From Verrucomicrobiia bacterium (GTDB lineage: Bacteria; Verrucomicrobiota; Verrucomicrobiia; Verrucomicrobiales; Akkermansiaceae): a DNA stretch of 64,000 bases. The DNA is taken from assembly GCA_030432565.1 (NCBI GenBank), contig JAUIGV010000015.1, forward strand, positions 62,001 to 126,000, given 5' to 3'. Under the pieces are notes generated by a model. It saw only the letters and a list, made by a program, of their open reading frames with translations. It had not been told where the DNA came from and did not search any database. Below are positions 1-64,000 of the stretch, piece by piece. The position numbers and the translations under genes are program-made. Positions within the stretch are counted from its first letter, which is position 1. Each line of letters opens with the position of its first letter.

Positions 1-252
1 ATCATCTCGGATTTAATCCCGATGAAAGAGGGTGCCTGGACGTTTCACGAAGTTGGGCAACCCCTTGGACCCGGAATTGACAGGAAGTATCTGAGCGAGA
101 TCCCCACGGGTGCCATTCACTATTCATGGGATCCATCCCCCCACGACACTTTCACCGAACTCTTTTCGGCAACCGAGGAGCAGATTCAAGCCGGTGCCCC
201 CGCACTTGAAGTGGCTATCGCAGAGATCAAAATGAGATCGATATCGCAGTAA
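1..252 (+). CDS. C-terminal part of an unidentified protein (5' end outside window)
   Basis: The reading frame is open from base 1 and ends at a TAA at 250-252, so only the last 83 residues are visible. The internal ATG at 22 is probably not the real start, because the frame continues upstream without a stop. The fragment is hydrophilic, contains the phrase IHYSWDPSPHDTFTEL, and has no membrane segment or recognisable catalytic motif. I do not recognise the family. It converges on hipA, with about 80 bases between the two stop codons and no clear terminator hairpin in that gap. Confidence 0.55.
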   Translation: MISDLIPMKEGAWTFHEVGQPLGPGIDRKYLSEIPTGAIHYSWDPSPHDTFTELFSATEEQIQAGAPALEVAIAEIKMRSISQ

Positions 253-331
253 TATTTTGAATCTCGGTTTTGATGAATGTTGTCCGGCTTAGATCAATTC
301 ATTCGTCGCGAGACTCTGCCTGAATTTTTGG

Positions 332-1633
332 CTATCGCACGGGGAGAAATCGGAAATTTCCGCGGATCCGGGGAATGAGGTTTTTTGGAACTCCGGCTTC
401 TGTTGCGAAGGTGGGCCAATTCTGGAGGCTCTGGTGGAGGGTGGTGATCATGTCTTTTGCCTGACGGGGTTTGACGTCGGCCGAGCGGGCGGCGGTGAGG
501 AGGTCTTCCTGTGTGAACTTGTCGCGTTTGCCGTTGAGGGTCATTTGGTGACGGCTGGTCCAGGCTCCGTCGGGATTGTATGAGTAGGTGACATCGTAGG
601 CGGGTGCCAGGTGCCAGGTGCCGCGGCGGTCCATCAGAAAGGAGATGTTTTTGGTGTGATCGTCCTGGTTGCGAGCGAGGATGTTGAAGAGAGCGCGGCG
701 GTAGAGTTCGGTGAGGTCCGGCTGGGGAAGGCCGAGGCGACGTGCGAGTTGGAAGGCCTGCTCATAGGAGTAGCCGCCAGCGGTATTGAAGTCGTAATGA
801 CCGAGGGCGCAGAGGGTTTGTTGGTGGAGTTTGTCGCCGTCCGCGGTCCGGTCAAAGCGGCGGGTCATAAAGTGAGCGCGTCCATTTTCCTCCAGGAGAC
901 GGCAGGTGCTCATCGTGATGCCGGCGGCGCGGGCCATGAGGTGGTAGGCGTATTCAATGCGACCGTAGCCGAGGGGATCGGCGAGTTCCTTGTCGGCGTT
1001 GGCATCGACGCCATCGAACTTGATGAGCCAAGGCTCGAAGTCGGGGGGAAGGGGGACCTGGCCGGATCGAATTTCGCCGGTTGTGGGATTCCAGGCGACG
1101 ACGGCTTTGGCGCGGGCCCCGCCGGCCGAGGTGCCGACGCGAAGAATGTCGGCGAGAGCTTCCTCCTCGTGGTCGGGAACAAAGGAGGTTTTTAATTTCG
1201 CGCGGTCGGCGAGGACAGCGTTGGCGAGATGCACGAGAGCGTCTATCTCAAGTTCACGATCTGGTTTTTCGGCGTGATGTGCGGGAAGGAATTCGAGGGC
1301 GCCCATGGCGCGGCTGCCGAGGTAGCAGAGACGTTCGACCGGATTGAAAGAGGCGGGAGTGCGCCCTTCACGGGTGAGCCATTGGTCGATGAGAAGGTTG
1401 CCAAACTTGTCGGGGAGGCAGTCGGCGAGAAGGCCGGGAAGGCCTTTGAAGGTTTCGCGCGGAAGAGCCGGAAATTGGTAGATGCCTTCGGCCAGAGGCA
1501 TGTGGATGGGGGCGACTTCGATGCCGCTGCGGAGGAAGGCGGGGGAGTATTCGAAGAGTCCGAGCTGCTGGTCGGCGTCCCAGGCTACCGCGCCAATGTC
1601 GGTGCCAAAAAGGGTGACGGTGGCGGAGGTCAT
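332..1633 (-). CDS. hipA: HipA family toxin, serine/threonine protein kinase
   Basis: The protein has 433 residues, the usual size for HipA. An N-terminal Couple_hipA-type region (about 1-120, with PRETFKGLPGLLADCLPDKFG) precedes the HipA_C kinase fold. Visible kinase landmarks are the GTSAGGARAK segment near residue 165, equivalent to the phosphate-binding loop where HipA autophosphorylates, the catalytic NQDDHTKN motif at 322-329, and the metal-binding Asp in APAYDVTY at 347. In known HipBA systems the kinase phosphorylates a translation target, such as glutamyl-tRNA synthetase in E. coli, and causes growth arrest. The target here is unknown. The start ATG overlaps the stop of the upstream hipB-like gene by 4 bases, so translation is coupled. 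All key residues are intact, so this is probably an active toxin. Confidence 0.93.
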   Translation of the reverse strand: MTSATVTLFGTDIGAVAWDADQQLGLFEYSPAFLRSGIEVAPIHMPLAEGIYQFPALPRETFKGLPGLLADCLPDKFGNLLIDQWLTREGRTPASFNPVERLCYLGSRAMGALEFLPAHHAEKPDRELEIDALVHLANAVLADRAKLKTSFVPDHEEEALADILRVGTSAGGARAKAVVAWNPTTGEIRSGQVPLPPDFEPWLIKFDGVDANADKELADPLGYGRIEYAYHLMARAAGITMSTCRLLEENGRAHFMTRRFDRTADGDKLHQQTLCALGHYDFNTAGGYSYEQAFQLARRLGLPQPDLTELYRRALFNILARNQDDHTKNISFLMDRRGTWHLAPAYDVTYSYNPDGAWTSRHQMTLNGKRDKFTQEDLLTAARSADVKPRQAKDMITTLHQSLQNWPTFATEAGVPKNLIPRIRGNFRFLPVR

Positions 1634-1998
1634 GGTTTCTCATCGCCCCAGACCCATTCGCTGGGTTCGGGTTGTTTTTTGCGAGGTTTCGAGGCGTATT
1701 TCCGCGTCGGTTCCGCTAGCGTTTGGGCTTGGCGGATCGCGTTGGGGCTAAGGGGAAGGGGTTTGATGAGTTCTTCCAGGGTATGTTCGATTTTGAGGGC
1801 GCGGACGAGGCGGATGAGGGTCCCGAGGGTGCAGCCGTTTCCGTTCTCGACAGACGTGATGGTGCGCCGGGCGAGTCCGGCACGTTCAGCGAGCTCGGTC
1901 TGGTTGAGGTTTTGGCGGAGGCGATTTTGTTTGAGTCGCTTGCCAATGAGTTCCTCCAGCTGGCTTTCGGTGAGTCGAGAGGTTTCTTTTTGATTCAT
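1630..1998 (-). CDS. hipB: HipB-like XRE family antitoxin / autorepressor
   Basis: This 122-residue protein has a helix-turn-helix of the XRE/Cro type at about residues 32-85; NQTELAERAGLARRTITSVE is a typical scanning helix pair. The C-terminal tail (about 86-122) is basic and Pro-rich, and could be the part that contacts HipA. It lies directly upstream of hipA and overlaps it by 4 bases, the standard antitoxin-toxin order. HipB proteins neutralise HipA and bind operator palindromes in their own promoter. Three palindrome copies lie upstream (see 2020-2133). It is longer than E. coli HipB (88 residues), mainly through N- and C-terminal extensions. Confidence 0.9.
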   Translation of the reverse strand: MNQKETSRLTESQLEELIGKRLKQNRLRQNLNQTELAERAGLARRTITSVENGNGCTLGTLIRLVRALKIEHTLEELIKPLPLSPNAIRQAQTLAEPTRKYASKPRKKQPEPSEWVWGDEKP

Positions 1999-2019
1999 TT
2001 TCTGCGCAATATCTCTGTT

Positions 2020-2133
2020 TACTCGCTAAAGTGAGCATAAAAACACTTAAATGTCAAGATGTCTCGTTGCAGTTTGAGCGTTGTGGCGCTCAAAATAATT
2101 CTATTTTAGTTTTTGTGAGCAAAAATCTGCTCA
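2020..2133 (-). promoter_or_regulatory. hipBA promoter with palindromic operator array
   Basis: Two near-identical palindromes are seen: TTTGAGCG-N6-CGCTCAAA at 2073-2094 (perfect, 8 bp arms) and TGAGCA-N6-TGCTCA at 2116-2133 (perfect, 6 bp arms). Their centres are 41 bp apart. A degenerate third copy sharing the TGAGCA half-site lies at 2020-2037. On the minus strand a consensus -35 hexamer TTGACA (2052-2057) sits between the copies, and the degenerate copy falls where the -10 would be. The geometry fits autorepression by the HipB-like protein. Assignment to HipB is inference. Confidence 0.7.
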
Positions 2134-2420
2134 TAAAGTGTCAGGTATCATCTTGGCTGGATGGCGATCAGATCCTTGGTTTGATGGAATTGACTCTTCA
2201 ATTCGCTCCGGTAGGGATCTTGTTGGGAGACAGGCCGATGGTTTGTGGCCCTTCATTCGAAGAATATGACGGACCAAAAGGAATAAAGAAGCGATCAGGC
2301 TTGGATTGTGGAAACGATGGTTCCTGGGGAGGATTGATTTTTTGCGATACGCCACATGGATGATTCGAAAGCGATCTTGCAGGCACCTATGCTGGCTTGG
2401 GGTCATCCTGCCAGGAAAAT
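2134..2420. other. intergenic stretch without recognisable gene
   Basis: This is the gap between the hipBA operator region and the end of pbpC. Short open frames exist on both strands, but they overlap each other, use weak starts and show no recognisable domain. I see only weak 5-bp inverted repeats near 2380-2415 and no U-tract terminator. Confidence 0.5.
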
Positions 2421-4637
2421 TCAGAGTGCCTCAACTTTGAACTCACAGGAAATCGATTGCTTGGTCTCCGAATGAGTGAGATGCAAGCGATGGGTGCCCG
2501 GGGTGAGGGTCGCTTGTTCGCCGTTGATCTTGAGAGTGTCCGAGGTCCAGGTGACGTCCGGGAGGTTTGCTACCAACTTGAGTTGGTCCGTGGTGCCCGG
2601 AATTTCCGGATCCAGATAGTAGGTTGCTCCGGGGAGCGGAGTTAGGAACTGCAGATTGAGAGTTGCGGGTGGACGTGAGTCGGTGAGGGTGAAAGCGTGG
2701 CCTTTGACATTGTCTTCCGACTGATACCATTCGGCATAGTCGAGAGAGAGGAGAGCTCGTTGATCGGGATGGTAGTCTTGGTTTGAAACTGGCAATGGCA
2801 GTCGTTCTTTGGGGCAGAGCTCAAGTTTGAGATAGGCGGTCCCTTTCTGCGGAGGGATCGAGAAGTGATGTCCTGTGCGTTCATCGACCTGGATGCGGGT
2901 GAGGGACGCTGGCTTTGAGGGGAAAGAGGGCGCGTGGTCCTGATGTAAAGCCAGCATGGTGCGGTGAAAGATGGGCCCGGCTCCGGTGACTCCGGAGATG
3001 CCCGCCATGGGTGTGTTGTCGAAGTTGCCAACCCAAACCCCGACCGTGAAGTCTGCTGTGAATCCAAGGCACCAGTTGTCGCGAAAATCTGATGAAGTTC
3101 CTGTTTTGACGGCGCAGGGGAAGGGAAGCCGGAGAAGCGAATCGTTTCCAAAAGCTGCCGAGCGGGCCTGGTTGTCGGAGAGGATGTCGGCGATCAAGAA
3201 GCAAGCTTCACGGGTGAGCGGATAGGTGGAACTGGCTTCAGTCCCGTGGATCAGGGACGGCGGGAGGTGCCGGCCGAGTCTGGCGAGAGTGGCGTAAGCA
3301 TTGGTGAGGGAAAGGAGTGAGACCTCGGCATTGCCGATGGTGAGACCAAGGCCGTATTCGGCAGCCTCGCGTGCAAGTTTCAGATCGAGTTCGTTGAGAA
3401 GCGCGTGAAGAGGTTCGGGGCCGCCGAGTTGGTTGAGCACCCGCATCGCTGAGACGTTGAGAGAGTTCCCGAGGGCGTGGCGGATTGAAACGGGGCCGTG
3501 GTGGCGGCGGTCGTAGTTTTTGGGAGCGTCGAGTCCTTCCTCGGTTTGATAATCGGTGGGGATGTCGGCGATGATGGTGCCGGGGTAGAGACCTTGGTTT
3601 TGGAAGGCGAGCGCGTAGGTGAAAGGCTTGAGAGTGGAGCCAGCGGAGCGGAGGGCGAGAGCTCCGTTGACCTGGCCGCTGTTGCTACTCTCAAAATCCG
3701 AGGACCCGTGAAAAGCGAGGACCTCTCCGGTGGCGTTTTCAATGACGACAACCGCGCCGTGTTGCACATTTTTCTGATCGAGCTTCGAAAGTTCATCGTG
3801 GAGAATATCGTGGGTTTTTCTTTGAAGTTCGCTTTCGATGCTGAGCCGTGCGCCCTCGCTGAAGTGACTTGTCAGGTGGGGAATCGGGTTTTCTGCTTCA
3901 GGATTGGCGAGCTGCAAGGGCTCGGACTTGGCGAGTTCAATGGCAGGCGGTGGGTAATCAAATTCGGAGGCCAGACGGTCGAGGATCCAGTTGCGACGTT
4001 CGAGGGCCGCTTGTGGGTTCCGGCGCGGGTTGAGCCGGGAGGGGGCCTGGGGAAGTCCGGCAAGGAGGGCTGACTCGGCAAGGGAGAGATCGGCGAGTGG
4101 TTTCTTGAAGAAGTATCGGGCCGCTTCGGCGCAGCCCTGCCGATGTGAGCCGTAGTCGAGCCGGTTCAGGTAGGCCGTCAGGATTTGGTCTTTGGTCCAC
4201 TGTGTTTCAAGGCGACGCGCGAGCATCATTTCGGAAATCTTCTTACCCAGGGTTCGCTCTTCCCGGGGCGTGGAGATCTTAATCAATTGCTGGGTAATGG
4301 TGGAGGCTCCGGAAGTGATGCGGCTGGTACGGGTGTTTTCGTACAAAGCCCGCAAGGAGGCGAGATAATCGATTCCGGGGTGTTCGAAGAAGCGTTTGTC
4401 TTCGGCGGCGAGGGTGGCTTTGACGAGGTGATCGGGGATCTCCTCCAGTGTGGCCGGTTGATGGCGAAAGTAGTCCTCGCGCGGGAAGTGGGTCAGTTCC
4501 CTGCCGTGGCGGTCGAGGAGGATGCCGTGCGTAGCGGGTGGGTTTCCCAGTCTCTCCGGAAGCGGTCCGAGGAGGGGGATGACCGGGAGAAGTAAAAAAA
4601 GGGCGAGAAATCGCGGAGCTGACGGCGGAAGGATCAT
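2421..4637 (-). CDS. pbpC: Penicillin-binding protein 1C (GT51 + transpeptidase + BiPBP_C)
   Basis: The protein has 738 residues and an N-terminal signal anchor (about 8-25). The glycosyltransferase 51 domain (about 40-230) shows the catalytic-Glu motif AAEDKRFFEHPG and SGASTITQQL. The transpeptidase domain (about 280-560) has an intact SxxK (STLK, near 340), SLN and KTG (VKTGTSSD). A C-terminal BiPBP_C-like beta domain (about 640-738) follows, with GATYYLDPEIPG. This is a complete bifunctional class A PBP of the PBP1C type, polymerising and cross-linking peptidoglycan in the periplasm. It follows the dehydrogenase-like gene by 52 bases and an alpha-2-macroglobulin gene upstream of that. The A2M-PbpC pairing is well known in bacteria and is thought to join protease inhibition with wall repair. 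The motifs contrast with the degenerate PBP at 29101. Confidence 0.95.
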   Translation of the reverse strand: MILPPSAPRFLALFLLLPVIPLLGPLPERLGNPPATHGILLDRHGRELTHFPREDYFRHQPATLEEIPDHLVKATLAAEDKRFFEHPGIDYLASLRALYENTRTSRITSGASTITQQLIKISTPREERTLGKKISEMMLARRLETQWTKDQILTAYLNRLDYGSHRQGCAEAARYFFKKPLADLSLAESALLAGLPQAPSRLNPRRNPQAALERRNWILDRLASEFDYPPPAIELAKSEPLQLANPEAENPIPHLTSHFSEGARLSIESELQRKTHDILHDELSKLDQKNVQHGAVVVIENATGEVLAFHGSSDFESSNSGQVNGALALRSAGSTLKPFTYALAFQNQGLYPGTIIADIPTDYQTEEGLDAPKNYDRRHHGPVSIRHALGNSLNVSAMRVLNQLGGPEPLHALLNELDLKLAREAAEYGLGLTIGNAEVSLLSLTNAYATLARLGRHLPPSLIHGTEASSTYPLTREACFLIADILSDNQARSAAFGNDSLLRLPFPCAVKTGTSSDFRDNWCLGFTADFTVGVWVGNFDNTPMAGISGVTGAGPIFHRTMLALHQDHAPSFPSKPASLTRIQVDERTGHHFSIPPQKGTAYLKLELCPKERLPLPVSNQDYHPDQRALLSLDYAEWYQSEDNVKGHAFTLTDSRPPATLNLQFLTPLPGATYYLDPEIPGTTDQLKLVANLPDVTWTSDTLKINGEQATLTPGTHRLHLTHSETKQSISCEFKVEAL

Positions 4638-4689
4638 TTCATGTGGTTAGGCCAACCACCGAAAGCTGCGGCGAGTGCGCTGGCCCGCG

Positions 4690-5841
4690 TTATTTTTTCG
4701 GTGAGATGTTGTAGATCTTGTGATCGTGTGAAAGAATGAGGAGTTCGCCATCGGCATCTTCAACGAAGGCGGTGGGTCGGAACTTCGAGGCATCAGGGCG
4801 TTTGAAAATTACGGTGTTCTCGGTCTTCTTTCCATCTTTGGTTTCGAGAGCCCAGATGGTTCCGAACCCCCAGTCGCCGTAGATGTATTTCCCCTGCAGT
4901 TGAGGCACGGCAGCTCCGCGGTAGTGAATTCCACCGGTGATCGAGATGCCATCTTCCCGGCCGTATTCATGAATCGGGGCGATGAATTGGACGTCTTTGG
5001 AAGGTTTGTCGGTGCGGGCATTTGCAGGGTGGGTGGCTTCATTGAAGGACCATCCGTAGTTCCCTCCCTTGGTGATGATATTGATCTCCTCCCAGGCATT
5101 TTGGCCGACGTCGGCCGCCCAAAGTTGATTGGTGTCGGGGTGGAAGGTGAGACCCCAGGGGTTGCGCAATCCGAGGGCGAAGATCTCGGGATGATGCCCG
5201 GGCTTGTCGAGGAAGGGATTGTCTTCCGGAAGTCCGTAGGGGCGGTTTCCTGCCCGTTTGTTCACATCGATACGGAGAATCTTGCCGTTGTAGACGAAGG
5301 TGTTTTGCGAGAATCGCTGTGGGTCGTTGGACTTTCCGCCATCGCCGATTGCGATGTAGAGGTAGCCGTCGGGTCCGAAGAGGATGTTGCCGGAGTTGTG
5401 GTTCCAGAAGGGTTGGGGGATTTCGAGAAGAACGCGCTCGGTGGAGAGATCTGCTTTATTGGGATCGTCGGCAAAGGTTTGCATTTCACTGACGCGGGTG
5501 TGTTTGGGGTCCTGCAGCGAGTAGTAGATGTAGAATTTACGATTTCTGGCGTAGTCGGGGTGAAAGGCGAGGCCGAGGAGTCCTTCTTCAAACTGCTGCT
5601 TGATAAGCGGTCGGTCAGTGACATCGAGGAAGGTGATCTCTTTATCCGAGTCACGGTCCTTCGGGAGGATGGTGATTTTTCCGAACTGCTGGACGAGGAA
5701 AAGTCGATCGGTTCCGTCGGGCGGAATGGCGAGGGCGACAGGAAGTTTGATCTTCTGATTTTTAAAGGTTTGGGTGATTTCGATCTCGGGAGCGGCTAAC
5801 AGGAACGACGCGGTGAGCAAAAACGCTGCAAGTGTTTTCAT
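4690..5841 (-). CDS. Secreted PQQ-dependent sugar dehydrogenase-like protein (GSDH family)
   Basis: About 383 residues from the ATG at 5841. That start gives a clean signal peptide (MKTLAAFLLTASFLLAAP), whereas an upstream in-frame ATG at 5877 would add 12 residues with no purpose. The body is a six-bladed beta-propeller of the glucose/sorbosone dehydrogenase type: LLGLAFHPDY, YIAIGDGG, GLRNPWGLTF and AADVGQNAWEEIN are family signatures. Members oxidise sugars with PQQ, but many homologues have no proven activity, so the substrate is unknown. It lies between A2M (127-base gap) and pbpC (52-base gap) on the same strand and may be part of their transcript. Confidence 0.88.
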   Translation of the reverse strand: MKTLAAFLLTASFLLAAPEIEITQTFKNQKIKLPVALAIPPDGTDRLFLVQQFGKITILPKDRDSDKEITFLDVTDRPLIKQQFEEGLLGLAFHPDYARNRKFYIYYSLQDPKHTRVSEMQTFADDPNKADLSTERVLLEIPQPFWNHNSGNILFGPDGYLYIAIGDGGKSNDPQRFSQNTFVYNGKILRIDVNKRAGNRPYGLPEDNPFLDKPGHHPEIFALGLRNPWGLTFHPDTNQLWAADVGQNAWEEINIITKGGNYGWSFNEATHPANARTDKPSKDVQFIAPIHEYGREDGISITGGIHYRGAAVPQLQGKYIYGDWGFGTIWALETKDGKKTENTVIFKRPDASKFRPTAFVEDADGELLILSHDHKIYNISPKK

Positions 5842-5968
5842 GATGGAAATAATGAACGCAGAATGACGAACGTCCAATGTTGATTTTTTGGGGAGTGTCT
5901 TCGCTCCTTCGGGATTGCTTGTTCAACGGGCGGGTTTCGTGTTCGTGGAACCCGGAGGAAAGTCCGCT

Positions 5969-8900
5969 CTACTTGACGCTGAGGGTTTGGGTTGCGCCGA
6001 GGGCGTAGCTGGAGGGGTCGTACATTTCCTCGACCTTGGTGGAGGGGACGAAGTTTTCGCCATCGTGGGTCACACGGGCATGGTAGCTCATGGTGACATT
6101 GGAGGACCGGCGCGGGTTGTCCACAAAGAAGAGGACGCGATCGAGGCGTACTTCCTGATGCGAGATGCTCCAATGGTTTTTATCTTTGACGCGCCCCGCC
6201 TGGCTTCCAAAGTCGGAATTGACGGCCTGGAAAGACGAGGGGAGCGGGTCGTCAATGGCAAGGTAGCGCATGGATTTATCCGGAAGGGAAACCGTCAGGG
6301 TAACTTTGACGAGGTCTCCAATTTTCGGATCCTGAAGCTTCTCGGTGGAGCCATCTGATTGGACGCGCTCGTAGTTCCGGATGATCGAAAGACCGTTTTT
6401 GGAAACAGGCTGGACGGGAGCGATCTTTGGCTTCGCCGCGATGGCGCTGTAAACGTAGGTTTTATCGCTTGAGGAAGCGAGAAGTTTGAATCCGCCCTCG
6501 AGAGGAAGTTTGAGGGTGTGGGAAGGCTTGTCTTTTGGAATTACGATCTTCTTCGTGCCGTCTGAGGTTTCGACCAAGAGCTCGATGTCCTTTTGCGAGA
6601 TCTCGTGAGCCTGGGCGTAGGCGCCCATCGCGAGGAGCGACCAGGCGTTGGCCCAAGTGGTGCGCCAGTGACCGCGTGGGGAGCGTTTTGCAAGGAGTTT
6701 GGAAAGGTTGTCTTCGCAGCCTTTGGAATTCGGCTTGATGGTGGACCAGGCGAAAAGGGACATGGCATCGGCGTTGCGATAGGTCATCCAGTAGCCGCTG
6801 TTGTTCCCGGCCTCTCCGTCCATGCCGAGGAGTTCTTCGGCTCCTTCCTGCTTGGCGGTGTGCATCGCGAGTGCGAGGAAAGCGCGTGCGGATTGCGGAA
6901 TTTGATCGGCCTTTTCAAGCAGCTTGGAGTGGTAAGCGTTTTCTGCTTTGCCAAGTCGGGCGAGAACATAGAGCCCGCGGGCGTAGTTTTCGTAATCGTA
7001 GGCGGTCTTGATGCCGGAGAGTCCTCGGAGGTTTGACGAGAGGTAGCCGGCGAGGCGGTCGAGTGAGGATTGGGGAACATCGGCTCCGGCTTCCTTGCAG
7101 AGAATCAAGCCAAGACCGGCATAGGATGAGGCCCAATTGGATGAGGAGCTGTTGCCACTCCAGTAGCCAATGCCACCATCGGAAGTTTGCATGCCGAGAA
7201 GACGGTCTGCTCCGGCCTGGATTGCTTTGTCGATTTGAGTAACGGATTGCTTCTGGAAGCCAGGCGCGAGGTGGCGAAGGTTTTTGGCCGCGATCCACGG
7301 GATGGTCGACGAGGTCGTTTGCTCGGCGCAACCATAAGGATAACGAAGGAGGTAGTCGATGGCGCCACCTGCTTCGAGGAGTCGGGAGCGGGCGAATTCG
7401 ACCTCCAGGTGACCACGGCCAGCGATGAGTTCCTCGGAGAATCCCTCAAGGAGGTTGAACTTCCTGGCGGGGTCGTTAAAGGTCACGAATTGGACTTCGC
7501 GGAGGAGAGGCATCGGGTAGCGAACCTCGAAGGTGGACTCGACGGAGTCCGAGAGGTTTTGTTTGAGCGCCGGTGGGAGGTCGCGGTTGGCGAGGGCCAC
7601 GGGTTCGGCGGACCACTGCCACTTGGCGGTGCCGGTGTTGGCGAAGATGACTTCGAATTCGACGGTGGCCTGACCTTTGGCCGGGACGTCGATTTCAGTC
7701 ATGAGGGTTTTGTTGGCGGTTGTGGTGGAGTCGAGCTTGAGTTCAACCTTCCAGGTGCCGGCGTTGTCGGTGGTATTCTGGAGGAGAGCCTTCGAGCGGA
7801 TGCGATCGCCCTCATGGGCAAAGGCAGGAGGCGAGGGCTCAAGCATGAAGGGCTTGTTCACCACGGCTTCGCTGATGCCGTTTCCGAAGCGGGAGGATCC
7901 ATGGGAGGCAACGGCAATGAGGCGATAGCGGGTGAGGGTGTCGGGTGCTTTAAAGCGGGCGGAGAAGGTTCCGTCGCTGCCAGTCACAAGAGCGGGCATC
8001 CAGGCGGCGGTGGGGTTGAAGTCGGAGCGTGATTTTTCCTCTTCTTCACCGCCGCCATCGGAGGCTGCGAAGGCATCGGCTTCACCTCCTCCAATGATGA
8101 ATCCTTTGTTGCCAAACTCGCGGGCGTCGAGGGATTCCGGGATGAAGTTTGTCAGAGAAGTGCCGTTTTTCAGGCTCATCAGGCGGGGCTGATGGAAGGT
8201 GGAGAGCGGATCGGGATTGTCGTAACCCATGACGGCGAGCGTTCCTTCATCGACTGCGTAGAATGTGATTTCAGCGGCGGATACCGGCTTGCCTTTGTAG
8301 TCGGTCACGTTTCCTGAGACTTCGATGATATCGCCGGGCCGGGTCTCACTCTGAGTGGTGGCAAGGTCGATCGTGAGCCGGGATTTCGCAGGGTCGACGG
8401 TGAGTTCACAATATCCGAGGCGGAGTTGCGGCTCGGGGTCCTTGCGTTTGGAATCAGCGGATCCCTTGATGATGAGAACCGAGACGAAAGCGTTGGGCGC
8501 GTCATCTTCGTTGAGCGGAATTTCGATGACGGGATTTTCCAGAGTCAGTTGCTTGCGGAACTTACGGGCAACATCCTTGTGCTCGACCGTGATGAGGGCT
8601 TCGCCCTCGATGGGAGAGAGGACGAGGATGCGGGCAGTTTCACCGGGTTGGTATCGGCGCTTTTCAGGAACAAGCTTGATGCGCATTCCGGCTTCATAAG
8701 CCCAGGGGTATTCGTTGGTGCCATAGATCTGACGGGTGATGACAGTTTTGATCAGGCGTCCGGAGGCGTCTTTTGAAGTCAGGGTGAAGAAGTGTTTTCC
8801 GGATTCGGTGGGGGTGAAGGGAAGATCGAGTTTGCCATTTGGCAGGGTGATTTCACGGGTGGTGACCGGGACGATCGAGGCTTCGTTTTTCACGATGATG

Positions 8901-11656
8901 CGACCGTTGGGCGCCTTGGACTTGATCTGCTTGTTGACCTCGCGCTCGACGGTGAGGGTTGCTGTAACGGGCTCGGTGTGAAGCTTTCCTTTTTGGGTGA
9001 CTGCAACGACCTTGAAAGGGATCTCATTGCCGACTCTCGTGATCTGGTCCTGGCGGAGAATTCCGAGGTAGAAACCGGAGGAATGAAGGGTGGTTCCGGC
9101 ATTGGTGGAGAGGGTTTGACTGTTGGCATCCATGACCTCGGTTTGCACCGTGGCACGACGGGGGGTGGGGAACTTGAGTTCGGGGATTGCAAAATCGATT
9201 GCGAGTTTGCCGTCTTCACCGAGTTCTGTTTCACCATTTTCGGAGTGCCTGCCCTGGCGGTCGAGGTCGCCGCCGTCACCGGAGTAGCCAAAGTAGTGGT
9301 TCCAGTAGTCGGGGTCATAACCACGGTGGTTTCCGAAGAGGAAGTCACGATAGTCCGCAGGGTAGAATCCGGTGGGGTCGGTTCGGAAGAACCAACGCAC
9401 CTTGCCTTTGGCGACGGGAGTGCCCTGGAAATATTTGGCGCTTAACTTGTATGCGAGTTCCTCGGTGAGAGAGGATTTGACTTCGAAGGTGTTACGTTTG
9501 AATTCCTGAACGGAAAAGTAGTGTGAGAATGAAGCGGACTGCTTGGCGGCGCGCTTGGCCCAGTAGTCTTCAAGCTCCTCGGCGGCTTCAAGTTCGTCGG
9601 GCCAGGTGAGTTTGAAGTAGTATTTTCCGACAGTGGTATCTGGAAGAGTGTGAGTGAAGTCGAACGAGCCGGAGGTTGATAGGGTGAGATCTCTTTCAAC
9701 AATGACCCGGCGCATGGGATCCATGAGGACAAGCTTGGGGTTGATCGACATGGGCAGGCGGAGCTCGTCTTTTTTGAGCTTGCGAACGATGCCCTTGAGG
9801 TGGACGGTTTCGCCGGGACGATAGAGGCTGCGGTCGGTGAAGAGTTCGACGATGCGCTTGTCGGCAGGGGCAGATCCCCAATCGTAGTTGATGGGGAAGC
9901 GCCACATTGAGACGGTGGAGAGCGAATTATCGAAAGGAAGGATAAGAAGGTCTCCTTGATAGCTGGCCCGCAGGAGTCGATGCTCTTCATTGCGGGTAAA
10001 GGAGGCGGTGCCATCTTCATCAGTGACGGCTTTTTCGAATGGCGCGGCGTCTTCGCCGAAAAGTGCAAATTCGACTCCGGGAAGGGCCTTGCCGGTTTCG
10101 CACGAGTAGGCGTAGAGGAAGGCGGAGTCGTCGGTGAGTTTCCAGGCCAGACCAATGTCGGTGAGTTGGACGAGGGACTGGACCACCTTGTTGTTGGCGT
10201 TCTTGAGGTCGGGATGGTCGGCAGTAGCTCCGGTGACCGAGACAAAGAAAGCTCCGCCTGTTTGGTTCTTGGGGAGATACTTGCTCCAATTGAAGGTGTG
10301 GGTGTGGGTGGTGTCGATGTCGGCGTCGATCTCGATCACTTCGTCTGCGACGACCTTGCCGGTGATTAGCTCGAAGGGGATGGGGATGCGCTTTTTGATG
10401 CGCTCGGAGTTTGGTCCGTCGCCAGTGTAGTGACGGTAACCGAGGGAAGTACGGATGAGGTCTTTCGGGCTGAGGCGCTTGATTCGGAGTCGCAGGGACC
10501 GGTTGTTGATCGACTGAATCTGGTAGGTCCGCGATCCCCGGGCAAGTTGGGCTTCGTCCCGACTGGGAAGGAGGATGTTCGGAGCGAGGCGGGTGAACCT
10601 AAGGTCCTGGACAATGGTCTTTTCGAGACGAAGACGATCTTCTGAGAAGAGAGAGTTTGAAAGGGTTAAACGGTAATTATCCCGGCTACCAAAGTCACCT
10701 TGAAGGGTGACGGTGGTGTGACGATAATCGAAGTGGGCTTCAAGTTTTTCGACCGGATTGCCAAACTTGAGGTGCTTTAGGAATTCGGCCGGTTTGAGAT
10801 CCCCGGGGAGCGGCTGGTTGAAGGTGATCCGAATGGTGCGCGGTTGGTCGGGAGCGGTGACAGGAACGATGAGCTTGGTGGTAAAGGGAACGACGTTGCC
10901 AAGTGCGTAGTGATTGATCTTATCGATGGAGGCGCTGCCGGCGGCATTGGGGAGGGAGGAGAGGCGGCGCAGTGACCAGAGTTTGCCAATCGGAAGCGGG
11001 GTGACCGGTTCGACGACGAGAGCGTGCTCGATGATCTCGGTTGGCCCGGGAACAGGATTGCCGTAGCGGCGATTCTTTCCGGTGAATCTTTCCTGCCAGG
11101 ATGGTTGGTAGTAATAGCGGCTGCGGAGATCTCCCCAGGTGGCCCTTCGGGTGCGGGCAGCCACGATTTGCTCCTCTTGTTCCTCGGTCTTGGGGCTTAC
11201 GAACTGGAAGAAGGCTGCGGTGCTGGTAGGGCTGACGTTGTCGTTGAACATCAAAATGCTTTCGCCGGTGCGAACGGAGCCATTGCGAAGAGAGCGGACG
11301 ACTTGGAAGGGCTCGGATTGGGCTGCTTTGAATTTTTGAGCGGGAACCACGGTGCCATCGACTGCCTTAAGATCCCGGAAAAGGCTGAACTCGTAGTTCG
11401 TCGCCACCTTGGGGGCCTCCTGGGGCACGATGGTGGCAATGTTCTGCGCGCGCCAGATCAGTTTGGTCTTCCAGACCGGCTTAATCGTCAGGATGGAGTT
11501 TTCGATGGTCTGGCCAACCGTATCCGGAGTGACCATGGCCTTGTCGAAGATGAGCTCGATCTTGGTTTTTGGCTCGATGACCTGATCGCCAAGTGAGAGG
11601 CGTGGGGCTCCGAGAAGAGGGAGGGCGAGGGAGAGAAAGAGTAGCAGCAGTTTCAT
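5969..11656 (-). CDS. Bacterial alpha-2-macroglobulin, thioester-containing protease trap
   Basis: The protein has 1895 residues and a signal peptide (MKLLLLFLSLALPLLGAP) with no lipobox Cys, so it should be a soluble periplasmic protein, unlike lipoprotein A2Ms such as E. coli YfhM. Repeated MG-type beta domains fill the first 1100 residues. A Gly/Glu-rich, low-complexity stretch at about 1185-1215 is the likely bait region, just before the A2M core phrase AAWMPALVTGSDG. The thioester motif GCAEQ is intact near residue 1438, followed by the all-alpha thioester domain (repeats such as YENYARGLYVLARLG) and a receptor-binding-like C-terminal domain. Known members trap invading proteases covalently. 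pbpC downstream supports the defence/repair role. Confidence 0.94.
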   Translation of the reverse strand: MKLLLLFLSLALPLLGAPRLSLGDQVIEPKTKIELIFDKAMVTPDTVGQTIENSILTIKPVWKTKLIWRAQNIATIVPQEAPKVATNYEFSLFRDLKAVDGTVVPAQKFKAAQSEPFQVVRSLRNGSVRTGESILMFNDNVSPTSTAAFFQFVSPKTEEQEEQIVAARTRRATWGDLRSRYYYQPSWQERFTGKNRRYGNPVPGPTEIIEHALVVEPVTPLPIGKLWSLRRLSSLPNAAGSASIDKINHYALGNVVPFTTKLIVPVTAPDQPRTIRITFNQPLPGDLKPAEFLKHLKFGNPVEKLEAHFDYRHTTVTLQGDFGSRDNYRLTLSNSLFSEDRLRLEKTIVQDLRFTRLAPNILLPSRDEAQLARGSRTYQIQSINNRSLRLRIKRLSPKDLIRTSLGYRHYTGDGPNSERIKKRIPIPFELITGKVVADEVIEIDADIDTTHTHTFNWSKYLPKNQTGGAFFVSVTGATADHPDLKNANNKVVQSLVQLTDIGLAWKLTDDSAFLYAYSCETGKALPGVEFALFGEDAAPFEKAVTDEDGTASFTRNEEHRLLRASYQGDLLILPFDNSLSTVSMWRFPINYDWGSAPADKRIVELFTDRSLYRPGETVHLKGIVRKLKKDELRLPMSINPKLVLMDPMRRVIVERDLTLSTSGSFDFTHTLPDTTVGKYYFKLTWPDELEAAEELEDYWAKRAAKQSASFSHYFSVQEFKRNTFEVKSSLTEELAYKLSAKYFQGTPVAKGKVRWFFRTDPTGFYPADYRDFLFGNHRGYDPDYWNHYFGYSGDGGDLDRQGRHSENGETELGEDGKLAIDFAIPELKFPTPRRATVQTEVMDANSQTLSTNAGTTLHSSGFYLGILRQDQITRVGNEIPFKVVAVTQKGKLHTEPVTATLTVEREVNKQIKSKAPNGRIIVKNEASIVPVTTREITLPNGKLDLPFTPTESGKHFFTLTSKDASGRLIKTVITRQIYGTNEYPWAYEAGMRIKLVPEKRRYQPGETARILVLSPIEGEALITVEHKDVARKFRKQLTLENPVIEIPLNEDDAPNAFVSVLIIKGSADSKRKDPEPQLRLGYCELTVDPAKSRLTIDLATTQSETRPGDIIEVSGNVTDYKGKPVSAAEITFYAVDEGTLAVMGYDNPDPLSTFHQPRLMSLKNGTSLTNFIPESLDAREFGNKGFIIGGGEADAFAASDGGGEEEEKSRSDFNPTAAWMPALVTGSDGTFSARFKAPDTLTRYRLIAVASHGSSRFGNGISEAVVNKPFMLEPSPPAFAHEGDRIRSKALLQNTTDNAGTWKVELKLDSTTTANKTLMTEIDVPAKGQATVEFEVIFANTGTAKWQWSAEPVALANRDLPPALKQNLSDSVESTFEVRYPMPLLREVQFVTFNDPARKFNLLEGFSEELIAGRGHLEVEFARSRLLEAGGAIDYLLRYPYGCAEQTTSSTIPWIAAKNLRHLAPGFQKQSVTQIDKAIQAGADRLLGMQTSDGGIGYWSGNSSSSNWASSYAGLGLILCKEAGADVPQSSLDRLAGYLSSNLRGLSGIKTAYDYENYARGLYVLARLGKAENAYHSKLLEKADQIPQSARAFLALAMHTAKQEGAEELLGMDGEAGNNSGYWMTYRNADAMSLFAWSTIKPNSKGCEDNLSKLLAKRSPRGHWRTTWANAWSLLAMGAYAQAHEISQKDIELLVETSDGTKKIVIPKDKPSHTLKLPLEGGFKLLASSSDKTYVYSAIAAKPKIAPVQPVSKNGLSIIRNYERVQSDGSTEKLQDPKIGDLVKVTLTVSLPDKSMRYLAIDDPLPSSFQAVNSDFGSQAGRVKDKNHWSISHQEVRLDRVLFFVDNPRRSSNVTMSYHARVTHDGENFVPSTKVEEMYDPSSYALGATQTLSVK

Positions 11657-11790
11657 GGGTCCGAACGTTTAACGATTCTATTACCTGAAAACGGGGATTT
11701 ATTTTCGGGTTTGGGTTCCTTTTTACATGAGTTTTACACAGAAGGGGAGGTTGAACGGTGGGGACCTAACAATTATCTAACAGCAAAAGA

Positions 11791-11818
11791 AAAACGACGT
11801 TCGCAAGAACGTCGTTTT
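11791..11818 (-). terminator. Intrinsic terminator of the pyrophosphatase gene (bidirectional)
   Basis: A perfect stem AAAACGACGTTC / GAACGTCGTTTT encloses a GCAA tetraloop. On the minus strand it follows the pyrophosphatase stop by 30 bases and is followed by a U-rich tract. It also separates that gene from the A2M gene, whose promoter must lie in 11657-11790. Confidence 0.9.
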
Positions 11819-11847
11819 TTTGGGCGACCTGATTGTCTGGTGGTCGT

Positions 11848-13896
11848 CTAAAGGAGACCCGCGATGACGAGGCTGACGATGGCCATGACATTGATGAGAA
11901 TGTTCATGGATGGTCCGGAAGTATCTTTGAGGGGATCTCCCACGGTGTCACCCACGACGCTGGCGGCATGGGTTTCGGACCCCTTGCCTCCATTGTGGCC
12001 ATCTTCAACGTGTTTCTTGGCGTTGTCCCAGGCGCCACCGGCGTTGGACATAAAAAGGGCCAGAAGAACGCAGCCGAGAAGGGCTCCGATCAGGCAGCCG
12101 GCGAGGGTTTTTGCTCCGGCCTGGGCTCCTTCGGCTCCAATGAAGTTGAATCCAAAGCCGACCACGATGGGTGTTCCGACGGCAAGAAGAGCCGGGCCGA
12201 CCATGCTGCGGGTGGCTGCCTTGGTGGCGATGTCGATGCAGCGATCGCTGTCGGGCTCAACCGTTCCTTCAAGGATGCCGGGTTCCTCCCGGAATTGGCG
12301 GCGGATTTCCTCGATCATGCTTCCGGCAGCTTTACCGACGGCGTCCATGGTGAGCGATCCATTGAAGAAAGGGACGGCGCCGCCAATGAGAAGGCCCACA
12401 AAAAAGTAGCGGAGGGAATCGGGTGAGGCGAGGTCGAGACTGATGCCTGTTTTTTGGATGAAGGCGGTGATGAGGGCGAGGGCGGCAAGCCCGGCCGCTC
12501 CGATGGCAAAGCCTTTGCCGATTGCGGCTGTGGTGTTGCCGACAACGTCGAGTGAGTCGGTGATTTCGCGGGTTTCGTCACCCATCTCAGCCATTTCGGC
12601 AATGCCACCGGCGTTGTCAGCGATGGGGCCATAGGCATCGATCGCCATGGTGATTCCGACCGTTCCGAGCATGCCGATGGCAGCAAGTCCGACCCCGTAA
12701 AGTTCGGCGCATTCGTAAGCGCCGTAAAGCGTGGCGGCGATCGTGAGAATGGGGAGAACGACGGATTGGAGGCCGACCGAAAGTCCGCAAATGACGAGGG
12801 TGGCGACTCCGGTTTCACCTTGGGTGGCAATGGTGCGGACGGGCTTGCCCCCGGTGTAATGTTCCGTGATAAGCCCGATGAGGACTCCGCCGACGGCTCC
12901 GCAAAGAACAGCCGTGGCGAGATTGGAGCTTAGATTGAAAAAGGAAGTGATCCCGTAGGAGGCGATGATGAAAAGGGCTGCAGCCCCGATGGTTCCGATG
13001 CGGAGGGATTTGGCAGGATCCTTGTTGGCGAAGAGGTTGACCATGAGAATGCCGAGGACCGAGCAGACGATGCCGACGGTGGTGAGAATGAGAGGCAGTT
13101 GGAGAAGGAGAGTTTCGCTGGCGCCGACGGTTGCGGCGTATCCAACACCGGCAGCAGCGGAAGCCGAAGCAATCGCGATGGTGGCGATTTGGGCTCCGCA
13201 GTAGGATTCGAAAATGTCCGATCCCATCCCGGCGACGTCGCCCACGTTGTCGCCGACATTGTCTGCGATGACACCGGGGTTGCGGGGGTCGTCCTCGGGA
13301 ATGCCCGCTTCCACCTTACCCACGAGATCGGTTCCGACGTCCGCAGCCTTGGTGAAGATCCCTCCACCGACACGATAGAAGAGAGCGACGAGGGAAGCTC
13401 CCATCGCGAAGCCTTCGAGAATCTCGGGGAGGTATTTGTTTTCAGCGTAGATGGCGAAAAGAGTGCCAAGTCCGAGAAGTCCCATGGCCGCGACAGTCAA
13501 GCCCATGACCGCTCCTCCGGAAAAGGCAATTTTGAGGGCGCGGGCGGCTCCGGTTTCATTGGCTGCGATGCAGGTGCGAACATTTGCGAGAGTGGCTGTT
13601 TTCATGCCGATGTATCCGGCCGCCGAGGAGGCAAGGCAGCCCATGAAGAATGCGACCGATTGGGGGCCGCGATACTCGGGTTTCTGGAAGAGGAAAAGAG
13701 CGGCTCCGAGGGCAATGGCAAAAAGCGCAATGAGCTTGAACTCGCGGGTCATAAAGACCATCGCCCCTTTCTGAATCTGAACCGAGATCTTTTCCGCTTT
13801 TCCGCCTCCGGCGCTTTGCTTTTTGATCGAGAGGAAGATGGCCGCCGCAAGAGCGAGGCCGATGACACCAAAGAGTGGAGTGAGAATAGCTGGCAT
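11848..13896 (-). CDS. hppA: Membrane-bound ion-translocating pyrophosphatase (K+-dependent type)
   Basis: About 682 residues from the ATG at 13896, which begins directly with a membrane helix (MPAILTPLFGVIGLALAAAIF). The longer frame to 13950 adds 18 polar residues and looks spurious. About 16 membrane helices are expected. The PPi/Mg site is clear: DVGTDLVGKVE, EDDPRNPGVIADNVGDNVGD, and a later acidic set (GDNTDG-type residues replaced by MAIDAYGPIADNAGG). GNTTAAIGKGFAIG has Ala/Gly where K+-independent enzymes carry Lys/Thr, so the enzyme should need K+. Whether it pumps H+ or Na+ cannot be settled by eye. It hydrolyses cytoplasmic pyrophosphate to build an ion gradient. It is monocistronic, with its own terminator. 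Confidence 0.95.
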   Translation of the reverse strand: MPAILTPLFGVIGLALAAAIFLSIKKQSAGGGKAEKISVQIQKGAMVFMTREFKLIALFAIALGAALFLFQKPEYRGPQSVAFFMGCLASSAAGYIGMKTATLANVRTCIAANETGAARALKIAFSGGAVMGLTVAAMGLLGLGTLFAIYAENKYLPEILEGFAMGASLVALFYRVGGGIFTKAADVGTDLVGKVEAGIPEDDPRNPGVIADNVGDNVGDVAGMGSDIFESYCGAQIATIAIASASAAAGVGYAATVGASETLLLQLPLILTTVGIVCSVLGILMVNLFANKDPAKSLRIGTIGAAALFIIASYGITSFFNLSSNLATAVLCGAVGGVLIGLITEHYTGGKPVRTIATQGETGVATLVICGLSVGLQSVVLPILTIAATLYGAYECAELYGVGLAAIGMLGTVGITMAIDAYGPIADNAGGIAEMAEMGDETREITDSLDVVGNTTAAIGKGFAIGAAGLAALALITAFIQKTGISLDLASPDSLRYFFVGLLIGGAVPFFNGSLTMDAVGKAAGSMIEEIRRQFREEPGILEGTVEPDSDRCIDIATKAATRSMVGPALLAVGTPIVVGFGFNFIGAEGAQAGAKTLAGCLIGALLGCVLLALFMSNAGGAWDNAKKHVEDGHNGGKGSETHAASVVGDTVGDPLKDTSGPSMNILINVMAIVSLVIAGLL

Positions 13897-14117
13897 TTGT
13901 TTGTTGAGCAGGAAAAAGCGGACCTTGGTGATCCCTGCCCGATTGAGCAAATAAATTCCGGCAGTAATCGTGAAGTTGTTAGATTTGTCATTCAGATTTT
14001 GTGGCGTCGTGTGTGAAAAAGTTGCCCATTCAAGGGTAGGCTGGAGCTATTGGCTTCATTCTTGCAATCGGTTCTCAATAAGAGCAAAAGAGCGTGGTCC
14101 ATTTAATACTCCACTTC

Positions 14118-15134
14118 ATGAAACTCCAAAAACTACGACCTTCTTTTTTGCTCGCAGGTGTCTCGATTCTCCTGGCACCACTCTCAAATGCTGACATTGC
14201 CGAAGGGTTGACCGAATATTGGGCCCTTGATGGGGACTATACCGCTGCGATTGATCCTACGCACGAAGGGACTTTGGTCACGACCGGGACAGGCAGTGCC
14301 GCCTTCGTTGATGGAAAATTTGGCCAAGCTGTCGATCTTACCAATAGCACAGGAAACCAAGCTTATGTCGTTATTGGCGGCGATGAGAACGATATGGATT
14401 TTGCGGCTGGCGATATGACTCTCTCCATTTGGTATACTACCGAGAGCCTTTACACAAATTGGCAAACAATAGCAGGCAAGGGGGAAGGTGATGGTTGGCG
14501 TCTTGCACGGTCGAGTGCTTCTGCGACCAACGTAACTTTTTCCAGCAGGAAGCCGCATAATATTCCGGCTGCCTTGGATGATCAAACCGCGGGCTCTGAC
14601 AAATGGCACCACTTCGTTGCCTCCGTGCAAGGTGGCGTCCGAACCGATATGTATCTCGACGGCGAACTGGTTCTTTCCGATGAGCAAGGATATTTCCCTC
14701 AGAACAGAGGAAACCCGATGCAACTTGGTGGCAATCCTGATGCGGCCGGGCGGGGTTGGAATGGCAACCTCGATGACGCCGCTGTTTGGAGTCGCGCATT
14801 AACTGCTGAGGAAGTTGCTTTGATTTGGAATGGCGGGGACGGAGCCACGATCGCAAGTTTGATTGGGATTGGTCCTGCCCTTCCGTTTGCGATTACCGAT
14901 ATTGCTTACTCCCCGGAGTCCGACGAAGTTACTCTCACTTGGCCGAAATCAGGTTCCGGCACCTACGCCGTGAAGTTTTCACTCGACCTTGTTGATTGGA
15001 GTGCCGATCTCGATGACAATGTCACCAACGATCGTGATGAAAACCCGGAAGATGATTCCCAAATCACGGTTACCTTTGATCTGTCCGGAGGTTTGGAAGA
15101 TCTCGACAAGGTGTTTTTCCGGGTCGAAAAATAG
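14118..15134 (+). CDS. Secreted LamG/concanavalin-like protein (paralogue of 19418 gene)
   Basis: The protein has 338 residues. The ATG at 14118 gives a signal peptide (MKLQKLRPSFLLAGVSILLAPLSNA). A LamG-like jelly-roll domain occupies about 30-250 (EYWALDGDYTAAIDP, GKFGQAVDL, NWQTIAGKGEGDGWR, MYLDGELVLS). About 80 C-terminal residues form a beta-rich module ending in FFRVEK, a tail type common in secreted verrucomicrobial proteins. It is very similar over the LamG part to the protein at 19418, but that copy ends in a PEP-CTERM tag and this one does not. It is probably extracellular or surface carbohydrate binding; the ligand is unknown. A large hairpin follows 46 bases after the stop. Confidence 0.8.
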   Translation: MKLQKLRPSFLLAGVSILLAPLSNADIAEGLTEYWALDGDYTAAIDPTHEGTLVTTGTGSAAFVDGKFGQAVDLTNSTGNQAYVVIGGDENDMDFAAGDMTLSIWYTTESLYTNWQTIAGKGEGDGWRLARSSASATNVTFSSRKPHNIPAALDDQTAGSDKWHHFVASVQGGVRTDMYLDGELVLSDEQGYFPQNRGNPMQLGGNPDAAGRGWNGNLDDAAVWSRALTAEEVALIWNGGDGATIASLIGIGPALPFAITDIAYSPESDEVTLTWPKSGSGTYAVKFSLDLVDWSADLDDNVTNDRDENPEDDSQITVTFDLSGGLEDLDKVFFRVEK

Positions 15135-15180
15135 CTTCGAATAAGAATGGAAAGTGAAAGTCGGGTTCGGATTTCTGTGA

Positions 15181-15239
15181 CCGGCTTTTTCTTGGTTGGG
15201 CGGACCGGGAGAGACTGCGCCCCAAAAAGAAAAAGCCGG
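15181..15239 (+). terminator. Large inverted repeat between LamG gene and selenoprotein gene
   Basis: Perfect 13-bp arms CCGGCTTTTTCTT (15181-15193) and AAGAAAAAGCCGG (15227-15239). A second GGGCG/CGCCC stem extends the helix inside. It is followed by a short T-rich stretch (15242-15250). It could terminate the LamG transcript or form a leader hairpin, since it ends 37 bases before the next start codon. Confidence 0.65.
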
Positions 15240-15276
15240 ATGTTGTTTTTCCGGGTGAATTCAGAGATCCTTGGTC

Positions 15277-18200
15277 ATGCGGAGACTGATTCTGTTTCTG
15301 ACGGGTAGCTTCGTTTTGTCCGGATGTGGTGAAGATCCCTCCACGCAAGAAGATACAGATGTCGTTGATAACAAGACTGAAAATAGTCTTGTGGTTCCGG
15401 TTGTTGACGAGGTGGATCTCGGGTCCCTGGATCTAAGCGGCGATCACAAATTGATCGGTCCGCTTGCCGATGCCTATCGTCGGCTCGATCCCGGTGAAGA
15501 TGGCTGGGAGACCGAGCGATTTAGCGAAAATGCCGCTGGACAGTTTAATCTCCTCGCGAAGTCTCTCAAGAAGATTGAGGGGTTTGATTGGGGGGCGGAT
15601 GAGTTGACTGCCTCGCTGCGGGTATTGGCTACTGCAGACTTTCATTCGTGTTCACTGCGCCCGCAGGTTAGCGAGGTCTTCAATAGCGCAGGCTTAAAGG
15701 TTAATCGGCTTGTATCTTCTGATTCCCCTGGTGCTGGAGATGATTTGAATCGTGGTCAGGATGGATTTATCTCTGCCCTGAAATATCTGCTCAAGGAGGG
15801 AAATCTCCGCTCGGTTACCCATGCGAAATTCAAGGTTAGTCACGTCGACGCGACAGATGAGGAAATTTCGACCCACGTGCTCGTGCAACTGGACGGGCCG
15901 TCAGCCTCCCAGTCTGGAATCACCCAAATCAATACCAGGTGGCAGTGTACGTGGAGTCGTAGCGAGACCGATAAGCCTCTTTTGAGCTCAATTGAAGTCC
16001 TGGCATACGAGGAGGTGATTAAGGATGGGAAGACGCTGTTTTCAGATATGACGGATGCCGTTGTGGGCGATCTTGAATCTTTTCGGGAACAGCTTGCCTA
16101 TGGAGTCGATCACTGGCGACTTAGAATTCCTGCACATCTCGGCGTTGCTGTGACCGGACATCATGGTCTTGCGATCGGAGACGTGAACGGTGACGGATTG
16201 GAGGATGTTTATCTTTGTGCAGAGGGTGGGTTGCCAAACAGACTTTTAGTTCAGGAACGAAATGGGCAGTTTCGAGATGTCACCAAGGGAAGCGGGGCAG
16301 ATTGGCTGGATACTTGCGCGAGCGCGCTCATCGTAGATTTGGATAATGATGGTGATCAGGACCTGGTCGTCGGATTGGCATGGTTTGTTGTTTTGATGGA
16401 GAACGACGGAAGCGGGAGATATACGGAGAAAACGATCTGCGAATCCAAAGGGCAGATTTTGTCGATGGCGGTTGCCGACTATGATCAAGATGGGGACTTG
16501 GATATTTTCACCTGTGGATACCAGGGAGATGGTCAGGATCTCCGGCAGGGTGCCTTGGCCATGCCGATCCCTTTTCATGATGCCAACAATGGCGGAGCAA
16601 ATACTCTCTTGAGGAATCAGGGAGCTTGGAGGTTTGAGGATGAAACCGAAAGAAGTGGACTTGGGGAAAATAACCAGCGATTTAGCTTCGCTGCGGTTTG
16701 GGAGGATTACGACAATGATGGTGACTCCGACCTCTATGTCGCAAACGATTTTGGTCGCAACAATCTGTATCAAAACAACAACGGTATTTTTACCGACGTC
16801 GCCGCGAAGGCGGGGGTGGAGGACAAGGCGGCGGGCATGTCGGTTGCATGGTCCGATATCGATCATGACGGCAACATGGATCTTTATGTGAGCAACATGT
16901 ATTCTAATGCGGGAAACCGGATTACTTATCAGAATCAATTTGACGTTGGGGAGAATGAGGCGTTCCAGAGATTTGCACGGGGTAATACGATGTTTCAGAA
17001 TCTCGGAGGAGGAAAGTTTGCTGATATCAGCGAACCGGCTGGCGTGACCATGGCTCGGTGGGCCTGGGGATCGGTATTTGCGGATTTTAACAACGATTCG
17101 TTCGATGACATTATCGTGGCGAACGGCTTTATCACTTCGACTGATACGGGGGACTTGTGAAGCGTCTATTGGCGACAGGTCGTGTCGCAGTCTCCACTGA
17201 CCGAGACCAAAGCTGGTCTCGATGGATACAAGCAGGGTTGGAAGGCCCTGAATCGGCTCCTTCACGAAGATCGCAGCTTTAGCGGGAATGAGCGAAATAC
17301 GGCCTTCCTCAATCTTGGCAGGAAGCGTTTTGCCGACTTGTCCGCGGCGAGTGGTTTTGGCTTCTTCGATGATGCGCGTGCGGTGGCGACCTTCGATTGG
17401 GACTTTGACGGCGATTTGGATTTTTGGATTGCCAACCGGACAGCTCCACGGGTCCGCTTTCTAAAAAATAATAACGTCGGGGGAAATCAATACCTCGCTC
17501 TGCGCTTGGTCGGGAATGGCAAGACGACAAATATCGACGGGATTGGAGCGCGGGTGGAAGTCGTTGTCAGGGAGAATGCAAACGGACCTGCAAAAAAGCT
17601 GATCAAGACACTCTACGCGGGAAGTGGCTTCTTGTCGCAGTCTTCGAAGTGGCTTCATTTTGGCTTGGGCGCAGCGGATGAGATCGAATCTTTGGTGATC
17701 CATTGGCCCGGTGGCAACCGCGAAGTCATCCGCGGGGTGGAGGTGGATCAACATTATCTGGTGACTCAAGGAGCGGGGAAATTGACAAAATTTCGGACGC
17801 CTGACATCGAGCGAATTGAGTCGGACCTTGTTGTTGAATTGCCATCATCCGGTGACTCGGCGCGGATCGTTCTGCCCGCTCGTCTCCTGCTTCCGGAGCT
17901 GGTCTACAAGAAATGGGATGGGGAACCGGTCTCTATTGCCGGGGCGCAATCATCTCCGGTGCTTTTAAATATTTGGGCCAGCTGGTGTCAGCCGTGCTGG
18001 AGCGAGTTTGCCGAATGGACCAAACAACAAGAGACCATCAAGGCGTCGGGATTGCGGGTGATTGGAGTAAACGTGGATGAGGGTGAGTCTGGATCCGGGG
18101 AGAAGGATCTTCAAACACGCTTGTCTAAAATGGGCTTCCCATTTGAAACAGGGAAAGGTGATCGGGTTTTGCTGGATACCCTCGATGCCTTCCAACGTGC

Positions 18201-19236
18201 GATGCTTGATCGTTGGCGGCCGCTTCCGGTGCCAACCAGCATTCTTTTGGATCAGCTGGGGAGGGTCACGACGATTTACAGGGGGCCAGTCTCGGTTGAG
18301 CAACTGTTGGCAGATGTTCAATTGTTGGAGGCGTCGCCCGAGGTGCTGCGTGAGGCCGCAGTGCCCTTCGAGGGGAAGTGGTTTGATGGCACGTCGGGGG
18401 TCAATCCCACTTCGATGTCATCGCGTTTGATCGACATTTCCATGGTTGGTTCCGCAGCTCGATACTTGATCCGCTATGCTGAGCAATTTGCTGTTGCCGA
18501 AATGTCGGATGCGGATCGAATGCGAGTGGGGGATGCTTATTTCACGGCAGCCGTTTTGCTAAAGGAAAACAAGGCGTATACCCGTGCCGCTGAGATTCTT
18601 CAAAAAGGAGTCGAGGCAAGTCCCGGAGATTTGCGAATTCGTTCACTGCTTGCTGAGGTGCTGGGTGGCTTGGGTCAATTGGCTGGAGCTGAGGAGCATT
18701 ACGGGGTTGTGGTTAAAGCGTTACCGGATGATTTTTCGACGCGCCGCAAATTGGCTCTCGTTCTTCTGGCGCAAAAGAAATATGCAGCCGCCCTTCCTCT
18801 ACTCGAGGCAGTCACCAAAGCTCAGCCTGGAAATGCCTTGGCTCATGTCGATACCGCGTCAGTTTGGCTCGGTTTAAATCAGGAAGGAAAGGCTGTTGAT
18901 TCCTACCGGGCGGCTCTAAAGACCGCTCCAGACCTGCCCAAGGCCCTGAATAATCTCGCTTGGATTTTGGCGACCCACCCCGATCCAAAAATCAGAAATG
19001 GGATTGAGGCAATTACCTATGCCGAGCGTCTCTGTGAGTTCAGTAAATACAAGTCACCGGTTGGTTTGGACACTCTGGCGACGGCCTATGCTGAAGCCGG
19101 GCGTTTCGAAGATGCCGTCGTGACCGCTCAAAAGGCCATCGGGCTTGTCGGGCCATCGGCAAATCCCACAAAAGTTGGTGAGATGAAGGGGCGCCTCGAG
19201 CTCTACAAGCAGGGCAAGCCCTACCGGGATAAGTAG
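15277..19236 (+). CDS. Exported FG-GAP/ASPIC-thioredoxin-TPR protein, candidate selenoprotein (Sec628 at in-frame TGA)
   Basis: I read one 1319-residue product across the TGA at 17158-17160. Both halves are in the same frame with no other stop, and the TGA falls inside one domain architecture. Order: lipoprotein signal with lipobox LSGC (Cys17); an N-terminal region (20-285); FG-GAP/VCBS repeats (about 288-700; DVNGDGLEDVYL, DYDNDGDSDLYV, DFNNDSFDDIIV); ASPIC/UnbV (about 745-825; GIGARVEV, HFGLG, VIHWPGG); a TlpA-like thioredoxin fold with WASWCQPCW near 902; TPR repeats (about 1050-1300). The TGA context is GDL-U-SVYWRQVVSQSP. A SECIS-like hairpin follows at 17172-17188. The alternative GTG at 17182 lies inside that hairpin and would cut the FG-GAP/ASPIC unit in two. 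Start ATG 15277 is preferred to the upstream TTG at 15271. Other explanations are a nonsense mutation or a base-call error. Function is unknown; exported redox/scaffold roles are plausible. Confidence 0.82.
17158..17191 (+). promoter_or_regulatory. Recoded UGA with bacterial SECIS-like hairpin
   Basis: TGA at 17158-17160 is followed after 17 bases by loop GGTCG (17178-17182), closed by the perfect 6-bp stem GCGACA/TGTCGC (17172-17177, 17183-17188). Pairing can extend below a bulged G17171. If the A-U closing pair is left open, the apex is C-AGGUCGU-G, very close to the C-AGGUCU-G apex of E. coli fdhF. The GGUC begins one base nearer the UGA than in fdhF. Bacterial SECIS elements are recognised by SelB through a loop with an early G at about 16-37 bases from the UGA, and this element fits. 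Confidence 0.82.
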
Positions 19237-19417
19237 TAAAAGATCGCAAAATGAGAAGATTTGGGGATTGCTCCACAATCAAAGTGAATTTCATTCCTCA
19301 ATGAACTTTTTCGTTGACGACGGTGGTTTGTTTTGGCTCTTCTTATCCGGAATAGGGAGGGAGTTTCTAATTCTTCCATTAGGAATTCGAGCCTCCTCTC
19401 CCAAATTTGGATGAATT

Positions 19418-20245
19418 ATGAAAAATACTCACGCAACCAAGAATCCCAAAGCCTCCGGTATGGCAGTCGCCGCTCTGGCCATTCTGGCCTTTGCCGCTCC
19501 AACAGATGCAGCAATCGTTGACGGACTCGTCGAATATTGGGAACTTGACGGTGACTACAACGCGGCTGTGGATCCCTCCCGCGCTGGGACATTAGTGACA
19601 ACCGGCAGCGGCAGCGGCACTTTTGTTTCAGGAAAATTTGGTCAGGCGATTGATCTTGAAAACAGCGCTAATAACCAAGCTTACGTGTCGATTGGCGGTG
19701 ACGAAAATACGATGGATTTCACGGGAGGTAATATGTCAATTTCGATGTGGTATACGACCGAGTCACTCTACACAAACTGGCAGACTCTTGCTGGAAAGGG
19801 TGAAGGCGACGGGTGGCGAATAGCTCGCGCAAGCTCTTCCACGACCGGCCTAACTTTTTCAGGAAGAAAGCCGCATAATTTTGACGCTGAACTTGATGAG
19901 CCTGGTTGGCACCACATTGTTGCAACCGTCGAAGGGGGTGTGAGAACCGACATGTATGTCGATGGTGCCTTGGTTGCTTCCGATACTTCTGGCTACAACC
20001 TTCAGAACCGTAACAATCCTATGCAAATCGGTGGTAACCCTGATGCCGGTGGTCGAGGCTGGGACGGGAATATTGATGATGTTGCCGTTTGGGACCGCGT
20101 TCTTACTCCAGCTGAAATAAGTTCAATCTACAATGGGGGAGCCGGGGCCAGCATCGCAAGTCTAACGACTGTTCCCGAGCCAAGTTCGCTCGCCTTGTTG
20201 GGACTTGGTGGTCTTGCTTTGGCATTCCGCAAGCGTCGCCGATAG
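19418..20245 (+). CDS. LamG protein with PEP-CTERM sorting tag
   Basis: The protein has 275 residues. The N-terminal stretch contains a hydrophobic signal (AVAALAILAFAAPTDA). One LamG-like domain follows (about 33-245; EYWELDGDYNAAVDP, GKFGQAIDL, NWQTLAGKGEGDGWR). The C-terminus is a classical PEP-CTERM signal: VPEPSSLALLGLGGLALAF plus a RKRRR basic end, which targets proteins for exosortase-type processing and delivery to the extracellular matrix. It is highly similar to the protein at 14118 but with a different tail. It sits just downstream of the selenoprotein gene after a 181-base gap holding imperfect inverted repeats but no obvious terminator, and is followed by a strong terminator. Confidence 0.88.
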   Translation: MKNTHATKNPKASGMAVAALAILAFAAPTDAAIVDGLVEYWELDGDYNAAVDPSRAGTLVTTGSGSGTFVSGKFGQAIDLENSANNQAYVSIGGDENTMDFTGGNMSISMWYTTESLYTNWQTLAGKGEGDGWRIARASSSTTGLTFSGRKPHNFDAELDEPGWHHIVATVEGGVRTDMYVDGALVASDTSGYNLQNRNNPMQIGGNPDAGGRGWDGNIDDVAVWDRVLTPAEISSIYNGGAGASIASLTTVPEPSSLALLGLGGLALAFRKRRR

Positions 20246-20295
20246 TTGACTGGTGGCGTTTCGCTGGAGAAGCACTCCGGTGCCCGGTATTTCAC

Positions 20296-20333
20296 AACCG
20301 CTGTTTGGCATGGTGCCGGGCAGCGGTTTTTTT
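20296..20333 (+). terminator. Intrinsic terminator after PEP-CTERM LamG gene
   Basis: Stem AACCGCTG/CAGCGGTT with a second inner stem GGCA-TGG-TGCC, followed by seven T residues. Confidence 0.92.
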
Positions 20334-20401
20334 AAGGAGGAGTCTTCCGGCCACTGAATTCCGGGAATGAGAAGTGATGGGAAAACGAGGGTGAAATTAT
20401 A

Positions 20402-20420
20402 CCGGTGGATTTTCCACCGG
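20402..20420 (+). repeat. Hairpin in the leader of the signal peptidase gene
   Basis: A perfect 8-bp inverted repeat CCGGTGGA-TTT-TCCACCGG ends 17 bases before the lepB start. It has no T-tract, so it is not a standard terminator; it could affect translation or RNA stability. Confidence 0.5.
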
Positions 20421-20437
20421 CGTCGCTGCTCTTGTGT

Positions 20438-21127
20438 ATGAAGAAACTCTTAAAGAAAAAATGGCAGGAGTGGCGCGGAACGATTTTGTTTTTGACCTGC
20501 GTTGTTCTCCCGGTTCGCTCAAGTATTGCGTCTCTTAATTTTGTCCCGACGGGTTCCATGAATCCGACGATTCTGGAAGGGGATTTCGTTTTTTCGAATC
20601 TACTTGCGTATGATCTGCGCGTTCCGATGACCGATTTTCGAATCGCGCAATGGGACGAGCCGGATCGTGGCGATATCGTGATTTGCTTTGCGAGCGATGA
20701 TGATACGCGCCTGGTCAAACGGGTGATCGGGGTTCCTGGCGATGAAATTGAAATGCGGAATTTGCGGGTTCTTATCAATGGAGTTCCTCTCGACTACGGT
20801 CCCTTGTCTGAAGAAGCGACGGCCGGGATGAGATCCGAGTTGAGGGCGCAATCGCTTTTTGCCACTGAGAATCTCGATGGTCGGGAGCATGCCGTGATGG
20901 CTCTTCCCGGAGTGGATTCGCCCTACCGGAGTTTCGCCGGGAAGGTTCTGGGCGAAGGCGAATACTTTGTGATGGGCGACAACCGGGATAACTCGAAGGA
21001 CTCGCGAATCTTCGGAGTGGTGGAGCGTGAAAAGATCGTGGGAGAGGCAACCCGGGTCGTGATGTCCTTCAACAAGTCGGATAAATTCCAGCCGCGCTGG
21101 GATCGGTTTTTCATGCGACTGAGATAA
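20438..21127 (+). CDS. lepB: Signal peptidase I (S26 family)
   Basis: 229 residues from the ATG at 20438; a GTG at 20405 is in frame but lies within a hairpin. One N-terminal membrane helix (about 14-30) leads into the periplasmic catalytic domain. The serine is in PTGSMNPT (Ser40) and the general-base lysine in TRLVKRVIGVPGD (Lys94); GDNRDNSKDSR is box E. It removes Sec/Tat signal peptides from exported proteins at the outer face of the inner membrane. It is compact compared with E. coli LepB (one membrane anchor, short insert). The gene stands alone and ends 9 bases before the convergent sulfatase gene. Confidence 0.94.
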   Translation: MKKLLKKKWQEWRGTILFLTCVVLPVRSSIASLNFVPTGSMNPTILEGDFVFSNLLAYDLRVPMTDFRIAQWDEPDRGDIVICFASDDDTRLVKRVIGVPGDEIEMRNLRVLINGVPLDYGPLSEEATAGMRSELRAQSLFATENLDGREHAVMALPGVDSPYRSFAGKVLGEGEYFVMGDNRDNSKDSRIFGVVEREKIVGEATRVVMSFNKSDKFQPRWDRFFMRLR

Positions 21128-21136
21128 CTGGCGCCC

Positions 21137-22546
21137 CTAACGGATCCCCAGGTATTCTTCGTCTCTGGCTGGCTGGGTAAGCCAGTAGTCGTGAGTGTAA
21201 AGTTTGCGGTTATAGCCCTGCCAGTAGGGGGCTTCCTGCCAGTGGGGGGTGTCTTCGAGAGATTCCTGCCAATGGTTGAGTTTCAGCCAAAGGTTGGCCA
21301 CTTTTTCAGGCATCTTTTGGTAGAGGTTGTTTTGTTCGGAAATGTCGTCCGCCAGATTGTAAAGAGCGGGCGGAGTATGGACGTTGACGAGAAGCTTCCA
21401 ATCACCCTCGCGGATGGCGGCTCCCCGCATCGTCATGCGCCAGAACAGGACTTCGTGAGGAGGCTTTGCGTTCTGGTTGCGGAGGTGGGGAAGGAGGTTT
21501 TTTCCATCGGTGATGGTCTGCCACTTTTTGCCAACTTTAATTCTGTGGGGAAGTTCCGGAGCTCCTGCGGCAGCGATGAAAGTTGGCAGGAGGTCGAGTG
21601 AGGAAAAAGGGTGTTCGAAAGTCGCTCCCGAGGGAAGTCCCTTGGGCCAGTGGAAGATGAAGGGGACCCGAATTCCGCCCTCGAGGAATGATCCCTTCAT
21701 GCCGTTCAGGGGAGCATTACAAGCGTGGGAGGCGGTGACGCTGCCACCGTTGTCCGAGTAGAAAACGATGAGGGTATTCTCGAGCTGATCGGTTTTTTCA
21801 AGATGGGCGAGGATCCTGCCGATGTTGACATCCATGCACCATTGCATGGCGGCGTAGGTTTGGCGGCGTTTGCCCTTCAAGTGAGCAAATTTGGCGAGGT
21901 CTTCCTCCTTGGCCTGCATGGGCGTGTGAGGCGTGTTGTAAGAGAGGAAGCAGAAGAAGGGTTGCTCGGCTGGAGTCATTTGGCCGATTGCCTCGTGGGT
22001 AAACAAATCGGTCAGGTAGGGGTGCTCGATTTCTGTGACCGGGTCCTCATTTCTGAAGAGCTTGTTGTTCTCGGCCTTGGGAAAGTAGTGGTGGCTACCG
22101 GCGTGCATTCCGAAAAAATAGTCGAACCCACGGGCGTTCGGTAGCATACCGGGAACCGAGTCGCCGACGTGCCACTTCCCAATGATCGATGTCCGGTATC
22201 CGGCTTTTTTGAGGTGGTCGGCAATGGTCTTTTGTTCCACCGGAATTCCCAGACGCTCGGGTAGGGTGGGAAAGGCTTTGTTGAGATTGTGCTCAAATCC
22301 AAAACGTTGGGGATGGCGACCGGTCAGGAGTCCGGCGCGTGAGGGGGCGCAGACGTTTGCGCAAACGTAGCCGTCGGTGCAGCGGATTCCGGCAGCGGCG
22401 AGCTTATCGAGAACCGGCGTTTCGATCTGCAGAGATCCGTAACAGCCGAGGTCTCCGTAGCCCATGTCATCCGCGAGGATCATCAGGATGTTGGGTTGAT
22501 CGGCTTTTAACGGAATGATGCCAAGGACAAGGAGGAGAAGGCGCAT
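21137..22546 (-). CDS. Secreted formylglycine-dependent sulfatase (type I)
   Basis: About 469 residues from the ATG at 22546, which starts a signal peptide (MRLLLLVLGIIPLKA); the frame upstream to 22588 is discarded. Metal ligands are in ILADDMGYGDLG (Asp26, Asp27). The formylglycine motif is CAPSR with Cys66, followed by AGLLTGRHPQRFG. Further family motifs are GKWHVGD and FSSLDLLPTFIAAAGA. It should hydrolyse sulfate esters of a polysaccharide or glycan in the periplasm after conversion of Cys66 by a formylglycine-generating enzyme, which is not in this window. Marine and gut Verrucomicrobiota carry many such enzymes. The exact substrate cannot be told. Confidence 0.93.
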   Translation of the reverse strand: MRLLLLVLGIIPLKADQPNILMILADDMGYGDLGCYGSLQIETPVLDKLAAAGIRCTDGYVCANVCAPSRAGLLTGRHPQRFGFEHNLNKAFPTLPERLGIPVEQKTIADHLKKAGYRTSIIGKWHVGDSVPGMLPNARGFDYFFGMHAGSHHYFPKAENNKLFRNEDPVTEIEHPYLTDLFTHEAIGQMTPAEQPFFCFLSYNTPHTPMQAKEEDLAKFAHLKGKRRQTYAAMQWCMDVNIGRILAHLEKTDQLENTLIVFYSDNGGSVTASHACNAPLNGMKGSFLEGGIRVPFIFHWPKGLPSGATFEHPFSSLDLLPTFIAAAGAPELPHRIKVGKKWQTITDGKNLLPHLRNQNAKPPHEVLFWRMTMRGAAIREGDWKLLVNVHTPPALYNLADDISEQNNLYQKMPEKVANLWLKLNHWQESLEDTPHWQEAPYWQGYNRKLYTHDYWLTQPARDEEYLGIR

Positions 22547-22596
22547 GTGGGAAGGTGGCGGATCTTGAGGTGACTGGCAATCCAGCACTGCCTTTT

Positions 22597-22632
22597 AAAA
22601 AAAACCTCCCAATCGCCGGAGCGGTTGGGAGG
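22597..22632 (-). terminator. Intrinsic terminator downstream of DUF465 gene
   Basis: On the minus strand an imperfect 12-bp stem, with CCTCCCAA/TTGGGAGG arms at 22605-22632 and one mismatch, is followed by eight U residues (22597-22604). Confidence 0.88.
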
Positions 22633-22655
22633 AAAGTGAGTTTAAGGAAAGAACA

Positions 22656-22904
22656 CTACGGCTGGGAATGTTCCTGGATCATTTTTAGCAACGCGTCCTT
22701 GAGGGCGAGACGTTTGATCTTTTGCTCATGGGTATAATCGTCGGATGGCGTTTCGATATTCTCCTCGATACGATGAACCTCCTTGTCAGTTTCGTGATAC
22801 TCTTCGAAGAGTTTCGCGAAGTGGGCGTTGTTCATTTTGAGCTCGTGGATGGCTTCTTTGTGCTCGGGGAGTTCGTGGAGGAGGTCGTGTTTTTCGATAG
22901 GCAT
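22656..22904 (-). CDS. DUF465 / YdcH family small protein
   Basis: 82 residues from the ATG at 22904. The longer frame to 23027 adds an unrelated N-terminus and is rejected, because homologues begin close to the MPIEKHDL phrase. The protein is charged and alpha-helical, with ELPEHKEAIHELKMNNAHFAKL as the DUF465 core and a probable coiled coil across most of its length. No catalytic residues are known for this family, and its role is undefined. The gene has its own terminator. Confidence 0.85.
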   Translation of the reverse strand: MPIEKHDLLHELPEHKEAIHELKMNNAHFAKLFEEYHETDKEVHRIEENIETPSDDYTHEQKIKRLALKDALLKMIQEHSQP

Positions 22905-23232
22905 ATTATTTGTTTTGTTTGTCTGCCGCCAAGGTAATGAATAACGGATGAAGATGCTGTGCATCTCCCTCGTTTTACTCCGCATGAATTGCCGGTTTAC
23001 CCAAATCGCCACCGGGGAGGCCTTCACAATCAGTGGTCGCGGAAAAAAAGTCGCAAGGTTCCGTTGGCGACATCCAGCTGCCAGGAGAAACGATCTGGAA
23101 CATTAGAGGGCAGATTGCGGGAGAGCAAGAATGGCCGGGTGGTCCGGTCTCAAACGCGTCGACGCCCGGGCTTGGGCACTAAAAAACAGCGACGTCTCGC
23201 CGCTGTTCCTTTGGTGAAATGATTGGGGAGAT
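22905..23232. other. Intergenic region, DUF465 promoter side
   Basis: This 328-base gap holds the upstream region of the DUF465 gene and, at its far end, the terminator at 23181-23207. The plus-strand open frame at 22959-23222 is basic and low-complexity and shows no domain; I do not accept it as a gene. Confidence 0.5.
23181..23207 (-). terminator. Intrinsic terminator of the PUR-like gene
   Basis: On the minus strand: stem AACAGCG/CGCTGTT with a 9-base loop, then a U-run (23181-23186). It lies 26 bases after the gene's stop. Confidence 0.75.
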
Positions 23233-23448
23233 CTAGTCCTGCTGGTCTGCAGTTTCCTTGATATCGGTGAGAGCTTCGATAAAGTCTCCCAGGATTTCGG
23301 CTGGAACCATGATGGTGTCTCGGTTTCCGCTCACATCTTCGGTGATTTTGACCACGCGGCCTCTGGCATTTTCTTTGAGGTCGAGAAAGAAGATCTTGCG
23401 GTCTGCGAGGATCTTTTCGGTATGGAGCACTTCCTGATTCATGGCCAT
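23233..23448 (-). CDS. Small PUR-domain-like (DUF3276-type) nucleic-acid-binding protein
   Basis: About 71 residues from the ATG at 23448; an alternative ATG lies at 23442. The longer frame to 23523 runs into the Dus gene and is rejected. One PUR-like unit is visible: KILADRKIFFLDLKENARGR followed by VVKITED, TIMVPAE and FIEALTDI, matching the beta-beta-beta-beta-alpha layout of bacterial PUR proteins that bind single-stranded DNA or RNA. The family call is by pattern only. It lies 50 bases after the tRNA-dihydrouridine synthase gene on the same strand and ends at its own terminator. Confidence 0.7.
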   Translation of the reverse strand: MAMNQEVLHTEKILADRKIFFLDLKENARGRVVKITEDVSGNRDTIMVPAEILGDFIEALTDIKETADQQD

Positions 23449-23498
23449 TTCGGAAAGAGGTTTCACATGAGACCGGACAAAGTCAACGTGAAAGTTAA

Positions 23499-24518
23499 TC
23501 AGAGAAATTGCGAGAACCCGCAAAAGAGTCGCGAGTTTTCGGAGGGGAGGTCGGGCGCTGGGTCACCGTGATCCAGAAAACGGGCACAGGTTGCGAAAAA
23601 TTCGGTCTTGTTTTTGACTCTTCGGATTTGGTGCTCGAAGTCCGCATCGTATCCCTGGCTGATGTAGACCAGGTATTTTTTCATCTTCTGCACGTGCCGG
23701 TCTTCCACAAATTCAGGGATCTCCCTGGCGGTCTCATCGTAGAGTTTCGTGATGTATTCGAGAATCATGCGCCCGGTCACTTGCGGGATTTCGCGGCCTG
23801 ATGTCGCGCAGCGAAGCTGTTCGAAAATCCACGGGTTTCGAATCGCGCCCCGCCCGATCATGAGCCCGGCGGCTTCGGTTGACTTGAGATAGGCGAGTCC
23901 TGTTTGGCAGTTAACGACATTTCCATTGGCAATGACCGGACAGCCGAGGCTGCGAACGGCATGGGCGACACGATCGTCGTGGACGGGTGTTTGGTATCGT
24001 TCCTTGACGGTCCGTCCGTGGATGGTGAGGAGATCAATGTCGTGGCTTTTGAAGATTTCGAGGAGTTGGTCGAATTCCTCCTCAGATTCGAAACCTACCC
24101 GGGTTTTGACGGTGAAAGGCGTTTCGCTGCAGGCTTCCCGAAGTCGGCCCAAAATTTCGTGAACTTGATCCGGATGACGAAGGAGCCCGCCACCGGCATT
24201 CTTGCGATAGACAACGGGGGCGGGGCAGCCCAGGTTGAGGTCGATTCCGGCGATGGGGTGATTTTTGAGGTCGCAGGCGGTTCGGGCCAATTCGGAGGCA
24301 TCCTGACCGATCATTTGGGCGATGATGGGCTTTTCAGTCGGGTTTTCCGTGATTGATCGCAGAATGTAGGGATCAAGGCGCGAGTGAATGTGCACGCGGA
24401 AATACTCGGTGACATAGAGATCCGCCCCGCCGAAGGAAGCAATGGTTCGCAGGAACGGGAGATCCGTCACGTCCTGCATGGGCGCGAGAAAAAGAGCGGG
24501 ACGGCGGCTGGGGAGCAC
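23499..24518 (-). CDS. dus: tRNA-dihydrouridine synthase
   Basis: The protein has 339 residues. It is a TIM-barrel flavoenzyme that reduces uridines in the tRNA D-loop with FMN and NADPH. N-terminal APMQDVTDLPFR-like motif (LAPMQDVTDLPFLR), QMIGQD, and the catalytic-Cys signature DLNLGCPAPVVYRKNAGGGL with Cys98; then VKTRVGF, TIHGRT, PVIANGNV and GLMIGRGAIRNPW (FMN phosphate site). It has the normal length. It cannot be assigned to DusA, B or C by eye. The stop of the upstream zinc-cluster gene is only 11 bases away, so co-transcription is likely. Confidence 0.94.
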   Translation of the reverse strand: MLPSRRPALFLAPMQDVTDLPFLRTIASFGGADLYVTEYFRVHIHSRLDPYILRSITENPTEKPIIAQMIGQDASELARTACDLKNHPIAGIDLNLGCPAPVVYRKNAGGGLLRHPDQVHEILGRLREACSETPFTVKTRVGFESEEEFDQLLEIFKSHDIDLLTIHGRTVKERYQTPVHDDRVAHAVRSLGCPVIANGNVVNCQTGLAYLKSTEAAGLMIGRGAIRNPWIFEQLRCATSGREIPQVTGRMILEYITKLYDETAREIPEFVEDRHVQKMKKYLVYISQGYDADFEHQIRRVKNKTEFFATCARFLDHGDPAPDLPSENSRLFCGFSQFL

Positions 24519-24529
24519 AATGGCGGGAG

Positions 24530-25069
24530 CTAGACGAGAACGGGAACACCATCCGGCTTCAGGGCATCGGCAGGCGGACCCTCAAAGTTGTCGAGGATGA
24601 ATTTGCTCCACTGGTCGCGGGTGGCTTTGGAGAGTAGTTTTTGATTTTCCTCAATGCACGAGTCGCAGATCAAGACGGGGTAGGGGTCATAAACCATGTA
24701 GTCTCCAAACCCGAGACACTCGGTGGTGAAGTTTTTGATTTCCGAGGCAGGGGTGCCGCAGTGGGCGCACTCGGAGATCCATTTCTTGTAATCCTGGCTT
24801 TCGGCGAAGCGTTCGCTGCGTTTTTGGAGGATGGGATTGTTTTCGGCCATCTCGCGGAGGCGTTTCTTGGACTCCTCCGAGAAGGATTCCATCGTTTCTT
24901 CCTTGCAGGTTTGGCAGATCGCGAATTCGAAAACGCATTCGGGACCGCGGAAAGCTTTGTTGATGATATAGGGCTCATCAAGGTCATCGAACCGCCGCTC
25001 GCAGGTGAGGCAGGTCTCGAAAGGACCATCGTGCTCAAGCGAATGAAAGTTTGGAGGAATCTCACTCAT
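24530..25069 (-). CDS. Hypothetical protein with four CxxC zinc-binding knuckles
   Basis: 179 residues from the ATG at 25069; the TTG at 25075 is discarded. It is soluble and acidic with no signal peptide. Four CxxC pairs are visible: CLTC near 20, CQTC near 53, CAHC near 105 and CDSC near 138, enough for two structural Zn(II) sites. A helical, charged segment lies between the second and third pairs (60-95). I do not recognise a named family. It lies just upstream of dus on the same strand and opposite to the cytochrome gene at 25241. Confidence 0.75.
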   Translation of the reverse strand: MSEIPPNFHSLEHDGPFETCLTCERRFDDLDEPYIINKAFRGPECVFEFAICQTCKEETMESFSEESKKRLREMAENNPILQKRSERFAESQDYKKWISECAHCGTPASEIKNFTTECLGFGDYMVYDPYPVLICDSCIEENQKLLSKATRDQWSKFILDNFEGPPADALKPDGVPVLV

Positions 25070-25240
25070 GCCCAAGAATGCCCGGAGGGCGTTACAAATC
25101 CAACGTTTTTTGGAACAGATTCCGGTGAGCGATTCGGACTATGGTCATCACGCACCGGTCGTTCGTGATTAGGATTGATTAAGCTCTCTGAATCGAAAGA
25201 CTGGTCGGACGCGAGTCGTAGCAAACCTACCAATAACATC

Positions 25241-26986
25241 ATGGACAACGAACCCAACTCACCGGAAGAGATTGCAAACGAAGAGGTCGAAAAAGGCAGC
25301 GCCTTTGGCCCGGTTTTCCTGACACTCTTCGTCCTCGCCATCATTGGTGGTCTGATCTACCTGCCATTCTACGCAGAGCAGGACACGATGCAGGAACTGT
25401 TCAACCCGCCGGAGGTTGTAGAAACGGGTGATGCCCCCGCAGAGAATGCGGAGCCCGCGGATGAAGTGGATGAGTGGGAGCAGCCGTGGTGGGTTCCCAA
25501 TGTGGGGGAATATCACCCGCTGATTCTTCACCTGCCGATTGGAATCATTTTTCTCACGTTGGTGATGGAAGTCTGCAGTTGGTTCTCCTTCGGGAAATAC
25601 CGTCCAAGAACTGCAGTGGGATTGTTTTTGGGCTTTGTGACAGGTGCTTTTGCTTGCGTGACAGGACTGTTTGATCTTAATGCAGAGGGCTGGAAAGCCG
25701 AGGCTTGGGACGACGACATGTTCAAGCACATGTGGGTCGGGATTGGCTTCGTGGGAGTTCTTGGCCTGGCCTTTCTTGCCAAAATCTGGGGGAACCGGAG
25801 TGGTTCACGCGGCCCGGTCTATGGGATTCTCCTTCTCATTTCAGGCGGTGCCATGGGCTATGGCGCTCACTTCGGTGGCCTCGCCACCCACAAGTCCGAT
25901 CCTGTCGAAAACACTTGGGATGGCCTCACTGAGAATGTCGAATTTTTCAAACAATTTGCCAAAAAAGGAGCCGACGATGAAAAGGATCCGGGCGATAAGA
26001 CGGAGCCGCCGGTCAAAAAACTGCCCAAAGACCGTCTTGCGTTTGCCGAGGTCGTCTACCCGATCATGGATAACAAGTGCCTTTACTGTCACTCGGAGGA
26101 AGCGGGCAAGAGCAAGGGCGGTCTTTACATGGACACCTACGAGAATCTCTTGATTGGCGGAGACAGTCAGGACGGCGATGAATACCGCACTCTCGTTCCA
26201 GGAGACTCCAAGAAGAGTTATATGATCGAGGTGATGACGCTTCCGAAGGATGACGACATGCACATGCCGCCGCCCAAGAAGAAGCAGATGGAAGACTTTG
26301 AAATTAAGCTTCTCACCTGGTGGGTCGACAATCTTCCAGCCAGCGAAACGCTTGAGGACAAGACCCTTGAGGAGATGGGTGCACCGCCTGAAATTCTCGA
26401 GGCGGCCGCCATGATGGTGAGTCCGGAAGAGCGCAAGGCCATGGAGGAAGCTGCCGAGGCTGCCAAGGCGAAAATCGAGCAGGAGAAAATTGCCAAGCGG
26501 GAAGCTCTTCAGAACGCTCTCGATGCGCTAAAGCAGGATCCGGCCTTCAAAACTTCCCTGAACTATGCGTCCCAGGATTCCACCGATCTTGAATTTACCG
26601 CCGTGAGCCTGCGAGGAAAGTTGGATGATGCGACTTTTCTTAAGCTCGCACCGGTTTCGACTGCTCTTACGAGCGTCAAACTGGGATCGACTTCGATCAC
26701 CGAAGAAACGGTCGCGGCGGAGTTGCCCAAAATGGAGAATCTTAAGAAGCTCGACCTCAGTCAGACTCAGATCGGTGACGCGGCTCTCGATGCGGTAGCC
26801 CAACTTGAGGGCCTGGAGTGGCTGAACCTTTATGGGACCCAGGTGACGGATGCCGGCCTGATGAAGCTGAAAGGGTTGGGGAACTTAAAGAAGATTTACC
26901 TTTGGCAGTCCAAGGCAACGCCCGAGGGTGCAGAGGCTTTGAAAGCCGAGCTTCCAGGCCTGGAGGTTGTTTTTGGCGTGAACTAG
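25241..26986 (+). CDS. Membrane cytochrome c with DUF2231-like helices and leucine-rich repeats
   Basis: 581 residues from the ATG at 25241; the upstream TTG at 25175 is not needed. Order: a short cytoplasmic N-terminus, a first membrane helix (about 22-42), an acidic linker, and a DUF2231-type bundle of four helices with HPLILHLPIGIIF, typical of planctomycetal and verrucomicrobial proteins. A PSCyt1-like domain follows with one heme motif CLYCHSEE and a distal Met candidate in DDDMHMPPP. A charged coiled coil (about 390-430) leads to three C-terminal leucine-rich repeats (LKKLDLSQTQIGDAAL, LEWLNLYGTQVTDAGL). It is probably a periplasmic electron-transfer or sensing protein anchored in the inner membrane. 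Its partner is unknown. Confidence 0.86.
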   Translation: MDNEPNSPEEIANEEVEKGSAFGPVFLTLFVLAIIGGLIYLPFYAEQDTMQELFNPPEVVETGDAPAENAEPADEVDEWEQPWWVPNVGEYHPLILHLPIGIIFLTLVMEVCSWFSFGKYRPRTAVGLFLGFVTGAFACVTGLFDLNAEGWKAEAWDDDMFKHMWVGIGFVGVLGLAFLAKIWGNRSGSRGPVYGILLLISGGAMGYGAHFGGLATHKSDPVENTWDGLTENVEFFKQFAKKGADDEKDPGDKTEPPVKKLPKDRLAFAEVVYPIMDNKCLYCHSEEAGKSKGGLYMDTYENLLIGGDSQDGDEYRTLVPGDSKKSYMIEVMTLPKDDDMHMPPPKKKQMEDFEIKLLTWWVDNLPASETLEDKTLEEMGAPPEILEAAAMMVSPEERKAMEEAAEAAKAKIEQEKIAKREALQNALDALKQDPAFKTSLNYASQDSTDLEFTAVSLRGKLDDATFLKLAPVSTALTSVKLGSTSITEETVAAELPKMENLKKLDLSQTQIGDAALDAVAQLEGLEWLNLYGTQVTDAGLMKLKGLGNLKKIYLWQSKATPEGAEALKAELPGLEVVFGVN

Positions 26987-27009
26987 CCCCTGATTCTCGC
27001 AAAATTGAC

Positions 27010-27043
27010 AGGCCGTGTTCCGTCAGGATCGCGGCCTTTTTTT
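27010..27043 (+). terminator. Intrinsic terminator after membrane cytochrome gene
   Basis: Stem AGGCCG/CGGCCT with a 16-base loop, followed by seven T residues. Confidence 0.85.
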
Positions 27044-27089
27044 ATTTCCTCCTCTCAAGTTTGTCGTGTTCACGAGATTGTTGCCTCGA

Positions 27090-27677
27090 TCACTCCCGCT
27101 TTTCCCGGAGGTTTTTGAGATTCTTGAATCTTTCTTTTTCTGCAGGGTAGTCGGAAATTGCGCTTATGAGAGCATAGAGCCCAAACAGTAGGAAAAGGCT
27201 GTAGCTTGCCAGATTACCGCGAATCACGGCCTTGGAGATCTCGGCGGCATCGTGGTCCGGCAGGCTTCTTTTGATAGACCGCTTTTCGATCCACACCGAG
27301 CCGAGCCAAAAAGGAATGAGCATAATAAGAGTCGCTGCTGCTTGGCCGATCTGGCTCCATTCATTGGGCGTAAATCCGCCAAACCAAACGGTTCGCAGCA
27401 TTGTTGATTGGACGGCAGGATGGGATGCCATTCCGGCGGCGGAGGCTCCCATCGAGATCGGGAGCAGCCCAATTGACCACAACAGCCAGGCAAGCGGGAT
27501 TCCCGCGATGGTGGACTTCCAGTTGGCCTCGAGCGCGAGTGAATACGATTTGCCGGGTTTGATCTCAAGCCTGCGGAAAAGGAACCAAGCTTCGATGCAG
27601 GCGATGATCAGAATGCCAAACAGCGTGGCAAAGCTGTGCGGAAAAAAGGAGGGAAGGGCGACGTTGGCAGTGATCAT
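27090..27677 (-). CDS. Hypothetical integral membrane protein
   Basis: 195 residues with four predicted membrane helices (about 12-30, 57-77, 115-135, 155-175) and a basic C-terminal tail (KERFKNLKNLREKRE). No conserved motif is recognised. It is the last gene of a minus-strand set: it starts 2 bases after the preceding small membrane gene, which itself follows the MidA-like methyltransferase. The function is unknown. Confidence 0.7.
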   Translation of the reverse strand: MITANVALPSFFPHSFATLFGILIIACIEAWFLFRRLEIKPGKSYSLALEANWKSTIAGIPLAWLLWSIGLLPISMGASAAGMASHPAVQSTMLRTVWFGGFTPNEWSQIGQAAATLIMLIPFWLGSVWIEKRSIKRSLPDHDAAEISKAVIRGNLASYSLFLLFGLYALISAISDYPAEKERFKNLKNLREKRE

Positions 27678-27679
27678 CT

Positions 27680-27940
27680 TTAGAGATTCCTATTGTCGCC
27701 TGCCGACGAGGTAGCGGATGAGACCGGGCAAATCAGAGTATCGAAAATTCTTATCTGCGTGGTGATGTAGGACGTGAAAGCGAAGTCGTAATATCGCCAA
27801 AACGCCCGGATGACGATCAAAAGCAGACTGATGGTGGTCCAGCCGGGTGAGTGAAAAGTGAGGAGTCCGGCGGCCATTAAGCCGAGGTCCAAAAAATGGA
27901 GACCTTTCAGTTTGAGGGTTCCGGGGCTTTTAAGGTCCAT
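27680..27940 (-). CDS. Small hypothetical membrane protein
   Basis: About 86 residues if started at the ATG at 27940; the longer frame to 27982 would overlap the methyltransferase gene by 26 bases. Two hydrophobic segments (LGLMAAGLLTF, TTISLLLIVIRAFW) separated by a short loop suggest a helical hairpin. The last 30 residues are polar. It sits tightly between its neighbours (16 bases upstream, 2 downstream), which supports a real gene in the same operon. The family is unknown. Confidence 0.55.
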   Translation of the reverse strand: MDLKSPGTLKLKGLHFLDLGLMAAGLLTFHSPGWTTISLLLIVIRAFWRYYDFAFTSYITTQIRIFDTLICPVSSATSSAGDNRNL

Positions 27941-27956
27941 TGCTCGATTGACCAAG

Positions 27957-29099
27957 TTAGTGGCATTGGTCTCCCTGGTCAAAAACGGTCGCGGGGTCGA
28001 CGTCGCCTTTGGTCATCTCAAGCGCGTAAAAACGGCTGCCAAATTGCGAGGGGTGGATGAGAGTTTGAAATTGCCCGATCTCTTGCGGGGTGGGGCCGGA
28101 GAGGAGCCAGTCTTTGCCGCAGTAGGTCAGGTAGCGGCTCTGATTCATGGCGGGATGAGTTTGAAATCCCAGTGAGCAGGCGCATTCTTCGACCGCGCTG
28201 AAGTTGACGTCGGCGGTGAGGTCCTGCTCGCCCGGATTGTCGAGCGGATGGGCGTTGGATTGGTGTTTGGAATAGCAACGGAGGGTGCCGGCGGTTCGGG
28301 CCGGGTGATACAGTGTTTCTTCATCGAGACCGTAATCGATCCAGATAAAGAGCGCGTTTTTGAAGACTCCGGCGAGTGGCTTCAGAAAAGATGAGAGATC
28401 GGGAGGTCCTTCGGCGACGTATCCTTCCGCAAGGTTTTCGGGAAGGGAAGGAGTTGCGGGACGCGTGTCCCAGTCGAGCGAGCTTTCGTGCGATGTGACA
28501 AGGGCTTCATGCCATTGGCCGCCTGATCTTAGGTATAAGGGGACGGGCAGGGCATCGAGGATTTCGTTTGCGACCAGAGCTCCGACTTCGGCTTTTGCTT
28601 CCCCCGGAGTGGCAATGACGGAGGCCTTCCCTCCGAGTTTGGCTTGCAGTAATTGGCGCCGGACGGGGAGAGGTTCGTAAACGAGGTAGTGGATCGCCTC
28701 GTCGAATTTGGGATTGAGGGCTTTGATGGCAGCGAGAATATCGAGGCAAAGGGTGCCATCGTGAGCGCCTGGTTCCAGGACCGTGAAAGATTCGGGTGAG
28801 CCATTGGCCAGCCAGAATTTGTGCAGTCGGTGCGCGAGGAGTTTTCCGAAGACCGGGCCAACGGTAACGCTGGTGATGAAATCGCCTTTTTTCGAGACGA
28901 CCGGAACCTCCGGGCGGGCATAGTAGCCCAATTCGGGGTGATAGAGACACTGCGCCATGAAGTCGGCAAACGAGAGGGGGCCGGATCTTGCAATTTCATC
29001 ACGGATAAGACGGCCCAAGTCAGTAGTTGCCCCCGGGGCGGATCGGGGGTAAGGAAATGCCTGCTGCAGGCCAGTTAAATTGACAGGTTCGCGAGACAT
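27957..29099 (-). CDS. MidA/NDUFAF7-like SAM-dependent methyltransferase
   Basis: About 380 residues from the ATG at 29099 (a second ATG lies at 29102). Family motifs: SFADFMAQCLYHPELGYY, DFITSVTVGPVFGKLLA, the SAM-binding LEPGAHDGTL, and NEILDALPVP. The relative NDUFAF7/MidA methylates an Arg in complex I subunit NDUFS2. Bacterial members are common, but their targets are mostly untested. The start is uncertain: the ATGs overlap the divergent PBP start codon, and a TTG near 29018, preceded by a GGGGGC stretch, would begin right at the conserved LGRLIRDEI. It is followed by two membrane genes in a tight row. Confidence 0.85.
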   Translation of the reverse strand: MSREPVNLTGLQQAFPYPRSAPGATTDLGRLIRDEIARSGPLSFADFMAQCLYHPELGYYARPEVPVVSKKGDFITSVTVGPVFGKLLAHRLHKFWLANGSPESFTVLEPGAHDGTLCLDILAAIKALNPKFDEAIHYLVYEPLPVRRQLLQAKLGGKASVIATPGEAKAEVGALVANEILDALPVPLYLRSGGQWHEALVTSHESSLDWDTRPATPSLPENLAEGYVAEGPPDLSSFLKPLAGVFKNALFIWIDYGLDEETLYHPARTAGTLRCYSKHQSNAHPLDNPGEQDLTADVNFSAVEECACSLGFQTHPAMNQSRYLTYCGKDWLLSGPTPQEIGQFQTLIHPSQFGSRFYALEMTKGDVDPATVFDQGDQCH

Positions 29100-29100
29100 C

Positions 29101-31596
29101 ATGTATGGGACAAGGAACAAGAGGGCAAGACGCTGGTTTTTCAAGCGAAAGGGTTTTTGGATCTTTTGCTTGTTGTGTCTGATTGCGGCTGGCGTCTCGG
29201 CTTACATCGGGAATCAGAAGTTGGATCCGTATCGTGAGATCGCGCAGGAGTATGATCTCAAGCGGGTGGGCGAAAAGGAGGAGATGAGCTTCATCCATGA
29301 TCGTGGCGGTGTTGAGATTGGCACGATGTTTGTGGAAAATCGCTTTTCGATTCCTCTGGATGAGATCCCTCCGGTTTTTGTGGACGCGGTTTTGGCGCAG
29401 GAGGATCAACGATTCTATCAGCACGATGGGGTTGATTGGATCGGCGTGGCGCGTGCGGCCTGGTTAAACGCCCAGAGTGGTTCGATTACGCAGGGCGCGG
29501 GAACGATCACGATGCAGTTGGCGCGAAAGTCCTTCGACCTGCTGGGCGAGGCGAGGCGTCGTGAGTGGACCGGCTACGAGCGCAAGATTGTGGAGGCGTT
29601 CGTAGCGCTCAGAATTGAAGAGCATTTCCGGGGACAGTTGGAATCTGAATTTCCCAACGACGAGGACGAGCGCAAAAAGGCAGCCAAGGAAGACATTCTG
29701 GAGATGTATCTGAATCTGGTCCCCTTTGGCTCCGGATTTTACGGGGTGCGGTCGGCTTCTCTGGGATACTTTGGCAAGGAACCCAAGGACCTGACGGTTT
29801 CGGAATCGGCTTCCATCGTGGCCTGTTTGAAGAATCCCCAGCGAATTTCGCCGCTTAATAATCTGGAGGAAAACAAGACGAACCGGGATATGGTTCTGAC
29901 TCGAATGGCTCTCGAGGGGATGATTTCCGATTCAGATCGGGATAAGATGATCTCCAGGCCGGTGGTTTTAAATCCCAATCCGATTCGTCGCGGAAAATCT
30001 TTCCTCTATGAAATCGTCGCCGAACAAGCTCGTGATTTGGTAGGTGAGGAGGCTCTCTCCCGCGGAGGATACACGATCCGTACGACCATTGATGCAGCTG
30101 TTCAGCGGGCTGCGGAGGAGAAGATGGCCCGCCAGCTTTTGCAGGTTGAAAGTCAGGAGGGATACCAGCATCCAAAGTATTCGGAATTCGATAAATCAAA
30201 TGGTCCCCCGAAATATCTGCAGGGTGCCACCTTGATGATGGATCATGAGACCGGCGAGGTGATCGCCCACGTGGGAGGGCGAAATTACGCTCACTCGCAA
30301 TACGACTTTATCGAGAACGGCAGCCGCCCGCTGGGGACGGCATTTTTCCCTTTCGTTTACGCCACGGGTTTCGAGAAAGGAAGGCATCCTGCCACCATGG
30401 TGGTGGATGAGCAGATGGATCTTCGCAAGCTTCAAGTGGGTGGGCTTGAAGGGGTTGCGGGGGAGTGGGGGATGGAGATCGCCAATCCGGAATACGAGGG
30501 AGAAATCACCTCACGCCATGCTCTCGCGATGTCCAAAATCGCGGCGACAGTTGAACTTGGCCAGCAAATTGGCCTTTCGAATGTGCACGAGGTTTCGAAG
30601 AATTTTGGCTTCAGCCTGCCTTCCGACAAATTATTGAACCGAATGATCGTAGGCTTTGACAACGTGAGTATGCCTGAGGTTGTCTCGGCTTACTCGACCT
30701 TTCCCCGGGGGGGGAGTCGGATCGCGGCAAGGCACTACATTTTGGAGATTCGTGATATCGATGGTAAGATCGTCTATCCACTCGGTGGAAATGGTCCGGT
30801 ACTGGAGACCAAGGAGGTTTGTTCCGACGCCGCCGCTTTTCAGGTTCACAGCGTCCTCAACGAAGTGATGAGAAAGGGTAATCTGGCTGATTCGGCGAAG
30901 GGACTGAAATCGGGACTGTTGCTCGGAGGTGGCAAGACCGGAACTCCGTATGGTCTCACTGATGCCTGGATGGTGGGTTACAACAGCAGAATTACCTGTG
31001 CCGTTTGGGTTGGGTTTTATGAAGGTGACCGTCAGGCAATCCACGAGACTGCTTTCGCCAAAAATGTGGCTTATCCGATTTGGGAGGATATGATGAATGC
31101 CTCCCAGCCGGCATTTACGGGTCGGGAAATTTTGCCTCCGGATTCGGTGGAGAAAGTTTCGATTTGCCGGGTGTCAGGGATGCGCCCCGCAGGTTATTGC
31201 AATGAGTCTTTTGTGGATCCGGTGACCGGGCAGATTAGTTTTCCGACCACCAGTTACGAAGAGTATTTGCGAAAGGGTCAGGAGATAGGGATTTGTGCGA
31301 TTCATGGTGGCGGAATTGATATCGATGCCCTGGCCGAGCAAGCCCAGGTTCGTGACACCATCAATGCCATTCCCATTAAGGCCAAGGCCCCTCTTCTACT
31401 TGGGTTCGACCCCTATAATAGTGAAACGCCGACCTTGGGAATCAAGGATGATAGCGCCGAGGCCTGGATTTCAGACGATGAGATTCTGATTGTGGAAGAC
31501 CAGGTGCGGGGAGAACGCGAAGCTTGGTTGAAGTTGCCACTTCCTCCGCGTTTTGAACTTCCTCCGCCGGATCCTGATCATCTGGAGAACAACTGA
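29101..31596 (+). CDS. Class A penicillin-binding protein with degenerate transpeptidase active site
   Basis: The protein has 831 residues. A cytoplasmic basic N-terminus and one anchor helix (about 18-36) precede GT51 (about 75-270), where EDQRFYQHDGVDW keeps the catalytic Glu. The usual STITQQ reads GTITMQ. The transpeptidase-like domain (about 330-690) aligns well, but the SxxK motif expected at GSafKPF reads GTAFFPF near residue 413, so both the nucleophilic Ser and the Lys are gone. The SxN motif reads SKI near 475. KTGT (near 611) is kept. This looks like a glycan polymerase with a non-catalytic, perhaps binding or structural, transpeptidase domain. It leads a five-gene operon with short gaps or overlaps, and an Asp/Glu/Pro-rich tail ends the protein. 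Confidence 0.88.
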   Translation: MYGTRNKRARRWFFKRKGFWIFCLLCLIAAGVSAYIGNQKLDPYREIAQEYDLKRVGEKEEMSFIHDRGGVEIGTMFVENRFSIPLDEIPPVFVDAVLAQEDQRFYQHDGVDWIGVARAAWLNAQSGSITQGAGTITMQLARKSFDLLGEARRREWTGYERKIVEAFVALRIEEHFRGQLESEFPNDEDERKKAAKEDILEMYLNLVPFGSGFYGVRSASLGYFGKEPKDLTVSESASIVACLKNPQRISPLNNLEENKTNRDMVLTRMALEGMISDSDRDKMISRPVVLNPNPIRRGKSFLYEIVAEQARDLVGEEALSRGGYTIRTTIDAAVQRAAEEKMARQLLQVESQEGYQHPKYSEFDKSNGPPKYLQGATLMMDHETGEVIAHVGGRNYAHSQYDFIENGSRPLGTAFFPFVYATGFEKGRHPATMVVDEQMDLRKLQVGGLEGVAGEWGMEIANPEYEGEITSRHALAMSKIAATVELGQQIGLSNVHEVSKNFGFSLPSDKLLNRMIVGFDNVSMPEVVSAYSTFPRGGSRIAARHYILEIRDIDGKIVYPLGGNGPVLETKEVCSDAAAFQVHSVLNEVMRKGNLADSAKGLKSGLLLGGGKTGTPYGLTDAWMVGYNSRITCAVWVGFYEGDRQAIHETAFAKNVAYPIWEDMMNASQPAFTGREILPPDSVEKVSICRVSGMRPAGYCNESFVDPVTGQISFPTTSYEEYLRKGQEIGICAIHGGGIDIDALAEQAQVRDTINAIPIKAKAPLLLGFDPYNSETPTLGIKDDSAEAWISDDEILIVEDQVRGEREAWLKLPLPPRFELPPPDPDHLENN

Positions 31597-31603
31597 TATA
31601 GCC

Positions 31604-32839
31604 ATGAGTGAAACCGCTACTGCAAATCGATGGGTCCCATACCAGTGTCCTTCGTGTTTCGGCCTTTTTAGGATTAAGAAAAGCCAAATGGGGCAGGCCG
31701 GGCGTTGTCCGGTTTGCAGCGCTGTGGTGAGGCCGAGCGCAAAGGAGAATCGCGGGATTCTCGAGCAAGCAGCTTCTCCGGCCTCGGATCATGATAACCT
31801 GCTTGAGAAAGTGGCAGTGGCAAAGGAGATGACTCCCGAAGAAATCGCAGGGCTGGAGGCCGCCCGCAAAAAAGGCCGCCGTCGTCAATATGTGGGTGAA
31901 GAGGGGGAAGGAATTGAGTGGGAGGATGAGAAGCGTCAGGAAGGTTCAAACGAAGTGTCCTGGAAGGTTGTCGCCAGTATCCTCCTGTCGGCATTCGTCC
32001 TCCTAGCTTTGGGTATTTTCTACTATCAACGCTCGGGAGGAAATCCCACGGCCGGTTTCAGCGAACCGGTTATTGACCGCGAAAAAGCCGATGCCTTGCT
32101 CGATGAGATTGAGGAGGCAGAGCAAAAAACCAAGAAGATTGAAGAAGGTGAGCTCGCAGCCAGGACTGTGGATGACTTTAAAAAGTTCGATAACGATAAG
32201 CTGGAAGAGGCGGTTAAGAATTTCGTGACGGCTGAGTCTCCCGCCGAACTGAAGAAATACATCCGCGAGGCCGAACGAGTCGGTCCTTTGCTCGATCGTT
32301 ATTATGAAAAGGTAGGATACGAGGCCGCGGGGTTTCAGTCCTTGAATCGACTGGAGGTTTCCTACCGGGGAGAGCTTTTGACGACTTTAGTGACGACTGC
32401 GGATTTTCTGTCCTCGCCCATTGCGGTTGAAAGAGTTGTGGATGGTGAGAAGGAAAGTTATCAGGTGGATTGGGAAAGCTGGGTGGGATACTGCGATTAT
32501 ACCCCCGAGGAAATGAGGGAGAAAAAGCCGGAGCAACCATTTCTTATGAGGGTCATTATGGAGCCTGCCAATTACTACAATTATGGCTTTTCAGATGATC
32601 GTAAATGGAGGTCGTTGGGCCTCGAGTTGAAAGATCCGGTCTATTCGTTTCTGGGCTACGTGGCGAGGGATTCAGAGCAAGACAAGAAGTTGCAGATGAT
32701 AATGAAAAACGCAAACGCGGTGCCTTGTTTGATCAAAGTTGCTTACCCGGCGGGAGCACGTGCGAAGGACCAGGTTGAAATTCTTGAAATTGTGGCGAAG
32801 GGATGGGTGACCTCTCTCGAAAAAAAAGAGGATGAGTGA
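31604..32839 (+). CDS. Hypothetical zinc-ribbon, single-pass membrane protein
   Basis: 411 residues from the ATG at 31604, 7 bases after the PBP stop. The N-terminus is a zinc ribbon (CPSC near 15, CPVC near 35), followed by a charged linker and one membrane helix (about 118-140; VASILLSAFVLLALGIF). A long helical segment rich in Glu/Lys (150-230) precedes a C-terminal globular region of unknown fold (240-405). The topology suggests a cytoplasmic zinc ribbon and a periplasmic C-terminal domain. Tight linkage to the unusual PBP suggests they act together, but no family is recognised. Confidence 0.78.
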   Translation: MSETATANRWVPYQCPSCFGLFRIKKSQMGQAGRCPVCSAVVRPSAKENRGILEQAASPASDHDNLLEKVAVAKEMTPEEIAGLEAARKKGRRRQYVGEEGEGIEWEDEKRQEGSNEVSWKVVASILLSAFVLLALGIFYYQRSGGNPTAGFSEPVIDREKADALLDEIEEAEQKTKKIEEGELAARTVDDFKKFDNDKLEEAVKNFVTAESPAELKKYIREAERVGPLLDRYYEKVGYEAAGFQSLNRLEVSYRGELLTTLVTTADFLSSPIAVERVVDGEKESYQVDWESWVGYCDYTPEEMREKKPEQPFLMRVIMEPANYYNYGFSDDRKWRSLGLELKDPVYSFLGYVARDSEQDKKLQMIMKNANAVPCLIKVAYPAGARAKDQVEILEIVAKGWVTSLEKKEDE

Positions 32840-34226
32840 ACCTTTCGATTCGCCGGAGGACAAGGCCCTGAGGATGAATCTCGACACTTCGATTTACGGT
32901 ACCTTTGCCGAGATCGGAGCGGGACAGGAGGTTGCGAATTGGTTTTTTCGGGCTTCCGCGACGGCTGGAACGGTCGCCAAGTCGATCTCGGCCTATGACA
33001 TGACAATCAGCGATGCGCTTTACGGGAAGACCAAGCGATACGTTTCCCAGGAAAGGGTCGTTGATATGGTCAACTATGAGTATGAGTTGCTTGAAAAGCG
33101 TCTCAGCAAACCGAGGGGGAAGGAATCCCGCTTTTTCGCCTTTGCGAACACGGTGAGGGCGAGGGGATACAAGGATACCGCAGAGTGCCATGGCTGGCTG
33201 GCCATTCGTTTTCAAAGCCAACCGGGCAGGCCCTCCGGGACGATTGTGCTGCATGTCAATCTTCTCGATCAAGAGAACGTGGACCAGATGGAGGCTCTTG
33301 GGATTTTAGGGCTCAACCTCATCGATGCCGCCTACCATAAGGCGGGGGACTTGAGAGGATTCGTCGGTTCGCTAACGGAATTTATCGCGCCCGGCCGGAT
33401 CGAAATCGACATGCTTCGATTCGAGGGGAAGCCGTTTGAGATGGTCGACAACCGTATCTGCGCGCTTGAGTTGGTCCGGCAGGGAATGTCTTCCGCGACC
33501 GTATTTCTGCCCGATGGTGAAGTCGTGCAGGCGGCTGAGGCATTTTACAAGACTCCGCTTTTGATTCTGCGGGGAAGCTTTTTGCCGGTGACGAATTTGC
33601 ATTTGGATATGCTGAAGCAGGCCGGGAAGGTCTTTCCTCCGAAGGGTGGTTCCGAGGGGGCGCGGCCGTGCCGTGAGGTCTGCGAGGTTTCGCTCAGTAA
33701 TCTTCTGCGGAATGGCGAGGTTGATTTGGTGGCGTTCCTCGATCGTGCCGATGCTCTGCAAGCCATTGGCAAGGTTGTCATGGTTTCCAATTGCCCCGAA
33801 TTCCACCGCGTGGCCGCGCTTCTTCGGAGGTTTACGAGAGAGCCCATCGGAATGATCCTGTCGATTGGGCTTTTGAATGAATTGTTCAAGGAGAAGTGGT
33901 CGGACTCGTTGGAGGGGGGGATTCTTGAATCGTTCGGGCGCTTGTTTAAGAGCAAGCTCTCGCTTTTGGTTTATCCGTGGCGCAATGGCAATGACGGCGA
34001 ATACGTGACTGCTGATAATTTCCGCGCGCCCGAAGGGTGGAAAAAACTTTATGAGCACTTTCTCGAGAATGGCATGATTTCGGATATTGGATGTGGTGAT
34101 GAGAAGCTCCTGGAAATGACCGGACGAAGCATTCTGAGGGCGGCACTCAACGGCGAAGAGTGGGAAAAATGGGTTCCGGAAGAGGCCCGCGCTCTCGTGA
34201 AATCCCACATCAGCCAGCTAAAATGA
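32832..34226 (+). CDS. Conserved protein of unknown function (FAEIGAGQEVA family)
   Basis: 464 residues, soluble, no signal peptide. Its start overlaps the preceding gene by 8 bases. The N-terminal phrase TSIYGTFAEIGAGQEVANWFFRA and SAYDMTISDALYG are typical of a widespread, uncharacterised family, seen for example in Bacteroidetes; from memory it is sometimes labelled nicotinamide-mononucleotide adenylyltransferase or TonB-related without experimental backing. I see no HIGH or ISSTxxR motif of true nucleotidyl transferases. It is probably a cytoplasmic enzyme or scaffold. Its place between a membrane zinc-ribbon protein and a lipoprotein in the PBP operon hints at an envelope link. Confidence 0.7.
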   Translation: MSEPFDSPEDKALRMNLDTSIYGTFAEIGAGQEVANWFFRASATAGTVAKSISAYDMTISDALYGKTKRYVSQERVVDMVNYEYELLEKRLSKPRGKESRFFAFANTVRARGYKDTAECHGWLAIRFQSQPGRPSGTIVLHVNLLDQENVDQMEALGILGLNLIDAAYHKAGDLRGFVGSLTEFIAPGRIEIDMLRFEGKPFEMVDNRICALELVRQGMSSATVFLPDGEVVQAAEAFYKTPLLILRGSFLPVTNLHLDMLKQAGKVFPPKGGSEGARPCREVCEVSLSNLLRNGEVDLVAFLDRADALQAIGKVVMVSNCPEFHRVAALLRRFTREPIGMILSIGLLNELFKEKWSDSLEGGILESFGRLFKSKLSLLVYPWRNGNDGEYVTADNFRAPEGWKKLYEHFLENGMISDIGCGDEKLLEMTGRSILRAALNGEEWEKWVPEEARALVKSHISQLK

Positions 34227-34624
34227 TTCGAATTGTTTCCACCGCGTGCGCTCTGGTGTTTTTGGTTGTGGCGCTGACTTCATGCGCCACTCCCACGGGA
34301 CGCGCGTATCCATTGTCTGTCCGTGAGACCTCCCGTTTTCTGGAGTCCAAATCACCTCAGCATTTGTTCGACTTGAAGAAGCGGCAAAAAGAGGATGGCT
34401 TCGAGTTTTACTTTTGCGACGGCTCGAAGTGGGACAAAACCGCAGTCGTTTTTCCTTTGCGGGTCACGGTTGATTTGAGGTCGAGGAATCAGGGGAAACA
34501 ATCGGATTTGAAATTGAGGGCTTATCGACAAGGGCTGTTTTTGAGCAGGAGGAAGCGTGATTTCGAGGACAAGTGGAGGGCCGCAATTTTATCCCATCTT
34601 CGTTCAATTCAACCGGACTCCTGA
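34223..34624 (+). CDS. Small lipoprotein, unknown function
   Basis: 133 residues from the ATG at 34223, which overlaps the upstream stop as ATGA. The N-terminus is a lipoprotein signal with lipobox LTSC (MIRIVSTACALVFLVVALTSCA). The mature part is basic, about 110 residues, and has no recognised domain. Translational coupling places it firmly in the PBP operon. Confidence 0.75.
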   Translation: MIRIVSTACALVFLVVALTSCATPTGRAYPLSVRETSRFLESKSPQHLFDLKKRQKEDGFEFYFCDGSKWDKTAVVFPLRVTVDLRSRNQGKQSDLKLRAYRQGLFLSRRKRDFEDKWRAAILSHLRSIQPDS

Positions 34625-34625
34625 T

Positions 34626-35894
34626 ATGAATATTCTCGATACCGCTGCGGTCCTGCTGACCCTCGCTGCTGTCTTCGGCTACATTAATCACCGTCTTTTC
34701 AAGCTTCCCACCAGCATTGGGATTCTCCTGATTGGTTTGGTTCTGAGTATTCTGCTCCTGCTTTTTGGCGGGGATTCCATGCGGGAAAGCGCGGATGAGT
34801 TTGTGACGAGGATCGATTTCAACGAGACGGTGATGAATGTCATGCTGAGCTTTCTCCTCTTTGCAGGGGCCTTGCATGTCAACCTGGGCGACCTCCGTGA
34901 ACAGAGATGGGTGGTTGCAATTCTGGCAAGTGCGGGATTGTTGGTTTCCACTTTTCTGGTTGGGACGGCGTCCTACTTCGTTTTCCTGTGGACCGGCCTG
35001 GGCGTGCCTTTTCTTTGGTGCCTGGTTTTCGGGGCCTTGATTTCACCGACTGATCCGGTTGCGGTTCTTGGAATTCTCAAGAAGGTGGGAGTGCCCAAAT
35101 CGCTTGAGACCAAGATCACCGGTGAGTCTCTTTTTAACGACGGGGTCGGGGTGGTGGTCTATTTGGTTTTAGTCGGGCTGGCGGTCGGAAAGGCCGAGGC
35201 CTCGATTCTTTCGGTAGGGGAGTTGTTCCTGGTTGAGGTCGGGGGTGGAATTCTTCTGGGAGGGGTCATCGGATACGCGGCCTACTGGATGTTGAAGACG
35301 ATCGATAATTATCAGGTCGAGATTCTGATCACTCTTGCTCTTGTGACGGGAGGTTACCAGTTGGCGGCGAGCTGGCACTTGAGCGGGCCCCTGGCGATGG
35401 TGGTGGCAGGTCTGATGATTGGAAATCATGGCCGTTTGATGGCGATGAGCGACACAACCCGGGAGCATTTGGATCTTTTTTGGGAGTTAATCGACGAGAT
35501 TTTAAATGCGGTTTTGTTCCTCCTCATTGGACTTGAAATCTTTGTCCTGACCTGGAGTGGCGAGGCCTTTGGTGCGGGCCTGATCCTAATTGTCGTGGTT
35601 CTGGTTTCCCGTATGATCGCGGTTTCACTACCTGTCTTGGTTCTCAAGAAAGCCCGCACCTTCTCGCCGGGAATTGTCCGGATCTTGACCTGGGGCGGAT
35701 TGCGAGGAGGGATTTCGGTGGCCCTGGCCCTGGCCTTGCCGAAAGATGAGAGTCTGGCCGGCGAATCGAGGCAGGCCATCCTGATGGCGACCTACCTCGT
35801 GGTGATCTTCTCGATTGCCGTGCAGGGATTGACGCTCAAGCCGGTCATCTCACGGCTGCTGGCGAAGGAGGATGGTGCCCCGAACGAGAGCTGA
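34626..35894 (+). CDS. CPA1 family Na+(K+)/H+ antiporter
   Basis: 423 residues from the ATG at 34626, 1 base after the preceding stop. It has about 12 membrane helices. The CPA1 signatures are GALISPTDPVAVLGIL, ITGESLFNDGVGVVVY (the ND ion-binding pair) and WGGLRGGISVALAL. It exchanges cytoplasmic Na+ or K+ for protons and supports pH or salt balance. It lacks the long cytosolic C-terminal domain of NhaP/NHE proteins. It is last in the operon, and its stop is 9 bases from the convergent TPR gene with no hairpin between. Confidence 0.93.
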   Translation: MNILDTAAVLLTLAAVFGYINHRLFKLPTSIGILLIGLVLSILLLLFGGDSMRESADEFVTRIDFNETVMNVMLSFLLFAGALHVNLGDLREQRWVVAILASAGLLVSTFLVGTASYFVFLWTGLGVPFLWCLVFGALISPTDPVAVLGILKKVGVPKSLETKITGESLFNDGVGVVVYLVLVGLAVGKAEASILSVGELFLVEVGGGILLGGVIGYAAYWMLKTIDNYQVEILITLALVTGGYQLAASWHLSGPLAMVVAGLMIGNHGRLMAMSDTTREHLDLFWELIDEILNAVLFLLIGLEIFVLTWSGEAFGAGLILIVVVLVSRMIAVSLPVLVLKKARTFSPGIVRILTWGGLRGGISVALALALPKDESLAGESRQAILMATYLVVIFSIAVQGLTLKPVISRLLAKEDGAPNES

Positions 35895-35903
35895 GTTGGG
35901 TCC

Positions 35904-38312
35904 TTACTCGGTATCGAGCTTAAGCGAGGGCTTCCAGTTCGGGAAAGCCGAGGTGAGCTTGGCTTGATATTCGGAAGCCTGGGATGAGTTGCCATCCTTA
36001 CTTGTTGCCAGATAGGCTCCGTGAAGCGCCCGGGGTTGCAAAAGAGGGTCGTCGGGAACCATGGGAATGGCGGTGCGGAATTCCGCGAGAGCTTCCTGCC
36101 AGCGAGCCTGTAGCAAGGCCACTTCTCCGCTAACAATGTGGAGTCCGGCAACGTGGGAACCGGAGGCATTGATGGCAAGGCCTTTGGCAACTGCTTCCAG
36201 TGTCTCGGGGTAGAGCTTGAGGCCGAGGCTGGCCTCCGCGAGGTCGAGATAGGCGTCCGCCTGCCAGCGTGGGTCTTGTTCTTGTCCGAGCAAAAGGAGG
36301 CTTGTTTCCCGGGCCCCGGTAAAGCGGCCCGAACGTTTTTGGGCCTTGGCCAAAATTCGCCAGACTCCGATATCGGTTCGCTCGGGTGCTTCCGGATTGG
36401 TTGCTCTCTCAAGGTAGTCGACAGCTTCTTCGATCTGACCATCATGGAACATTTGAACGCCAAGCCACGAGAGCATGTTTTGAGGGACTGTTTTGGCCGG
36501 AGCTTGATCGTAGACTTCCTGAAGCGCAGTGTGCAGTGCCATTTTATCCCGTAAGTTGAAGGCGCTTAAAATGAGGAGATCCCCCACGGGTTGGCTGTAA
36601 AACTCTGGAACAAGATCTCTTGCTTTGCGCAGATAAGAGGGGGCTTCGCTGTATTTTCCAAGTTTGTAATATCCCCAGCCAATCCAATAGTTGGCATTGG
36701 CTATGGTGTCGACAGGGAGGTCTTGAAACTCACTCAGGGTCCGGCGATAGCGGGCAATCATACTCTCGTATTTTTTCTCATGTCGGAGGACCCGGGCACT
36801 TCCCTGAAGGGCAAAAGCGATTTGGTTTGGGGCGGGGTTGAGAGCGAGGGCTTGCTCAAAATCCTTGAGAGCCGAGGTGTAATCGCCAAGGGAGAGGTGT
36901 GCCTCGGCCCGCTTGTTGTGCACGGCAGCGGCGCGAGGATCATCAGGGAACTCGGCAAGAAAGCGGGCGAAGCTTCGGCTGGCTCCGTCGAACTGTCCGG
37001 ATTCGCTTAAGCACCATCCGTGTTTGAAGAGAAGCTCACGCTGCATGTTGGGCTCGAGGGCGCTTCGATCAATCTTGTTAAAGATCAAGGCGGCATCCTC
37101 CAATGCTTTGCGACTGTAGAGTGTCTCGGCCTGAAAAAAGCGGGCGCAATGAAGATATTTGTGGTCCGGGTATTTGCGGGCATAGAGTTCAAAAAAGATG
37201 TCGACCCGCTCGGCAAGGGCCGGATTCTTGAGGTAGTAGTCACATTTGAGGCATTTGAAGGAGGCTTCGAAGGCCTTGTGGCTTTTTGGAAGGGCCCGGT
37301 CAACACGGCGGTAGCAGGCCCGCGCGCTCAAATAATCCTGCGTGACCAGGTAGGCGAGGCCGGCCCGCTCACAACGTTGGGCTTCAATTTTTCCGGTGGC
37401 TCCAAAGTCACCTTTTTCATAGAGTCTGATAACGTTAACCCACTCTTTTTTCTTCGAATAGAGACCCATGAGAGAGGTTTGGGCGCGCGCCTTGTTCGTG
37501 GCGAGGTGTCGTCGTTGCTCGGGGGTCAGCGACGGGTCATTGATTGACAGATTCAAGATCGTATTCAGGTGGGAGTTCTGGGCGTCTTCCAAGCCAAGTT
37601 CGGCCGAAGCAAGGCCGGTGTAGAAAACAGCCTGAGAGTGGTATTGGCCACGCTGTTCCGAGGTGACGAGCGGCTTAAGCAGCCGGATGGTGGTTTCGAA
37701 GTCTTCTTTTTCGAAATACTGGTAGGCGAGCATGAAGGTCGCCCAGTCCTTGTGGGGGTGCTTGTCGGTATCGATGATTCGGCGGAGGGCCACGGCGACT
37801 TCGGCCTGACGGTCCAGCTTGAGGAGGCATTCAACCTGCTTGGTCAAAGCGCTGTAACGGAGATTTTGATCGGGGAGGTTCTGTGAGGCGATTTCAAAAT
37901 ATTTTGCAGCCTCTTCCCAATTTTCCTCCACAAAAGCGAGGTAGGCCATTTGTCGGGAACCTTGCCCGACGGAGGGGCCTCTGCGATGTCGCTCGATCAG
38001 GAAGCGGTAGGTGCTTTTGGCTTCCTCAATATATCCGAGGGTTTGGCGGGCATAACCGAGATGGAATCGGGCGGCAGACTCATTTTTGGATCCGGAATGA
38101 GCGGCAAGATAATTGGTGTAGAGTCCGATCACGTAGGTCATGTAGCGTCCCTTTTGCAGATTGTCGGACTGTCTCATTCCAGCTGCGTAGTAACGCTCGG
38201 CTTCTTGAAAAGCGCGCTCTTCCTCCGTGTTCTGCGCCATCGCGGGCGGGAGAAGAAGAAGGCAGAGAATGAGGGCGACAAACGAGAGCCGCATTGGGTG
38301 GGGGATTGCCAT
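35904..38312 (-). CDS. Secreted tetratricopeptide-repeat protein
   Basis: About 802 residues from the ATG at 38312 (an ATG at 38294 is also possible). The signal peptide is MRLSFVALILCLLLLPPAMA, cleaved near AQN. Almost the whole mature chain is TPR-like helical pairs, with clear units such as YTSALKDFEQALALNP, AIGWGYYKLGKYSEAPSYL-type and YPETLEAVAKGLAINAS. Such periplasmic TPR proteins act as assembly scaffolds, e.g. the YbgF/CpoB or BamD type. No specific partner is visible. It is convergent with the antiporter gene and divergent from the Dabb-like gene. Confidence 0.83.
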   Translation of the reverse strand: MAIPHPMRLSFVALILCLLLLPPAMAQNTEEERAFQEAERYYAAGMRQSDNLQKGRYMTYVIGLYTNYLAAHSGSKNESAARFHLGYARQTLGYIEEAKSTYRFLIERHRRGPSVGQGSRQMAYLAFVEENWEEAAKYFEIASQNLPDQNLRYSALTKQVECLLKLDRQAEVAVALRRIIDTDKHPHKDWATFMLAYQYFEKEDFETTIRLLKPLVTSEQRGQYHSQAVFYTGLASAELGLEDAQNSHLNTILNLSINDPSLTPEQRRHLATNKARAQTSLMGLYSKKKEWVNVIRLYEKGDFGATGKIEAQRCERAGLAYLVTQDYLSARACYRRVDRALPKSHKAFEASFKCLKCDYYLKNPALAERVDIFFELYARKYPDHKYLHCARFFQAETLYSRKALEDAALIFNKIDRSALEPNMQRELLFKHGWCLSESGQFDGASRSFARFLAEFPDDPRAAAVHNKRAEAHLSLGDYTSALKDFEQALALNPAPNQIAFALQGSARVLRHEKKYESMIARYRRTLSEFQDLPVDTIANANYWIGWGYYKLGKYSEAPSYLRKARDLVPEFYSQPVGDLLILSAFNLRDKMALHTALQEVYDQAPAKTVPQNMLSWLGVQMFHDGQIEEAVDYLERATNPEAPERTDIGVWRILAKAQKRSGRFTGARETSLLLLGQEQDPRWQADAYLDLAEASLGLKLYPETLEAVAKGLAINASGSHVAGLHIVSGEVALLQARWQEALAEFRTAIPMVPDDPLLQPRALHGAYLATSKDGNSSQASEYQAKLTSAFPNWKPSLKLDTE

Positions 38313-38440
38313 GATGTGATGTCGTTGTTGCGAAATGCTCGCTCGCGGGCAAAGAGTCTCACGATCTGAAGGAAAGATCAACCTCGGGAAGGGCGGGAGT
38401 TGGCTTGTCCGGGAGACCTTCTGCCCTTATGTATCCGCCC

Positions 38441-38743
38441 ATGGAACATCATGTTTACTTTTGGCTGAATGAAGACCATCAAAATGAGAGCGACCGCGCA
38501 GTCTTTGAGAAGGGGATCGAGGCTCTTTTGCGGTCGCCGAATATTGCTTCATCCCATTGGGGGAAGCCTGCCGCCACTGCGGAGCGCCCGGTGACCGATC
38601 ACTCGTTTGATTACGCGATTTCGGTGAAATTTGACTCGATGGAGAATCATGATCTCTACCAGGAGGGCGATTTAATCCACGACGAATTTATCTCCGGCTT
38701 CAAGGAGTGGTGGGCCAAGGTTCTCGTGATGGACGTTGCCTAG
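38441..38743 (+). CDS. Stress-responsive A/B-barrel (Dabb) domain protein
   Basis: About 100 residues from the ATG at 38441; an ATG at 38429, better spaced from a GGGAG, is also possible. The MEHHVYFWLNED start, the short strand-helix pattern, and DHSFDYAISVKFDSMENHDLYQ plus HDEFI are typical of the Dabb ferredoxin-like dimer fold. The function is unknown; family members are small cytoplasmic proteins linked with stress or with polyketide chemistry. It stands alone and is followed by two hairpins. Confidence 0.75.
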   Translation: MEHHVYFWLNEDHQNESDRAVFEKGIEALLRSPNIASSHWGKPAATAERPVTDHSFDYAISVKFDSMENHDLYQEGDLIHDEFISGFKEWWAKVLVMDVA

Positions 38744-38762
38744 TATATACTGTGACACTAAA

Positions 38763-38793
38763 TGAGGGTAAAGGATTTGGACCTTTACCCTCA
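38763..38793 (+). repeat. Perfect 12-bp inverted repeat downstream of Dabb gene
   Basis: TGAGGGTAAAGG-ATTTGGA-CCTTTACCCTCA. It has no T-run after it, so it is a strong RNA hairpin rather than a classical terminator; an RNA-stability element or protein-binding palindrome is possible. Confidence 0.6.
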
Positions 38794-38867
38794 CTTGGAT
38801 TAACTGCGTGATCGCATTGCTTTACGCGCTTTGATCAATCCCAAAATAGAAGACGGAATGACGGAGG

Positions 38868-38905
38868 CAAGGGGAAAGTTGTCTTTCCCTTGAATATTTT
38901 TGTTT
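38868..38905 (+). terminator. Probable intrinsic terminator before the secreted-protein gene
   Basis: Stem CAAGG(G)GAAAG-TTGT-CTTTCCCTTG with one bulged G, followed by AATATTTTTGTTT. It ends 34 bases before the next ATG, so it could also work as a leader hairpin. Confidence 0.6.
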
Positions 38906-38939
38906 GGGTTTTCGTATCACCGGTCGTCCCCTAAATCCG

Positions 38940-39572
38940 ATGCGCTTCTCAATTTCGTTTTTTCTGATCCTTTCCGCCTCACTCTGTTTTCTTCAAGCGG
39001 CACCAGCCCTCAAGCTCGATCAAATGGGGAAAGCCATGGGCGGCTGGAAAGACAGAGGTGGAAAGGCGGCTCGATTTGAGGTTTCCGGTTCCAAATACCG
39101 TTGTTGGAAACCCGAGCTCACTCCAACCCCTGCGGGAGGAATTTTCGTTTCTTTGAGGATCGATCACCTGCGCGGTCTTTTGGCTTCGGACGACCATGCG
39201 AGTCTGGAGGTGACCTTTGATGCCGACGGAAACGTGGTCTCGGCAAGGAGCTCAATTGCTCTTCAGGGTCGCAGGGTGACGAGCGATCTTGTTGAGGGAA
39301 CCGGCAAGCTGGGCGCGCGCTTTGCGGGGATGGACCTGGCAGCCAAGGTTGGGGCGGAGATGATCGCCAGTCTTTCGGCCAAGGTGCTACGCGAAAATAT
39401 CAAGGAGCCGGGGCGTGTCTCTTTCCCCGCAGTCCTCCAGCATCAATACAATCTCTTGTGTTTGGCCGTGTCTGCGCCGGAAGTGGATCAAGAGGTTGCG
39501 GAGGTACCCTCTGATGAAGCTGAAAAACCCCGCAAAGCGGTCCCTCTCGAGATCGAACCTGCGCGGAAGTAA
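38940..39572 (+). CDS. Secreted hypothetical protein
   Basis: 210 residues from the ATG at 38940, which opens a signal peptide (MRFSISFFLILSASLCFLQAAP). The mature part is basic at first (GGWKDRGGKAARFEVSG), with beta-rich and helical stretches and an acidic tail (VDQEVAEVPSDEAEKP). No domain is recognised. It lies 162 bases upstream of the respiratory operon on the same strand but is separated from it by the tandem palindromes, so it is probably a separate transcript. Confidence 0.7.
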   Translation: MRFSISFFLILSASLCFLQAAPALKLDQMGKAMGGWKDRGGKAARFEVSGSKYRCWKPELTPTPAGGIFVSLRIDHLRGLLASDDHASLEVTFDADGNVVSARSSIALQGRRVTSDLVEGTGKLGARFAGMDLAAKVGAEMIASLSAKVLRENIKEPGRVSFPAVLQHQYNLLCLAVSAPEVDQEVAEVPSDEAEKPRKAVPLEIEPARK

Positions 39573-39671
39573 GCAATGCTCGTTTTGAGCGCGTGAGGTG
39601 CCGGGAAACCGGTAGATATTTAAATGTGGCATAAAAATTTAAAGATCTGTAAATGAGGGTGTTACAGAGCT

Positions 39672-39712
39672 TGTGAAATTTTTCACAAATTCCCCTTGTG
39701 AAACAATTCACC
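39672..39712 (+). promoter_or_regulatory. Two tandem CRP/FNR-type palindromes upstream of the respiratory operon
   Basis: Site 1 is TGTGA-N6-TCACA (39672-39687), an exact match to the CRP consensus. Site 2 is TGTGA-N6-TCACC (39697-39712), one mismatch. Centres are 25 bp apart, and site 2 is centred about 30 bases before the actA start. A CRP/FNR-superfamily regulator is the obvious candidate. The position close to the start codon would suit repression or a very short leader. The promoter boxes themselves are not clear. Confidence 0.72.
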
Positions 39713-39734
39713 TGCTCATAAGACTTGCCCAGCG

Positions 39735-40496
39735 ATGGCAAACTTTTTTCCCCGTTGGACAAACTTATTGCCGCTGAAAATTGCGGTTTGTCTTGGTGCA
39801 TTAGGAGCCGGCGTAGTTGCCGGAATCACTTACTATGCAACTCCCAAGGCTCAGAGAGTCGGCTACCAACCCACTCAACCCATTCATTTTGACCACAATC
39901 TCCACGTGAGTCAGCTGGGTTTGGATTGCCGTTACTGCCACAGCTTTGTTGAGCATTCCGGTCACGCGAACGTGCCTTCCGCAAACACTTGCTGGAATTG
40001 TCACCAACACGTTAAGAAAGGCTCGCCCAAGCTCGCAGCTCTTCGTGCGGCCATGGGGGTCGATGAATTTCACAGTCCGATCATGGACGCCAGTGGAAAC
40101 CCGGTCGACGGCAAGCCCATCGAATGGGTCCGCGTCCACAAGGCTCCTGATTACGTCTACTTCAACCACTCGGCTCACCTCAATCGCGGAATTTCCTGCG
40201 TGAGCTGCCACGGCGAGGTCAACAAAATGGAGAAAGTCTACCATGCCGAGAGTCACTCGATGGGATGGTGTCTCGAGTGTCACCGCGCCCCCGAGAAGCA
40301 CCTTCGTCCGCTCGAGGAGGTCTTTAACCTCAACTACGATCCCAAGATTTATCTGCAAGACAACGAAGTCATCGACACAGAGGGCTTGATCGTTGGAAAA
40401 GGAGAGCGAATCGAAGAACCTGAAGATTTTGGCAAATTCCTCCGCCTTCACTGGGGAGTTCAGCCCAAGGAGTCCTGTGCGACTTGTCACCGTTAA
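39735..40496 (+). CDS. actA: Alternative complex III subunit ActA, pentaheme cytochrome c
   Basis: 253 residues. One N-terminal membrane helix (about 15-33) anchors a periplasmic domain with five CxxCH heme motifs: CRYCH (65), CWNCH (86), CVSCH (about 156), CLECH (about 179) and CATCH (about 248). Five hemes in ActA plus one in ActE is the known ACIII count. Extra conserved His residues (HFDHNLH, YFNHSAH, YHAESHSMGW) can serve as distal ligands. ACIII oxidises quinol and passes electrons to cytochrome c or directly to an oxidase. It is the first gene of a 16-gene operon; the start is fixed by the anchor helix. Confidence 0.95.
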   Translation: MANFFPRWTNLLPLKIAVCLGALGAGVVAGITYYATPKAQRVGYQPTQPIHFDHNLHVSQLGLDCRYCHSFVEHSGHANVPSANTCWNCHQHVKKGSPKLAALRAAMGVDEFHSPIMDASGNPVDGKPIEWVRVHKAPDYVYFNHSAHLNRGISCVSCHGEVNKMEKVYHAESHSMGWCLECHRAPEKHLRPLEEVFNLNYDPKIYLQDNEVIDTEGLIVGKGERIEEPEDFGKFLRLHWGVQPKESCATCHR

Positions 40497-40511
40497 ATTT
40501 ACCTGCCCGAG

Positions 40512-43500
40512 ATGAGCAAACGCGTCTGGAACCCACCTGTCACTCCGAATAAAGGAGATACCACCACCGCTTGGCGTAGTGTCGGCGAGAAGGAAGGCTC
40601 CGAGAGCTTCCGCAACCTCCTTGACCGGGAATTTCCGCAAGGAGATACTCTTAACGAGGAGGAACAGAAAGTCTCCCGCCGGAATTTCACCAAACTCATG
40701 GGGGCCTCAAGCGCTCTTGCCGGACTGGGTTTGGTGTCTTGCCGCCGCCCGGAATCCTACATCGTGCCTTACAAGAAAGCTCCCGAGTGGATTATCCCGG
40801 GAACGCCGCTTTTTTACGCCAGCACCCGGCCTTCAGCAGCTGGTGCCATTCCCCTGGTGGTCACGACTTACGAAGGTCGTCCGACCAAGCTCGAGCCTAA
40901 TCACGATCATCCCGATGCTTCCGGAACCTGTGCCCAGACCCAGGCTTCTGTTCTTGATCTCTACTCGCCATCGCGCTCCCGCAAGATCCTCAAGGGAGGC
41001 AAAGAGGCGACAATGAGTGAGCTGAAATCGTCACTCCAATCCCTCGATCTCTCCAAGACTGCCCTGGTCTTTGGTAACGATGATTCTCCGACCCGCAACC
41101 GCCTTGCCAAAGGGCTTGCCGGAAAGGGAGCGACCTTGATTTCCTACGAGGCTATTTCCGGTGAACCCCTCGACGCCGGCGTTTCACACGTCGTTGACTT
41201 CGAAAAGGCAACCCGCATTCTCTCGCTCGATTGCGATTTCCTCGGAACGGATCCTGTCGGGAATTCCAAGGCCTTCTCGAAGAAGCGCCAGGGTGGAAAC
41301 GAAAATTACGATCAGGAGCACGACGTCGATGCGGGCAAGATGAACCGCCTCTACCAGGTGGAGACTCAATTCAGCCTGACCGGCGGAATGGCAGATCACC
41401 GTCTCCGCGTGGCTCCGAGCCAGGTTGCCGTGGTCGCCGGAGCGATTGCTTCCGCCATGGGGATTGGAAGCTTCAAAGCGACTGAGAAGGAAAAAGCGGC
41501 TCTTTTTCCGGGTGCCGAAAATCCGGGCAAGGAATTCGATCAATGGATCGCCGAGTGCAAAAAAGATCTCGAGGGGGCCGGAAAAGGGGCCCTTGTGCTC
41601 GCCGGATCCCGTCAGAGCCAGGCTGTCAAGCAACTCGCTGCCGTCCTCAACCAGAAATTGGGATCCGGGGCGGTGCGCGCCGTCAAAACAGATCTCGGAC
41701 AATATGCTTCGCTCGCTGATCTTGCCACCAAGCTCGAGAGCGGCGTGGTGGAAAACGTCATTTTCCTCACTCCATCGAATCCTGTTTTCGATGCCGATGG
41801 CTTCGCCGAGACTCTCGGGAAGGCCAAGGTTTCCGTCCATTGGGGGCTCCGCACCGATGCGACCGCATGGGCCTGTGACTGGCACATTCCTGCTGCCCAC
41901 TATCTCGAAAGCTGGGGTGATGCCCGCACCGAGACCGGTGTCCTTTCACTGATCCAGCCGATGATCCTGCCTCTTTATGGAGGACTTTCCGAGCTCGATC
42001 TCCTGCACGTTCTCGGAGGAGGGGACCTGCCCAAAGGTGAGTTTTTTCCCGCCATGGGTGAAGTCAAGACGACACTGGCCGAAATCACTGGCAAGTCGGA
42101 TGACGAAACCTGGCGCAACGCTCTCACCAATGGCTTTGTTGAGGGCACTTCATACCAACCTGGGGAGCTCAGTGTGATCGCACCTGAGATTGAGCATGTT
42201 GATTTGCCGTCTCCAAAGGCTCTGGAAGTGGTGTTCGCCACCGATGCTTCCGTTCTCGACGGCCGCTTCATCGACAACGCCTGGCTTCAGGAATCTCCTG
42301 ATCCCGTCACCAAGTTGACCTGGGATAACGCCGCTCAGATCTCTCCGGTTACCGCGAAAGAACTCGGTATCTATGACCGCGTCATTGCTCTCGAGCCAAA
42401 AACTCCGCTGATGCGCATCGGCACGGAGGTGAAGGTTTCTAAGCGTTATGAGACCGGTGAAGGCGAGGGGAATCACTCGCCGATGATCAATCTCAACGTC
42501 AATGGTCGCGAAATCCGCGTCCCGGTTGTCATTGCCTATGGTCACGCTGACAATGCAATTACTCTCCCGGTCGGTTACGGCCAGGCTGCCGATGACGGTC
42601 GCGATGGCGCTGTTAAATTTGACGAGTCCAAGCCTGTAGTCGGCCATGTGGGCCTCAACACCGGCTTCAACGCATATGCGCTTCGGGCCGCCGATACTCC
42701 CTACTTTGCTTTCCGCGGTGTTGTTTCGACGACCGAAGAAAAGTATCCGGTCGCGCTCACTCAAGAGCACAACTCGATGTATGGACGGGCTCTTGCCCGC
42801 GAGGTTTCCACCGACACCCTTGAAGGCAAGGGGGATTTCCAGAAGCAGATGAAGAACGTCAAGAAGCAGGGAATGGATTCCCACGCTCCTGACAACATCT
42901 CACTTTACAAGCCGGAGGGCAGTGAAACCTGGTACAAGACCGAACTTGCCAAGAAGACCCACCTTGCTGATGAAATTCACCAGTGGGGGATGGCAATCGA
43001 TCTCAACACTTGCACCGGTTGCAATGCTTGTCTTGTGGCCTGTCAGGCCGAGAACAACATTCCGGTTGTTGGAAAAACCCAGGTCGCGATGGGACGTGAA
43101 ATGCACTGGATCCGCATGGATCGCTACTTTGCCTCTCAGGAACATCCCGTGGAGCACGGTCATGTGAATCACTCCAAGGAAAATCCCGAGTGGGTCACCC
43201 AGAACCCCGAGTCGATTCCCCAGCCGGTCGCCTGCGTCCAGTGCGAGATGGCTCCTTGCGAGACCGTTTGCCCGGTGAATGCCACTGTTCATACCGAAGA
43301 AGGTTTGAACTCAATGGCTTACAACCGTTGCATCGGAACCCGCTACTGCGCCAACAACTGTCCCTACAAGGCTCGTCGCTTCAATTTCTTCGACTACAAC
43401 AAGCGCAACCCGCTCATCAAAGGCAACCTTTACAAAGGACCATTCGGTGAGAAGCAGGTGGGTGAGGCTCCTTCGAAGCAGCGCAACCCGAACGTCACCG

Positions 43501-43952
43501 TCCGCATGCGTGGTGTCATGGAGAAGTGCACCTACTGTGTGCAGCGTCTCGAGTCAGCCAAGATCAAGCAGAAGCAGCAACAGAAGGTCAACAAATACGC
43601 GGCTGGCAAGAAGTCGCACGAAGTTGCCGTCAGTCGCACCAAGGATCTCCGGGTCAAGACCGACAGCGTCAAAACTGCCTGTCAGGACGCCTGCCCGACC
43701 GACGCAATTTCCTTTGGCAACCTCCTCGATAACAATTCCAAGGTGGTTCGTGCCAAAGGTAACGTTCTTGACTCCGTCAAGATCATCCAAGGGCCCGACT
43801 ACAAGGAGATCAACGGCAGCAACCGTAACTACGATCTGCTCCAGTACATCAACACCCGTCCGCGCACGAGCTACTTGGCCCGTGTTAAGAATCCGAATCC
43901 TGACATGCCTGATGCGAAGTTCCTCGGACAGGCAACCATCAACATTCACTAA
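40512..43952 (+). CDS. actB: Alternative complex III subunit ActB, molybdopterin-oxidoreductase-like iron-sulfur protein
   Basis: 1146 residues, fusing the B1 (molybdopterin oxidoreductase fold, about 60-720) and B2 (ferredoxin-like, about 800-1090) parts. The N-terminus carries a Tat motif SRRNFTK followed by a hydrophobic stretch and lipobox LVSC, so it is exported folded and probably lipid-anchored. B2 has four cluster motifs: CTGCNACLVACQAEN near 835, CVQCEMAPCETVCP, CIGTRYCANNCP and CTYC...ACQDACP, giving three 4Fe-4S and one 3Fe-4S in known structures. B1 of this family binds no Mo cofactor. It passes electrons from the quinol site to the ActA hemes. It lies 15 bases after actA. Confidence 0.95.
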   Translation: MSKRVWNPPVTPNKGDTTTAWRSVGEKEGSESFRNLLDREFPQGDTLNEEEQKVSRRNFTKLMGASSALAGLGLVSCRRPESYIVPYKKAPEWIIPGTPLFYASTRPSAAGAIPLVVTTYEGRPTKLEPNHDHPDASGTCAQTQASVLDLYSPSRSRKILKGGKEATMSELKSSLQSLDLSKTALVFGNDDSPTRNRLAKGLAGKGATLISYEAISGEPLDAGVSHVVDFEKATRILSLDCDFLGTDPVGNSKAFSKKRQGGNENYDQEHDVDAGKMNRLYQVETQFSLTGGMADHRLRVAPSQVAVVAGAIASAMGIGSFKATEKEKAALFPGAENPGKEFDQWIAECKKDLEGAGKGALVLAGSRQSQAVKQLAAVLNQKLGSGAVRAVKTDLGQYASLADLATKLESGVVENVIFLTPSNPVFDADGFAETLGKAKVSVHWGLRTDATAWACDWHIPAAHYLESWGDARTETGVLSLIQPMILPLYGGLSELDLLHVLGGGDLPKGEFFPAMGEVKTTLAEITGKSDDETWRNALTNGFVEGTSYQPGELSVIAPEIEHVDLPSPKALEVVFATDASVLDGRFIDNAWLQESPDPVTKLTWDNAAQISPVTAKELGIYDRVIALEPKTPLMRIGTEVKVSKRYETGEGEGNHSPMINLNVNGREIRVPVVIAYGHADNAITLPVGYGQAADDGRDGAVKFDESKPVVGHVGLNTGFNAYALRAADTPYFAFRGVVSTTEEKYPVALTQEHNSMYGRALAREVSTDTLEGKGDFQKQMKNVKKQGMDSHAPDNISLYKPEGSETWYKTELAKKTHLADEIHQWGMAIDLNTCTGCNACLVACQAENNIPVVGKTQVAMGREMHWIRMDRYFASQEHPVEHGHVNHSKENPEWVTQNPESIPQPVACVQCEMAPCETVCPVNATVHTEEGLNSMAYNRCIGTRYCANNCPYKARRFNFFDYNKRNPLIKGNLYKGPFGEKQVGEAPSKQRNPNVTVRMRGVMEKCTYCVQRLESAKIKQKQQQKVNKYAAGKKSHEVAVSRTKDLRVKTDSVKTACQDACPTDAISFGNLLDNNSKVVRAKGNVLDSVKIIQGPDYKEINGSNRNYDLLQYINTRPRTSYLARVKNPNPDMPDAKFLGQATINIH

Positions 43953-43982
43953 TCTGAGAATCCTTTCCAGCGACTGAAACCC

Positions 43983-45512
43983 ATGGCCGAAGCGACCACA
44001 CAGTCTGAGAACAACACGAACGGGATTAAAATTCCCGTCCTCCAGCGCGAGGAGTTGATTCTCAATAAACGTTCCTACCACTGGATCACCGAGCGGATCT
44101 GCGGCGTTGTCGAAGGCCGGCAGCCCTTCCTTTGGTGGATCCTTTTCATCCCCTCGGCCCTCATCGCCCTCGTCGGCGTTGTTGGAGGTTTGACTTATCT
44201 GGTTTCGACCGGTGTCGGAGTCTGGGGCAATACCAACCGCGTCATGTGGGGGTGGCCCATCGTGAACTTCGTTTTCTGGATTGGTATCGGACACGCCGGA
44301 ACGCTGATTTCCGCGATTCTCTTCCTAACCCGTCAAAATTGGAGAACTTCAATTAACCGGGCTGCCGAAGCCATGACCATTTTTGCGGTGATGTGTGCCG
44401 GTATCTTCCCGGCCTTCCACGTGGGACGTGTCTGGATGGCGTGGTTCCTCGCTCCTATCCCGAACTCCAACGCGATCTGGCAGAACTTCAAGTCACCACT
44501 CCTTTGGGACGTCTTCGCGGTCTCGACTTACTTCACAGTTTCCCTGATCTTCTGGTTCCTGGGGATGGTTCCCGATCTCGCAACCATTCGCGATCGTTGC
44601 AAGCCGGGCATCCGCAAGTTCATGTATGGAATCTTCTCGTTGGGTTGGCGTGGAGGTAATCGCCAGTGGAGCCACTACGAGATGGCTTACCTGCTCCTTG
44701 CTGCGCTCTCCACTCCGCTCGTTCTCTCGGTGCACTCGGTGGTTTCTTTTGACTTCGCAACTTCGGTTGTTCCCGGATGGCACACCACCATCTTCCCGCC
44801 TTACTTCGTGGCGGGTGCGATCTTCGGTGGATTCGCCATGGTGCTAACCATCATGATTCCCGCGCGGGCGCTTTACGGTCTGCATGACATGATCACGATG
44901 AAGCACATCGATAACATGGCCAAGATCATCCTCCTGACCGGAACGATTGTTGGTTATGCCTACTTGATGGAGCTTTTCATCGCCTTCTACTCGGGCGCCA
45001 AGTATGAGGGCGCCGCTTTCCTCTTCCGAATCGACGGACCCTACTGGTGGGCGTATTACTGCATGATGGGATTGAACGTTCTCTCCCCGCAGATCTTCTG
45101 GTTCAAGAAATGCCGCGAAAACCTATGGGTCGTGATGGCCGTTGCGATGTGTGTGAACATCGGAATGTGGTTCGAGCGCTTTGTGATTATTGTCACTACC
45201 CTGGCCCGGATGTGGCTGCCAGGTGACTGGAAAACATACAGCCCGAGCGGCGTCGATGTTCTCACCTTCGTGGGAACCATCGGCATGTTCCTCGCGCTCT
45301 TCCTTCTTTTCCTCCGCTTCCTCCCGTGCATCAACATTGCCGAGGTGAAGTGGACCTTAAAAGAAAGCGACGCTCACGATGAAGACAAGAAGGCTCATCC
45401 TGATGATGGCATCGAAGTGATTGAGGCCTACCAATACGAATTACACGAAAATCCCGAGGGCTCCGCTCGCGAGGCCGGGATCAAAATCGAAAAATCAACT
45501 GCCGAGAGCTAA
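43983..45512 (+). CDS. actC: Alternative complex III subunit ActC, NrfD/PsrC-like quinol-binding membrane protein
   Basis: 509 residues with about 10 membrane helices in the NrfD-like arrangement. The N-terminus [18 protein letters not shown] precedes the first helix, and typical segments are [33 protein letters not shown] and [10 protein letters not shown]. With ActF it forms the membrane core; the quinol site is thought to be in ActC near the 3Fe-4S cluster. The C-terminal 50 residues are polar and charged. Its stop overlaps the actD start by one base (TAATG). Confidence 0.94.
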
Positions 45513-46069
45513 TGAGCACGAAAGTCCGCAGAGTTTACGGCTACCTTGCCGAATTCAAAAATGCCTCGCAGCTTTACAAGGCTGCCGAGAAAGTCCGCGA
45601 TGCCGGATTCAAAAAGTGGGATTGCTACACGCCCTATCCGGTTCATGGATTGGATGATGCGATGGGAGTGAAGCGCTCGGTTCTTCCTTACTTCGTGTTT
45701 TTCGGAGGCCTGACCGGCTTTCTGACTGCCATCGCTTTGGCATACACCACCCAGGTGGGGCTCTATCCGACGGTGGTGCAGGGGAAACCCGCCAACATCT
45801 TCACCACGGCGGCCTTCTTCCCGGTGATGTTTGAGCTTACCATTCTCTTCTCCGGCTTCACTGTTCTCTTCGGGCTTCTCGCGCTGATGGGCTTGCCTCG
45901 CTGGAACCACCCGATCTTCGCAAGCAAACAATTTGCCCGTGTCACCGATGATAAATTCTTCATCGCGATCGAGGCCCGTGACGCCAAGTTTTCCGCCGAG
46001 AGCACCAAGGCTCTTCTTGCTGAAATCGGCGGCGATAACATCGAACTCGTGGAAGACGATTCCGAGTAA
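45512..46069 (+). CDS. actD: Alternative complex III subunit ActD (DUF3341)
   Basis: 185 residues. A ferredoxin-like cytoplasmic N-terminal region (VYGYLAEFKNASQLYKAAEKVRDAGFKKWDCYTPYPVHGLD) is typical of DUF3341. Two membrane helices (about 58-78 and 98-122) follow, then a C-terminal cytoplasmic tail that repeats the beta-alpha pattern. It is a structural ACIII subunit contacting ActC and ActF. Translation is coupled to actC by a one-base overlap, and actE begins 3 bases after its stop. Confidence 0.93.
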   Translation: MSTKVRRVYGYLAEFKNASQLYKAAEKVRDAGFKKWDCYTPYPVHGLDDAMGVKRSVLPYFVFFGGLTGFLTAIALAYTTQVGLYPTVVQGKPANIFTTAAFFPVMFELTILFSGFTVLFGLLALMGLPRWNHPIFASKQFARVTDDKFFIAIEARDAKFSAESTKALLAEIGGDNIELVEDDSE

Positions 46070-46072
46070 ACC

Positions 46073-46693
46073 ATGAAATACTTTTTCCTCTCTCTCATCG
46101 CTCTTTCGATCCTCGTGGTCGGGGTGTTCGGATTCCGTGGCGACAAATTCTCGCAGGCGCCCATCCAGGTTTTTCCTGACATGGATGATCAGGACAAGGT
46201 CAAAGCCCAGACTCCCGATTCCTTCTTTGCCGATGGCATGGGATCACGAAAGCCGGTCATGGGAACGATTCCTCGCAATGCGCAGGCCGGAGTTATGCCC
46301 GTTGAGTTTGGTGCCGGTCGTGCCGGATACTATTTTGATGGAAAAAAAGACGGCACTTTTGGAAACGGCCTTCCTGATGATCTGAAGATCGGGAGCGAGG
46401 CTGACATGACCGGCCTTTTGGGACGTGGAGAAGACATGTTCAACGTCCATTGTGCGATTTGCCACGGCAAGGCTGGTGACGGGAAGGGCGTGGTTGGCTA
46501 CCATCTTGGCAAGGTCGGCGTCACTGTCCCAAGTCTTTATGCTTTCCCGCAGGACAAGTTTCCTGATGGCTACATTTACGAGGTCATCTCAAACGGCAAA
46601 GGTCTCATGGGAGGGTACAAACATAATCTTCCTGTTCGCGACCGATGGGCCATCGTTTCCTACCTTCGCGCACTTCAGGCTTCCGCCAAATAA
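46073..46693 (+). CDS. actE: Alternative complex III subunit ActE, monoheme cytochrome c
   Basis: 206 residues. The N-terminus MKYFFLSLIALSILVVGVFG is a signal or anchor with no lipobox Cys, unlike some ActE proteins that are lipoproteins. The cytochrome c domain (about 115-200) has one heme motif CAICHGKAGDGKG near 125 and a Met candidate in SNGKGLMGGYKHNL. It carries electrons from the ActA hemes toward the terminal oxidase or soluble cytochrome c. Confidence 0.94.
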   Translation: MKYFFLSLIALSILVVGVFGFRGDKFSQAPIQVFPDMDDQDKVKAQTPDSFFADGMGSRKPVMGTIPRNAQAGVMPVEFGAGRAGYYFDGKKDGTFGNGLPDDLKIGSEADMTGLLGRGEDMFNVHCAICHGKAGDGKGVVGYHLGKVGVTVPSLYAFPQDKFPDGYIYEVISNGKGLMGGYKHNLPVRDRWAIVSYLRALQASAK

Positions 46694-46717
46694 CACTTTC
46701 ATCTGACTCAATACGAC

Positions 46718-48037
46718 ATGGCACATCAAGTGACATCAAAAGACATCCCGATCAACGGGGAGCATCTGGAGAAGGGCAAAATTGCAACGCTCCAGATGAT
46801 TTGCGGCGGTATCGGTGGCCTCGGTCTCATTGCGAGCATCATTTATCTGATCGTCGGGAGTGGGCAGGCCCACGGCAGCTATGCTTTCTCGTGGCTCTTC
46901 GCAGTCTTCTTCATCACGACCATCGTGCTCGGTGGTTGCTTTTGGACCTTCCTCCACAACCTCTCGAACTCGGGGTGGGGGACATCGGTTCGGCGTCTCA
47001 TGGAGAACCTGGGATTTGTTTTCCCATTCCTGGTCGTCTTCTTCATTCCGTTTCTTTTCCCCAACGTTCAGCAGTATCTTTACGAGTGGATGACCGCTTA
47101 TCGCGATGTTGTTGGAGATAGCGGAAATGCCAAGGAGGCACTCTTGCACGACTCCGACCCTCACAATCATCTTCTTGCCGCGAAGGTCTTCTATCTCGAG
47201 CCTCTCTTCTGGTATGGGCGTTTTGTGTTTTATTTTGCCGGTCTTGGGTTCTTCATCTTCCTGGTTCGCAAGTTTTCGATCGCGCAGGACACCGATGACA
47301 AGCCGGGCACCAAGAATCTCTTCGCCGCCCGCAAGCATTCTTCGTGGAGCATGATCATCTTCGGTGTCACCCTGACCTTCCTCGCACTCGATTTCGTGAT
47401 GGCTCTCGATTACTCATGGTTCTCGACGATGTTTGGGGTCTACGTCTTTGCCGGATCTGCTTTGAACTCGATGGCTGTTCTCATCCTGACCGGGATCTTC
47501 CTTCAGAAGATGGGTTACCTCAAAAATGTGGTCACGCAGGAGCATTACCACATCATGGGTAAGCTTTGCTTCGCCTTCACCGTCTTCTGGGCCTACGTTT
47601 CCTTCTCCCAGTTCTTCCTGATCTGGTATGCCAACATCACCGAGGAGACCCGTTACTTCCTCCTGCGGAACACCGAGAACTGGAACATTCTTAGCCTGAT
47701 GCTTGTCTTCATGCACTTCGGGCTCCCATTCCTGGCGCTCCTCCGGTCGGACGTGAAAAAAAGCGCGAAGTTCATGACGATCTTCTGTTTCTACATCCTC
47801 TTCATGCACGTTCTGGATGTCTATCACATGATCATTCCCGAGCGTGGGCCATCTGTCGGGCTTGTCATTGATCACCATCCGCAGCTCTGGATTTCCGGTT
47901 CATGGCTGGGTGATATCCTTGCGCTTGTTATCGCTGTCTGTGCCTTCCTGTTCCTCTATCTCCGGAATCTGACTTCGGCAGCTCTTTACCCTCACCGCGA
48001 CCCTCGCATTCTCGAGTCCGCAAATCTTCACAACTAA
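46718..48037 (+). CDS. actF: Alternative complex III subunit ActF
   Basis: 439 residues and about 10 membrane helices, homologous to ActC but lacking a functional quinol site in known complexes. Helices such as GGLGLIASIIYLIVGSGQ, FPFLVVFFIPFL and FYLEPLFWYGRFVFYFAGL are typical, and the C-terminus (YPHRDPRILES) is a short polar tail. It completes the membrane part of ACIII; proton-path roles have been proposed. It follows actE by 24 bases. Confidence 0.94.
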   Translation: MAHQVTSKDIPINGEHLEKGKIATLQMICGGIGGLGLIASIIYLIVGSGQAHGSYAFSWLFAVFFITTIVLGGCFWTFLHNLSNSGWGTSVRRLMENLGFVFPFLVVFFIPFLFPNVQQYLYEWMTAYRDVVGDSGNAKEALLHDSDPHNHLLAAKVFYLEPLFWYGRFVFYFAGLGFFIFLVRKFSIAQDTDDKPGTKNLFAARKHSSWSMIIFGVTLTFLALDFVMALDYSWFSTMFGVYVFAGSALNSMAVLILTGIFLQKMGYLKNVVTQEHYHIMGKLCFAFTVFWAYVSFSQFFLIWYANITEETRYFLLRNTENWNILSLMLVFMHFGLPFLALLRSDVKKSAKFMTIFCFYILFMHVLDVYHMIIPERGPSVGLVIDHHPQLWISGSWLGDILALVIAVCAFLFLYLRNLTSAALYPHRDPRILESANLHN

Positions 48038-48042
48038 AGGTC

Positions 48043-48372
48043 ATGGATCACACCCGCGACAATCCTCTCAAACGCTTCACTGCCTTCTGGATCGCCATCT
48101 TGCTGGTGACCTCTTTCGGCATTGCTCTCATCATCACCCAGCCATTTGCGCCGGATAAAACCGACAAAGCTTATGAGATGATGGGCGAGGGACGTCTTGA
48201 AATTAAGGAGGAAATCGACCGCGTCCAGGACGATGCCCTCAACGAGGCCGCTCTTGCCGAGGCTCTCCAGGCGCAAATAAAGTCCTTCGGTCAGAATAAG
48301 GAGAGCAAAGGTAGCATGCCTGTTCCAGGTGCTGCACCTGCTCCGGCACCCGCCGAAAAACCCGCTGAATAA
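48043..48372 (+). CDS. Small single-pass membrane protein in the ACIII-oxidase operon
   Basis: 109 residues, starting 5 bases after actF. One membrane helix (about 14-34; FWIAILLVTSFGIALII), a central charged helix (45-85) and an Ala/Pro-rich tail (PVPGAAPAPAPAEKPAE). I do not recognise a family. Its place between actF and the CcoN-like gene makes it a candidate extra subunit or assembly factor of the ACIII-oxidase assembly. Confidence 0.72.
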   Translation: MDHTRDNPLKRFTAFWIAILLVTSFGIALIITQPFAPDKTDKAYEMMGEGRLEIKEEIDRVQDDALNEAALAEALQAQIKSFGQNKESKGSMPVPGAAPAPAPAEKPAE

Positions 48373-48403
48373 AAATTTCCCAGGCTCAAACCCGCAAATT
48401 TCC

Positions 48404-49891
48404 ATGTCTGAGACCAACTCCACCGCAGATTCCAGGGACGTCGTTTTACGCTCGTCGATCGACCGCTCTCTTCGTCATCCCGTGATGTTCTTCTTCACGA
48501 GTGGTGCCGTCTGGCTTGCGCTTGCCATCGTCCTCGGACTGGTGGCTTCCGCCAAAAAGCACAGTCCGGAATTCCTCACCTGCTTTTCCTGGCTGGATGC
48601 AGGCAAGGTGGATGCTGCTCACATGAGCGCGATGATTTATGGATGGGGGCTTCAAGCCGCTTTCGGAATCATCATTTGGCTGATGGCCCGACTTTCCCGC
48701 AAGGAGTGCACCGCCGCCGGCGTCATCCTCTGGGCGGGACATGCCTGGAATGCTGCCGTCTTCTACGGCGTTGTTCGTATTATGATGGGCGAGGGCTCGG
48801 GCGTGACTTACATGGAGTTTCCCAGCGAGGTGTGGCCTGTATTGTTGCTTTGCTACAGCGTCATCACAATTTGGTCATTGATTCAGTTTCAGGTCCGTGA
48901 CGCGGGTCACGTTTATGTGAGCCAGTGGTATCTCCTGGCCGGCCTTCTCTGGTTTCCCTGGATTGCGGTGACGGCCTGGGTCTTTGTTTTCCTCATGGAT
49001 GGTCATCCTTTGATGGTGACCGGTGTGGCAGCTTGGTTCAAAGGAACCCTTTTCTCTCTCTTCTTCCTCCCGGTTGCCCTTGCCAGTTCATACTATCTTG
49101 CCCCAAAGGTGACCGGTCGTCCGGTCTACAGTTACAATATTGCTCTCTTCGGTTTCTGGTCATTGGCAGTCTTCGGACCATGGGCGGGGATGCAGAAGCT
49201 TGTTGGTGCTCCGGTTCCCCAGTTTCTTCCTTATGCGGGAGCGGCATCAATGATTCTTATTCTCATTCCGGCCATTGCAGTTGGTTACAACATTATTAGA
49301 ACGGTAATCGGGAACAGCGAGGTCGTTGCGGAGAGTCCCTCTCTTCGGTTCACCGCTGCTGGCATCGTCCTCTTTATCGTCTTCGGTGTTTTATCCGTTC
49401 TTCTTCACACCGTTCCGGCCATGAAGTTGACCCAATTCAGCTACACTGGATATGGGTTTGATATTCTCGGACTCTACGGCGTATTCTCACTCTGCTCGTT
49501 CGGAGCAATTTACTTTATCGTTCCCAGGATCACTCGGCGCGAGTGGCTTTCCCGTCGCTTCATCAAGTGGCACTTCTATTGTTCACTTTATGGTGTCTCC
49601 TCCATCGTTCTCTGTGCTGTCATTGGGGGATTGACCCAGGGCCAGGGAATCGAGGATCTCAGCCAGCCTTTCGGCACCATGGCCGAACGAGCCAGCCAGG
49701 TCGGTTGGGGTGTCACCCTCGCTTGGGCTTTTCTTCTGATTGCCAATCTTTTCTTCTGCCTCCACTTGCTCCTGATGTGGGCTCGTCTTGGCCGTCGCTC
49801 TTCACACCCGACTCTTCTCAAGGCACATCACCCGGAAAGTCCGCACGGACCGGAGGGTGAGGTCGATAATTACAGCTCCGCCTCTGCCTAA
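48404..49891 (+). CDS. CcoN-like (cbb3 oxidase subunit I) protein lacking catalytic metal ligands
   Basis: 495 residues from the ATG at 48404, with about 12 membrane helices. The overall alignment to CcoN is clear (YLAPKVTGRPVYSYNIALFGFWSL matches the family block, and GAIYFIVPRITRR follows). The ligands are not there: the WYGHN His of CuB is WFKG (Lys213), the HH pair is MQ (263-264), and the HVH of the two hemes is FDI (352-354). Only His73 in AAHMSAMIYGW, equivalent to one low-spin heme ligand, survives. It therefore cannot reduce O2 and probably cannot hold the normal hemes. With the CcoO-like and cytochrome c genes behind it, it may anchor an electron-transfer module between ACIII and the aa3 oxidase. 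That role is inference. Confidence 0.87.
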   Translation: MSETNSTADSRDVVLRSSIDRSLRHPVMFFFTSGAVWLALAIVLGLVASAKKHSPEFLTCFSWLDAGKVDAAHMSAMIYGWGLQAAFGIIIWLMARLSRKECTAAGVILWAGHAWNAAVFYGVVRIMMGEGSGVTYMEFPSEVWPVLLLCYSVITIWSLIQFQVRDAGHVYVSQWYLLAGLLWFPWIAVTAWVFVFLMDGHPLMVTGVAAWFKGTLFSLFFLPVALASSYYLAPKVTGRPVYSYNIALFGFWSLAVFGPWAGMQKLVGAPVPQFLPYAGAASMILILIPAIAVGYNIIRTVIGNSEVVAESPSLRFTAAGIVLFIVFGVLSVLLHTVPAMKLTQFSYTGYGFDILGLYGVFSLCSFGAIYFIVPRITRREWLSRRFIKWHFYCSLYGVSSIVLCAVIGGLTQGQGIEDLSQPFGTMAERASQVGWGVTLAWAFLLIANLFFCLHLLLMWARLGRRSSHPTLLKAHHPESPHGPEGEVDNYSSASA

Positions 49892-49911
49892 AATTTCAGT
49901 TCTCCATAACC

Positions 49912-50670
49912 ATGACTTTCAAAGCATTCATTATCGGTCTCCTAGGAACCTTCGGTATTCCCTGGTTGCTCCTGGTGGTGATTCCGTATTCAACCATGCG
50001 GAGTCTTGAGCCTGTCGAGTATGGTCAAAACTCCGAGCTCGCCGGTGCATTTGTGCCCAAGCGCGATGGTCGGATCAAGGAGGGCTCGAAGATCTTCGGT
50101 CAGGAGGGGTGTGCCCTCTGCCACACCCAGGTGATTCGTCCCACCTATGCCGGCAATGACGTTCACCGGGGTGAGTGGGCCGGTCTTCGGAAGAGCAGTA
50201 GTGTCGACGAGGACACCCGTCGTGAGACCATCGTCCAGGATTACCAACAGGAAGATGTGGCTCACATTGGCCAGACCCGCGTTGGACCTGATCTTTCGAA
50301 TTTCGGGCGCCGTGTAGAGCATTACCTCAGGGTGAATAAAAGCACCCGCACTCCCGAGCAATGGACACTGATGCACCTCTACAATCCCAAGGGTGTTCCT
50401 CGTTATGAGGTCCCCGAGACCGATGAGCAAATTGTCACCGCCTGGAAGTCGGCCTGCCCGCCAAAGTCCGGACTTTTTGATAAGGTCGAGGTGCACGGAG
50501 CAGGACATGGCACCTTGCCAGTCGATATTGAAGAGGGGATGGGGATCAAGCCCACTGATCGTGCCCGCGCTCTTGCCAGCTACCTTGTTTCCCTCAAGAA
50601 AGACACTCTCGGGAACCCGCTTCCCGAAGCTCTTAATTACAATCCAAAGGCCCCTCAACCCGAAGAATAG
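49912..50670 (+). CDS. CcoO-like membrane-anchored monoheme cytochrome c
   Basis: 252 residues. One N-terminal membrane helix (about 5-25) precedes a periplasmic domain of the CcoO type with GCALCHTQVIRPTYAG, the single heme motif near 66, and the later RVGPDLSNFGRR (GPDL block of CcoO). CcoO relays electrons to CcoN in cbb3 oxidases. Here its CcoN partner lacks the active site, so it more likely passes electrons along to another cytochrome or to the aa3 CuA. It lies 20 bases after the CcoN-like gene, and the next gene begins 2 bases after its stop. Confidence 0.87.
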   Translation: MTFKAFIIGLLGTFGIPWLLLVVIPYSTMRSLEPVEYGQNSELAGAFVPKRDGRIKEGSKIFGQEGCALCHTQVIRPTYAGNDVHRGEWAGLRKSSSVDEDTRRETIVQDYQQEDVAHIGQTRVGPDLSNFGRRVEHYLRVNKSTRTPEQWTLMHLYNPKGVPRYEVPETDEQIVTAWKSACPPKSGLFDKVEVHGAGHGTLPVDIEEGMGIKPTDRARALASYLVSLKKDTLGNPLPEALNYNPKAPQPEE

Positions 50671-50672
50671 TC

Positions 50673-51443
50673 ATGTCTGATTCATCATCATCAAGTGATC
50701 TCCGTCCGGATTTGGACGAATCGATCAACGTTCAGGATGCACACGGCGCTCTCAAGGGCGATCCGGCCGCGGGTCGTGAGAAAACCGTTCGTGAGAACGG
50801 CATGGAGGCTGTCTCCCTCTGGCTTGTTTTGATCTCTGCGATTGTGGTTCTCGCAGCCGGCGCGGTGATGGGTCAGGGAGGTTCGTTCTTCGGATATGGT
50901 GAGTTGATCATAGACGGGTACATGCGGGAGCCTTCTCCGGTTCCACAGGAGGAGCCCAAGGTGCCTATTGCGGCGCTCGCCTTGTTTCAGAAGGAAGGTA
51001 AGAAGGTTTATGGCACCTGTGTGGCTTGTCACCAGGACAGCGGCCTTGGCCAAACCGGTCAGTTTCCGCCTCTTGCCGGATCAGAGTGGGTTCTCGGGAG
51101 TACCGAGGCGCTCTCACTGATCATCCACAATGGAGTTGCGGGTCCGATTGAGGTTGCCGGGACGCAATACAACGGCAACATGAGTGCCTTCGGAGCGAAC
51201 TTGAACGCCAAGGAACTCGCAGCTCTCATGACCTATATCAGGACTTCCTGGGGGAATGATGCCAGCATCGTCTCACCTTCCATGGCCGCCAACGCCCTTG
51301 AGATTTCCAAGAAGCGCGGTGGTGCCCAAACAAGTGCCGAAGAGTTGAAAAAATCACATGACAAGATGCTTCCCGGTGACATCTTGGCGCCGGACACCTT
51401 GTTGGATCCGGAAACTTGGGAGCCTGTCGCGCCCGAGGAGTAA
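50673..51443 (+). CDS. Membrane-anchored monoheme cytochrome c (CcoP-like position)
   Basis: 256 residues: a soluble N-terminal region (1-45), one membrane helix (about 47-67; SLWLVLISAIVVLAAGAVMG), a linker, and a class I-type cytochrome c domain (about 105-200) with CVACHQDSGLGQ and a probable Met ligand in NGNMSAFG. A polar C-terminal extension follows (200-256). It occupies the place of CcoP after ccoN and ccoO but has only one heme motif, against two in classical CcoP. The aa3 CoxB here has no fused cytochrome c domain, so this protein is a good candidate electron donor to CuA. Confidence 0.85.
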   Translation: MSDSSSSSDLRPDLDESINVQDAHGALKGDPAAGREKTVRENGMEAVSLWLVLISAIVVLAAGAVMGQGGSFFGYGELIIDGYMREPSPVPQEEPKVPIAALALFQKEGKKVYGTCVACHQDSGLGQTGQFPPLAGSEWVLGSTEALSLIIHNGVAGPIEVAGTQYNGNMSAFGANLNAKELAALMTYIRTSWGNDASIVSPSMAANALEISKKRGGAQTSAEELKKSHDKMLPGDILAPDTLLDPETWEPVAPEE

Positions 51444-51470
51444 CTTTTAACACCGACCATAGATATTAGC

Positions 51471-53360
51471 ATGAGTACGGACGCCCACGATCATCACGAC
51501 GACCACCATCACGTTCTTCCCTGGTGGAAGAAATACTTCTTTTCAACCGATCACAAGACCATCGGAATTCAGTATGGCCTCGCTGCTGGTGCCTTTCTGC
51601 TTTTCGGATTCTTTTTGATGATCGTGATGCGCTGGAGCATCGCATATCCCCATGAGCCGCTTCCCGGCTATATGAGCTGGATGTTCACTGATGGCTGGAA
51701 GGCCCGCTGGTTGGACGACGGAAAAGTGACTGGTGAAACCTACAATATGTTCGGTGCGATGCATGGAACCATCATGGTTTTCCTTGGAGTTGTGCCCCTC
51801 GGTTTTGCCGCTTTCGGCAACTACGTCACACCGCTCCAGATTGGTGCTCCCGATATGGCTTTTCCGAAGCTGAACATGGCGAGTTTCTGGGTTTACCTCG
51901 CTGGTGGTCTCGTGATGTGCGCCAGTTTCTTTATGGAATCCGGAGCGGCCAAGTCAGGCTGGACCAACTACTCTCCCTTGGCGGGGTATGCCGACAAGCA
52001 GATCGTGAATCAGTTTCTGGCGGGCCAGACCCAATGGCTGATCGGCTTGGTCCTCCTAATCACCTCATCCCTCCTTGGTTCGGTGAACTTTATCACCACC
52101 ATTATCCAGCTCCGTGCCAAAGGTCTGACCTGGATGCGCCTTCCATTTTTTGTTTGGGCGATGCTCGTGACCGGTTTTCTCCTCTTGCTGGCATTCCCGC
52201 CTCTTGAAGCTGCTGGCATCATGCAGCTGATGGACCGCGTGACAGGTTCCAGTTTCTTCATGCCCTCCGGCCTTTACTCGGCCTCAAGCGGAGCGGCCAT
52301 GGATCTTTCCGGTTCCGGAAGTCCTCTTCTTTTCCAGCACCTTTTCTGGTTCCTGGGTCACCCTGAGGTCTACGTTCTTCTTCTTCCTGCCATCGCTTGT
52401 GTTGCCGAGATTATACCCTGCAACACCCGCAAGCCTCTTTGGGGATACAAGCCCATGGTTTGGGCGGTCATTGTTCTCGGTTTCCTTTCCTTCATCGTTT
52501 GGGCCCACCACATGTATCTCACCGGGATGGGGCCTGTGATCTCCACGTTTTTCCAGACCACGACGGTTTTGATCTCCGTTCCTTCGGTGATCCTGCTGAC
52601 GTCGATGATCATTTCACTCTGGGGTGGTTCGATTCGCTTCACCATGCCCATGATTTGGGCGGCAGCGTTCCTGCCGATGTTTGGAATCGGTGGTCTCACC
52701 GGCCTGCCCTTGGCCTTCAACCTTGCCGACCTCCACCTCCACGACACCTACTATGTGATTGGTCACTTCCACTACGTGGTCGCTCCTGGAATTCTCTTCG
52801 GCCTCTTTGCCGGTGTTTATCATTGGTATCCCAAGATGACCGGTCGCTTCATGGATAACTTCCTGGGCCACCTTCACTTCTGGCCGTCCTTGGTCTGCAT
52901 GAACCTTCTCTTTTTCCCGATGCTCACGCAGGGAATGGCAGGTTTCCACCGTCGTTGGTACAACGGAGGCGAGGGCTACATCGAGAAGGGTGCCGAGGGC
53001 GTGAATGTCTTTGGTCTTACCGTGGCCGAGAAGATTTCGCTCAACGAGATCATGACCGGAGCGGCGATTGCTCTTGCGATTTTCCAGCTGCCTTTCCTCG
53101 TTAATATGTTCATCAGTTACTTTTGGGGTAAGAAGGTGACCAGCGACAACCCATGGGATGCGACCACGCTCGAGTGGGCCACTCCGACTCCTCCGGGACA
53201 CGGAAACTTTACCTTCGAGCCTGCAATCTATCGTGGACCCTACGAATACAGCCGTCCGGACCACGACTCTGATTTCTTCCCCCAGTGGGAGGAGCCCAAG
53301 CGCGATGCTCCGGCTGAGACGCCCGAGGTGAAACCTGAAAAGGAAACGACCGAGGCCTAG
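51471..53360 (+). CDS. coxA: aa3-type cytochrome c oxidase subunit I
   Basis: 629 residues, about 12-14 membrane helices. All heme-copper ligands are present: the His of MHGTIMVF near 97 (low-spin heme), the CuB set with the cross-linked His-Tyr in GHPEVY near 298, HH in WAHHMY near 346, and HFH in IGHFHYV near 432. The protein starts with a His/Asp-rich cytoplasmic tail (HDHHDDHHHV), a possible metal-binding strip. It reduces O2 to water and pumps protons. The long C-terminal tail (after about 560) is polar and acidic. The subunit I gene precedes III, IV and II in this operon. Confidence 0.96.
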   Translation: MSTDAHDHHDDHHHVLPWWKKYFFSTDHKTIGIQYGLAAGAFLLFGFFLMIVMRWSIAYPHEPLPGYMSWMFTDGWKARWLDDGKVTGETYNMFGAMHGTIMVFLGVVPLGFAAFGNYVTPLQIGAPDMAFPKLNMASFWVYLAGGLVMCASFFMESGAAKSGWTNYSPLAGYADKQIVNQFLAGQTQWLIGLVLLITSSLLGSVNFITTIIQLRAKGLTWMRLPFFVWAMLVTGFLLLLAFPPLEAAGIMQLMDRVTGSSFFMPSGLYSASSGAAMDLSGSGSPLLFQHLFWFLGHPEVYVLLLPAIACVAEIIPCNTRKPLWGYKPMVWAVIVLGFLSFIVWAHHMYLTGMGPVISTFFQTTTVLISVPSVILLTSMIISLWGGSIRFTMPMIWAAAFLPMFGIGGLTGLPLAFNLADLHLHDTYYVIGHFHYVVAPGILFGLFAGVYHWYPKMTGRFMDNFLGHLHFWPSLVCMNLLFFPMLTQGMAGFHRRWYNGGEGYIEKGAEGVNVFGLTVAEKISLNEIMTGAAIALAIFQLPFLVNMFISYFWGKKVTSDNPWDATTLEWATPTPPGHGNFTFEPAIYRGPYEYSRPDHDSDFFPQWEEPKRDAPAETPEVKPEKETTEA

Positions 53361-53398
53361 TGCCGACATTTCTCCACTGACCAACTTTTTCTCGATCC

Positions 53399-55189
53399 AT
53401 GGAAATTCCATTCATTGTAAACGCCCGAAAAGATACCGGACTCTTCAACTCGAAGGTCGGCATCTGGCTCTTCCTGGCCTCCGAAGTCACCCTGTTTGGC
53501 GGCTTGTTCTCGGGCTATCTCTTCCTGCGGCTTTATGCTGACTATCCATGGCCTGAGCGTGCCCTCCCGGTTCTTCCAGGCTTGATCAACACCTTCGTGC
53601 TGATTGGCTCCTCGGTCACGGTGGTTTTTGCGTGGGCTGCCTTGAAGATGCGGGAATGGAGAAAGTTCCAGATCTACATGGCGATCACGCTGGTTTGTGC
53701 CGCCCTCTTCATGGTCCTCAAGGGGATCGAGTATAGTGCCAAGTTTGGTCACCAGGCCGTCCGAATCCAGGGTGGAGGTCCGGTGCAAGACAACACCATC
53801 GTTGAGGGTCACCTTCACTATGCCAAACTCAACGAGGAAGGCCTCATGGAAGAGGTCGACAAGGGCAGCAAAAATGATGAAGGTGTGTTCAAGGCTAACC
53901 GTGTTTTGGTAAAGGCTTCGGAATTCACTTTTGTCCTCACTCGTCCAAGCCATGAGGCCTACGTCGAGGAAATCCTTAAGCAGGCTGGCGATAGTAAGAT
54001 CACCCTCGCTGAGAACTATCAAGTCATCGATAAGGATGAACTCCGTGCGGGTGAAATGAATCGCGACCAGCTGGTTAACAGCGAGGCCGCACTCGTCGCT
54101 GAAAAGGGGAGTGAACTTTCCATCGATCTGCTTGATGAACTCGAAGATGCGTTCCTTGAGGCCCGCTCACACGACCGTAAGGTCCGGACCGAGTTTCTTG
54201 CGGCATCCTGGGACTGGATTCGGAATGAGAAGGGCGAGGAGGAGGCCTCCACCTACGTTGTTGAAAAGGAGATTTGGAAAGAGCGTCGGGCCGAGGATGC
54301 CGAAAAGATCAAGGTTCTGACCCTTCGCGCGCCTTCAGAGGTGACTTTTAAAGTGGATCCTCCTTTTACTCTTGTTCTTGAGCCATCTGATCTCGTCAAG
54401 AAGGTTAATGTCGGTGATCCAAGTGCCAAGCTTCGCGATGACACTCTTGTCACAGGGAACGTTCTTCCCAGCCCAATGATCATGGGTGTTGATGCCCTCG
54501 ACTTCCGGACCACCGCCCAGCGGGCCGAAGCGGAAGGCCTTGATCCACTCCCTGTCATCGAAGGCACCTGGTTGCTCACCCACAAAGGGCACCACGATGG
54601 TCATGATGACCATGCCGAGGGTGAAGAGGTGGATGATCGCAATGAGTTCAAAAAGATCTGGGATTGCCATATGGCTTGGCTGGACGTTGAAAAGGCCCGA
54701 CTTGCCGAAAAGGATCGTGAGCCAACGGCAAACGACAAGTTTCGTGTGAACTGGGATCAGATCCTCGCCTATCAGAACCTCGACTACGATGTCGAGAAGG
54801 TGAAGGCGGCTTCCAAGGATAAGTCTCTCAAACGAACTGGATTGTTTGATTTCAATGCGATGGCCGGTGCAAATCACAAGACCCCGGACAAAGAGTTTCC
54901 TGACCTCCATTTCCCGCACCTTGAGATTCCTCGTGCCAATGTGGGATTTGAGTCATCGTTTACTCCAAAGTGGAATACCTACTATGCAATCTACTTCACC
55001 ATCACCGGCCTCCATGGTCTTCACGTGATTGGTGGAGCTCTGGTGCTTGGATACTATCTGTTCTTTGGGCGCAAAATGTATGAGTCCAATCCGGAGTGGC
55101 TGGCAAACCGCGTTGAGGTGGGAGGTCTCTTCTGGCACTTCGTGGATCTTGTTTGGATCTTCCTTTTCCCGATCCTTTACCTGATGTAA
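53399..55189 (+). CDS. coxC: Cytochrome c oxidase subunit III with a very large internal insertion
   Basis: 596 residues where 200-260 is usual. The N-terminal part has three helices (about 18-115) with the family blocks GIWLFLASEVTLFGGLFSGY and LKGIEYSAKFG. The C-terminal part (about 522-596) carries NTYYAIYFTITGLHGLHVIGG and FWHFVDLVWIFLFPILY. In between lie about 400 extra, highly charged residues, helix-forming and acidic, including a His-rich strip HKGHHDGHDDHAEG near 396-410. The frame is continuous with no stop or frameshift sign, so this is a real insertion in the loop between helices of the core fold. Subunit III stabilises the oxidase; the insert may dock ACIII or cytochromes. Confidence 0.9.
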   Translation: MEIPFIVNARKDTGLFNSKVGIWLFLASEVTLFGGLFSGYLFLRLYADYPWPERALPVLPGLINTFVLIGSSVTVVFAWAALKMREWRKFQIYMAITLVCAALFMVLKGIEYSAKFGHQAVRIQGGGPVQDNTIVEGHLHYAKLNEEGLMEEVDKGSKNDEGVFKANRVLVKASEFTFVLTRPSHEAYVEEILKQAGDSKITLAENYQVIDKDELRAGEMNRDQLVNSEAALVAEKGSELSIDLLDELEDAFLEARSHDRKVRTEFLAASWDWIRNEKGEEEASTYVVEKEIWKERRAEDAEKIKVLTLRAPSEVTFKVDPPFTLVLEPSDLVKKVNVGDPSAKLRDDTLVTGNVLPSPMIMGVDALDFRTTAQRAEAEGLDPLPVIEGTWLLTHKGHHDGHDDHAEGEEVDDRNEFKKIWDCHMAWLDVEKARLAEKDREPTANDKFRVNWDQILAYQNLDYDVEKVKAASKDKSLKRTGLFDFNAMAGANHKTPDKEFPDLHFPHLEIPRANVGFESSFTPKWNTYYAIYFTITGLHGLHVIGGALVLGYYLFFGRKMYESNPEWLANRVEVGGLFWHFVDLVWIFLFPILYLM

Positions 55190-55228
55190 TCCATCTCAAA
55201 TTTGTTAGATTTTTAAACGTAAAAACTC

Positions 55229-55630
55229 ATGGCTGATTCTATCGAAGAAGTAAAAAAAGCGAAGAAGCTCTACATGTTCATCGGGACATTGTTGTTCTTC
55301 TTTACGGTTATCACCGTCATGGTGGCGACTGTCGAGTGGTTGGATTTTGGCGACCACGGATTTGACGGCGTTGATGCGACGATTGGTCTTTGCATTGCAG
55401 CCTTCAAGGCCTCGCTGGTGATGCTCATTTTCATGCACCTCAACCATGAGCGCCCGCTGATCTATTTTGTCTATATTCTCGGATTAGTGATGGCATTTTT
55501 CTGTATGTGGTTGATTGGTTGGTCCAAGAGCGATCCGATACAGTTCGGTAATGAAACTTACAGCGACGGTTTTTACGATTTGTCCAAGCCTGCAACTGAG
55601 GTCCATGGGCATGGTGCCCAAGAAAAATAA
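55229..55630 (+). CDS. coxD: Cytochrome c oxidase subunit IV (prokaryotic COX4-like)
   Basis: 133 residues with three membrane helices (about 14-36, 48-68, 72-95). The phrase GLCIAAFKASLVMLIFMHLNHE is typical of the prokaryotic COX IV family (caa3 CtaF/CoxD type). The C-terminal 40 residues are polar. Role: assembly or stability of the aa3 oxidase. It follows coxC after a 39-base A/T-rich gap. Confidence 0.88.
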   Translation: MADSIEEVKKAKKLYMFIGTLLFFFTVITVMVATVEWLDFGDHGFDGVDATIGLCIAAFKASLVMLIFMHLNHERPLIYFVYILGLVMAFFCMWLIGWSKSDPIQFGNETYSDGFYDLSKPATEVHGHGAQEK

Positions 55631-55642
55631 CCCCACCAAATT

Positions 55643-55846
55643 ATGTCGATCAAAGGATTCCATCTTATCTTCATTGCGATTGCCGCTCTCTTTTGCGCCG
55701 GATTTGGCGTTTGGGCGATCTTTCTCGATGAACAATCGACGGGATCCGGCGTCAAGGTTTTCGGTGGGATTACCCTGGTCGCTTCTGTTGTTCTGATCGT
55801 TTACGGCTTCTATTTTCGACGAAAGTCAAAAGACATCATTGTCTAA
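55643..55846 (+). CDS. Small two-helix membrane protein in the oxidase operon
   Basis: 67 residues: two hydrophobic helices (about 6-28 and 38-58) joined by a short polar loop (LDEQSTGSGVK), with a basic end (RRKSKDIIV). No family is recognised. It begins 12 bases after coxD, and its place in the operon makes an oxidase accessory subunit or assembly factor likely. Confidence 0.72.
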   Translation: MSIKGFHLIFIAIAALFCAGFGVWAIFLDEQSTGSGVKVFGGITLVASVVLIVYGFYFRRKSKDIIV

Positions 55847-55870
55847 TCCCCAACCCCGGAAATTCACATC

Positions 55871-56089
55871 ATGACCTCATCATCGATTCTAGCTTGTGCG
55901 ACCTGTGCAAATGCCTTCAAGCATGGAGGTGAAGACGCGGCGGGGTGGGCAATTGCCCTGATGCTTTTCGTGATTATTCCGCTCGTGACCATGGTGGTCT
56001 GGTTTATGGTCAAGATCGCAAAGCGTGAGCGCGCCGGTCTGGACTCCCAATATTGCGACGACTACGTTGCTCCTTCCAACAACTCTTAA
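55871..56089 (+). CDS. Small single-pass membrane protein with CATC motif
   Basis: 72 residues. A short N-terminus has CATC near residue 9, followed by one membrane helix (about 26-48; AIALMLFVIIPLVTMVVWFMV) and a polar tail. The CATC pair lacks the His of a heme motif but could bind copper or zinc. No family is recognised. It sits directly before coxB (14 bases), suggesting a link with CuA insertion or complex stability; this is inference from position. Confidence 0.7.
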   Translation: MTSSSILACATCANAFKHGGEDAAGWAIALMLFVIIPLVTMVVWFMVKIAKRERAGLDSQYCDDYVAPSNNS

Positions 56090-56103
56090 AAACTCTCCAT
56101 TCC

Positions 56104-56916
56104 ATGTTTACCGCACTCAATTGGTCAAAATGGCTCGGGATTCCCGAGAATTACTCCGATCACGGTGGCAATGTTGACCACCTCATCGATATTGTTCACT
56201 GGTTCATGTTTGCGCTCTTCGTGGGCTGGACTTTGTTCTTCCTCTTCTGCCTTTGGAAGTTCCGGGCGTCCAAGAATCCCAAGGCCAGCTATCATGGCGT
56301 GACCAATCACGTTTCCAGCCACCTTGAGATTGGGGTGGTAATTATCGAGGCTGTTCTTTTGCTGGGATTCGCCTTTCCCCTCTGGTGGGAGCGGACCGAT
56401 AGCTTCGACGAGGTCCAGCAGACCGACCCGGCCCGGGTTCGGGTGGTGGCTTACCAGTTTGGTTTCAGTTACCACTATCCCGGTGAGGACGGCAAGTTTG
56501 GCCGGATTGACAGAACGCTAGTCAGCAAGCCGGGCGACCCGTGCATTGACCCTGATGATCCGAACGGCTACGACGATTTTGTTTCCGGTATTCTTAAGCT
56601 GCCAGTGAAGCGCAATGCCATCCTTCAGATCACTTCGACCGATGTCATTCACAACTACTCAATTATCCCGATGCGAATCCAGCAGGATGCTATTCCCGGT
56701 CGTGATATTCCAATGTGGTTTATGCCGACCAAGGAATTGGAGACTTATGTCGTTTGTGGACAGCTTTGCGGAGAAAACCATGCAAACATGCGTGGAGTGA
56801 TGGAAGTGGTGAGTCAGAAGTCATTTTCGAGCTGGGCGGCAGAACAAAGCAAGGCCTCACTTGAAAAGTCCCAGGAGGCTCTCGAGGCTGACAAGGCGGG
56901 GCTTGCCAAGAATTAG
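56104..56916 (+). CDS. coxB: Cytochrome c oxidase subunit II (CuA subunit)
   Basis: 270 residues from the ATG at 56104. Two membrane helices (about 30-54 and 75-98) precede the periplasmic cupredoxin domain. CuA ligands are visible: His in IHNYSIIPMR near 180, and the VVCGQLCGENHANMRG block near 217-230. The usual CxExC Glu is Gln here, a small deviation. No signal for a fused cytochrome c domain, so the enzyme is aa3 rather than caa3, with cytochrome c supplied by other genes of the operon. An Ala/Lys/Glu helical tail ends the protein. coxB is the last gene, an unusual order, and is followed by a strong terminator. Confidence 0.94.
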   Translation: MFTALNWSKWLGIPENYSDHGGNVDHLIDIVHWFMFALFVGWTLFFLFCLWKFRASKNPKASYHGVTNHVSSHLEIGVVIIEAVLLLGFAFPLWWERTDSFDEVQQTDPARVRVVAYQFGFSYHYPGEDGKFGRIDRTLVSKPGDPCIDPDDPNGYDDFVSGILKLPVKRNAILQITSTDVIHNYSIIPMRIQQDAIPGRDIPMWFMPTKELETYVVCGQLCGENHANMRGVMEVVSQKSFSSWAAEQSKASLEKSQEALEADKAGLAKN

Positions 56917-56939
56917 TTAAAGTCACGGGTTTTTACCGA

Positions 56940-56971
56940 ACGACCGGGATGCTGATCCCGGTCGTTTTTTT
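56940..56971 (+). terminator. Intrinsic terminator of the ACIII-oxidase operon
   Basis: Perfect 11-bp stem ACGACCGGGAT-GCTG-ATCCCGGTCGT followed by seven T residues. Confidence 0.95.
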
Positions 56972-57025
56972 GTGCGCAGAAATGCTCGTTTTACAGCACT
57001 TGACCCCGGTGCTACATTTCTCTCC

Positions 57026-58021
57026 ATGAACAAGATCGCCAGTTTCTTTTGTGTTTCGACTCTGCTGCTTGTTTCCTGTGCAGACCTTCTTGAGGTGCCA
57101 ACGATCAAGCCGAAGGCCCGGAAGAAGTCTTCGAGGTTTAGTGAAGGGGAAAACGGGGTGGGTGGAATCGGAGGCAATGCCAATGCGCGAATTAAAAAAG
57201 AGAGTGAGGATGTCGCAGTTGGCAAAGCGCCGGTGGCTGCCGGGTTCTTGCCCGAGACGGTGGGTGATAATGTCATTGCCGGAGGGATGAAGCTTCCCTC
57301 CGACGAGGATTTTGACTGGGCTCCCATGGATTTGAAGACTGAGTTCAAGTTGGGCGATAAGTTCAAGAAACGTCCTAAAAAGGAGACGGCCTGGTATCAA
57401 AGCTATCAGGAGGCGCGCCGCGAATCGATGCGGGAAGGGAAGCCCTTGCTGATTTGGTTTACCAAGACGGGCAGTCCCGGGAGCCCGATGTGCGCGCGTC
57501 TGCAGCGAGAGGTTTTCGCAAAGGCGGATTTTGAAGAATGGGCCAAGGAAGAGTTGGTCCGTCTAAAAGTTGATGCTACCGGGGGCAAGAGGGAGGTGGA
57601 TGAGTTTGGCCAGTTGACCGGCTCGGTCACGGCACGGCGGAAGTATGCCGAACGGCTCAAGGAGCAGTTCAATGTGCTGGGTTATCCGACCTTGGTTGTT
57701 CTTCAACCCGATGGAGCGGTATACACCCGCGAGCGAGGCTTTAGCCGGGGAGGAAAGTCGGAGTTGTGGGGGAAGCTCAAAAACGCAGCACTCACGATTG
57801 AGCACAATCGCGGAGTGTGGGAGAGAAAGATGGCCAAAAAAGGGTATCGCAAGTGGTTGGGAACGAATGATGAAGTTGTCTTTGCAAAGTTGACTCGTTA
57901 CCAAAACGGGAATCTTTGGCTTACCGAGCCAGATGGTAATGTGATCAAAACATCCCAAAAGCACCTCTCCAAAGAGGACCGGGGGTGGATCATCGCCGAG
58001 AAGGAGAAAAGGGGACTCTGA
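57026..58021 (+). CDS. Lipoprotein with thioredoxin-like fold and SHD1 domain
   Basis: 331 residues from the ATG at 57026, opening a lipoprotein signal with lipobox LVSC. A Gly/Lys-rich linker is followed by a thioredoxin-like domain (about 115-245; REGKPLLIWFT, LGYPTLVVLQPDG). The usual CxxC is missing: the segment reads TKTGSPGSPMC with one Cys near 153. The C-terminal 70 residues form an SHD1 domain (YRKWLGTNDEVVFAKL to HLSKEDRGWI), common in Planctomycetes and Verrucomicrobia. A single Cys makes disulfide reductase activity unlikely; a metal chaperone or scaffold role is possible. It follows the oxidase operon but lies beyond its terminator. Confidence 0.82.
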   Translation: MNKIASFFCVSTLLLVSCADLLEVPTIKPKARKKSSRFSEGENGVGGIGGNANARIKKESEDVAVGKAPVAAGFLPETVGDNVIAGGMKLPSDEDFDWAPMDLKTEFKLGDKFKKRPKKETAWYQSYQEARRESMREGKPLLIWFTKTGSPGSPMCARLQREVFAKADFEEWAKEELVRLKVDATGGKREVDEFGQLTGSVTARRKYAERLKEQFNVLGYPTLVVLQPDGAVYTRERGFSRGGKSELWGKLKNAALTIEHNRGVWERKMAKKGYRKWLGTNDEVVFAKLTRYQNGNLWLTEPDGNVIKTSQKHLSKEDRGWIIAEKEKRGL

Positions 58022-58033
58022 GTTGAAAAAAAA

Positions 58034-58060
58034 GCGGCGCTCTTCCGGGCGCCACTTTTT
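58034..58060. terminator. Bidirectional intrinsic terminator between convergent genes
   Basis: A GGCGC/GCGCC stem extended by flanking pairs with one mismatch, an A-run on the left (58025-58033) and a T-run on the right (58056-58060), so it can serve both the thioredoxin-like and the lamin-tail genes. Confidence 0.85.
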
Positions 58061-58096
58061 CAAACGGCCATTGCCGAGCCAGCGACCTCAAGCCTC

Positions 58097-61045
58097 CTAG
58101 TTTGCGGTCTCGCTGGCCACGCGGATGAACATTGTCGGGGCATCGCCCTGGTAGGTGATGCTGAGTAGCTCGAAATCAGAGCCAAGATCGGAATCGCCAA
58201 CAACAACCTCCAGTTCGGTACTCACCCAGGTTTGAAGATCGGCGCTGCGCTGGGCCACAAAACTGTAGATCGGGTCGTCGGTTCTCACATTAATTGAAAC
58301 AGTGCCGGTAGAAGGATCAAGCAGGGTGACTGGTGCGATTCCCGGATCAGCGGGATTGCCGCCGAGGAGATATTCGTCGAGGTTGGAGAAAGAATCGCCG
58401 TCACTATCATCTCCGGGCAGGGCTCCGGCCAGCCCCAGATCAGCGAGGTAGGATTCAAATGCACTGAGAGTTCGGATGTAAGGAGTGAAATCCTGGGCTC
58501 GATCGACTTGCGACCCAAGCGGCGCAAAAAGATTCGGCGAGCCAAAGGTTGAGCCGGACGAGCCATCATCGTACCCCAAAACCGTGTCGGAGGCATCGTC
58601 GATTGGGGAGACCAGTGAAGAGGCATCGTTCTCGAGCTCAAGGATTTCGGTGCTACCCACGCCATCGAGCGGAGCCACGCCTTCACCGGCAGGCCCAAAG
58701 ATCACGGTGCCGGAGGAGTCCTTGAGGACAAAAGCGGTGTTGCTGGAGTTAATGCGGATGTCATCGAGATTGCTGCCGGTGATGAATCCCGGGGTTCCCA
58801 GGTGGATATTGGTCCACGCGTAGCCGTCGGTGGCGATGTTGTTGACACGGTTGATTTCAGTATCGAGTCCACCGGCAGCGGTATTTCGCTCGATGAAGGT
58901 GAGCAAGGTGCCGTGGGAAACAGAAGACCAGGTAGAGGCATCGCTGAGAACAATCGTGGTGGCAGGAACAAATTTTCCAGAAGGCGCGATCTGCCCAACC
59001 TCAATGGTCCAGTCGGTGAGGTTGATGGTTCCGGGCGAGTCGTCACCGACCACTGCGAGTTCAAACCAGTTTCCCCCGTTTCCGACAATTCGGCCGAAGT
59101 GGGAGTCGGTTGCGGCGGGAGGGCCATCTTCGTCAACCAAGGAGTTGCCATCATTAAGAAAGCGATCGGGTTCGACCGCATTGTATTCGTTCAGGATGAC
59201 CATGGGAGAAGGGTGGAGGACCTCTAGTTCGAAGATGAGGTAGCTCAGGTTGTTCGATGCGGCGCCGCTATCAATTTGGATTGATACTTCGTAGCTGCCC
59301 ATATCAGCAGTGGTCAGAGGGCGGTTGTTGGTCAGGGTGAGAGTCGTTCCGTTTGTTGACATGTCGATGAAGTCCGGCATGGCGAGGCTGGTAAGGGTGT
59401 GGCTGGTGTTGAAGAAGTTGGCTTCCGCGCTGTAGCCTCCTCTGACGGCCTTGGTGGTGGAAATTGTGCTGATCTGAGGCGGGCTATTTACGGCCAGAAA
59501 GCCGTTGAAAAGCTGAACGATGGTGTCGTTGCTCCAGCGATTGGGACGACCGTATGAGGAGGAATTGACGTCATCATAATTGATATTTAGTGGATTGATC
59601 GAAGCCGAGGGGTTGGCCTCCAGCCGGAAGACTTCGCTGTCACCGACCGCGATGGGTTCGTCCCCGATGTTGTTGCCGTTGGTATCGGAGAGGGCGATGG
59701 TCTCCCCCGAGGGCCCGTAAATGATCTCATCCGCGGCGTTTTTCCAAACAAAGCGGGTGTTGTCACTGCCGATGGCTGAATTGACAGGGTGGGTGCTGTT
59801 GGCTTGATCGATAAGAACGGAGTCGTGCATCCAGATGTTTGTCCAAGCGTAGCCGTCGATGTTGAGGCGGGAAGTTTGGTTGAAGCTTGTCCCGAGGTAG
59901 CGATTTCCCTCGGAGAAAGTCAGAATGGTCCCGGCTGGAATACTGCCAAGCGCGACATGATCTGCGAGTTTGAGGGTCTGCGTGCTGTTGTCGTTTGTGA
60001 TTTCGAGAGTCCATCCGCGGATGTCGGATTCCTGGGTGACGACAAATTCCACCCAGGCGCCACCATTACCCTCGATTCGGTTAAAGAAGGGGTCGAATGG
60101 TGCACCGGGATCAAGCTCGCCTCCGCCGCCAAGATATTCCTCGGGATTCACCGCATTGTATTCGTTTAATATGATGGGGCTCAGGGGCGCGAGCACATCA
60201 ATACGGTAGGTTTGAGTCTCAGAAAGGCCGGTATTGTCGGTGGCGATGATTTGAAACGTGTGTGGGCCGATATCCGCGGTGGAGGGGGTGCCATTGAATC
60301 TGCTCACACCCATGTTTCCGGGGACCGGTTGGAGGGAAACCCAAGCCGGGGCATTGGAGAGCGACAGGGTGATGGTGTCTTCCGGGTTGGGGTCAAATGC
60401 TCGAACGCGGTATTCCGACACAAAGAGCGAGGAACCTGCAACAACGGCTGTTTGAAAGGGGGCCACAAAAAACGGAGGCAGGGGAGGTGGAATATCGGAG
60501 GAAATACCGGGAGAAGCGACATCTTCGCTGGGATCGTCACTTTCGTAGGCTCCGAGAACACCGTTGCTACTTAGGCCGCCGGGGATGGATTGGCCGTTGT
60601 TGTATTTGGCAAAGCTGACCCCCTCGGTGGCTGCGCCAAAAGTGTAGCGGTCAACCAATCCGCCGCCATTATTGTAAAGATTGACCTCGTCTCCTGCGGC
60701 TCCAAGGCCCGGGAAACTGACGAGTCCAGTCACAATACGAATGGAAGGATCAAGATTCCAAAGGGTGCGAAAGGTGGTTTCCGAAGATTCGTCGAGGACG
60801 ATCATGGAGGCTCCGGGCTGTAAATTATAGGACGGGAAGCCGCTGGAAGCCCCGGCGTTACGATCCTCGTCGTCAAAGCTGTAGTTTGCGACATTGACCG
60901 CGGTGGCTCCGGTATTGGTAATCTCGAACCAATCGCCGTTGGCGGCGGTATTGGAGTGATTACTGTCGGACATGACCTCGGTGATTCGCAGCTGGGCGCT
61001 GAGAGGAAGAGCAAGGGCTGGAAGGAGCAGAAAAGTATTTTTCAT
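58097..61045 (-). CDS. Large secreted lamin-tail-domain protein with internal repeat
   Basis: 982 residues. Signal peptide MKNTFLLLPALALPLSAQ. An N-terminal lamin-tail domain (about 18-165; RITEVMSDSNHSN, DWFEITNTGATAVNVANYSF) is followed by a cadherin/Ig-like beta domain (about 185-285). Then come two long modules that both begin with ILNEYNAV (near 291 and 615) and share the GRIxGNGGxWFEL-type phrase and a DGYAWTNI block; an Ig-like stretch separates them. The C-terminus (about 880-982) has a dockerin-like GDDSDGDSFSNLDEYL Ca-binding loop and ends in a beta module (SFVAQRSADLQTW, MFIRVASETAN) typical of secreted verrucomicrobial proteins. It is probably a cell-surface or extracellular adhesion protein. 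Confidence 0.85.
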   Translation of the reverse strand: MKNTFLLLPALALPLSAQLRITEVMSDSNHSNTAANGDWFEITNTGATAVNVANYSFDDEDRNAGASSGFPSYNLQPGASMIVLDESSETTFRTLWNLDPSIRIVTGLVSFPGLGAAGDEVNLYNNGGGLVDRYTFGAATEGVSFAKYNNGQSIPGGLSSNGVLGAYESDDPSEDVASPGISSDIPPPLPPFFVAPFQTAVVAGSSLFVSEYRVRAFDPNPEDTITLSLSNAPAWVSLQPVPGNMGVSRFNGTPSTADIGPHTFQIIATDNTGLSETQTYRIDVLAPLSPIILNEYNAVNPEEYLGGGGELDPGAPFDPFFNRIEGNGGAWVEFVVTQESDIRGWTLEITNDNSTQTLKLADHVALGSIPAGTILTFSEGNRYLGTSFNQTSRLNIDGYAWTNIWMHDSVLIDQANSTHPVNSAIGSDNTRFVWKNAADEIIYGPSGETIALSDTNGNNIGDEPIAVGDSEVFRLEANPSASINPLNINYDDVNSSSYGRPNRWSNDTIVQLFNGFLAVNSPPQISTISTTKAVRGGYSAEANFFNTSHTLTSLAMPDFIDMSTNGTTLTLTNNRPLTTADMGSYEVSIQIDSGAASNNLSYLIFELEVLHPSPMVILNEYNAVEPDRFLNDGNSLVDEDGPPAATDSHFGRIVGNGGNWFELAVVGDDSPGTINLTDWTIEVGQIAPSGKFVPATTIVLSDASTWSSVSHGTLLTFIERNTAAGGLDTEINRVNNIATDGYAWTNIHLGTPGFITGSNLDDIRINSSNTAFVLKDSSGTVIFGPAGEGVAPLDGVGSTEILELENDASSLVSPIDDASDTVLGYDDGSSGSTFGSPNLFAPLGSQVDRAQDFTPYIRTLSAFESYLADLGLAGALPGDDSDGDSFSNLDEYLLGGNPADPGIAPVTLLDPSTGTVSINVRTDDPIYSFVAQRSADLQTWVSTELEVVVGDSDLGSDFELLSITYQGDAPTMFIRVASETAN

Positions 61046-61161
61046 GTGCTTGTTGGAATTAAGATAGTTTTTCTTTTCGGGAGTGAAAGGGGAAAGAGTC
61101 CGGGAGTGCGGGTGCGGCGGTTTGAGGTTGAGACTTCCCGGGGGTTGGGGGAATGTTGTTC

Positions 61162-61332
61162 ATGGCAGTTGCATTGGCATCCCTCGGGACAGGTTTAATA
61201 GTCGGCTTGATTTTCACCGCATTCAAGTTGCCGCTTCCGGCTCCGCCGTTTTTTGCCGGAGTGATGGGTATTGTGGGTATTTGGGGAGGGAGCAAATTGT
61301 GGCCGCTGATCGAGCAAGCTTTTAACCGTTAA
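61162..61332 (+). CDS. XapX domain small membrane protein (DUF1427)
   Basis: 56 residues from the ATG at 61162, preceded by a purine-rich GGGGGA at 61147-61152; an in-frame ATG at 61153 would add three residues. Two helices (about 2-18 and 32-50) flank the XapX core [23 protein letters not shown]. XapX proteins are small two-helix membrane proteins named after the E. coli gene near xapA/xapB nucleoside genes. Here too it lies next to a nucleoside phosphorylase gene, only 5 bases upstream, so co-translation with deoA is likely. Confidence 0.82.
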
Positions 61333-61337
61333 ACAGG

Positions 61338-62651
61338 ATGCTACCTCAGGAAATTATTCGCAAAAAGCGGGACGGCCAGGCTCTGAGTCGTGAGGAAATC
61401 TGTTTTTTTACCCGCGGAATAGGAGATCAATCGATTTCGGAAGGGCAAATTGCCGCTTTTGCAATGGCGGTCTTTTTCCAGGGAATGTCGCTCGATGAGC
61501 GGGTGGCCTTGACCGAAGGGATGCGGGACTCGGGAGAAACCCTCTCGTGGGACGATCTGGACGGACCGGCGATCGACAAGCACTCGACCGGCGGGGTTGG
61601 CGACAACGTCTCGTTGATGCTCGGGCCGCTGGTGGCGGCATGTGGAGGTTATGTCCCCATGATTTCAGGCCGTGGCCTGGGACATACCGGGGGGACTCTC
61701 GATAAGCTCGATAGCATTCCGGGATATCAAACGATGCCTTCCAACGCCCTTTTCCGGAAGGTTGTGAAAGATTGCGGGGTGGCCATCATCGGGCAGACCG
61801 CTTCGTTGGCTCCGGCTGATAAGAGGTTTTACGCCACCCGTGACATTACCGCGACCGTGGAATCACTCGATTTGATCACGGCCTCGATTCTGTCCAAGAA
61901 GCTGGCTGCCGGACTGGAGGCTCTCGTCATGGATGTCAAAACCGGGAGTGGAGCTTTTATGAAGGACTATCCTGATTCACTGGCGCTGGCCAAGAGCATC
62001 GTGGGTGTCTCCAACGGAGCGGGAGTCAAAACAAGTGCCTTGGTGACTGATATGAATGAATCCTTGGCTGGAACGGCGGGCAATGCGCTCGAGGTGATGG
62101 ATGCGGTGAAGTTTTTGAGAGGTGAGGGCGATCGCTCGCGGCTTGAGACGGTGGTGATGAGCCTTTCGGCCGAGTTGCTGGTATTGGGAGGTCTGGCGAA
62201 GGACCGGGATCAGGCGCGTCGCGATTTGAGGCGGGCTTTGGATTCCGGGAAAGCGGCACAGGTCTTTGGCCAAATGGTTGAGGGACTGGGTGGTCCCGGT
62301 GATTTTGTGGAGGAGCCGGAAAAATATCTCCCGAAGGCGGCGGTGATCGTGGAGGTGAAATCCACAGGCAGCGGTTGGGTGGATCAAATCGAGACCCGCG
62401 AGCTCGGTCTGGCGGTCGTTGAGCTGGGTGGCGGGAGACGTCAGGCCGAAGATGGGATCGACTACGCGGTGGGATTGTCGGAGCTGCCCCAGCTTGGCCA
62501 GCAGGTGAGCGAGGGCGATTGCCTGGCCCTGGTTCATGCTCGCTCGCAGGAAGAGGCCGCCTTGGCGGTCACGAAAGTTCAGGGTGCTGTGACCTTGAGT
62601 GACGCGCCATCCAGCGGACAGCCGGTGGTTTACGAGGTGGTCGAAGGATGA
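61338..62651 (+). CDS. deoA: Thymidine / pyrimidine-nucleoside phosphorylase
   Basis: 437 residues, normal length for the family. N-terminal helical domain ([20 protein letters not shown]), the phosphate-binding [13 protein letters not shown] near 78, the [20 protein letters not shown] signature near 109-128, and the C-terminal PYNP_C domain (about 345-415). It cleaves thymidine or uridine with phosphate to give the base and (deoxy)ribose-1-phosphate for salvage. The neighbour XapX gene is 5 bases upstream. deoA of enterobacteria and pdp of Bacillus cannot be told apart by eye, so the symbol is tentative. Confidence 0.93.
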
Positions 62652-62659
62652 AGACAAAA

Positions 62660-62687
62660 AAAGACCGCAGGCGAACCTGCGGTCTTT
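62660..62687. terminator. Bidirectional intrinsic terminator between deoA and amt
   Basis: Perfect 12-bp stem AAAGACCGCAGG-CGAA-CCTGCGGTCTTT with an A-run at 62657-62663, giving a U-run on the minus strand; the plus-strand U-run is short. Confidence 0.88.
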
Positions 62688-62710
62688 GAAAAATAAGTGA
62701 ATCGGCAGGA

Positions 62711-64000
62711 TTACTCGGTATAGGCCGGAGCACCGTGCTCGGCAATGTCGAGTCCTTCAGCCTCTTCCTCGGCGCTTACCCTGATTCCACAGACCGCCTT
62801 GCCGACGATGCAGAGGATCAAGGAGACCACGAAGGCGAAGATGTAAACAGCGGCGACTCCAATGAGTTGGGAGACGAGGCTAAATTCGTTTCCTTCGGAG
62901 GCGAAGAACACCAGCGAGATTGTTCCCCAAATTCCGCAGACACCGTGGACCGAGATTGCTCCGACGGGATCGTCCATCTTGATCTTGTCAAAGAAGAGAA
63001 TGGAGAAGACCACGATGACACCACCAATTGCGCCCATTACAACTGCACCCCATGGGCCGACGACATCGGCACCGGCAGTGATGGAAACGAGACCGGCAAG
63101 AAGCCCATTGAGGGCCATAGAGAGATCAGGCTTCTTCAGAACGATCATGGACACCACGATGGATGAAACTCCCCCTGCAGCTGCTGCAAGGGCGGTCGTT
63201 GTGAAGACAAGACCGAGAGGACCCGGAGCGGCTGAGAGAACGGAACCGCCGTTAAATCCAAACCAACCGAAGAATAGGAGGAAAACACCGATCGCAGCAA
63301 GTGGCATGCTATGCCCGAGGATTGGCTTCACGCCACTTGAGGTGTATTTCCCGGCGCGAGGTCCAAGAACCATTACGGCTGCGAGGGCAGCAGCTCCACC
63401 AAAGCCGTGCACAACTGTTGATCCTGCGAAGTCTTTGAAGGCGATCCCGTCATCGCCACCCAAGGTGGAGAGGAAACCACCGCCCCAGTGCCATGAACCG
63501 GCAATCGTATAGCCGAAAGCTACCAAGAGGGTTGAGTAGATCATGAAGAAACCGAGCTTGATTCGCTCAGCAACTGCACCTGAAACGATCGTAGCAGCAG
63601 TGGCGGCAAACATGGCCTGGAAAATGAAGTCACCGTATCCGGTCATTGCAAGGGAGAGTCCCCCGTATCCAAAGGTATCTCCGCCCTCGGCGTTGAGGTC
63701 GCCGATGGGACCTCCAATCGAGAAATAACCATTAAATTCCCCAGGATAGTGGGTATTGAAACCAGTGATGGCATAAGTAAGAAGCCCGATACTAATGATC
63801 CAGACGTTCTTAAAGAGAATGTTCACCGTATTCTTTCTTTGGGTGAGACCAGCCTCAAGGGTAGCGAAACCAAGGTGCATGATGAAAACCATGGCGGCTG
63901 CAATCACTGTCCAGAGCATGGAGGTCGTGAAGAAATCAAAAGCATAGGCCTCGTTCCCCTGTGCTTCAATCAGCGCATCGTAGTCGGCCTTGTTTTCGCT
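62711..64000 (-). CDS. amt: Ammonium transporter Amt (5' end outside window)
   Basis: 429 residues are visible; the frame stays open to base 64000, so the start lies beyond the window and the ATG at 63919 is internal. Eleven or so membrane helices. Family marks: GFATLEAGLTQRKN, the first pore His in STVVHGFGGAAAL, the second in GAISVHGVCGIWG, and DDPVGA. An N-terminal periplasmic piece precedes the first helix in the visible part. It imports ammonium. Partner glnK/glnB genes, often adjacent, are not visible and may lie upstream. The C-terminal tail (VSAEEEAEGLDIAEHG) is the conserved regulatory end that P-II proteins contact. Confidence 0.94.
   Translation of the reverse strand, partial: SENKADYDALIEAQGNEAYAFDFFTTSMLWTVIAAAMVFIMHLGFATLEAGLTQRKNTVNILFKNVWIISIGLLTYAITGFNTHYPGEFNGYFSIGGPIGDLNAEGGDTFGYGGLSLAMTGYGDFIFQAMFAATAATIVSGAVAERIKLGFFMIYSTLLVAFGYTIAGSWHWGGGFLSTLGGDDGIAFKDFAGSTVVHGFGGAAALAAVMVLGPRAGKYTSSGVKPILGHSMPLAAIGVFLLFFGWFGFNGGSVLSAAPGPLGLVFTTTALAAAAGGVSSIVVSMIVLKKPDLSMALNGLLAGLVSITAGADVVGPWGAVVMGAIGGVIVVFSILFFDKIKMDDPVGAISVHGVCGIWGTISLVFFASEGNEFSLVSQLIGVAAVYIFAFVVSLILCIVGKAVCGIRVSAEEEAEGLDIAEHGAPAYTE

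Follow-up and report, generated by a model that had tools for sequence, protein, structure and literature searches.

An uncatalogued, multi-copy family of probable selenoproteins with a CRTAC1-like propeller in a marine verrucomicrobial genome

The window, which is the whole stretch of 64,000 nucleotides that was analysed, carries on its forward strand a frame of 1319 codons that starts at ATG 15277 and ends at 19236, a coordinate that includes the stop codon. Translation confirmed the starting observation of the original prediction: the frame is broken once, by the TGA at 17158-17160, and both halves are in phase. The TGA corresponds to residue 628, in the context ...TDTGDL-U-SVYWRQVV.... The following features were assigned to the locus.

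15277-19236, + strand: predicted selenoprotein gene of 1319 sense codons and a stop, with Sec as residue 628 (single in-frame TGA; TGA-bearing homologues)
15277-15327, + strand: lipoprotein-type signal with lipobox LSGC (residues 14-17), sequence MRRLILFLTGSFVLSGC (motif only)
16129-17796, + strand: FG-GAP beta-propeller and ASPIC/UnbV, CRTAC1-like, residues ~285-840, holding the Sec (Pfam, AlphaFold2, Foldseek)
17158-17160, + strand: UGA codon very likely read as selenocysteine, residue 628 (U/Cys in homologues, SECIS, Sec machinery)
17172-17188, + strand: bacterial SECIS hairpin, in which 17172-17177 pairs with 17183-17188 around the apical loop 17178-17182 (GGUCG) (minimum free energy, covariation, frozen synonymous sites)
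17893-18312, + strand: ResA/TlpA-type thioredoxin, residues ~873-1012, with CQPC at 904-907 (Pfam, PDB matches)
18505-19158, + strand: TPR repeats, residues ~1077-1294 (Pfam and phmmer)

Pfam assigned FG-GAP (E 6.6e-39), ASPIC/UnbV (1e-18), AhpC-TSA/Redoxin and TPR domains to one chain and placed the TGA within the FG-GAP/ASPIC unit, as had been proposed. The predicted WCQPCW thioredoxin site downstream of the Sec was also found, with its cysteines at Cys904 and Cys907. A structure of residues 45-1035 was modelled with AlphaFold2 from 58 homologues, with Cys in place of Sec, and reached a pLDDT of 92.2 and a pTM of 0.92. In the model, Sec628 (model residue 584) lies at the N-terminus of a helix (583-594) inserted between propeller blades. 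The top Foldseek match was murine CRTAC1 (9etn; E 1.6e-27, TM 0.74 to the target), which shares the fold of an FG-GAP propeller followed by an ASPIC domain; subsequent matches were mainly ResA/TlpA thioredoxins, for the C-terminal domain. The window protein differs from murine CRTAC1 in its fused thioredoxin and TPR domains and in the region of the Sec helix, where the sequence profile (positions 505-631) aligned to no part of CRTAC1. Likewise, it shares the thioredoxin fold with CQPC with the ResA/TlpA oxidoreductases (PDB 1st9, 1jfu), but its Sec is outside that domain, 276 residues upstream in the propeller.

An N-terminal lipobox had been predicted, and LSGC is present at residues 14-17, with VGC or SAC at the lipobox position of close orthologues. 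The window protein is thus probably exported as a lipoprotein, judging from the motif in it and its closest orthologues. Since a simple motif scan detected a lipobox in just 21 of 87 homologues, export of the whole family is likely at most.

We searched 38 relatives for homologues. Among the matches listed, more than 100 homologous stretches contained one internal TGA, with identity down to about 31% and several such stretches per genome. Homologues from other genomes at 38-45% identity and lower had exactly one internal TGA, at the same place. Because independent homologues in other genomes share the site, the TGA was ruled out as a product of chance or of a base error. The best-matching named records were MAGs of Akkermansiaceae/Verrucomicrobiales, and farther homologues were found in MAGs of Lentisphaeria (Lentisphaerota), Planctomycetota and Thermoanaerobaculia (Acidobacteriota). 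Most of the more than 90 distinct TGA homologues belonged to the same genus, and the rest to other Verrucomicrobiota, Lentisphaerota, Planctomycetota and Acidobacteriota. The TAG that looked like a second stop in some homologues was the natural stop at their C-terminus.

The original prediction had proposed residue 628 as the column to align, and the column contained Sec or, in one clade, Cys. The profile alignment showed TGA in 118 rows (~97 distinct) and Cys in 5 rows, all of one related clade and matching the motif DYC[ST]xxW, and none of its rows had Trp or Arg there. One relative of the Cys clade (L209/L147 in genome G257) had Asp at the Sec/Cys site, in NYDEIFWRHD. Distant paralogues without the motif had different residues in this column, where their alignment is uncertain. 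In an unrooted tree of the propeller core, built with the Sec-site columns omitted and giving no direction for the Sec/Cys change, the Cys, short Sec and long Sec forms were each separated by one branch. At least three Sec subtypes were distinguished by their motifs: DLUSxxWRQVV (long), DLUSCFW (short) and DGUTCLW. The last is represented by two divergent loci (L128 and L129) with DGUTCLWRSVVS in place of DLUS, on a long branch of the tree. TTG preceded the UGA (at 17155-17157) in 55 of 67 homologues, and AGY nearly always followed it (at 17161-17163), which suggests selection on the codons that flank the Sec codon.

The genome, from a marine verrucomicrobial bacterium (5.9 Mb, 82 contigs, 97% complete), encodes selA, selB, selC and selD, the four genes whose search had been proposed along with the prediction. 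A tRNA-Sec scored above the Rfam cut-off, with the remaining tRNA matches of that search below it, and ARAGORN also called this tRNA-Sec, with anticodon TCA. Profile searches of the genome gave matches above cut-off for SelB (315.6 bits) and SelA (489.1 bits). The SelD gene (L083 1501-2430) has an in-frame TGA of its own, in CGG-U-ASKLG, indicating that SelD is itself a selenoprotein. A hairpin-like stretch with AGUUU was seen in this gene, farther from its UGA than the hairpin of the FG-GAP family.

SelB was above cut-off in 26 of the 38 relatives. Among the matches listed, 24 relatives had TGA copies, and SelB was above cut-off in 21 of them; the other three are only 80, 88 and 65% complete. 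Nine relatives that lack SelB and are at least 93% complete had no TGA copy among the matches listed, and loci from four of these nine showed no Sec at the residue-628 site in the profile alignment.

The hairpin starts 11 nt past the UGA, with its loop 17 nt from the UGA. It has a 5-nt loop, a 6-bp stem, GG at the start of the loop and a minimum free energy of -9.3 kcal/mol. In E. coli fdhF, the SECIS is a hairpin 3' of the UGA with GGUC in its apical loop. The window hairpin likewise lies directly 3' of the UGA with GGUC in the apical loop, and differs in that the loop is 1 nt nearer to the UGA, the long type has a 5-nt loop and no bulged U was seen. The window hairpin satisfies all constraints published for bacterial SECIS elements, which are a loop of 3-9 nt, a stem of 4-16 bp, G in loop positions 1-2, a spacing of 16-37 nt and a minimum free energy of at most -7.5 (PMC13188914). 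An Rfam scan of the UGA region gave no match; neither did the eukaryotic-type SECIS model RF00031, which is uninformative, as its controls gave none either.

When compared with its base composition, the window hairpin is not unusually stable as a single sequence (z -0.34 to -1.56), and the case for a SECIS therefore rests on comparative data. In 69 distinct 36-nt sequences counted from the UGA, nt 22-23 were G-U in 69/69, and the loop was GGUC in 63/69. In the stem, nt 15-20 pair with nt 26-31 around GGUCG in the long type, and with nt 25-30 around GGUC in the short type; pairing was found in 96.2% of cells in the long type (48 sequences) and 92.5% in the short type. The covariation score was 0.285 in each subfamily, against 0.103 and 0.158 after shuffling, with 0/500 shuffles reaching 0.285 and slid-window controls at 0.10 or less. 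For example, nt 18, the third base of an Arg codon, covaries with nt 28, the first base of a Ser/Ala/Thr/Pro codon, through the pairs A-U, G-U, C-G, G-C, U-A and U-G. Synonymous third bases of codons +6, +7 and +8 agreed in 94, 88 and 96% of same-amino-acid pairs, compared with about 26-50% at most positions outside the hairpin.

The Sec machinery, the Sec/Cys homologues and the covarying bacterial SECIS support the predicted Sec628, and those of the originally proposed checks that were run all favoured selenocysteine. On computational grounds, namely the frame, the machinery, the SECIS and the Sec/Cys exchange, together with the fold and the expansion of the family, we consider it near-certain that TGA 17158 is decoded as selenocysteine, and actual insertion in cells is inferred from this. 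SelB with Sec-tRNA(UCA) would bind the GGUCG-loop hairpin during translation of the mRNA and insert Sec628, and translation would then continue into the remaining part of the propeller, the ASPIC domain, the thioredoxin and the TPRs.

For the role of the residue, we lean towards selenol-redox chemistry, in which Sec628 would provide the selenol for catalysis at an oxidoreductase site; this reading is drawn from where the Sec lies in its helix, from the CxxC domain in the same chain and from the Sec/Cys exchange. Within the long type, neither Cys904 nor Cys907 of the thioredoxin site varies, and we infer electron transfer there from the fused ResA/TlpA-type domain to Sec628, which would be reduced by it within the same chain. 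In the short type, which has the Sec and matched no thioredoxin domain, the Sec would be recharged by a separate thioredoxin. Met521, Met541, Ser543, Trp595, Asp626, Trp632 and Glu672 are the same in all Sec and Cys forms, and Arg548 in almost all of them. The homologue alignment contained no second conserved Cys in the propeller to pair with Sec628; Cys314 and Cys413 are 85-89% conserved and largely limited to the long type.

The absence of a conserved partner Cys and the two invariant Met make the main rival a reading in which Sec628 would bind a metal or cofactor in the propeller instead of acting as a thiol-redox catalyst. Sec serves as a ligand in formate dehydrogenase and NiFeSe hydrogenase. 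Such a ligand would fit the invariance of Met521, Met541, Trp595, Asp626, Trp632 and Glu672 alongside Sec/Cys, as well as the relatives with Cys, and one with Asp, at the site. However, chains of the long type carry the invariant thioredoxin CxxC, the Sec is at a helix N-terminus, as is typical for redox-active chalcogens, and no known metal-site family was matched in Pfam or the PDB. We regard a ligand role as unlikely, though a serious contender.

Readings without selenocysteine fared far worse. If the TGA were a true stop, two half-proteins would be made, the second from GTG 17182, where a mechanically called ORF does begin. That start would fall within the SECIS hairpin, the break would divide a single propeller, the Cys homologues continue straight through the site and about 97 distinct homologues keep the TGA, so that half-proteins are very improbable. 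Still less probable is that the genome reads TGA as a different amino acid such as Trp, for which no evidence was found: the tRNA with the TCA anticodon is called tRNA-Sec, Trp occurs at the site in none of the homologues, TGG flanking it serves as the normal Trp codon and TGA occurs once per gene. A sequencing error or pseudogene, for which the fragmented assembly of 82 contigs might speak, is already refuted by dozens of genomes that were assembled independently and show the same feature, and by the 8 paralogues within this genome, and its probability is negligible.

The copies were counted with a DNA pattern of the site, which gave 8 matches in the genome and 0 when reversed. A long-type covariance model gave 6 genome matches at E < 2e-6, and the other two of the 8 copies (C46 and C78) were of the short type. 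The next covariance match had an E of only 0.27, and matches from there up were too weak to be accepted as additional selenoproteins. A stricter site pattern matched 2 of 388 genomes drawn from across the phylum, giving 6 matches in this genome, 3 in a second one and 0 in controls, which indicates a patchy distribution. The original prediction therefore undersold its candidate, which is one of eight paralogues in a family that extends across several phyla.

Like the catalogued prokaryotic selenoproteins, the window protein would depend on UGA decoding by SelB, tRNA-Sec and a bacterial SECIS, and some catalogued families are also fused to thioredoxin, such as Trx7/PDZ and the UGC-containing TlpA (PMC13188914). 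Table 1 of that 2026 review contains 119 families of prokaryotic selenoproteins, and neither an FG-GAP/ASPIC/CRTAC1 propeller nor a DLUSxxWR motif is among them; Verrucomicrobia and Planctomycetes are not mentioned in it. No NCBIfam model was above cut-off on the proteins tested, and no reported model spans the Sec site. Subscription papers and preprints aside, our literature search for selenoprotein or selenocysteine together with ASPIC, UnbV, FG-GAP or CRTAC1 found no report. The statement that this architecture was not known as a described selenoprotein thus held against the catalogue, NCBIfam and the papers searched. Selenoproteins have been reported in two planctomycete genomes (PMC4807772), and the supplementary selenoprotein list of that article could contain a member of the family.

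The eight copies in the genome almost certainly represent a previously uncatalogued selenoprotein family. Its Sec is located in an insertion of the propeller, not in the usual thioredoxin-type site, and in lineages outside the 2026 review. A broader proposal, to which we give somewhat better than even chances, is a heavily duplicated superfamily of CRTAC1-propeller extracytoplasmic selenoenzymes with at least three Sec subtypes, which would carry out a new selenium-dependent surface reaction in marine Verrucomicrobiota and related phyla. Eight copies in this one genome and dozens across the genus suggest a strong dependence on selenium in marine bacteria, and standard annotation, in which TGA is a stop, would split each of these genes. 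The invariant Sec/Cys position points to a candidate active site, which makes the function of ASPIC/UnbV-FG-GAP proteins, a long-standing question, open to testing.

Genes neighbouring the paralogues encoded DUF1501, PSCyt1/DUF1549/DUF1553, TSP3, flavodoxin/FAD reductase, LamG and sulfatase proteins, and these neighbourhoods shared no operon that would reveal the substrate. In the window, the selenoprotein gene is flanked on the same strand by two paralogous LamG (Laminin_G_3) genes at 14094-15134 and 19418-20245, the second of which encodes a protein with a PEP-CTERM anchor. A gene for a PBP1C-like transglycosylase/transpeptidase was also observed near a bacterial alpha-2-macroglobulin gene (2421-4637 and 5969-11656).

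Follow-up and report, generated by a model that had tools for sequence, protein, structure and literature searches.

Direct electron transfer is known in the ACIII-aa3/caa3 supercomplexes of Flavobacterium johnsoniae and Rhodothermus marinus, and in these published systems the linking heme is either the sixth heme of ActA or the heme of CoxB (PMC8552683, PMC5928083). In verrucomicrobial methanotrophs and in Opitutaceae, a ‘cbb3 oxidase next to ACIII’ has been described in print as a functional cytochrome c oxidase (PMC8498564, PMC6688271, PMC11102522), and the methanotroph locus has been listed as a cbb3 oxidase and tied to high oxygen affinity (PMC6688271, PMC8498564, PMC10205796, PMC11102522). 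Wherever a subunit I of the heme-copper oxidases turns up, annotation usually takes it for a functional oxygen reductase.

The window analysed here, a stretch of 64,000 nucleotides from a Verrucomicrobiia bacterium, resembles the F. johnsoniae and R. marinus systems in that the ACIII genes are followed by those of an A-type oxidase. ActA to ActF and the oxidase genes share what is apparently one operon, running from ActA through CoxB and including a module of four further genes:

39735..40496, + strand: ActA, pentaheme cytochrome (five CXXCH in the sequence, sixth heme domain absent)
40512..43952, + strand: ActB, molybdopterin-type and FeS subunit of ACIII (neighbours conserved)
43983..45512, + strand: ActC, quinol-binding membrane subunit
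45512..46069, + strand: ActD (open reading frame, conserved neighbourhood)
46073..46693, + strand: ActE, monoheme cytochrome c
46718..48037, + strand: ActF, membrane subunit (open reading frame, conserved neighbourhood)
48043..48372, + strand: one-TM protein without heme, 109 aa (predicted TM; position shared with relatives)
48404..49891, + strand: pseudo-CcoN, 495 aa, fold of cbb3 subunit I predicted, five of six cofactor His missing
49912..50670, + strand: CcoO-like membrane-anchored monoheme protein, 252 aa (one CXXCH)
50673..51443, + strand: anchored monoheme cytochrome c, CcoP-like/c552-like, 256 aa, likely wire (His/Met ligands invariant)
51471..53360, + strand: CoxA, subunit I of the A-type oxidase
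53399..55189, + strand: CoxC, long insertion present
55229..55630, + strand: CoxD (subunit IV)
56104..56916, + strand: CoxB, CuA ligands present, heme c domain absent (start codon inferred)
56938..56967, + strand: strong terminator-like hairpin of 13 pairs, operon end

All four reading frames of the module (48043-51443) are intact and lie, as a sequence-only reading of the window had placed them, between the ACIII subunits and coxA, with a gap of 5 bp after ActF, gaps of 31, 20 and 2 bp within the module and 27 bp before coxA. The hairpin directly 3' of coxB is the strongest terminator-like site within 39000-57500. That reading had also described CoxB as lacking a cytochrome c domain, and the sequence of the window's CoxB indeed contains the CuA ligands and no CXXCH. 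Whereas the link in F. johnsoniae and R. marinus is the sixth ActA heme or the CoxB heme c, the window, compared at the level of genes, has a five-heme ActA and a heme-less CoxB with a cbb3-derived trio (CcoN-like, CcoO-like and monoheme cytochrome) between them. The locus bears on how electrons are handed from ACIII to an oxidase when ActA and CoxB are both without a linking heme.

A cbb3 origin, already proposed for the module, was borne out by profile and fold matches of the CcoN-like protein and by its CcoO- and CcoP-like partners. The protein was matched by Pfam COX1 at 123 bits (cut-off 34.8), and its sequence profile matched CcoN chains at 1e-58 or better, with the next group at 1e-10. 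Its AlphaFold model (pLDDT 89, pTM 0.90) predicts the fold of cbb3 subunit I, a 12-helix heme-copper oxidase fold nearest to CcoN; the top VIA-align matches were all cbb3 CcoN (Z 45.4-47.1, rmsd 2.1-2.6 Å, 444-449 residues), with NO reductases (Z 40.5-42.1) and A-type oxidases (up to about 35) lower. Identity as an NO reductase was rejected on the weaker fold match and the missing ligands. The module shares with the cbb3 oxidase of Pseudomonas stutzeri (3MK7) the CcoN-CcoO-CcoP-like set, the CcoN fold and the anchored c-type cytochromes, but it is without five of the six cofactor His and the Tyr, its CcoP-like protein is monoheme, and its genes lie inside an ACIII operon. A separate, true fused CcoNO is encoded in the window's genome.

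Alignment placed the missing residues of pseudo-CcoN at the heme b, heme b3 and CuB positions and at that of the catalytic Tyr:

48620..48622, + strand: His73, at the position of a low-spin heme b ligand, sole ligand retained (40/40 in the window's family)
49043..49045, + strand: Gly214, replacing a CuB His (His207, Pseudomonas numbering)
49175..49177, + strand: Gly258, replacing the cross-link Tyr (Tyr251)
49193..49198, + strand: Gln264-Lys265, replacing the CuB His pair (His257-His258)
49457..49465, + strand: Phe352-Asp-Ile354, replacing His-x-His, the ligands of heme b3 and heme b

The low-spin heme b pair is thereby reduced to His73, its partner being Ile354; Phe352 stands in place of the heme b3 His, none of the three CuB His remains, and Gly258 occupies the position at which armed relatives, in which all six His and the Tyr are kept, have the active-site Tyr. 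Misalignment as the source of the missing ligands was rejected, since two MAFFT alignments showed no gaps in the flanking motifs and armed members have the expected residues at these positions. Such replacements would leave the CcoN inactive, as had been suggested.

It is quite improbable that pseudo-CcoN keeps a cofactor or has gained an activity, for example a heme held between His73 and some newly acquired ligand, or passage of ions by way of the vacated site, where Gln264-Lys265 are conserved. Such a reading could draw on the conservation within the window's family of His73, of Gln264 (36/40) and of Lys265 (33/40), on about 100 near-invariant positions there, some of them unlike armed members, and on a family (f6) in which both low-spin heme b His are retained. 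However, no single conserved second ligand was seen, position 354 being I, V, M or L in 40/40, and His73 itself is lost in methanotrophs and in many f5 members.

The dN/dS of pseudo-CcoN (0.034-0.086) indicates strong purifying selection, and of the 136 positions that never vary among armed members, 65 are conserved in 90% or more of the window's family, those of the active site being lost. A recent pseudogene was rejected on the dN/dS together with the intact frames across the window's order. Equally, a decaying remnant, functionless at present, is scarcely credible; repeated loss of the ligands, the longer branches of disarmed members in the CcoN tree, one genome without the module beside ACIII (G008) and one with a truncated CcoN-like gene (G078) would be in keeping with decay, but the dN/dS, the reading frames, open in nearly all CcoN-like matches of the order, and a synteny conserved across families argue against it.

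The CcoO-like protein has the N-terminal TM anchor and single CXXCH of CcoO/FixO. Its Pfam FixO match fell just below the cut-off (27 bits versus 29.6), and the family profile matched a true CcoO at 1.6e-46, that sequence being inside the alignment, and two others, outside the alignment, at 7e-36 and 6e-36. Its heme features are as follows:

50110..50124, + strand: heme c motif CALCH
50455..50457, + strand: Cys182 where CcoO has the axial Met (alignment)

The axial Met is present in 15/15 armed relatives and changed in disarmed lineages only, and Cys occupies its position in all inspected members of the window's family (about 47 loci and the window). With this ligand replaced throughout the family, the CcoO-like heme is doubtful as part of a wire and is probably off the main electron route. 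A Cys so consistently present looks selected, and it could be that this heme is low-potential or redox-sensing, the module diverting ACIII electrons or reporting redox state; in one methanotroph, an N2O reductase operon is inserted between ActF and the module. We nevertheless regard such a side branch or sensor as unlikely, in that Cys ligation is read from the alignment, other disarmed lineages retain Met, and the adjoining c552-like cytochrome resembles an ordinary high-potential donor.

That adjoining protein, the second cytochrome of the module, was matched by Pfam Cytochrom_C and carries one CXXCH rather than the two hemes of CcoP:

51018..51032, + strand: heme c motif CVACH
51180-51182, + strand: axial Met170

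Its class I heme domain with His/Met ligation is that of a c552-like donor, and the best solved relatives of the domain were Thermus c552 (8.5e-20), from which the protein differs in being membrane-anchored and operon-encoded. In Thermus, cytochrome c552 delivers electrons to CuA of the ba3 oxidase. The heme ligands were aligned in 48/48 (His) and 47/48 (Met, one gap) sequences, whether the accompanying CcoN was armed or not. Given these invariant ligands, the likeness to c552 and the lack of a linking heme on both ActA and CoxB, the second cytochrome is a good candidate, and its predicted role is likely that of a wire. The proposal that two anchored cytochromes carry electrons from ActA/ActE to CuA is accordingly narrowed to one, the second cytochrome standing and the CcoO-like protein, with its Met to Cys change, being a poor candidate in this family.

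Of 386 genomes in the window's order, 293 were found to carry a CcoN-like gene, as were 48 of 50 genera, and a named-genome alignment scan returned at least 80 loci, all within this order, going by their titles, among the matches listed. The gene order of the module is repeated in dozens of genera, such that the arrangement is not one of chance. Across the class, the trio lies 3' of ActF, often with no aa3 neighbour, and the disarmed module is retained in lineages where no aa3 adjoins; in one genome of the window's own family (G268), aa3 is encoded on a different contig from the module. The trio therefore belongs with ACIII and not with the aa3 junction, so that of the expectations for synteny, conserved placement beside ACIII was upheld and specificity to the ACIII-aa3 junction was not. 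In the window's order and in methanotrophs, the operon continues with an aa3 whose CoxB is heme-less; CoxB has no heme c in the aa3 of such operons, whilst the stand-alone caa3 of relatives mostly has it. The methanotroph relative G008, from a family with pmoA-family neighbours, encodes ACIII and a heme-less CoxB, and no trio lies beside its ACIII. The module is thus not strictly required, and electrons can apparently pass from ACIII to aa3 in its absence, judging from this genome's sequence. In G078, a truncated CcoN-like gene accompanies both cytochromes, and neither ACIII nor bc1 was detected. G008, G268, G078 and the disarmed modules that have no aa3 neighbour all count against the scaffold and wire model favoured below.

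That the module persists without an adjacent aa3 would also suit a purely structural part, in which ACIII, or an ACIII-aa3 supercomplex, is stabilised or assembled with the help of pseudo-CcoN and its partners, their hemes carry no respiratory flux and ActE/ActA reduces CuA directly. Electron transfer to aa3 in F. johnsoniae does not depend even on ActE, and ActA may reduce that oxidase directly (PMC8552683); the change of the CcoO-like axial Met in disarmed lineages only points the same way. We consider this somewhat unlikely, as the second cytochrome keeps CXXCH and the axial Met in essentially all relatives, a conservation for which a passive part would have no use, and both known linking hemes would be missing from the window if this cytochrome were discounted.

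Among the 50 ACIII-linked loci examined, 15 have an armed CcoN. In two genomes that are 98-99% complete (G001 and G146), this armed CcoN was the only terminal oxidase detected, with another heme-copper oxidase, a bd oxidase and bc1 looked for and none found. The module was therefore not born as a wire, and to that extent the proposal of a dedicated wire module is not supported. The 50 ACIII-linked CcoN formed one side of a 100/100 branch in the tree, opposite eight other CcoN, all armed. With the ligand columns removed, the CcoN tree required three armed/disarmed changes and rejected a single clade (p-AU 0.0018), with the caveat that fast-evolving disarmed sequences grouped together, perhaps by long-branch attraction; the ActB+ActC tree required eight changes and likewise rejected a single clade. 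A single ancient ligand loss was rejected on both trees. Strict coupling of disarming to aa3 in the operon was also rejected, as one locus (L041) is armed beside aa3 and many disarmed loci have no adjacent aa3. At one conserved locus, CcoN ranges from fully armed through partly armed to fully disarmed, which allows a change from enzyme to pseudoenzyme to be followed and tested.

Computation here shows the module's anatomy and homology, the predicted fold of its CcoN, the loss of ligands and its repetition, and purifying selection; a scaffold role, an electron route and a physical assembly with ACIII and aa3 we infer. On balance we think that a C-family oxidase in the ACIII operon was disarmed in several lineages and reused as a cytochrome-holding scaffold and wire. 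The ancestor of the class would have built CcoN, CcoO and a monoheme CcoP-like cytochrome (C-family, cbb3-type) into its ACIII operon as an oxidase receiving electrons from ACIII. In several lineages, including that of the window, CcoN would then have lost its hemes and copper and stayed as a membrane scaffold holding c-type cytochromes beside ACIII; in the window's order and the methanotrophs, the 50673-51443 cytochrome is most likely reduced by ActE/ActA and in turn reduces CuA. With the oxidase fold kept, the metal ligands lost repeatedly and one cytochrome intact, a dead enzyme has apparently been reused as a respiratory part, which bears on why cells retain an oxidase scaffold after its chemistry is lost. 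No description of a ligand-less CcoN was found in the literature searched, most subscription journals being outside it.

The published methanotroph and Opitutaceae ‘cbb3’ is the same locus and protein family as that of the window. In the pmoA-bearing genomes examined, the CcoN ligands are gone at the ACIII locus and a second CcoN was sought and none found, whilst Opitutaceae-like families have both armed and disarmed members. From its sequence, the ‘cbb3 oxidase’ published for methanotrophs is apparently one of the ligand-less proteins of the window's family, which bears on which oxidases verrucomicrobial methanotrophs really use. We give about an even chance to the broader proposition that a heme-copper catalytic subunit became a cofactor-free structural subunit independently in several lineages of one class, with the CcoP-like cytochrome rewired to aa3; if true, the cbb3 oxidase credited to these methanotrophs is consequently not an oxidase.

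Nearly all relatives have a small one-TM gene separating ActF from CcoN. Its product in the window can be likened, by description only, to ActG of ACIII, both being small, cofactor-less, one-TM proteins encoded in an act cluster. In several genera of the window's family, this gene is extended by a monoheme cytochrome c domain.

Four intact genes lie between ActF and CoxA at 48043-51443 of the window, where the sequence-only reading had placed them; they encode a one-TM protein, a CcoN-like protein, a CcoO-like protein and an anchored monoheme cytochrome c (the fourth protein). The intergenic gaps from ActF through this module to CoxA are 5, 31, 20, 2 and 27 bp and the region's strongest terminator-like hairpin is directly 3' of CoxB, hence ActA to CoxB reads, at the sequence level, as a single operon. 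Pfam assigned the second gene to COX1 and the fourth to cytochrome c, with the third scoring slightly under the FixO cut-off. The window genome (97% complete) encodes a second, separate CcoNO, fused and with all ligands present; one profile each for bc1 and bd oxidase found neither in it. In one genus of the order (loci L036, L054 and L055), ActB/ActC are on a different contig from ActE-ActF-CcoN-CcoO-cytochrome-CoxACDB, and the act genes are therefore split, with ActE/F remaining beside the module.

The earlier view that this CcoN is inactive was borne out, in that its six ligand positions are occupied by H73, G214, Q264, K265, F352 and I354, leaving one of the six His, and the Tyr position by G258. 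All 40 sequences compared from the window's family retain His73, and none of them has the other heme b ligand. The predicted structure (pLDDT 89, pTM 0.90) best matched CcoN of cbb3 oxidases (Z 47.1, rmsd 2.1, 444 residues), compared with Z 42.1 for NO reductases and about 35 for A-type oxidases; the protein is thus, as modelled, an oxidase fold with its chemistry gone. The gene is evidently retained by selection: its dN/dS is 0.034-0.086 against relatives at 80-97% identity, similar to neighbouring subunits, and it occurs in 293/386 genomes and 48/50 genera of the order. Among 136 positions invariant in armed relatives (those with all six His and the Tyr), 65 are still at least 90% conserved in the window's family, the active-site residues being lost.

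Occurrence was surveyed within the phylum (288 genomes), family names resting on at least 80 named loci plus markers. The family was found in the window's class, and of the proposed layout the position immediately after ActF held almost always, the adjoining aa3 not constantly. All six His and the Tyr were kept in 15 of the 50 loci read in detail and in three further genomes; armed loci mostly have no adjoining aa3. At L041, an armed CcoN is followed directly by an aa3 (CoxB first), placing both oxidases in one cluster. In two armed genomes, G001 and G146 (98-99% complete, 1.3-1.7 Mb), the ACIII-linked CcoN was the sole heme-copper oxidase found, and one genome-wide profile each detected no bd oxidase or bc1; thus, judging by gene content, it must be the working oxidase if those cells respire oxygen. 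That the CcoN family goes with the ACIII genes and descended from an armed ancestor appears well supported.

The trees contain fast-evolving rows and call for care in reading. The CcoN tree without ligand columns needed three changes, with the all-disarmed-together constraint rejected (p-AU 0.0018), and the ActB+ActC tree needed eight, with the one-clade constraint rejected. Disarming more than once appears well supported; we infer the direction from armed to disarmed because the outgroup is armed and regaining seven residues is improbable. Ligand loss is graded, from one family, f6 (L038, L039), through Verrucomicrobiaceae-like members with scattered ligands, to methanotrophs with almost none. 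Family f6 retains exactly the two heme b His and no CuB or heme b3 ligands, and what is left of its CcoN may be a protein that carries low-spin heme b only.

The genomes of family f4 contain pmoA, and their ACIII-linked CcoN is without the ligands; with true CcoNO as query no CcoN was found in them, the matches being the CcoO-like partner and A/B-type oxidases only. The methanotroph locus has been named a cbb3 oxidase and tied to high oxygen affinity (PMC6688271, PMC8498564, PMC10205796, PMC11102522), and synteny suggests that it is the locus analysed here. A C-type oxidase adjoining ACIII in Opitutaceae and methanotrophs is already noted in literature, as quoted by PMC8498564. In G072, ActF and the module are separated by inserted DNA that encodes a CuA-bearing 666-aa protein, in keeping with the nos operon reported from M. 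caldifontis (PMC11102522). Genome G008, with ACIII and no module, fits PQ17, the single methanotroph said to be without cbb3:

G008 locus L193, 1-10097: ActABCDEF, a 124-aa one-TM protein, then CoxC-CoxD-CoxB; CcoN module absent; CoxA on another contig

The module had been proposed as a dedicated wire of cbb3 origin from ActA/ActE to CuA of aa3. The ACIII-oxidase link is the sixth ActA heme in F. johnsoniae (PMC8552683), whereas the window ActA has five, and a heme on CoxB in R. marinus (PMC5928083), whereas the window CoxB, as already read, has no cytochrome c domain; CoxB of other operon-borne aa3 is also without heme. The fourth protein, anchored beside CoxA, would fill this missing link, and is the best candidate because all relatives conserve its CXXCH and axial Met and, among solved structures, it is most closely related to Thermus c552. 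In the CcoO-like protein, the residue aligned with the axial Met (window 50455-50457; L094-L142) is Cys in every inspected member of the window's family and Met in all armed relatives; outside that family it is Met or, in some disarmed lineages, His, Arg or Ala. A heme ligated by Cys usually has a low potential, so the CcoO-like heme would lie outside the main electron route, a poorer fit than the fourth protein.

The wire proposal therefore stands in part: the His/Met heme of the fourth protein suits a five-heme ActA and a heme-less CoxB, but the Met-to-Cys change in the CcoO-like protein speaks against it. Moreover, the module persists in loci without a neighbouring aa3, the aa3 of G268 is on another contig, G008 has no module, and G078 (L086 7728-9894; truncated CcoN-like gene of 346 aa, CcoO-like 163 aa, cytochrome 213 aa) gave no ACIII match and none to one bc1 profile genome-wide. 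For these reasons a scaffold plus cytochrome route is the most likely, though still putative, function, whilst the module's origin, disarming and repeated loss are well supported.

The 596-aa CoxC (window 53399-55189) is homologous to COX3 towards either end, and a long stretch is inserted between TM helices; it measures 455-624 aa in relatives of the order and about 270 aa in methanotrophs. In F. johnsoniae, subunit III is the aa3-ACIII contact (PMC8361435). In sister genera (L034, L035, L091, L093, L107-L125), the counterpart of the small one-TM protein (window 48043-48372) is a monoheme cytochrome c with a TM anchor, and this cytochrome is a relative of the module's fourth protein (about 1e-42 to 1e-48).
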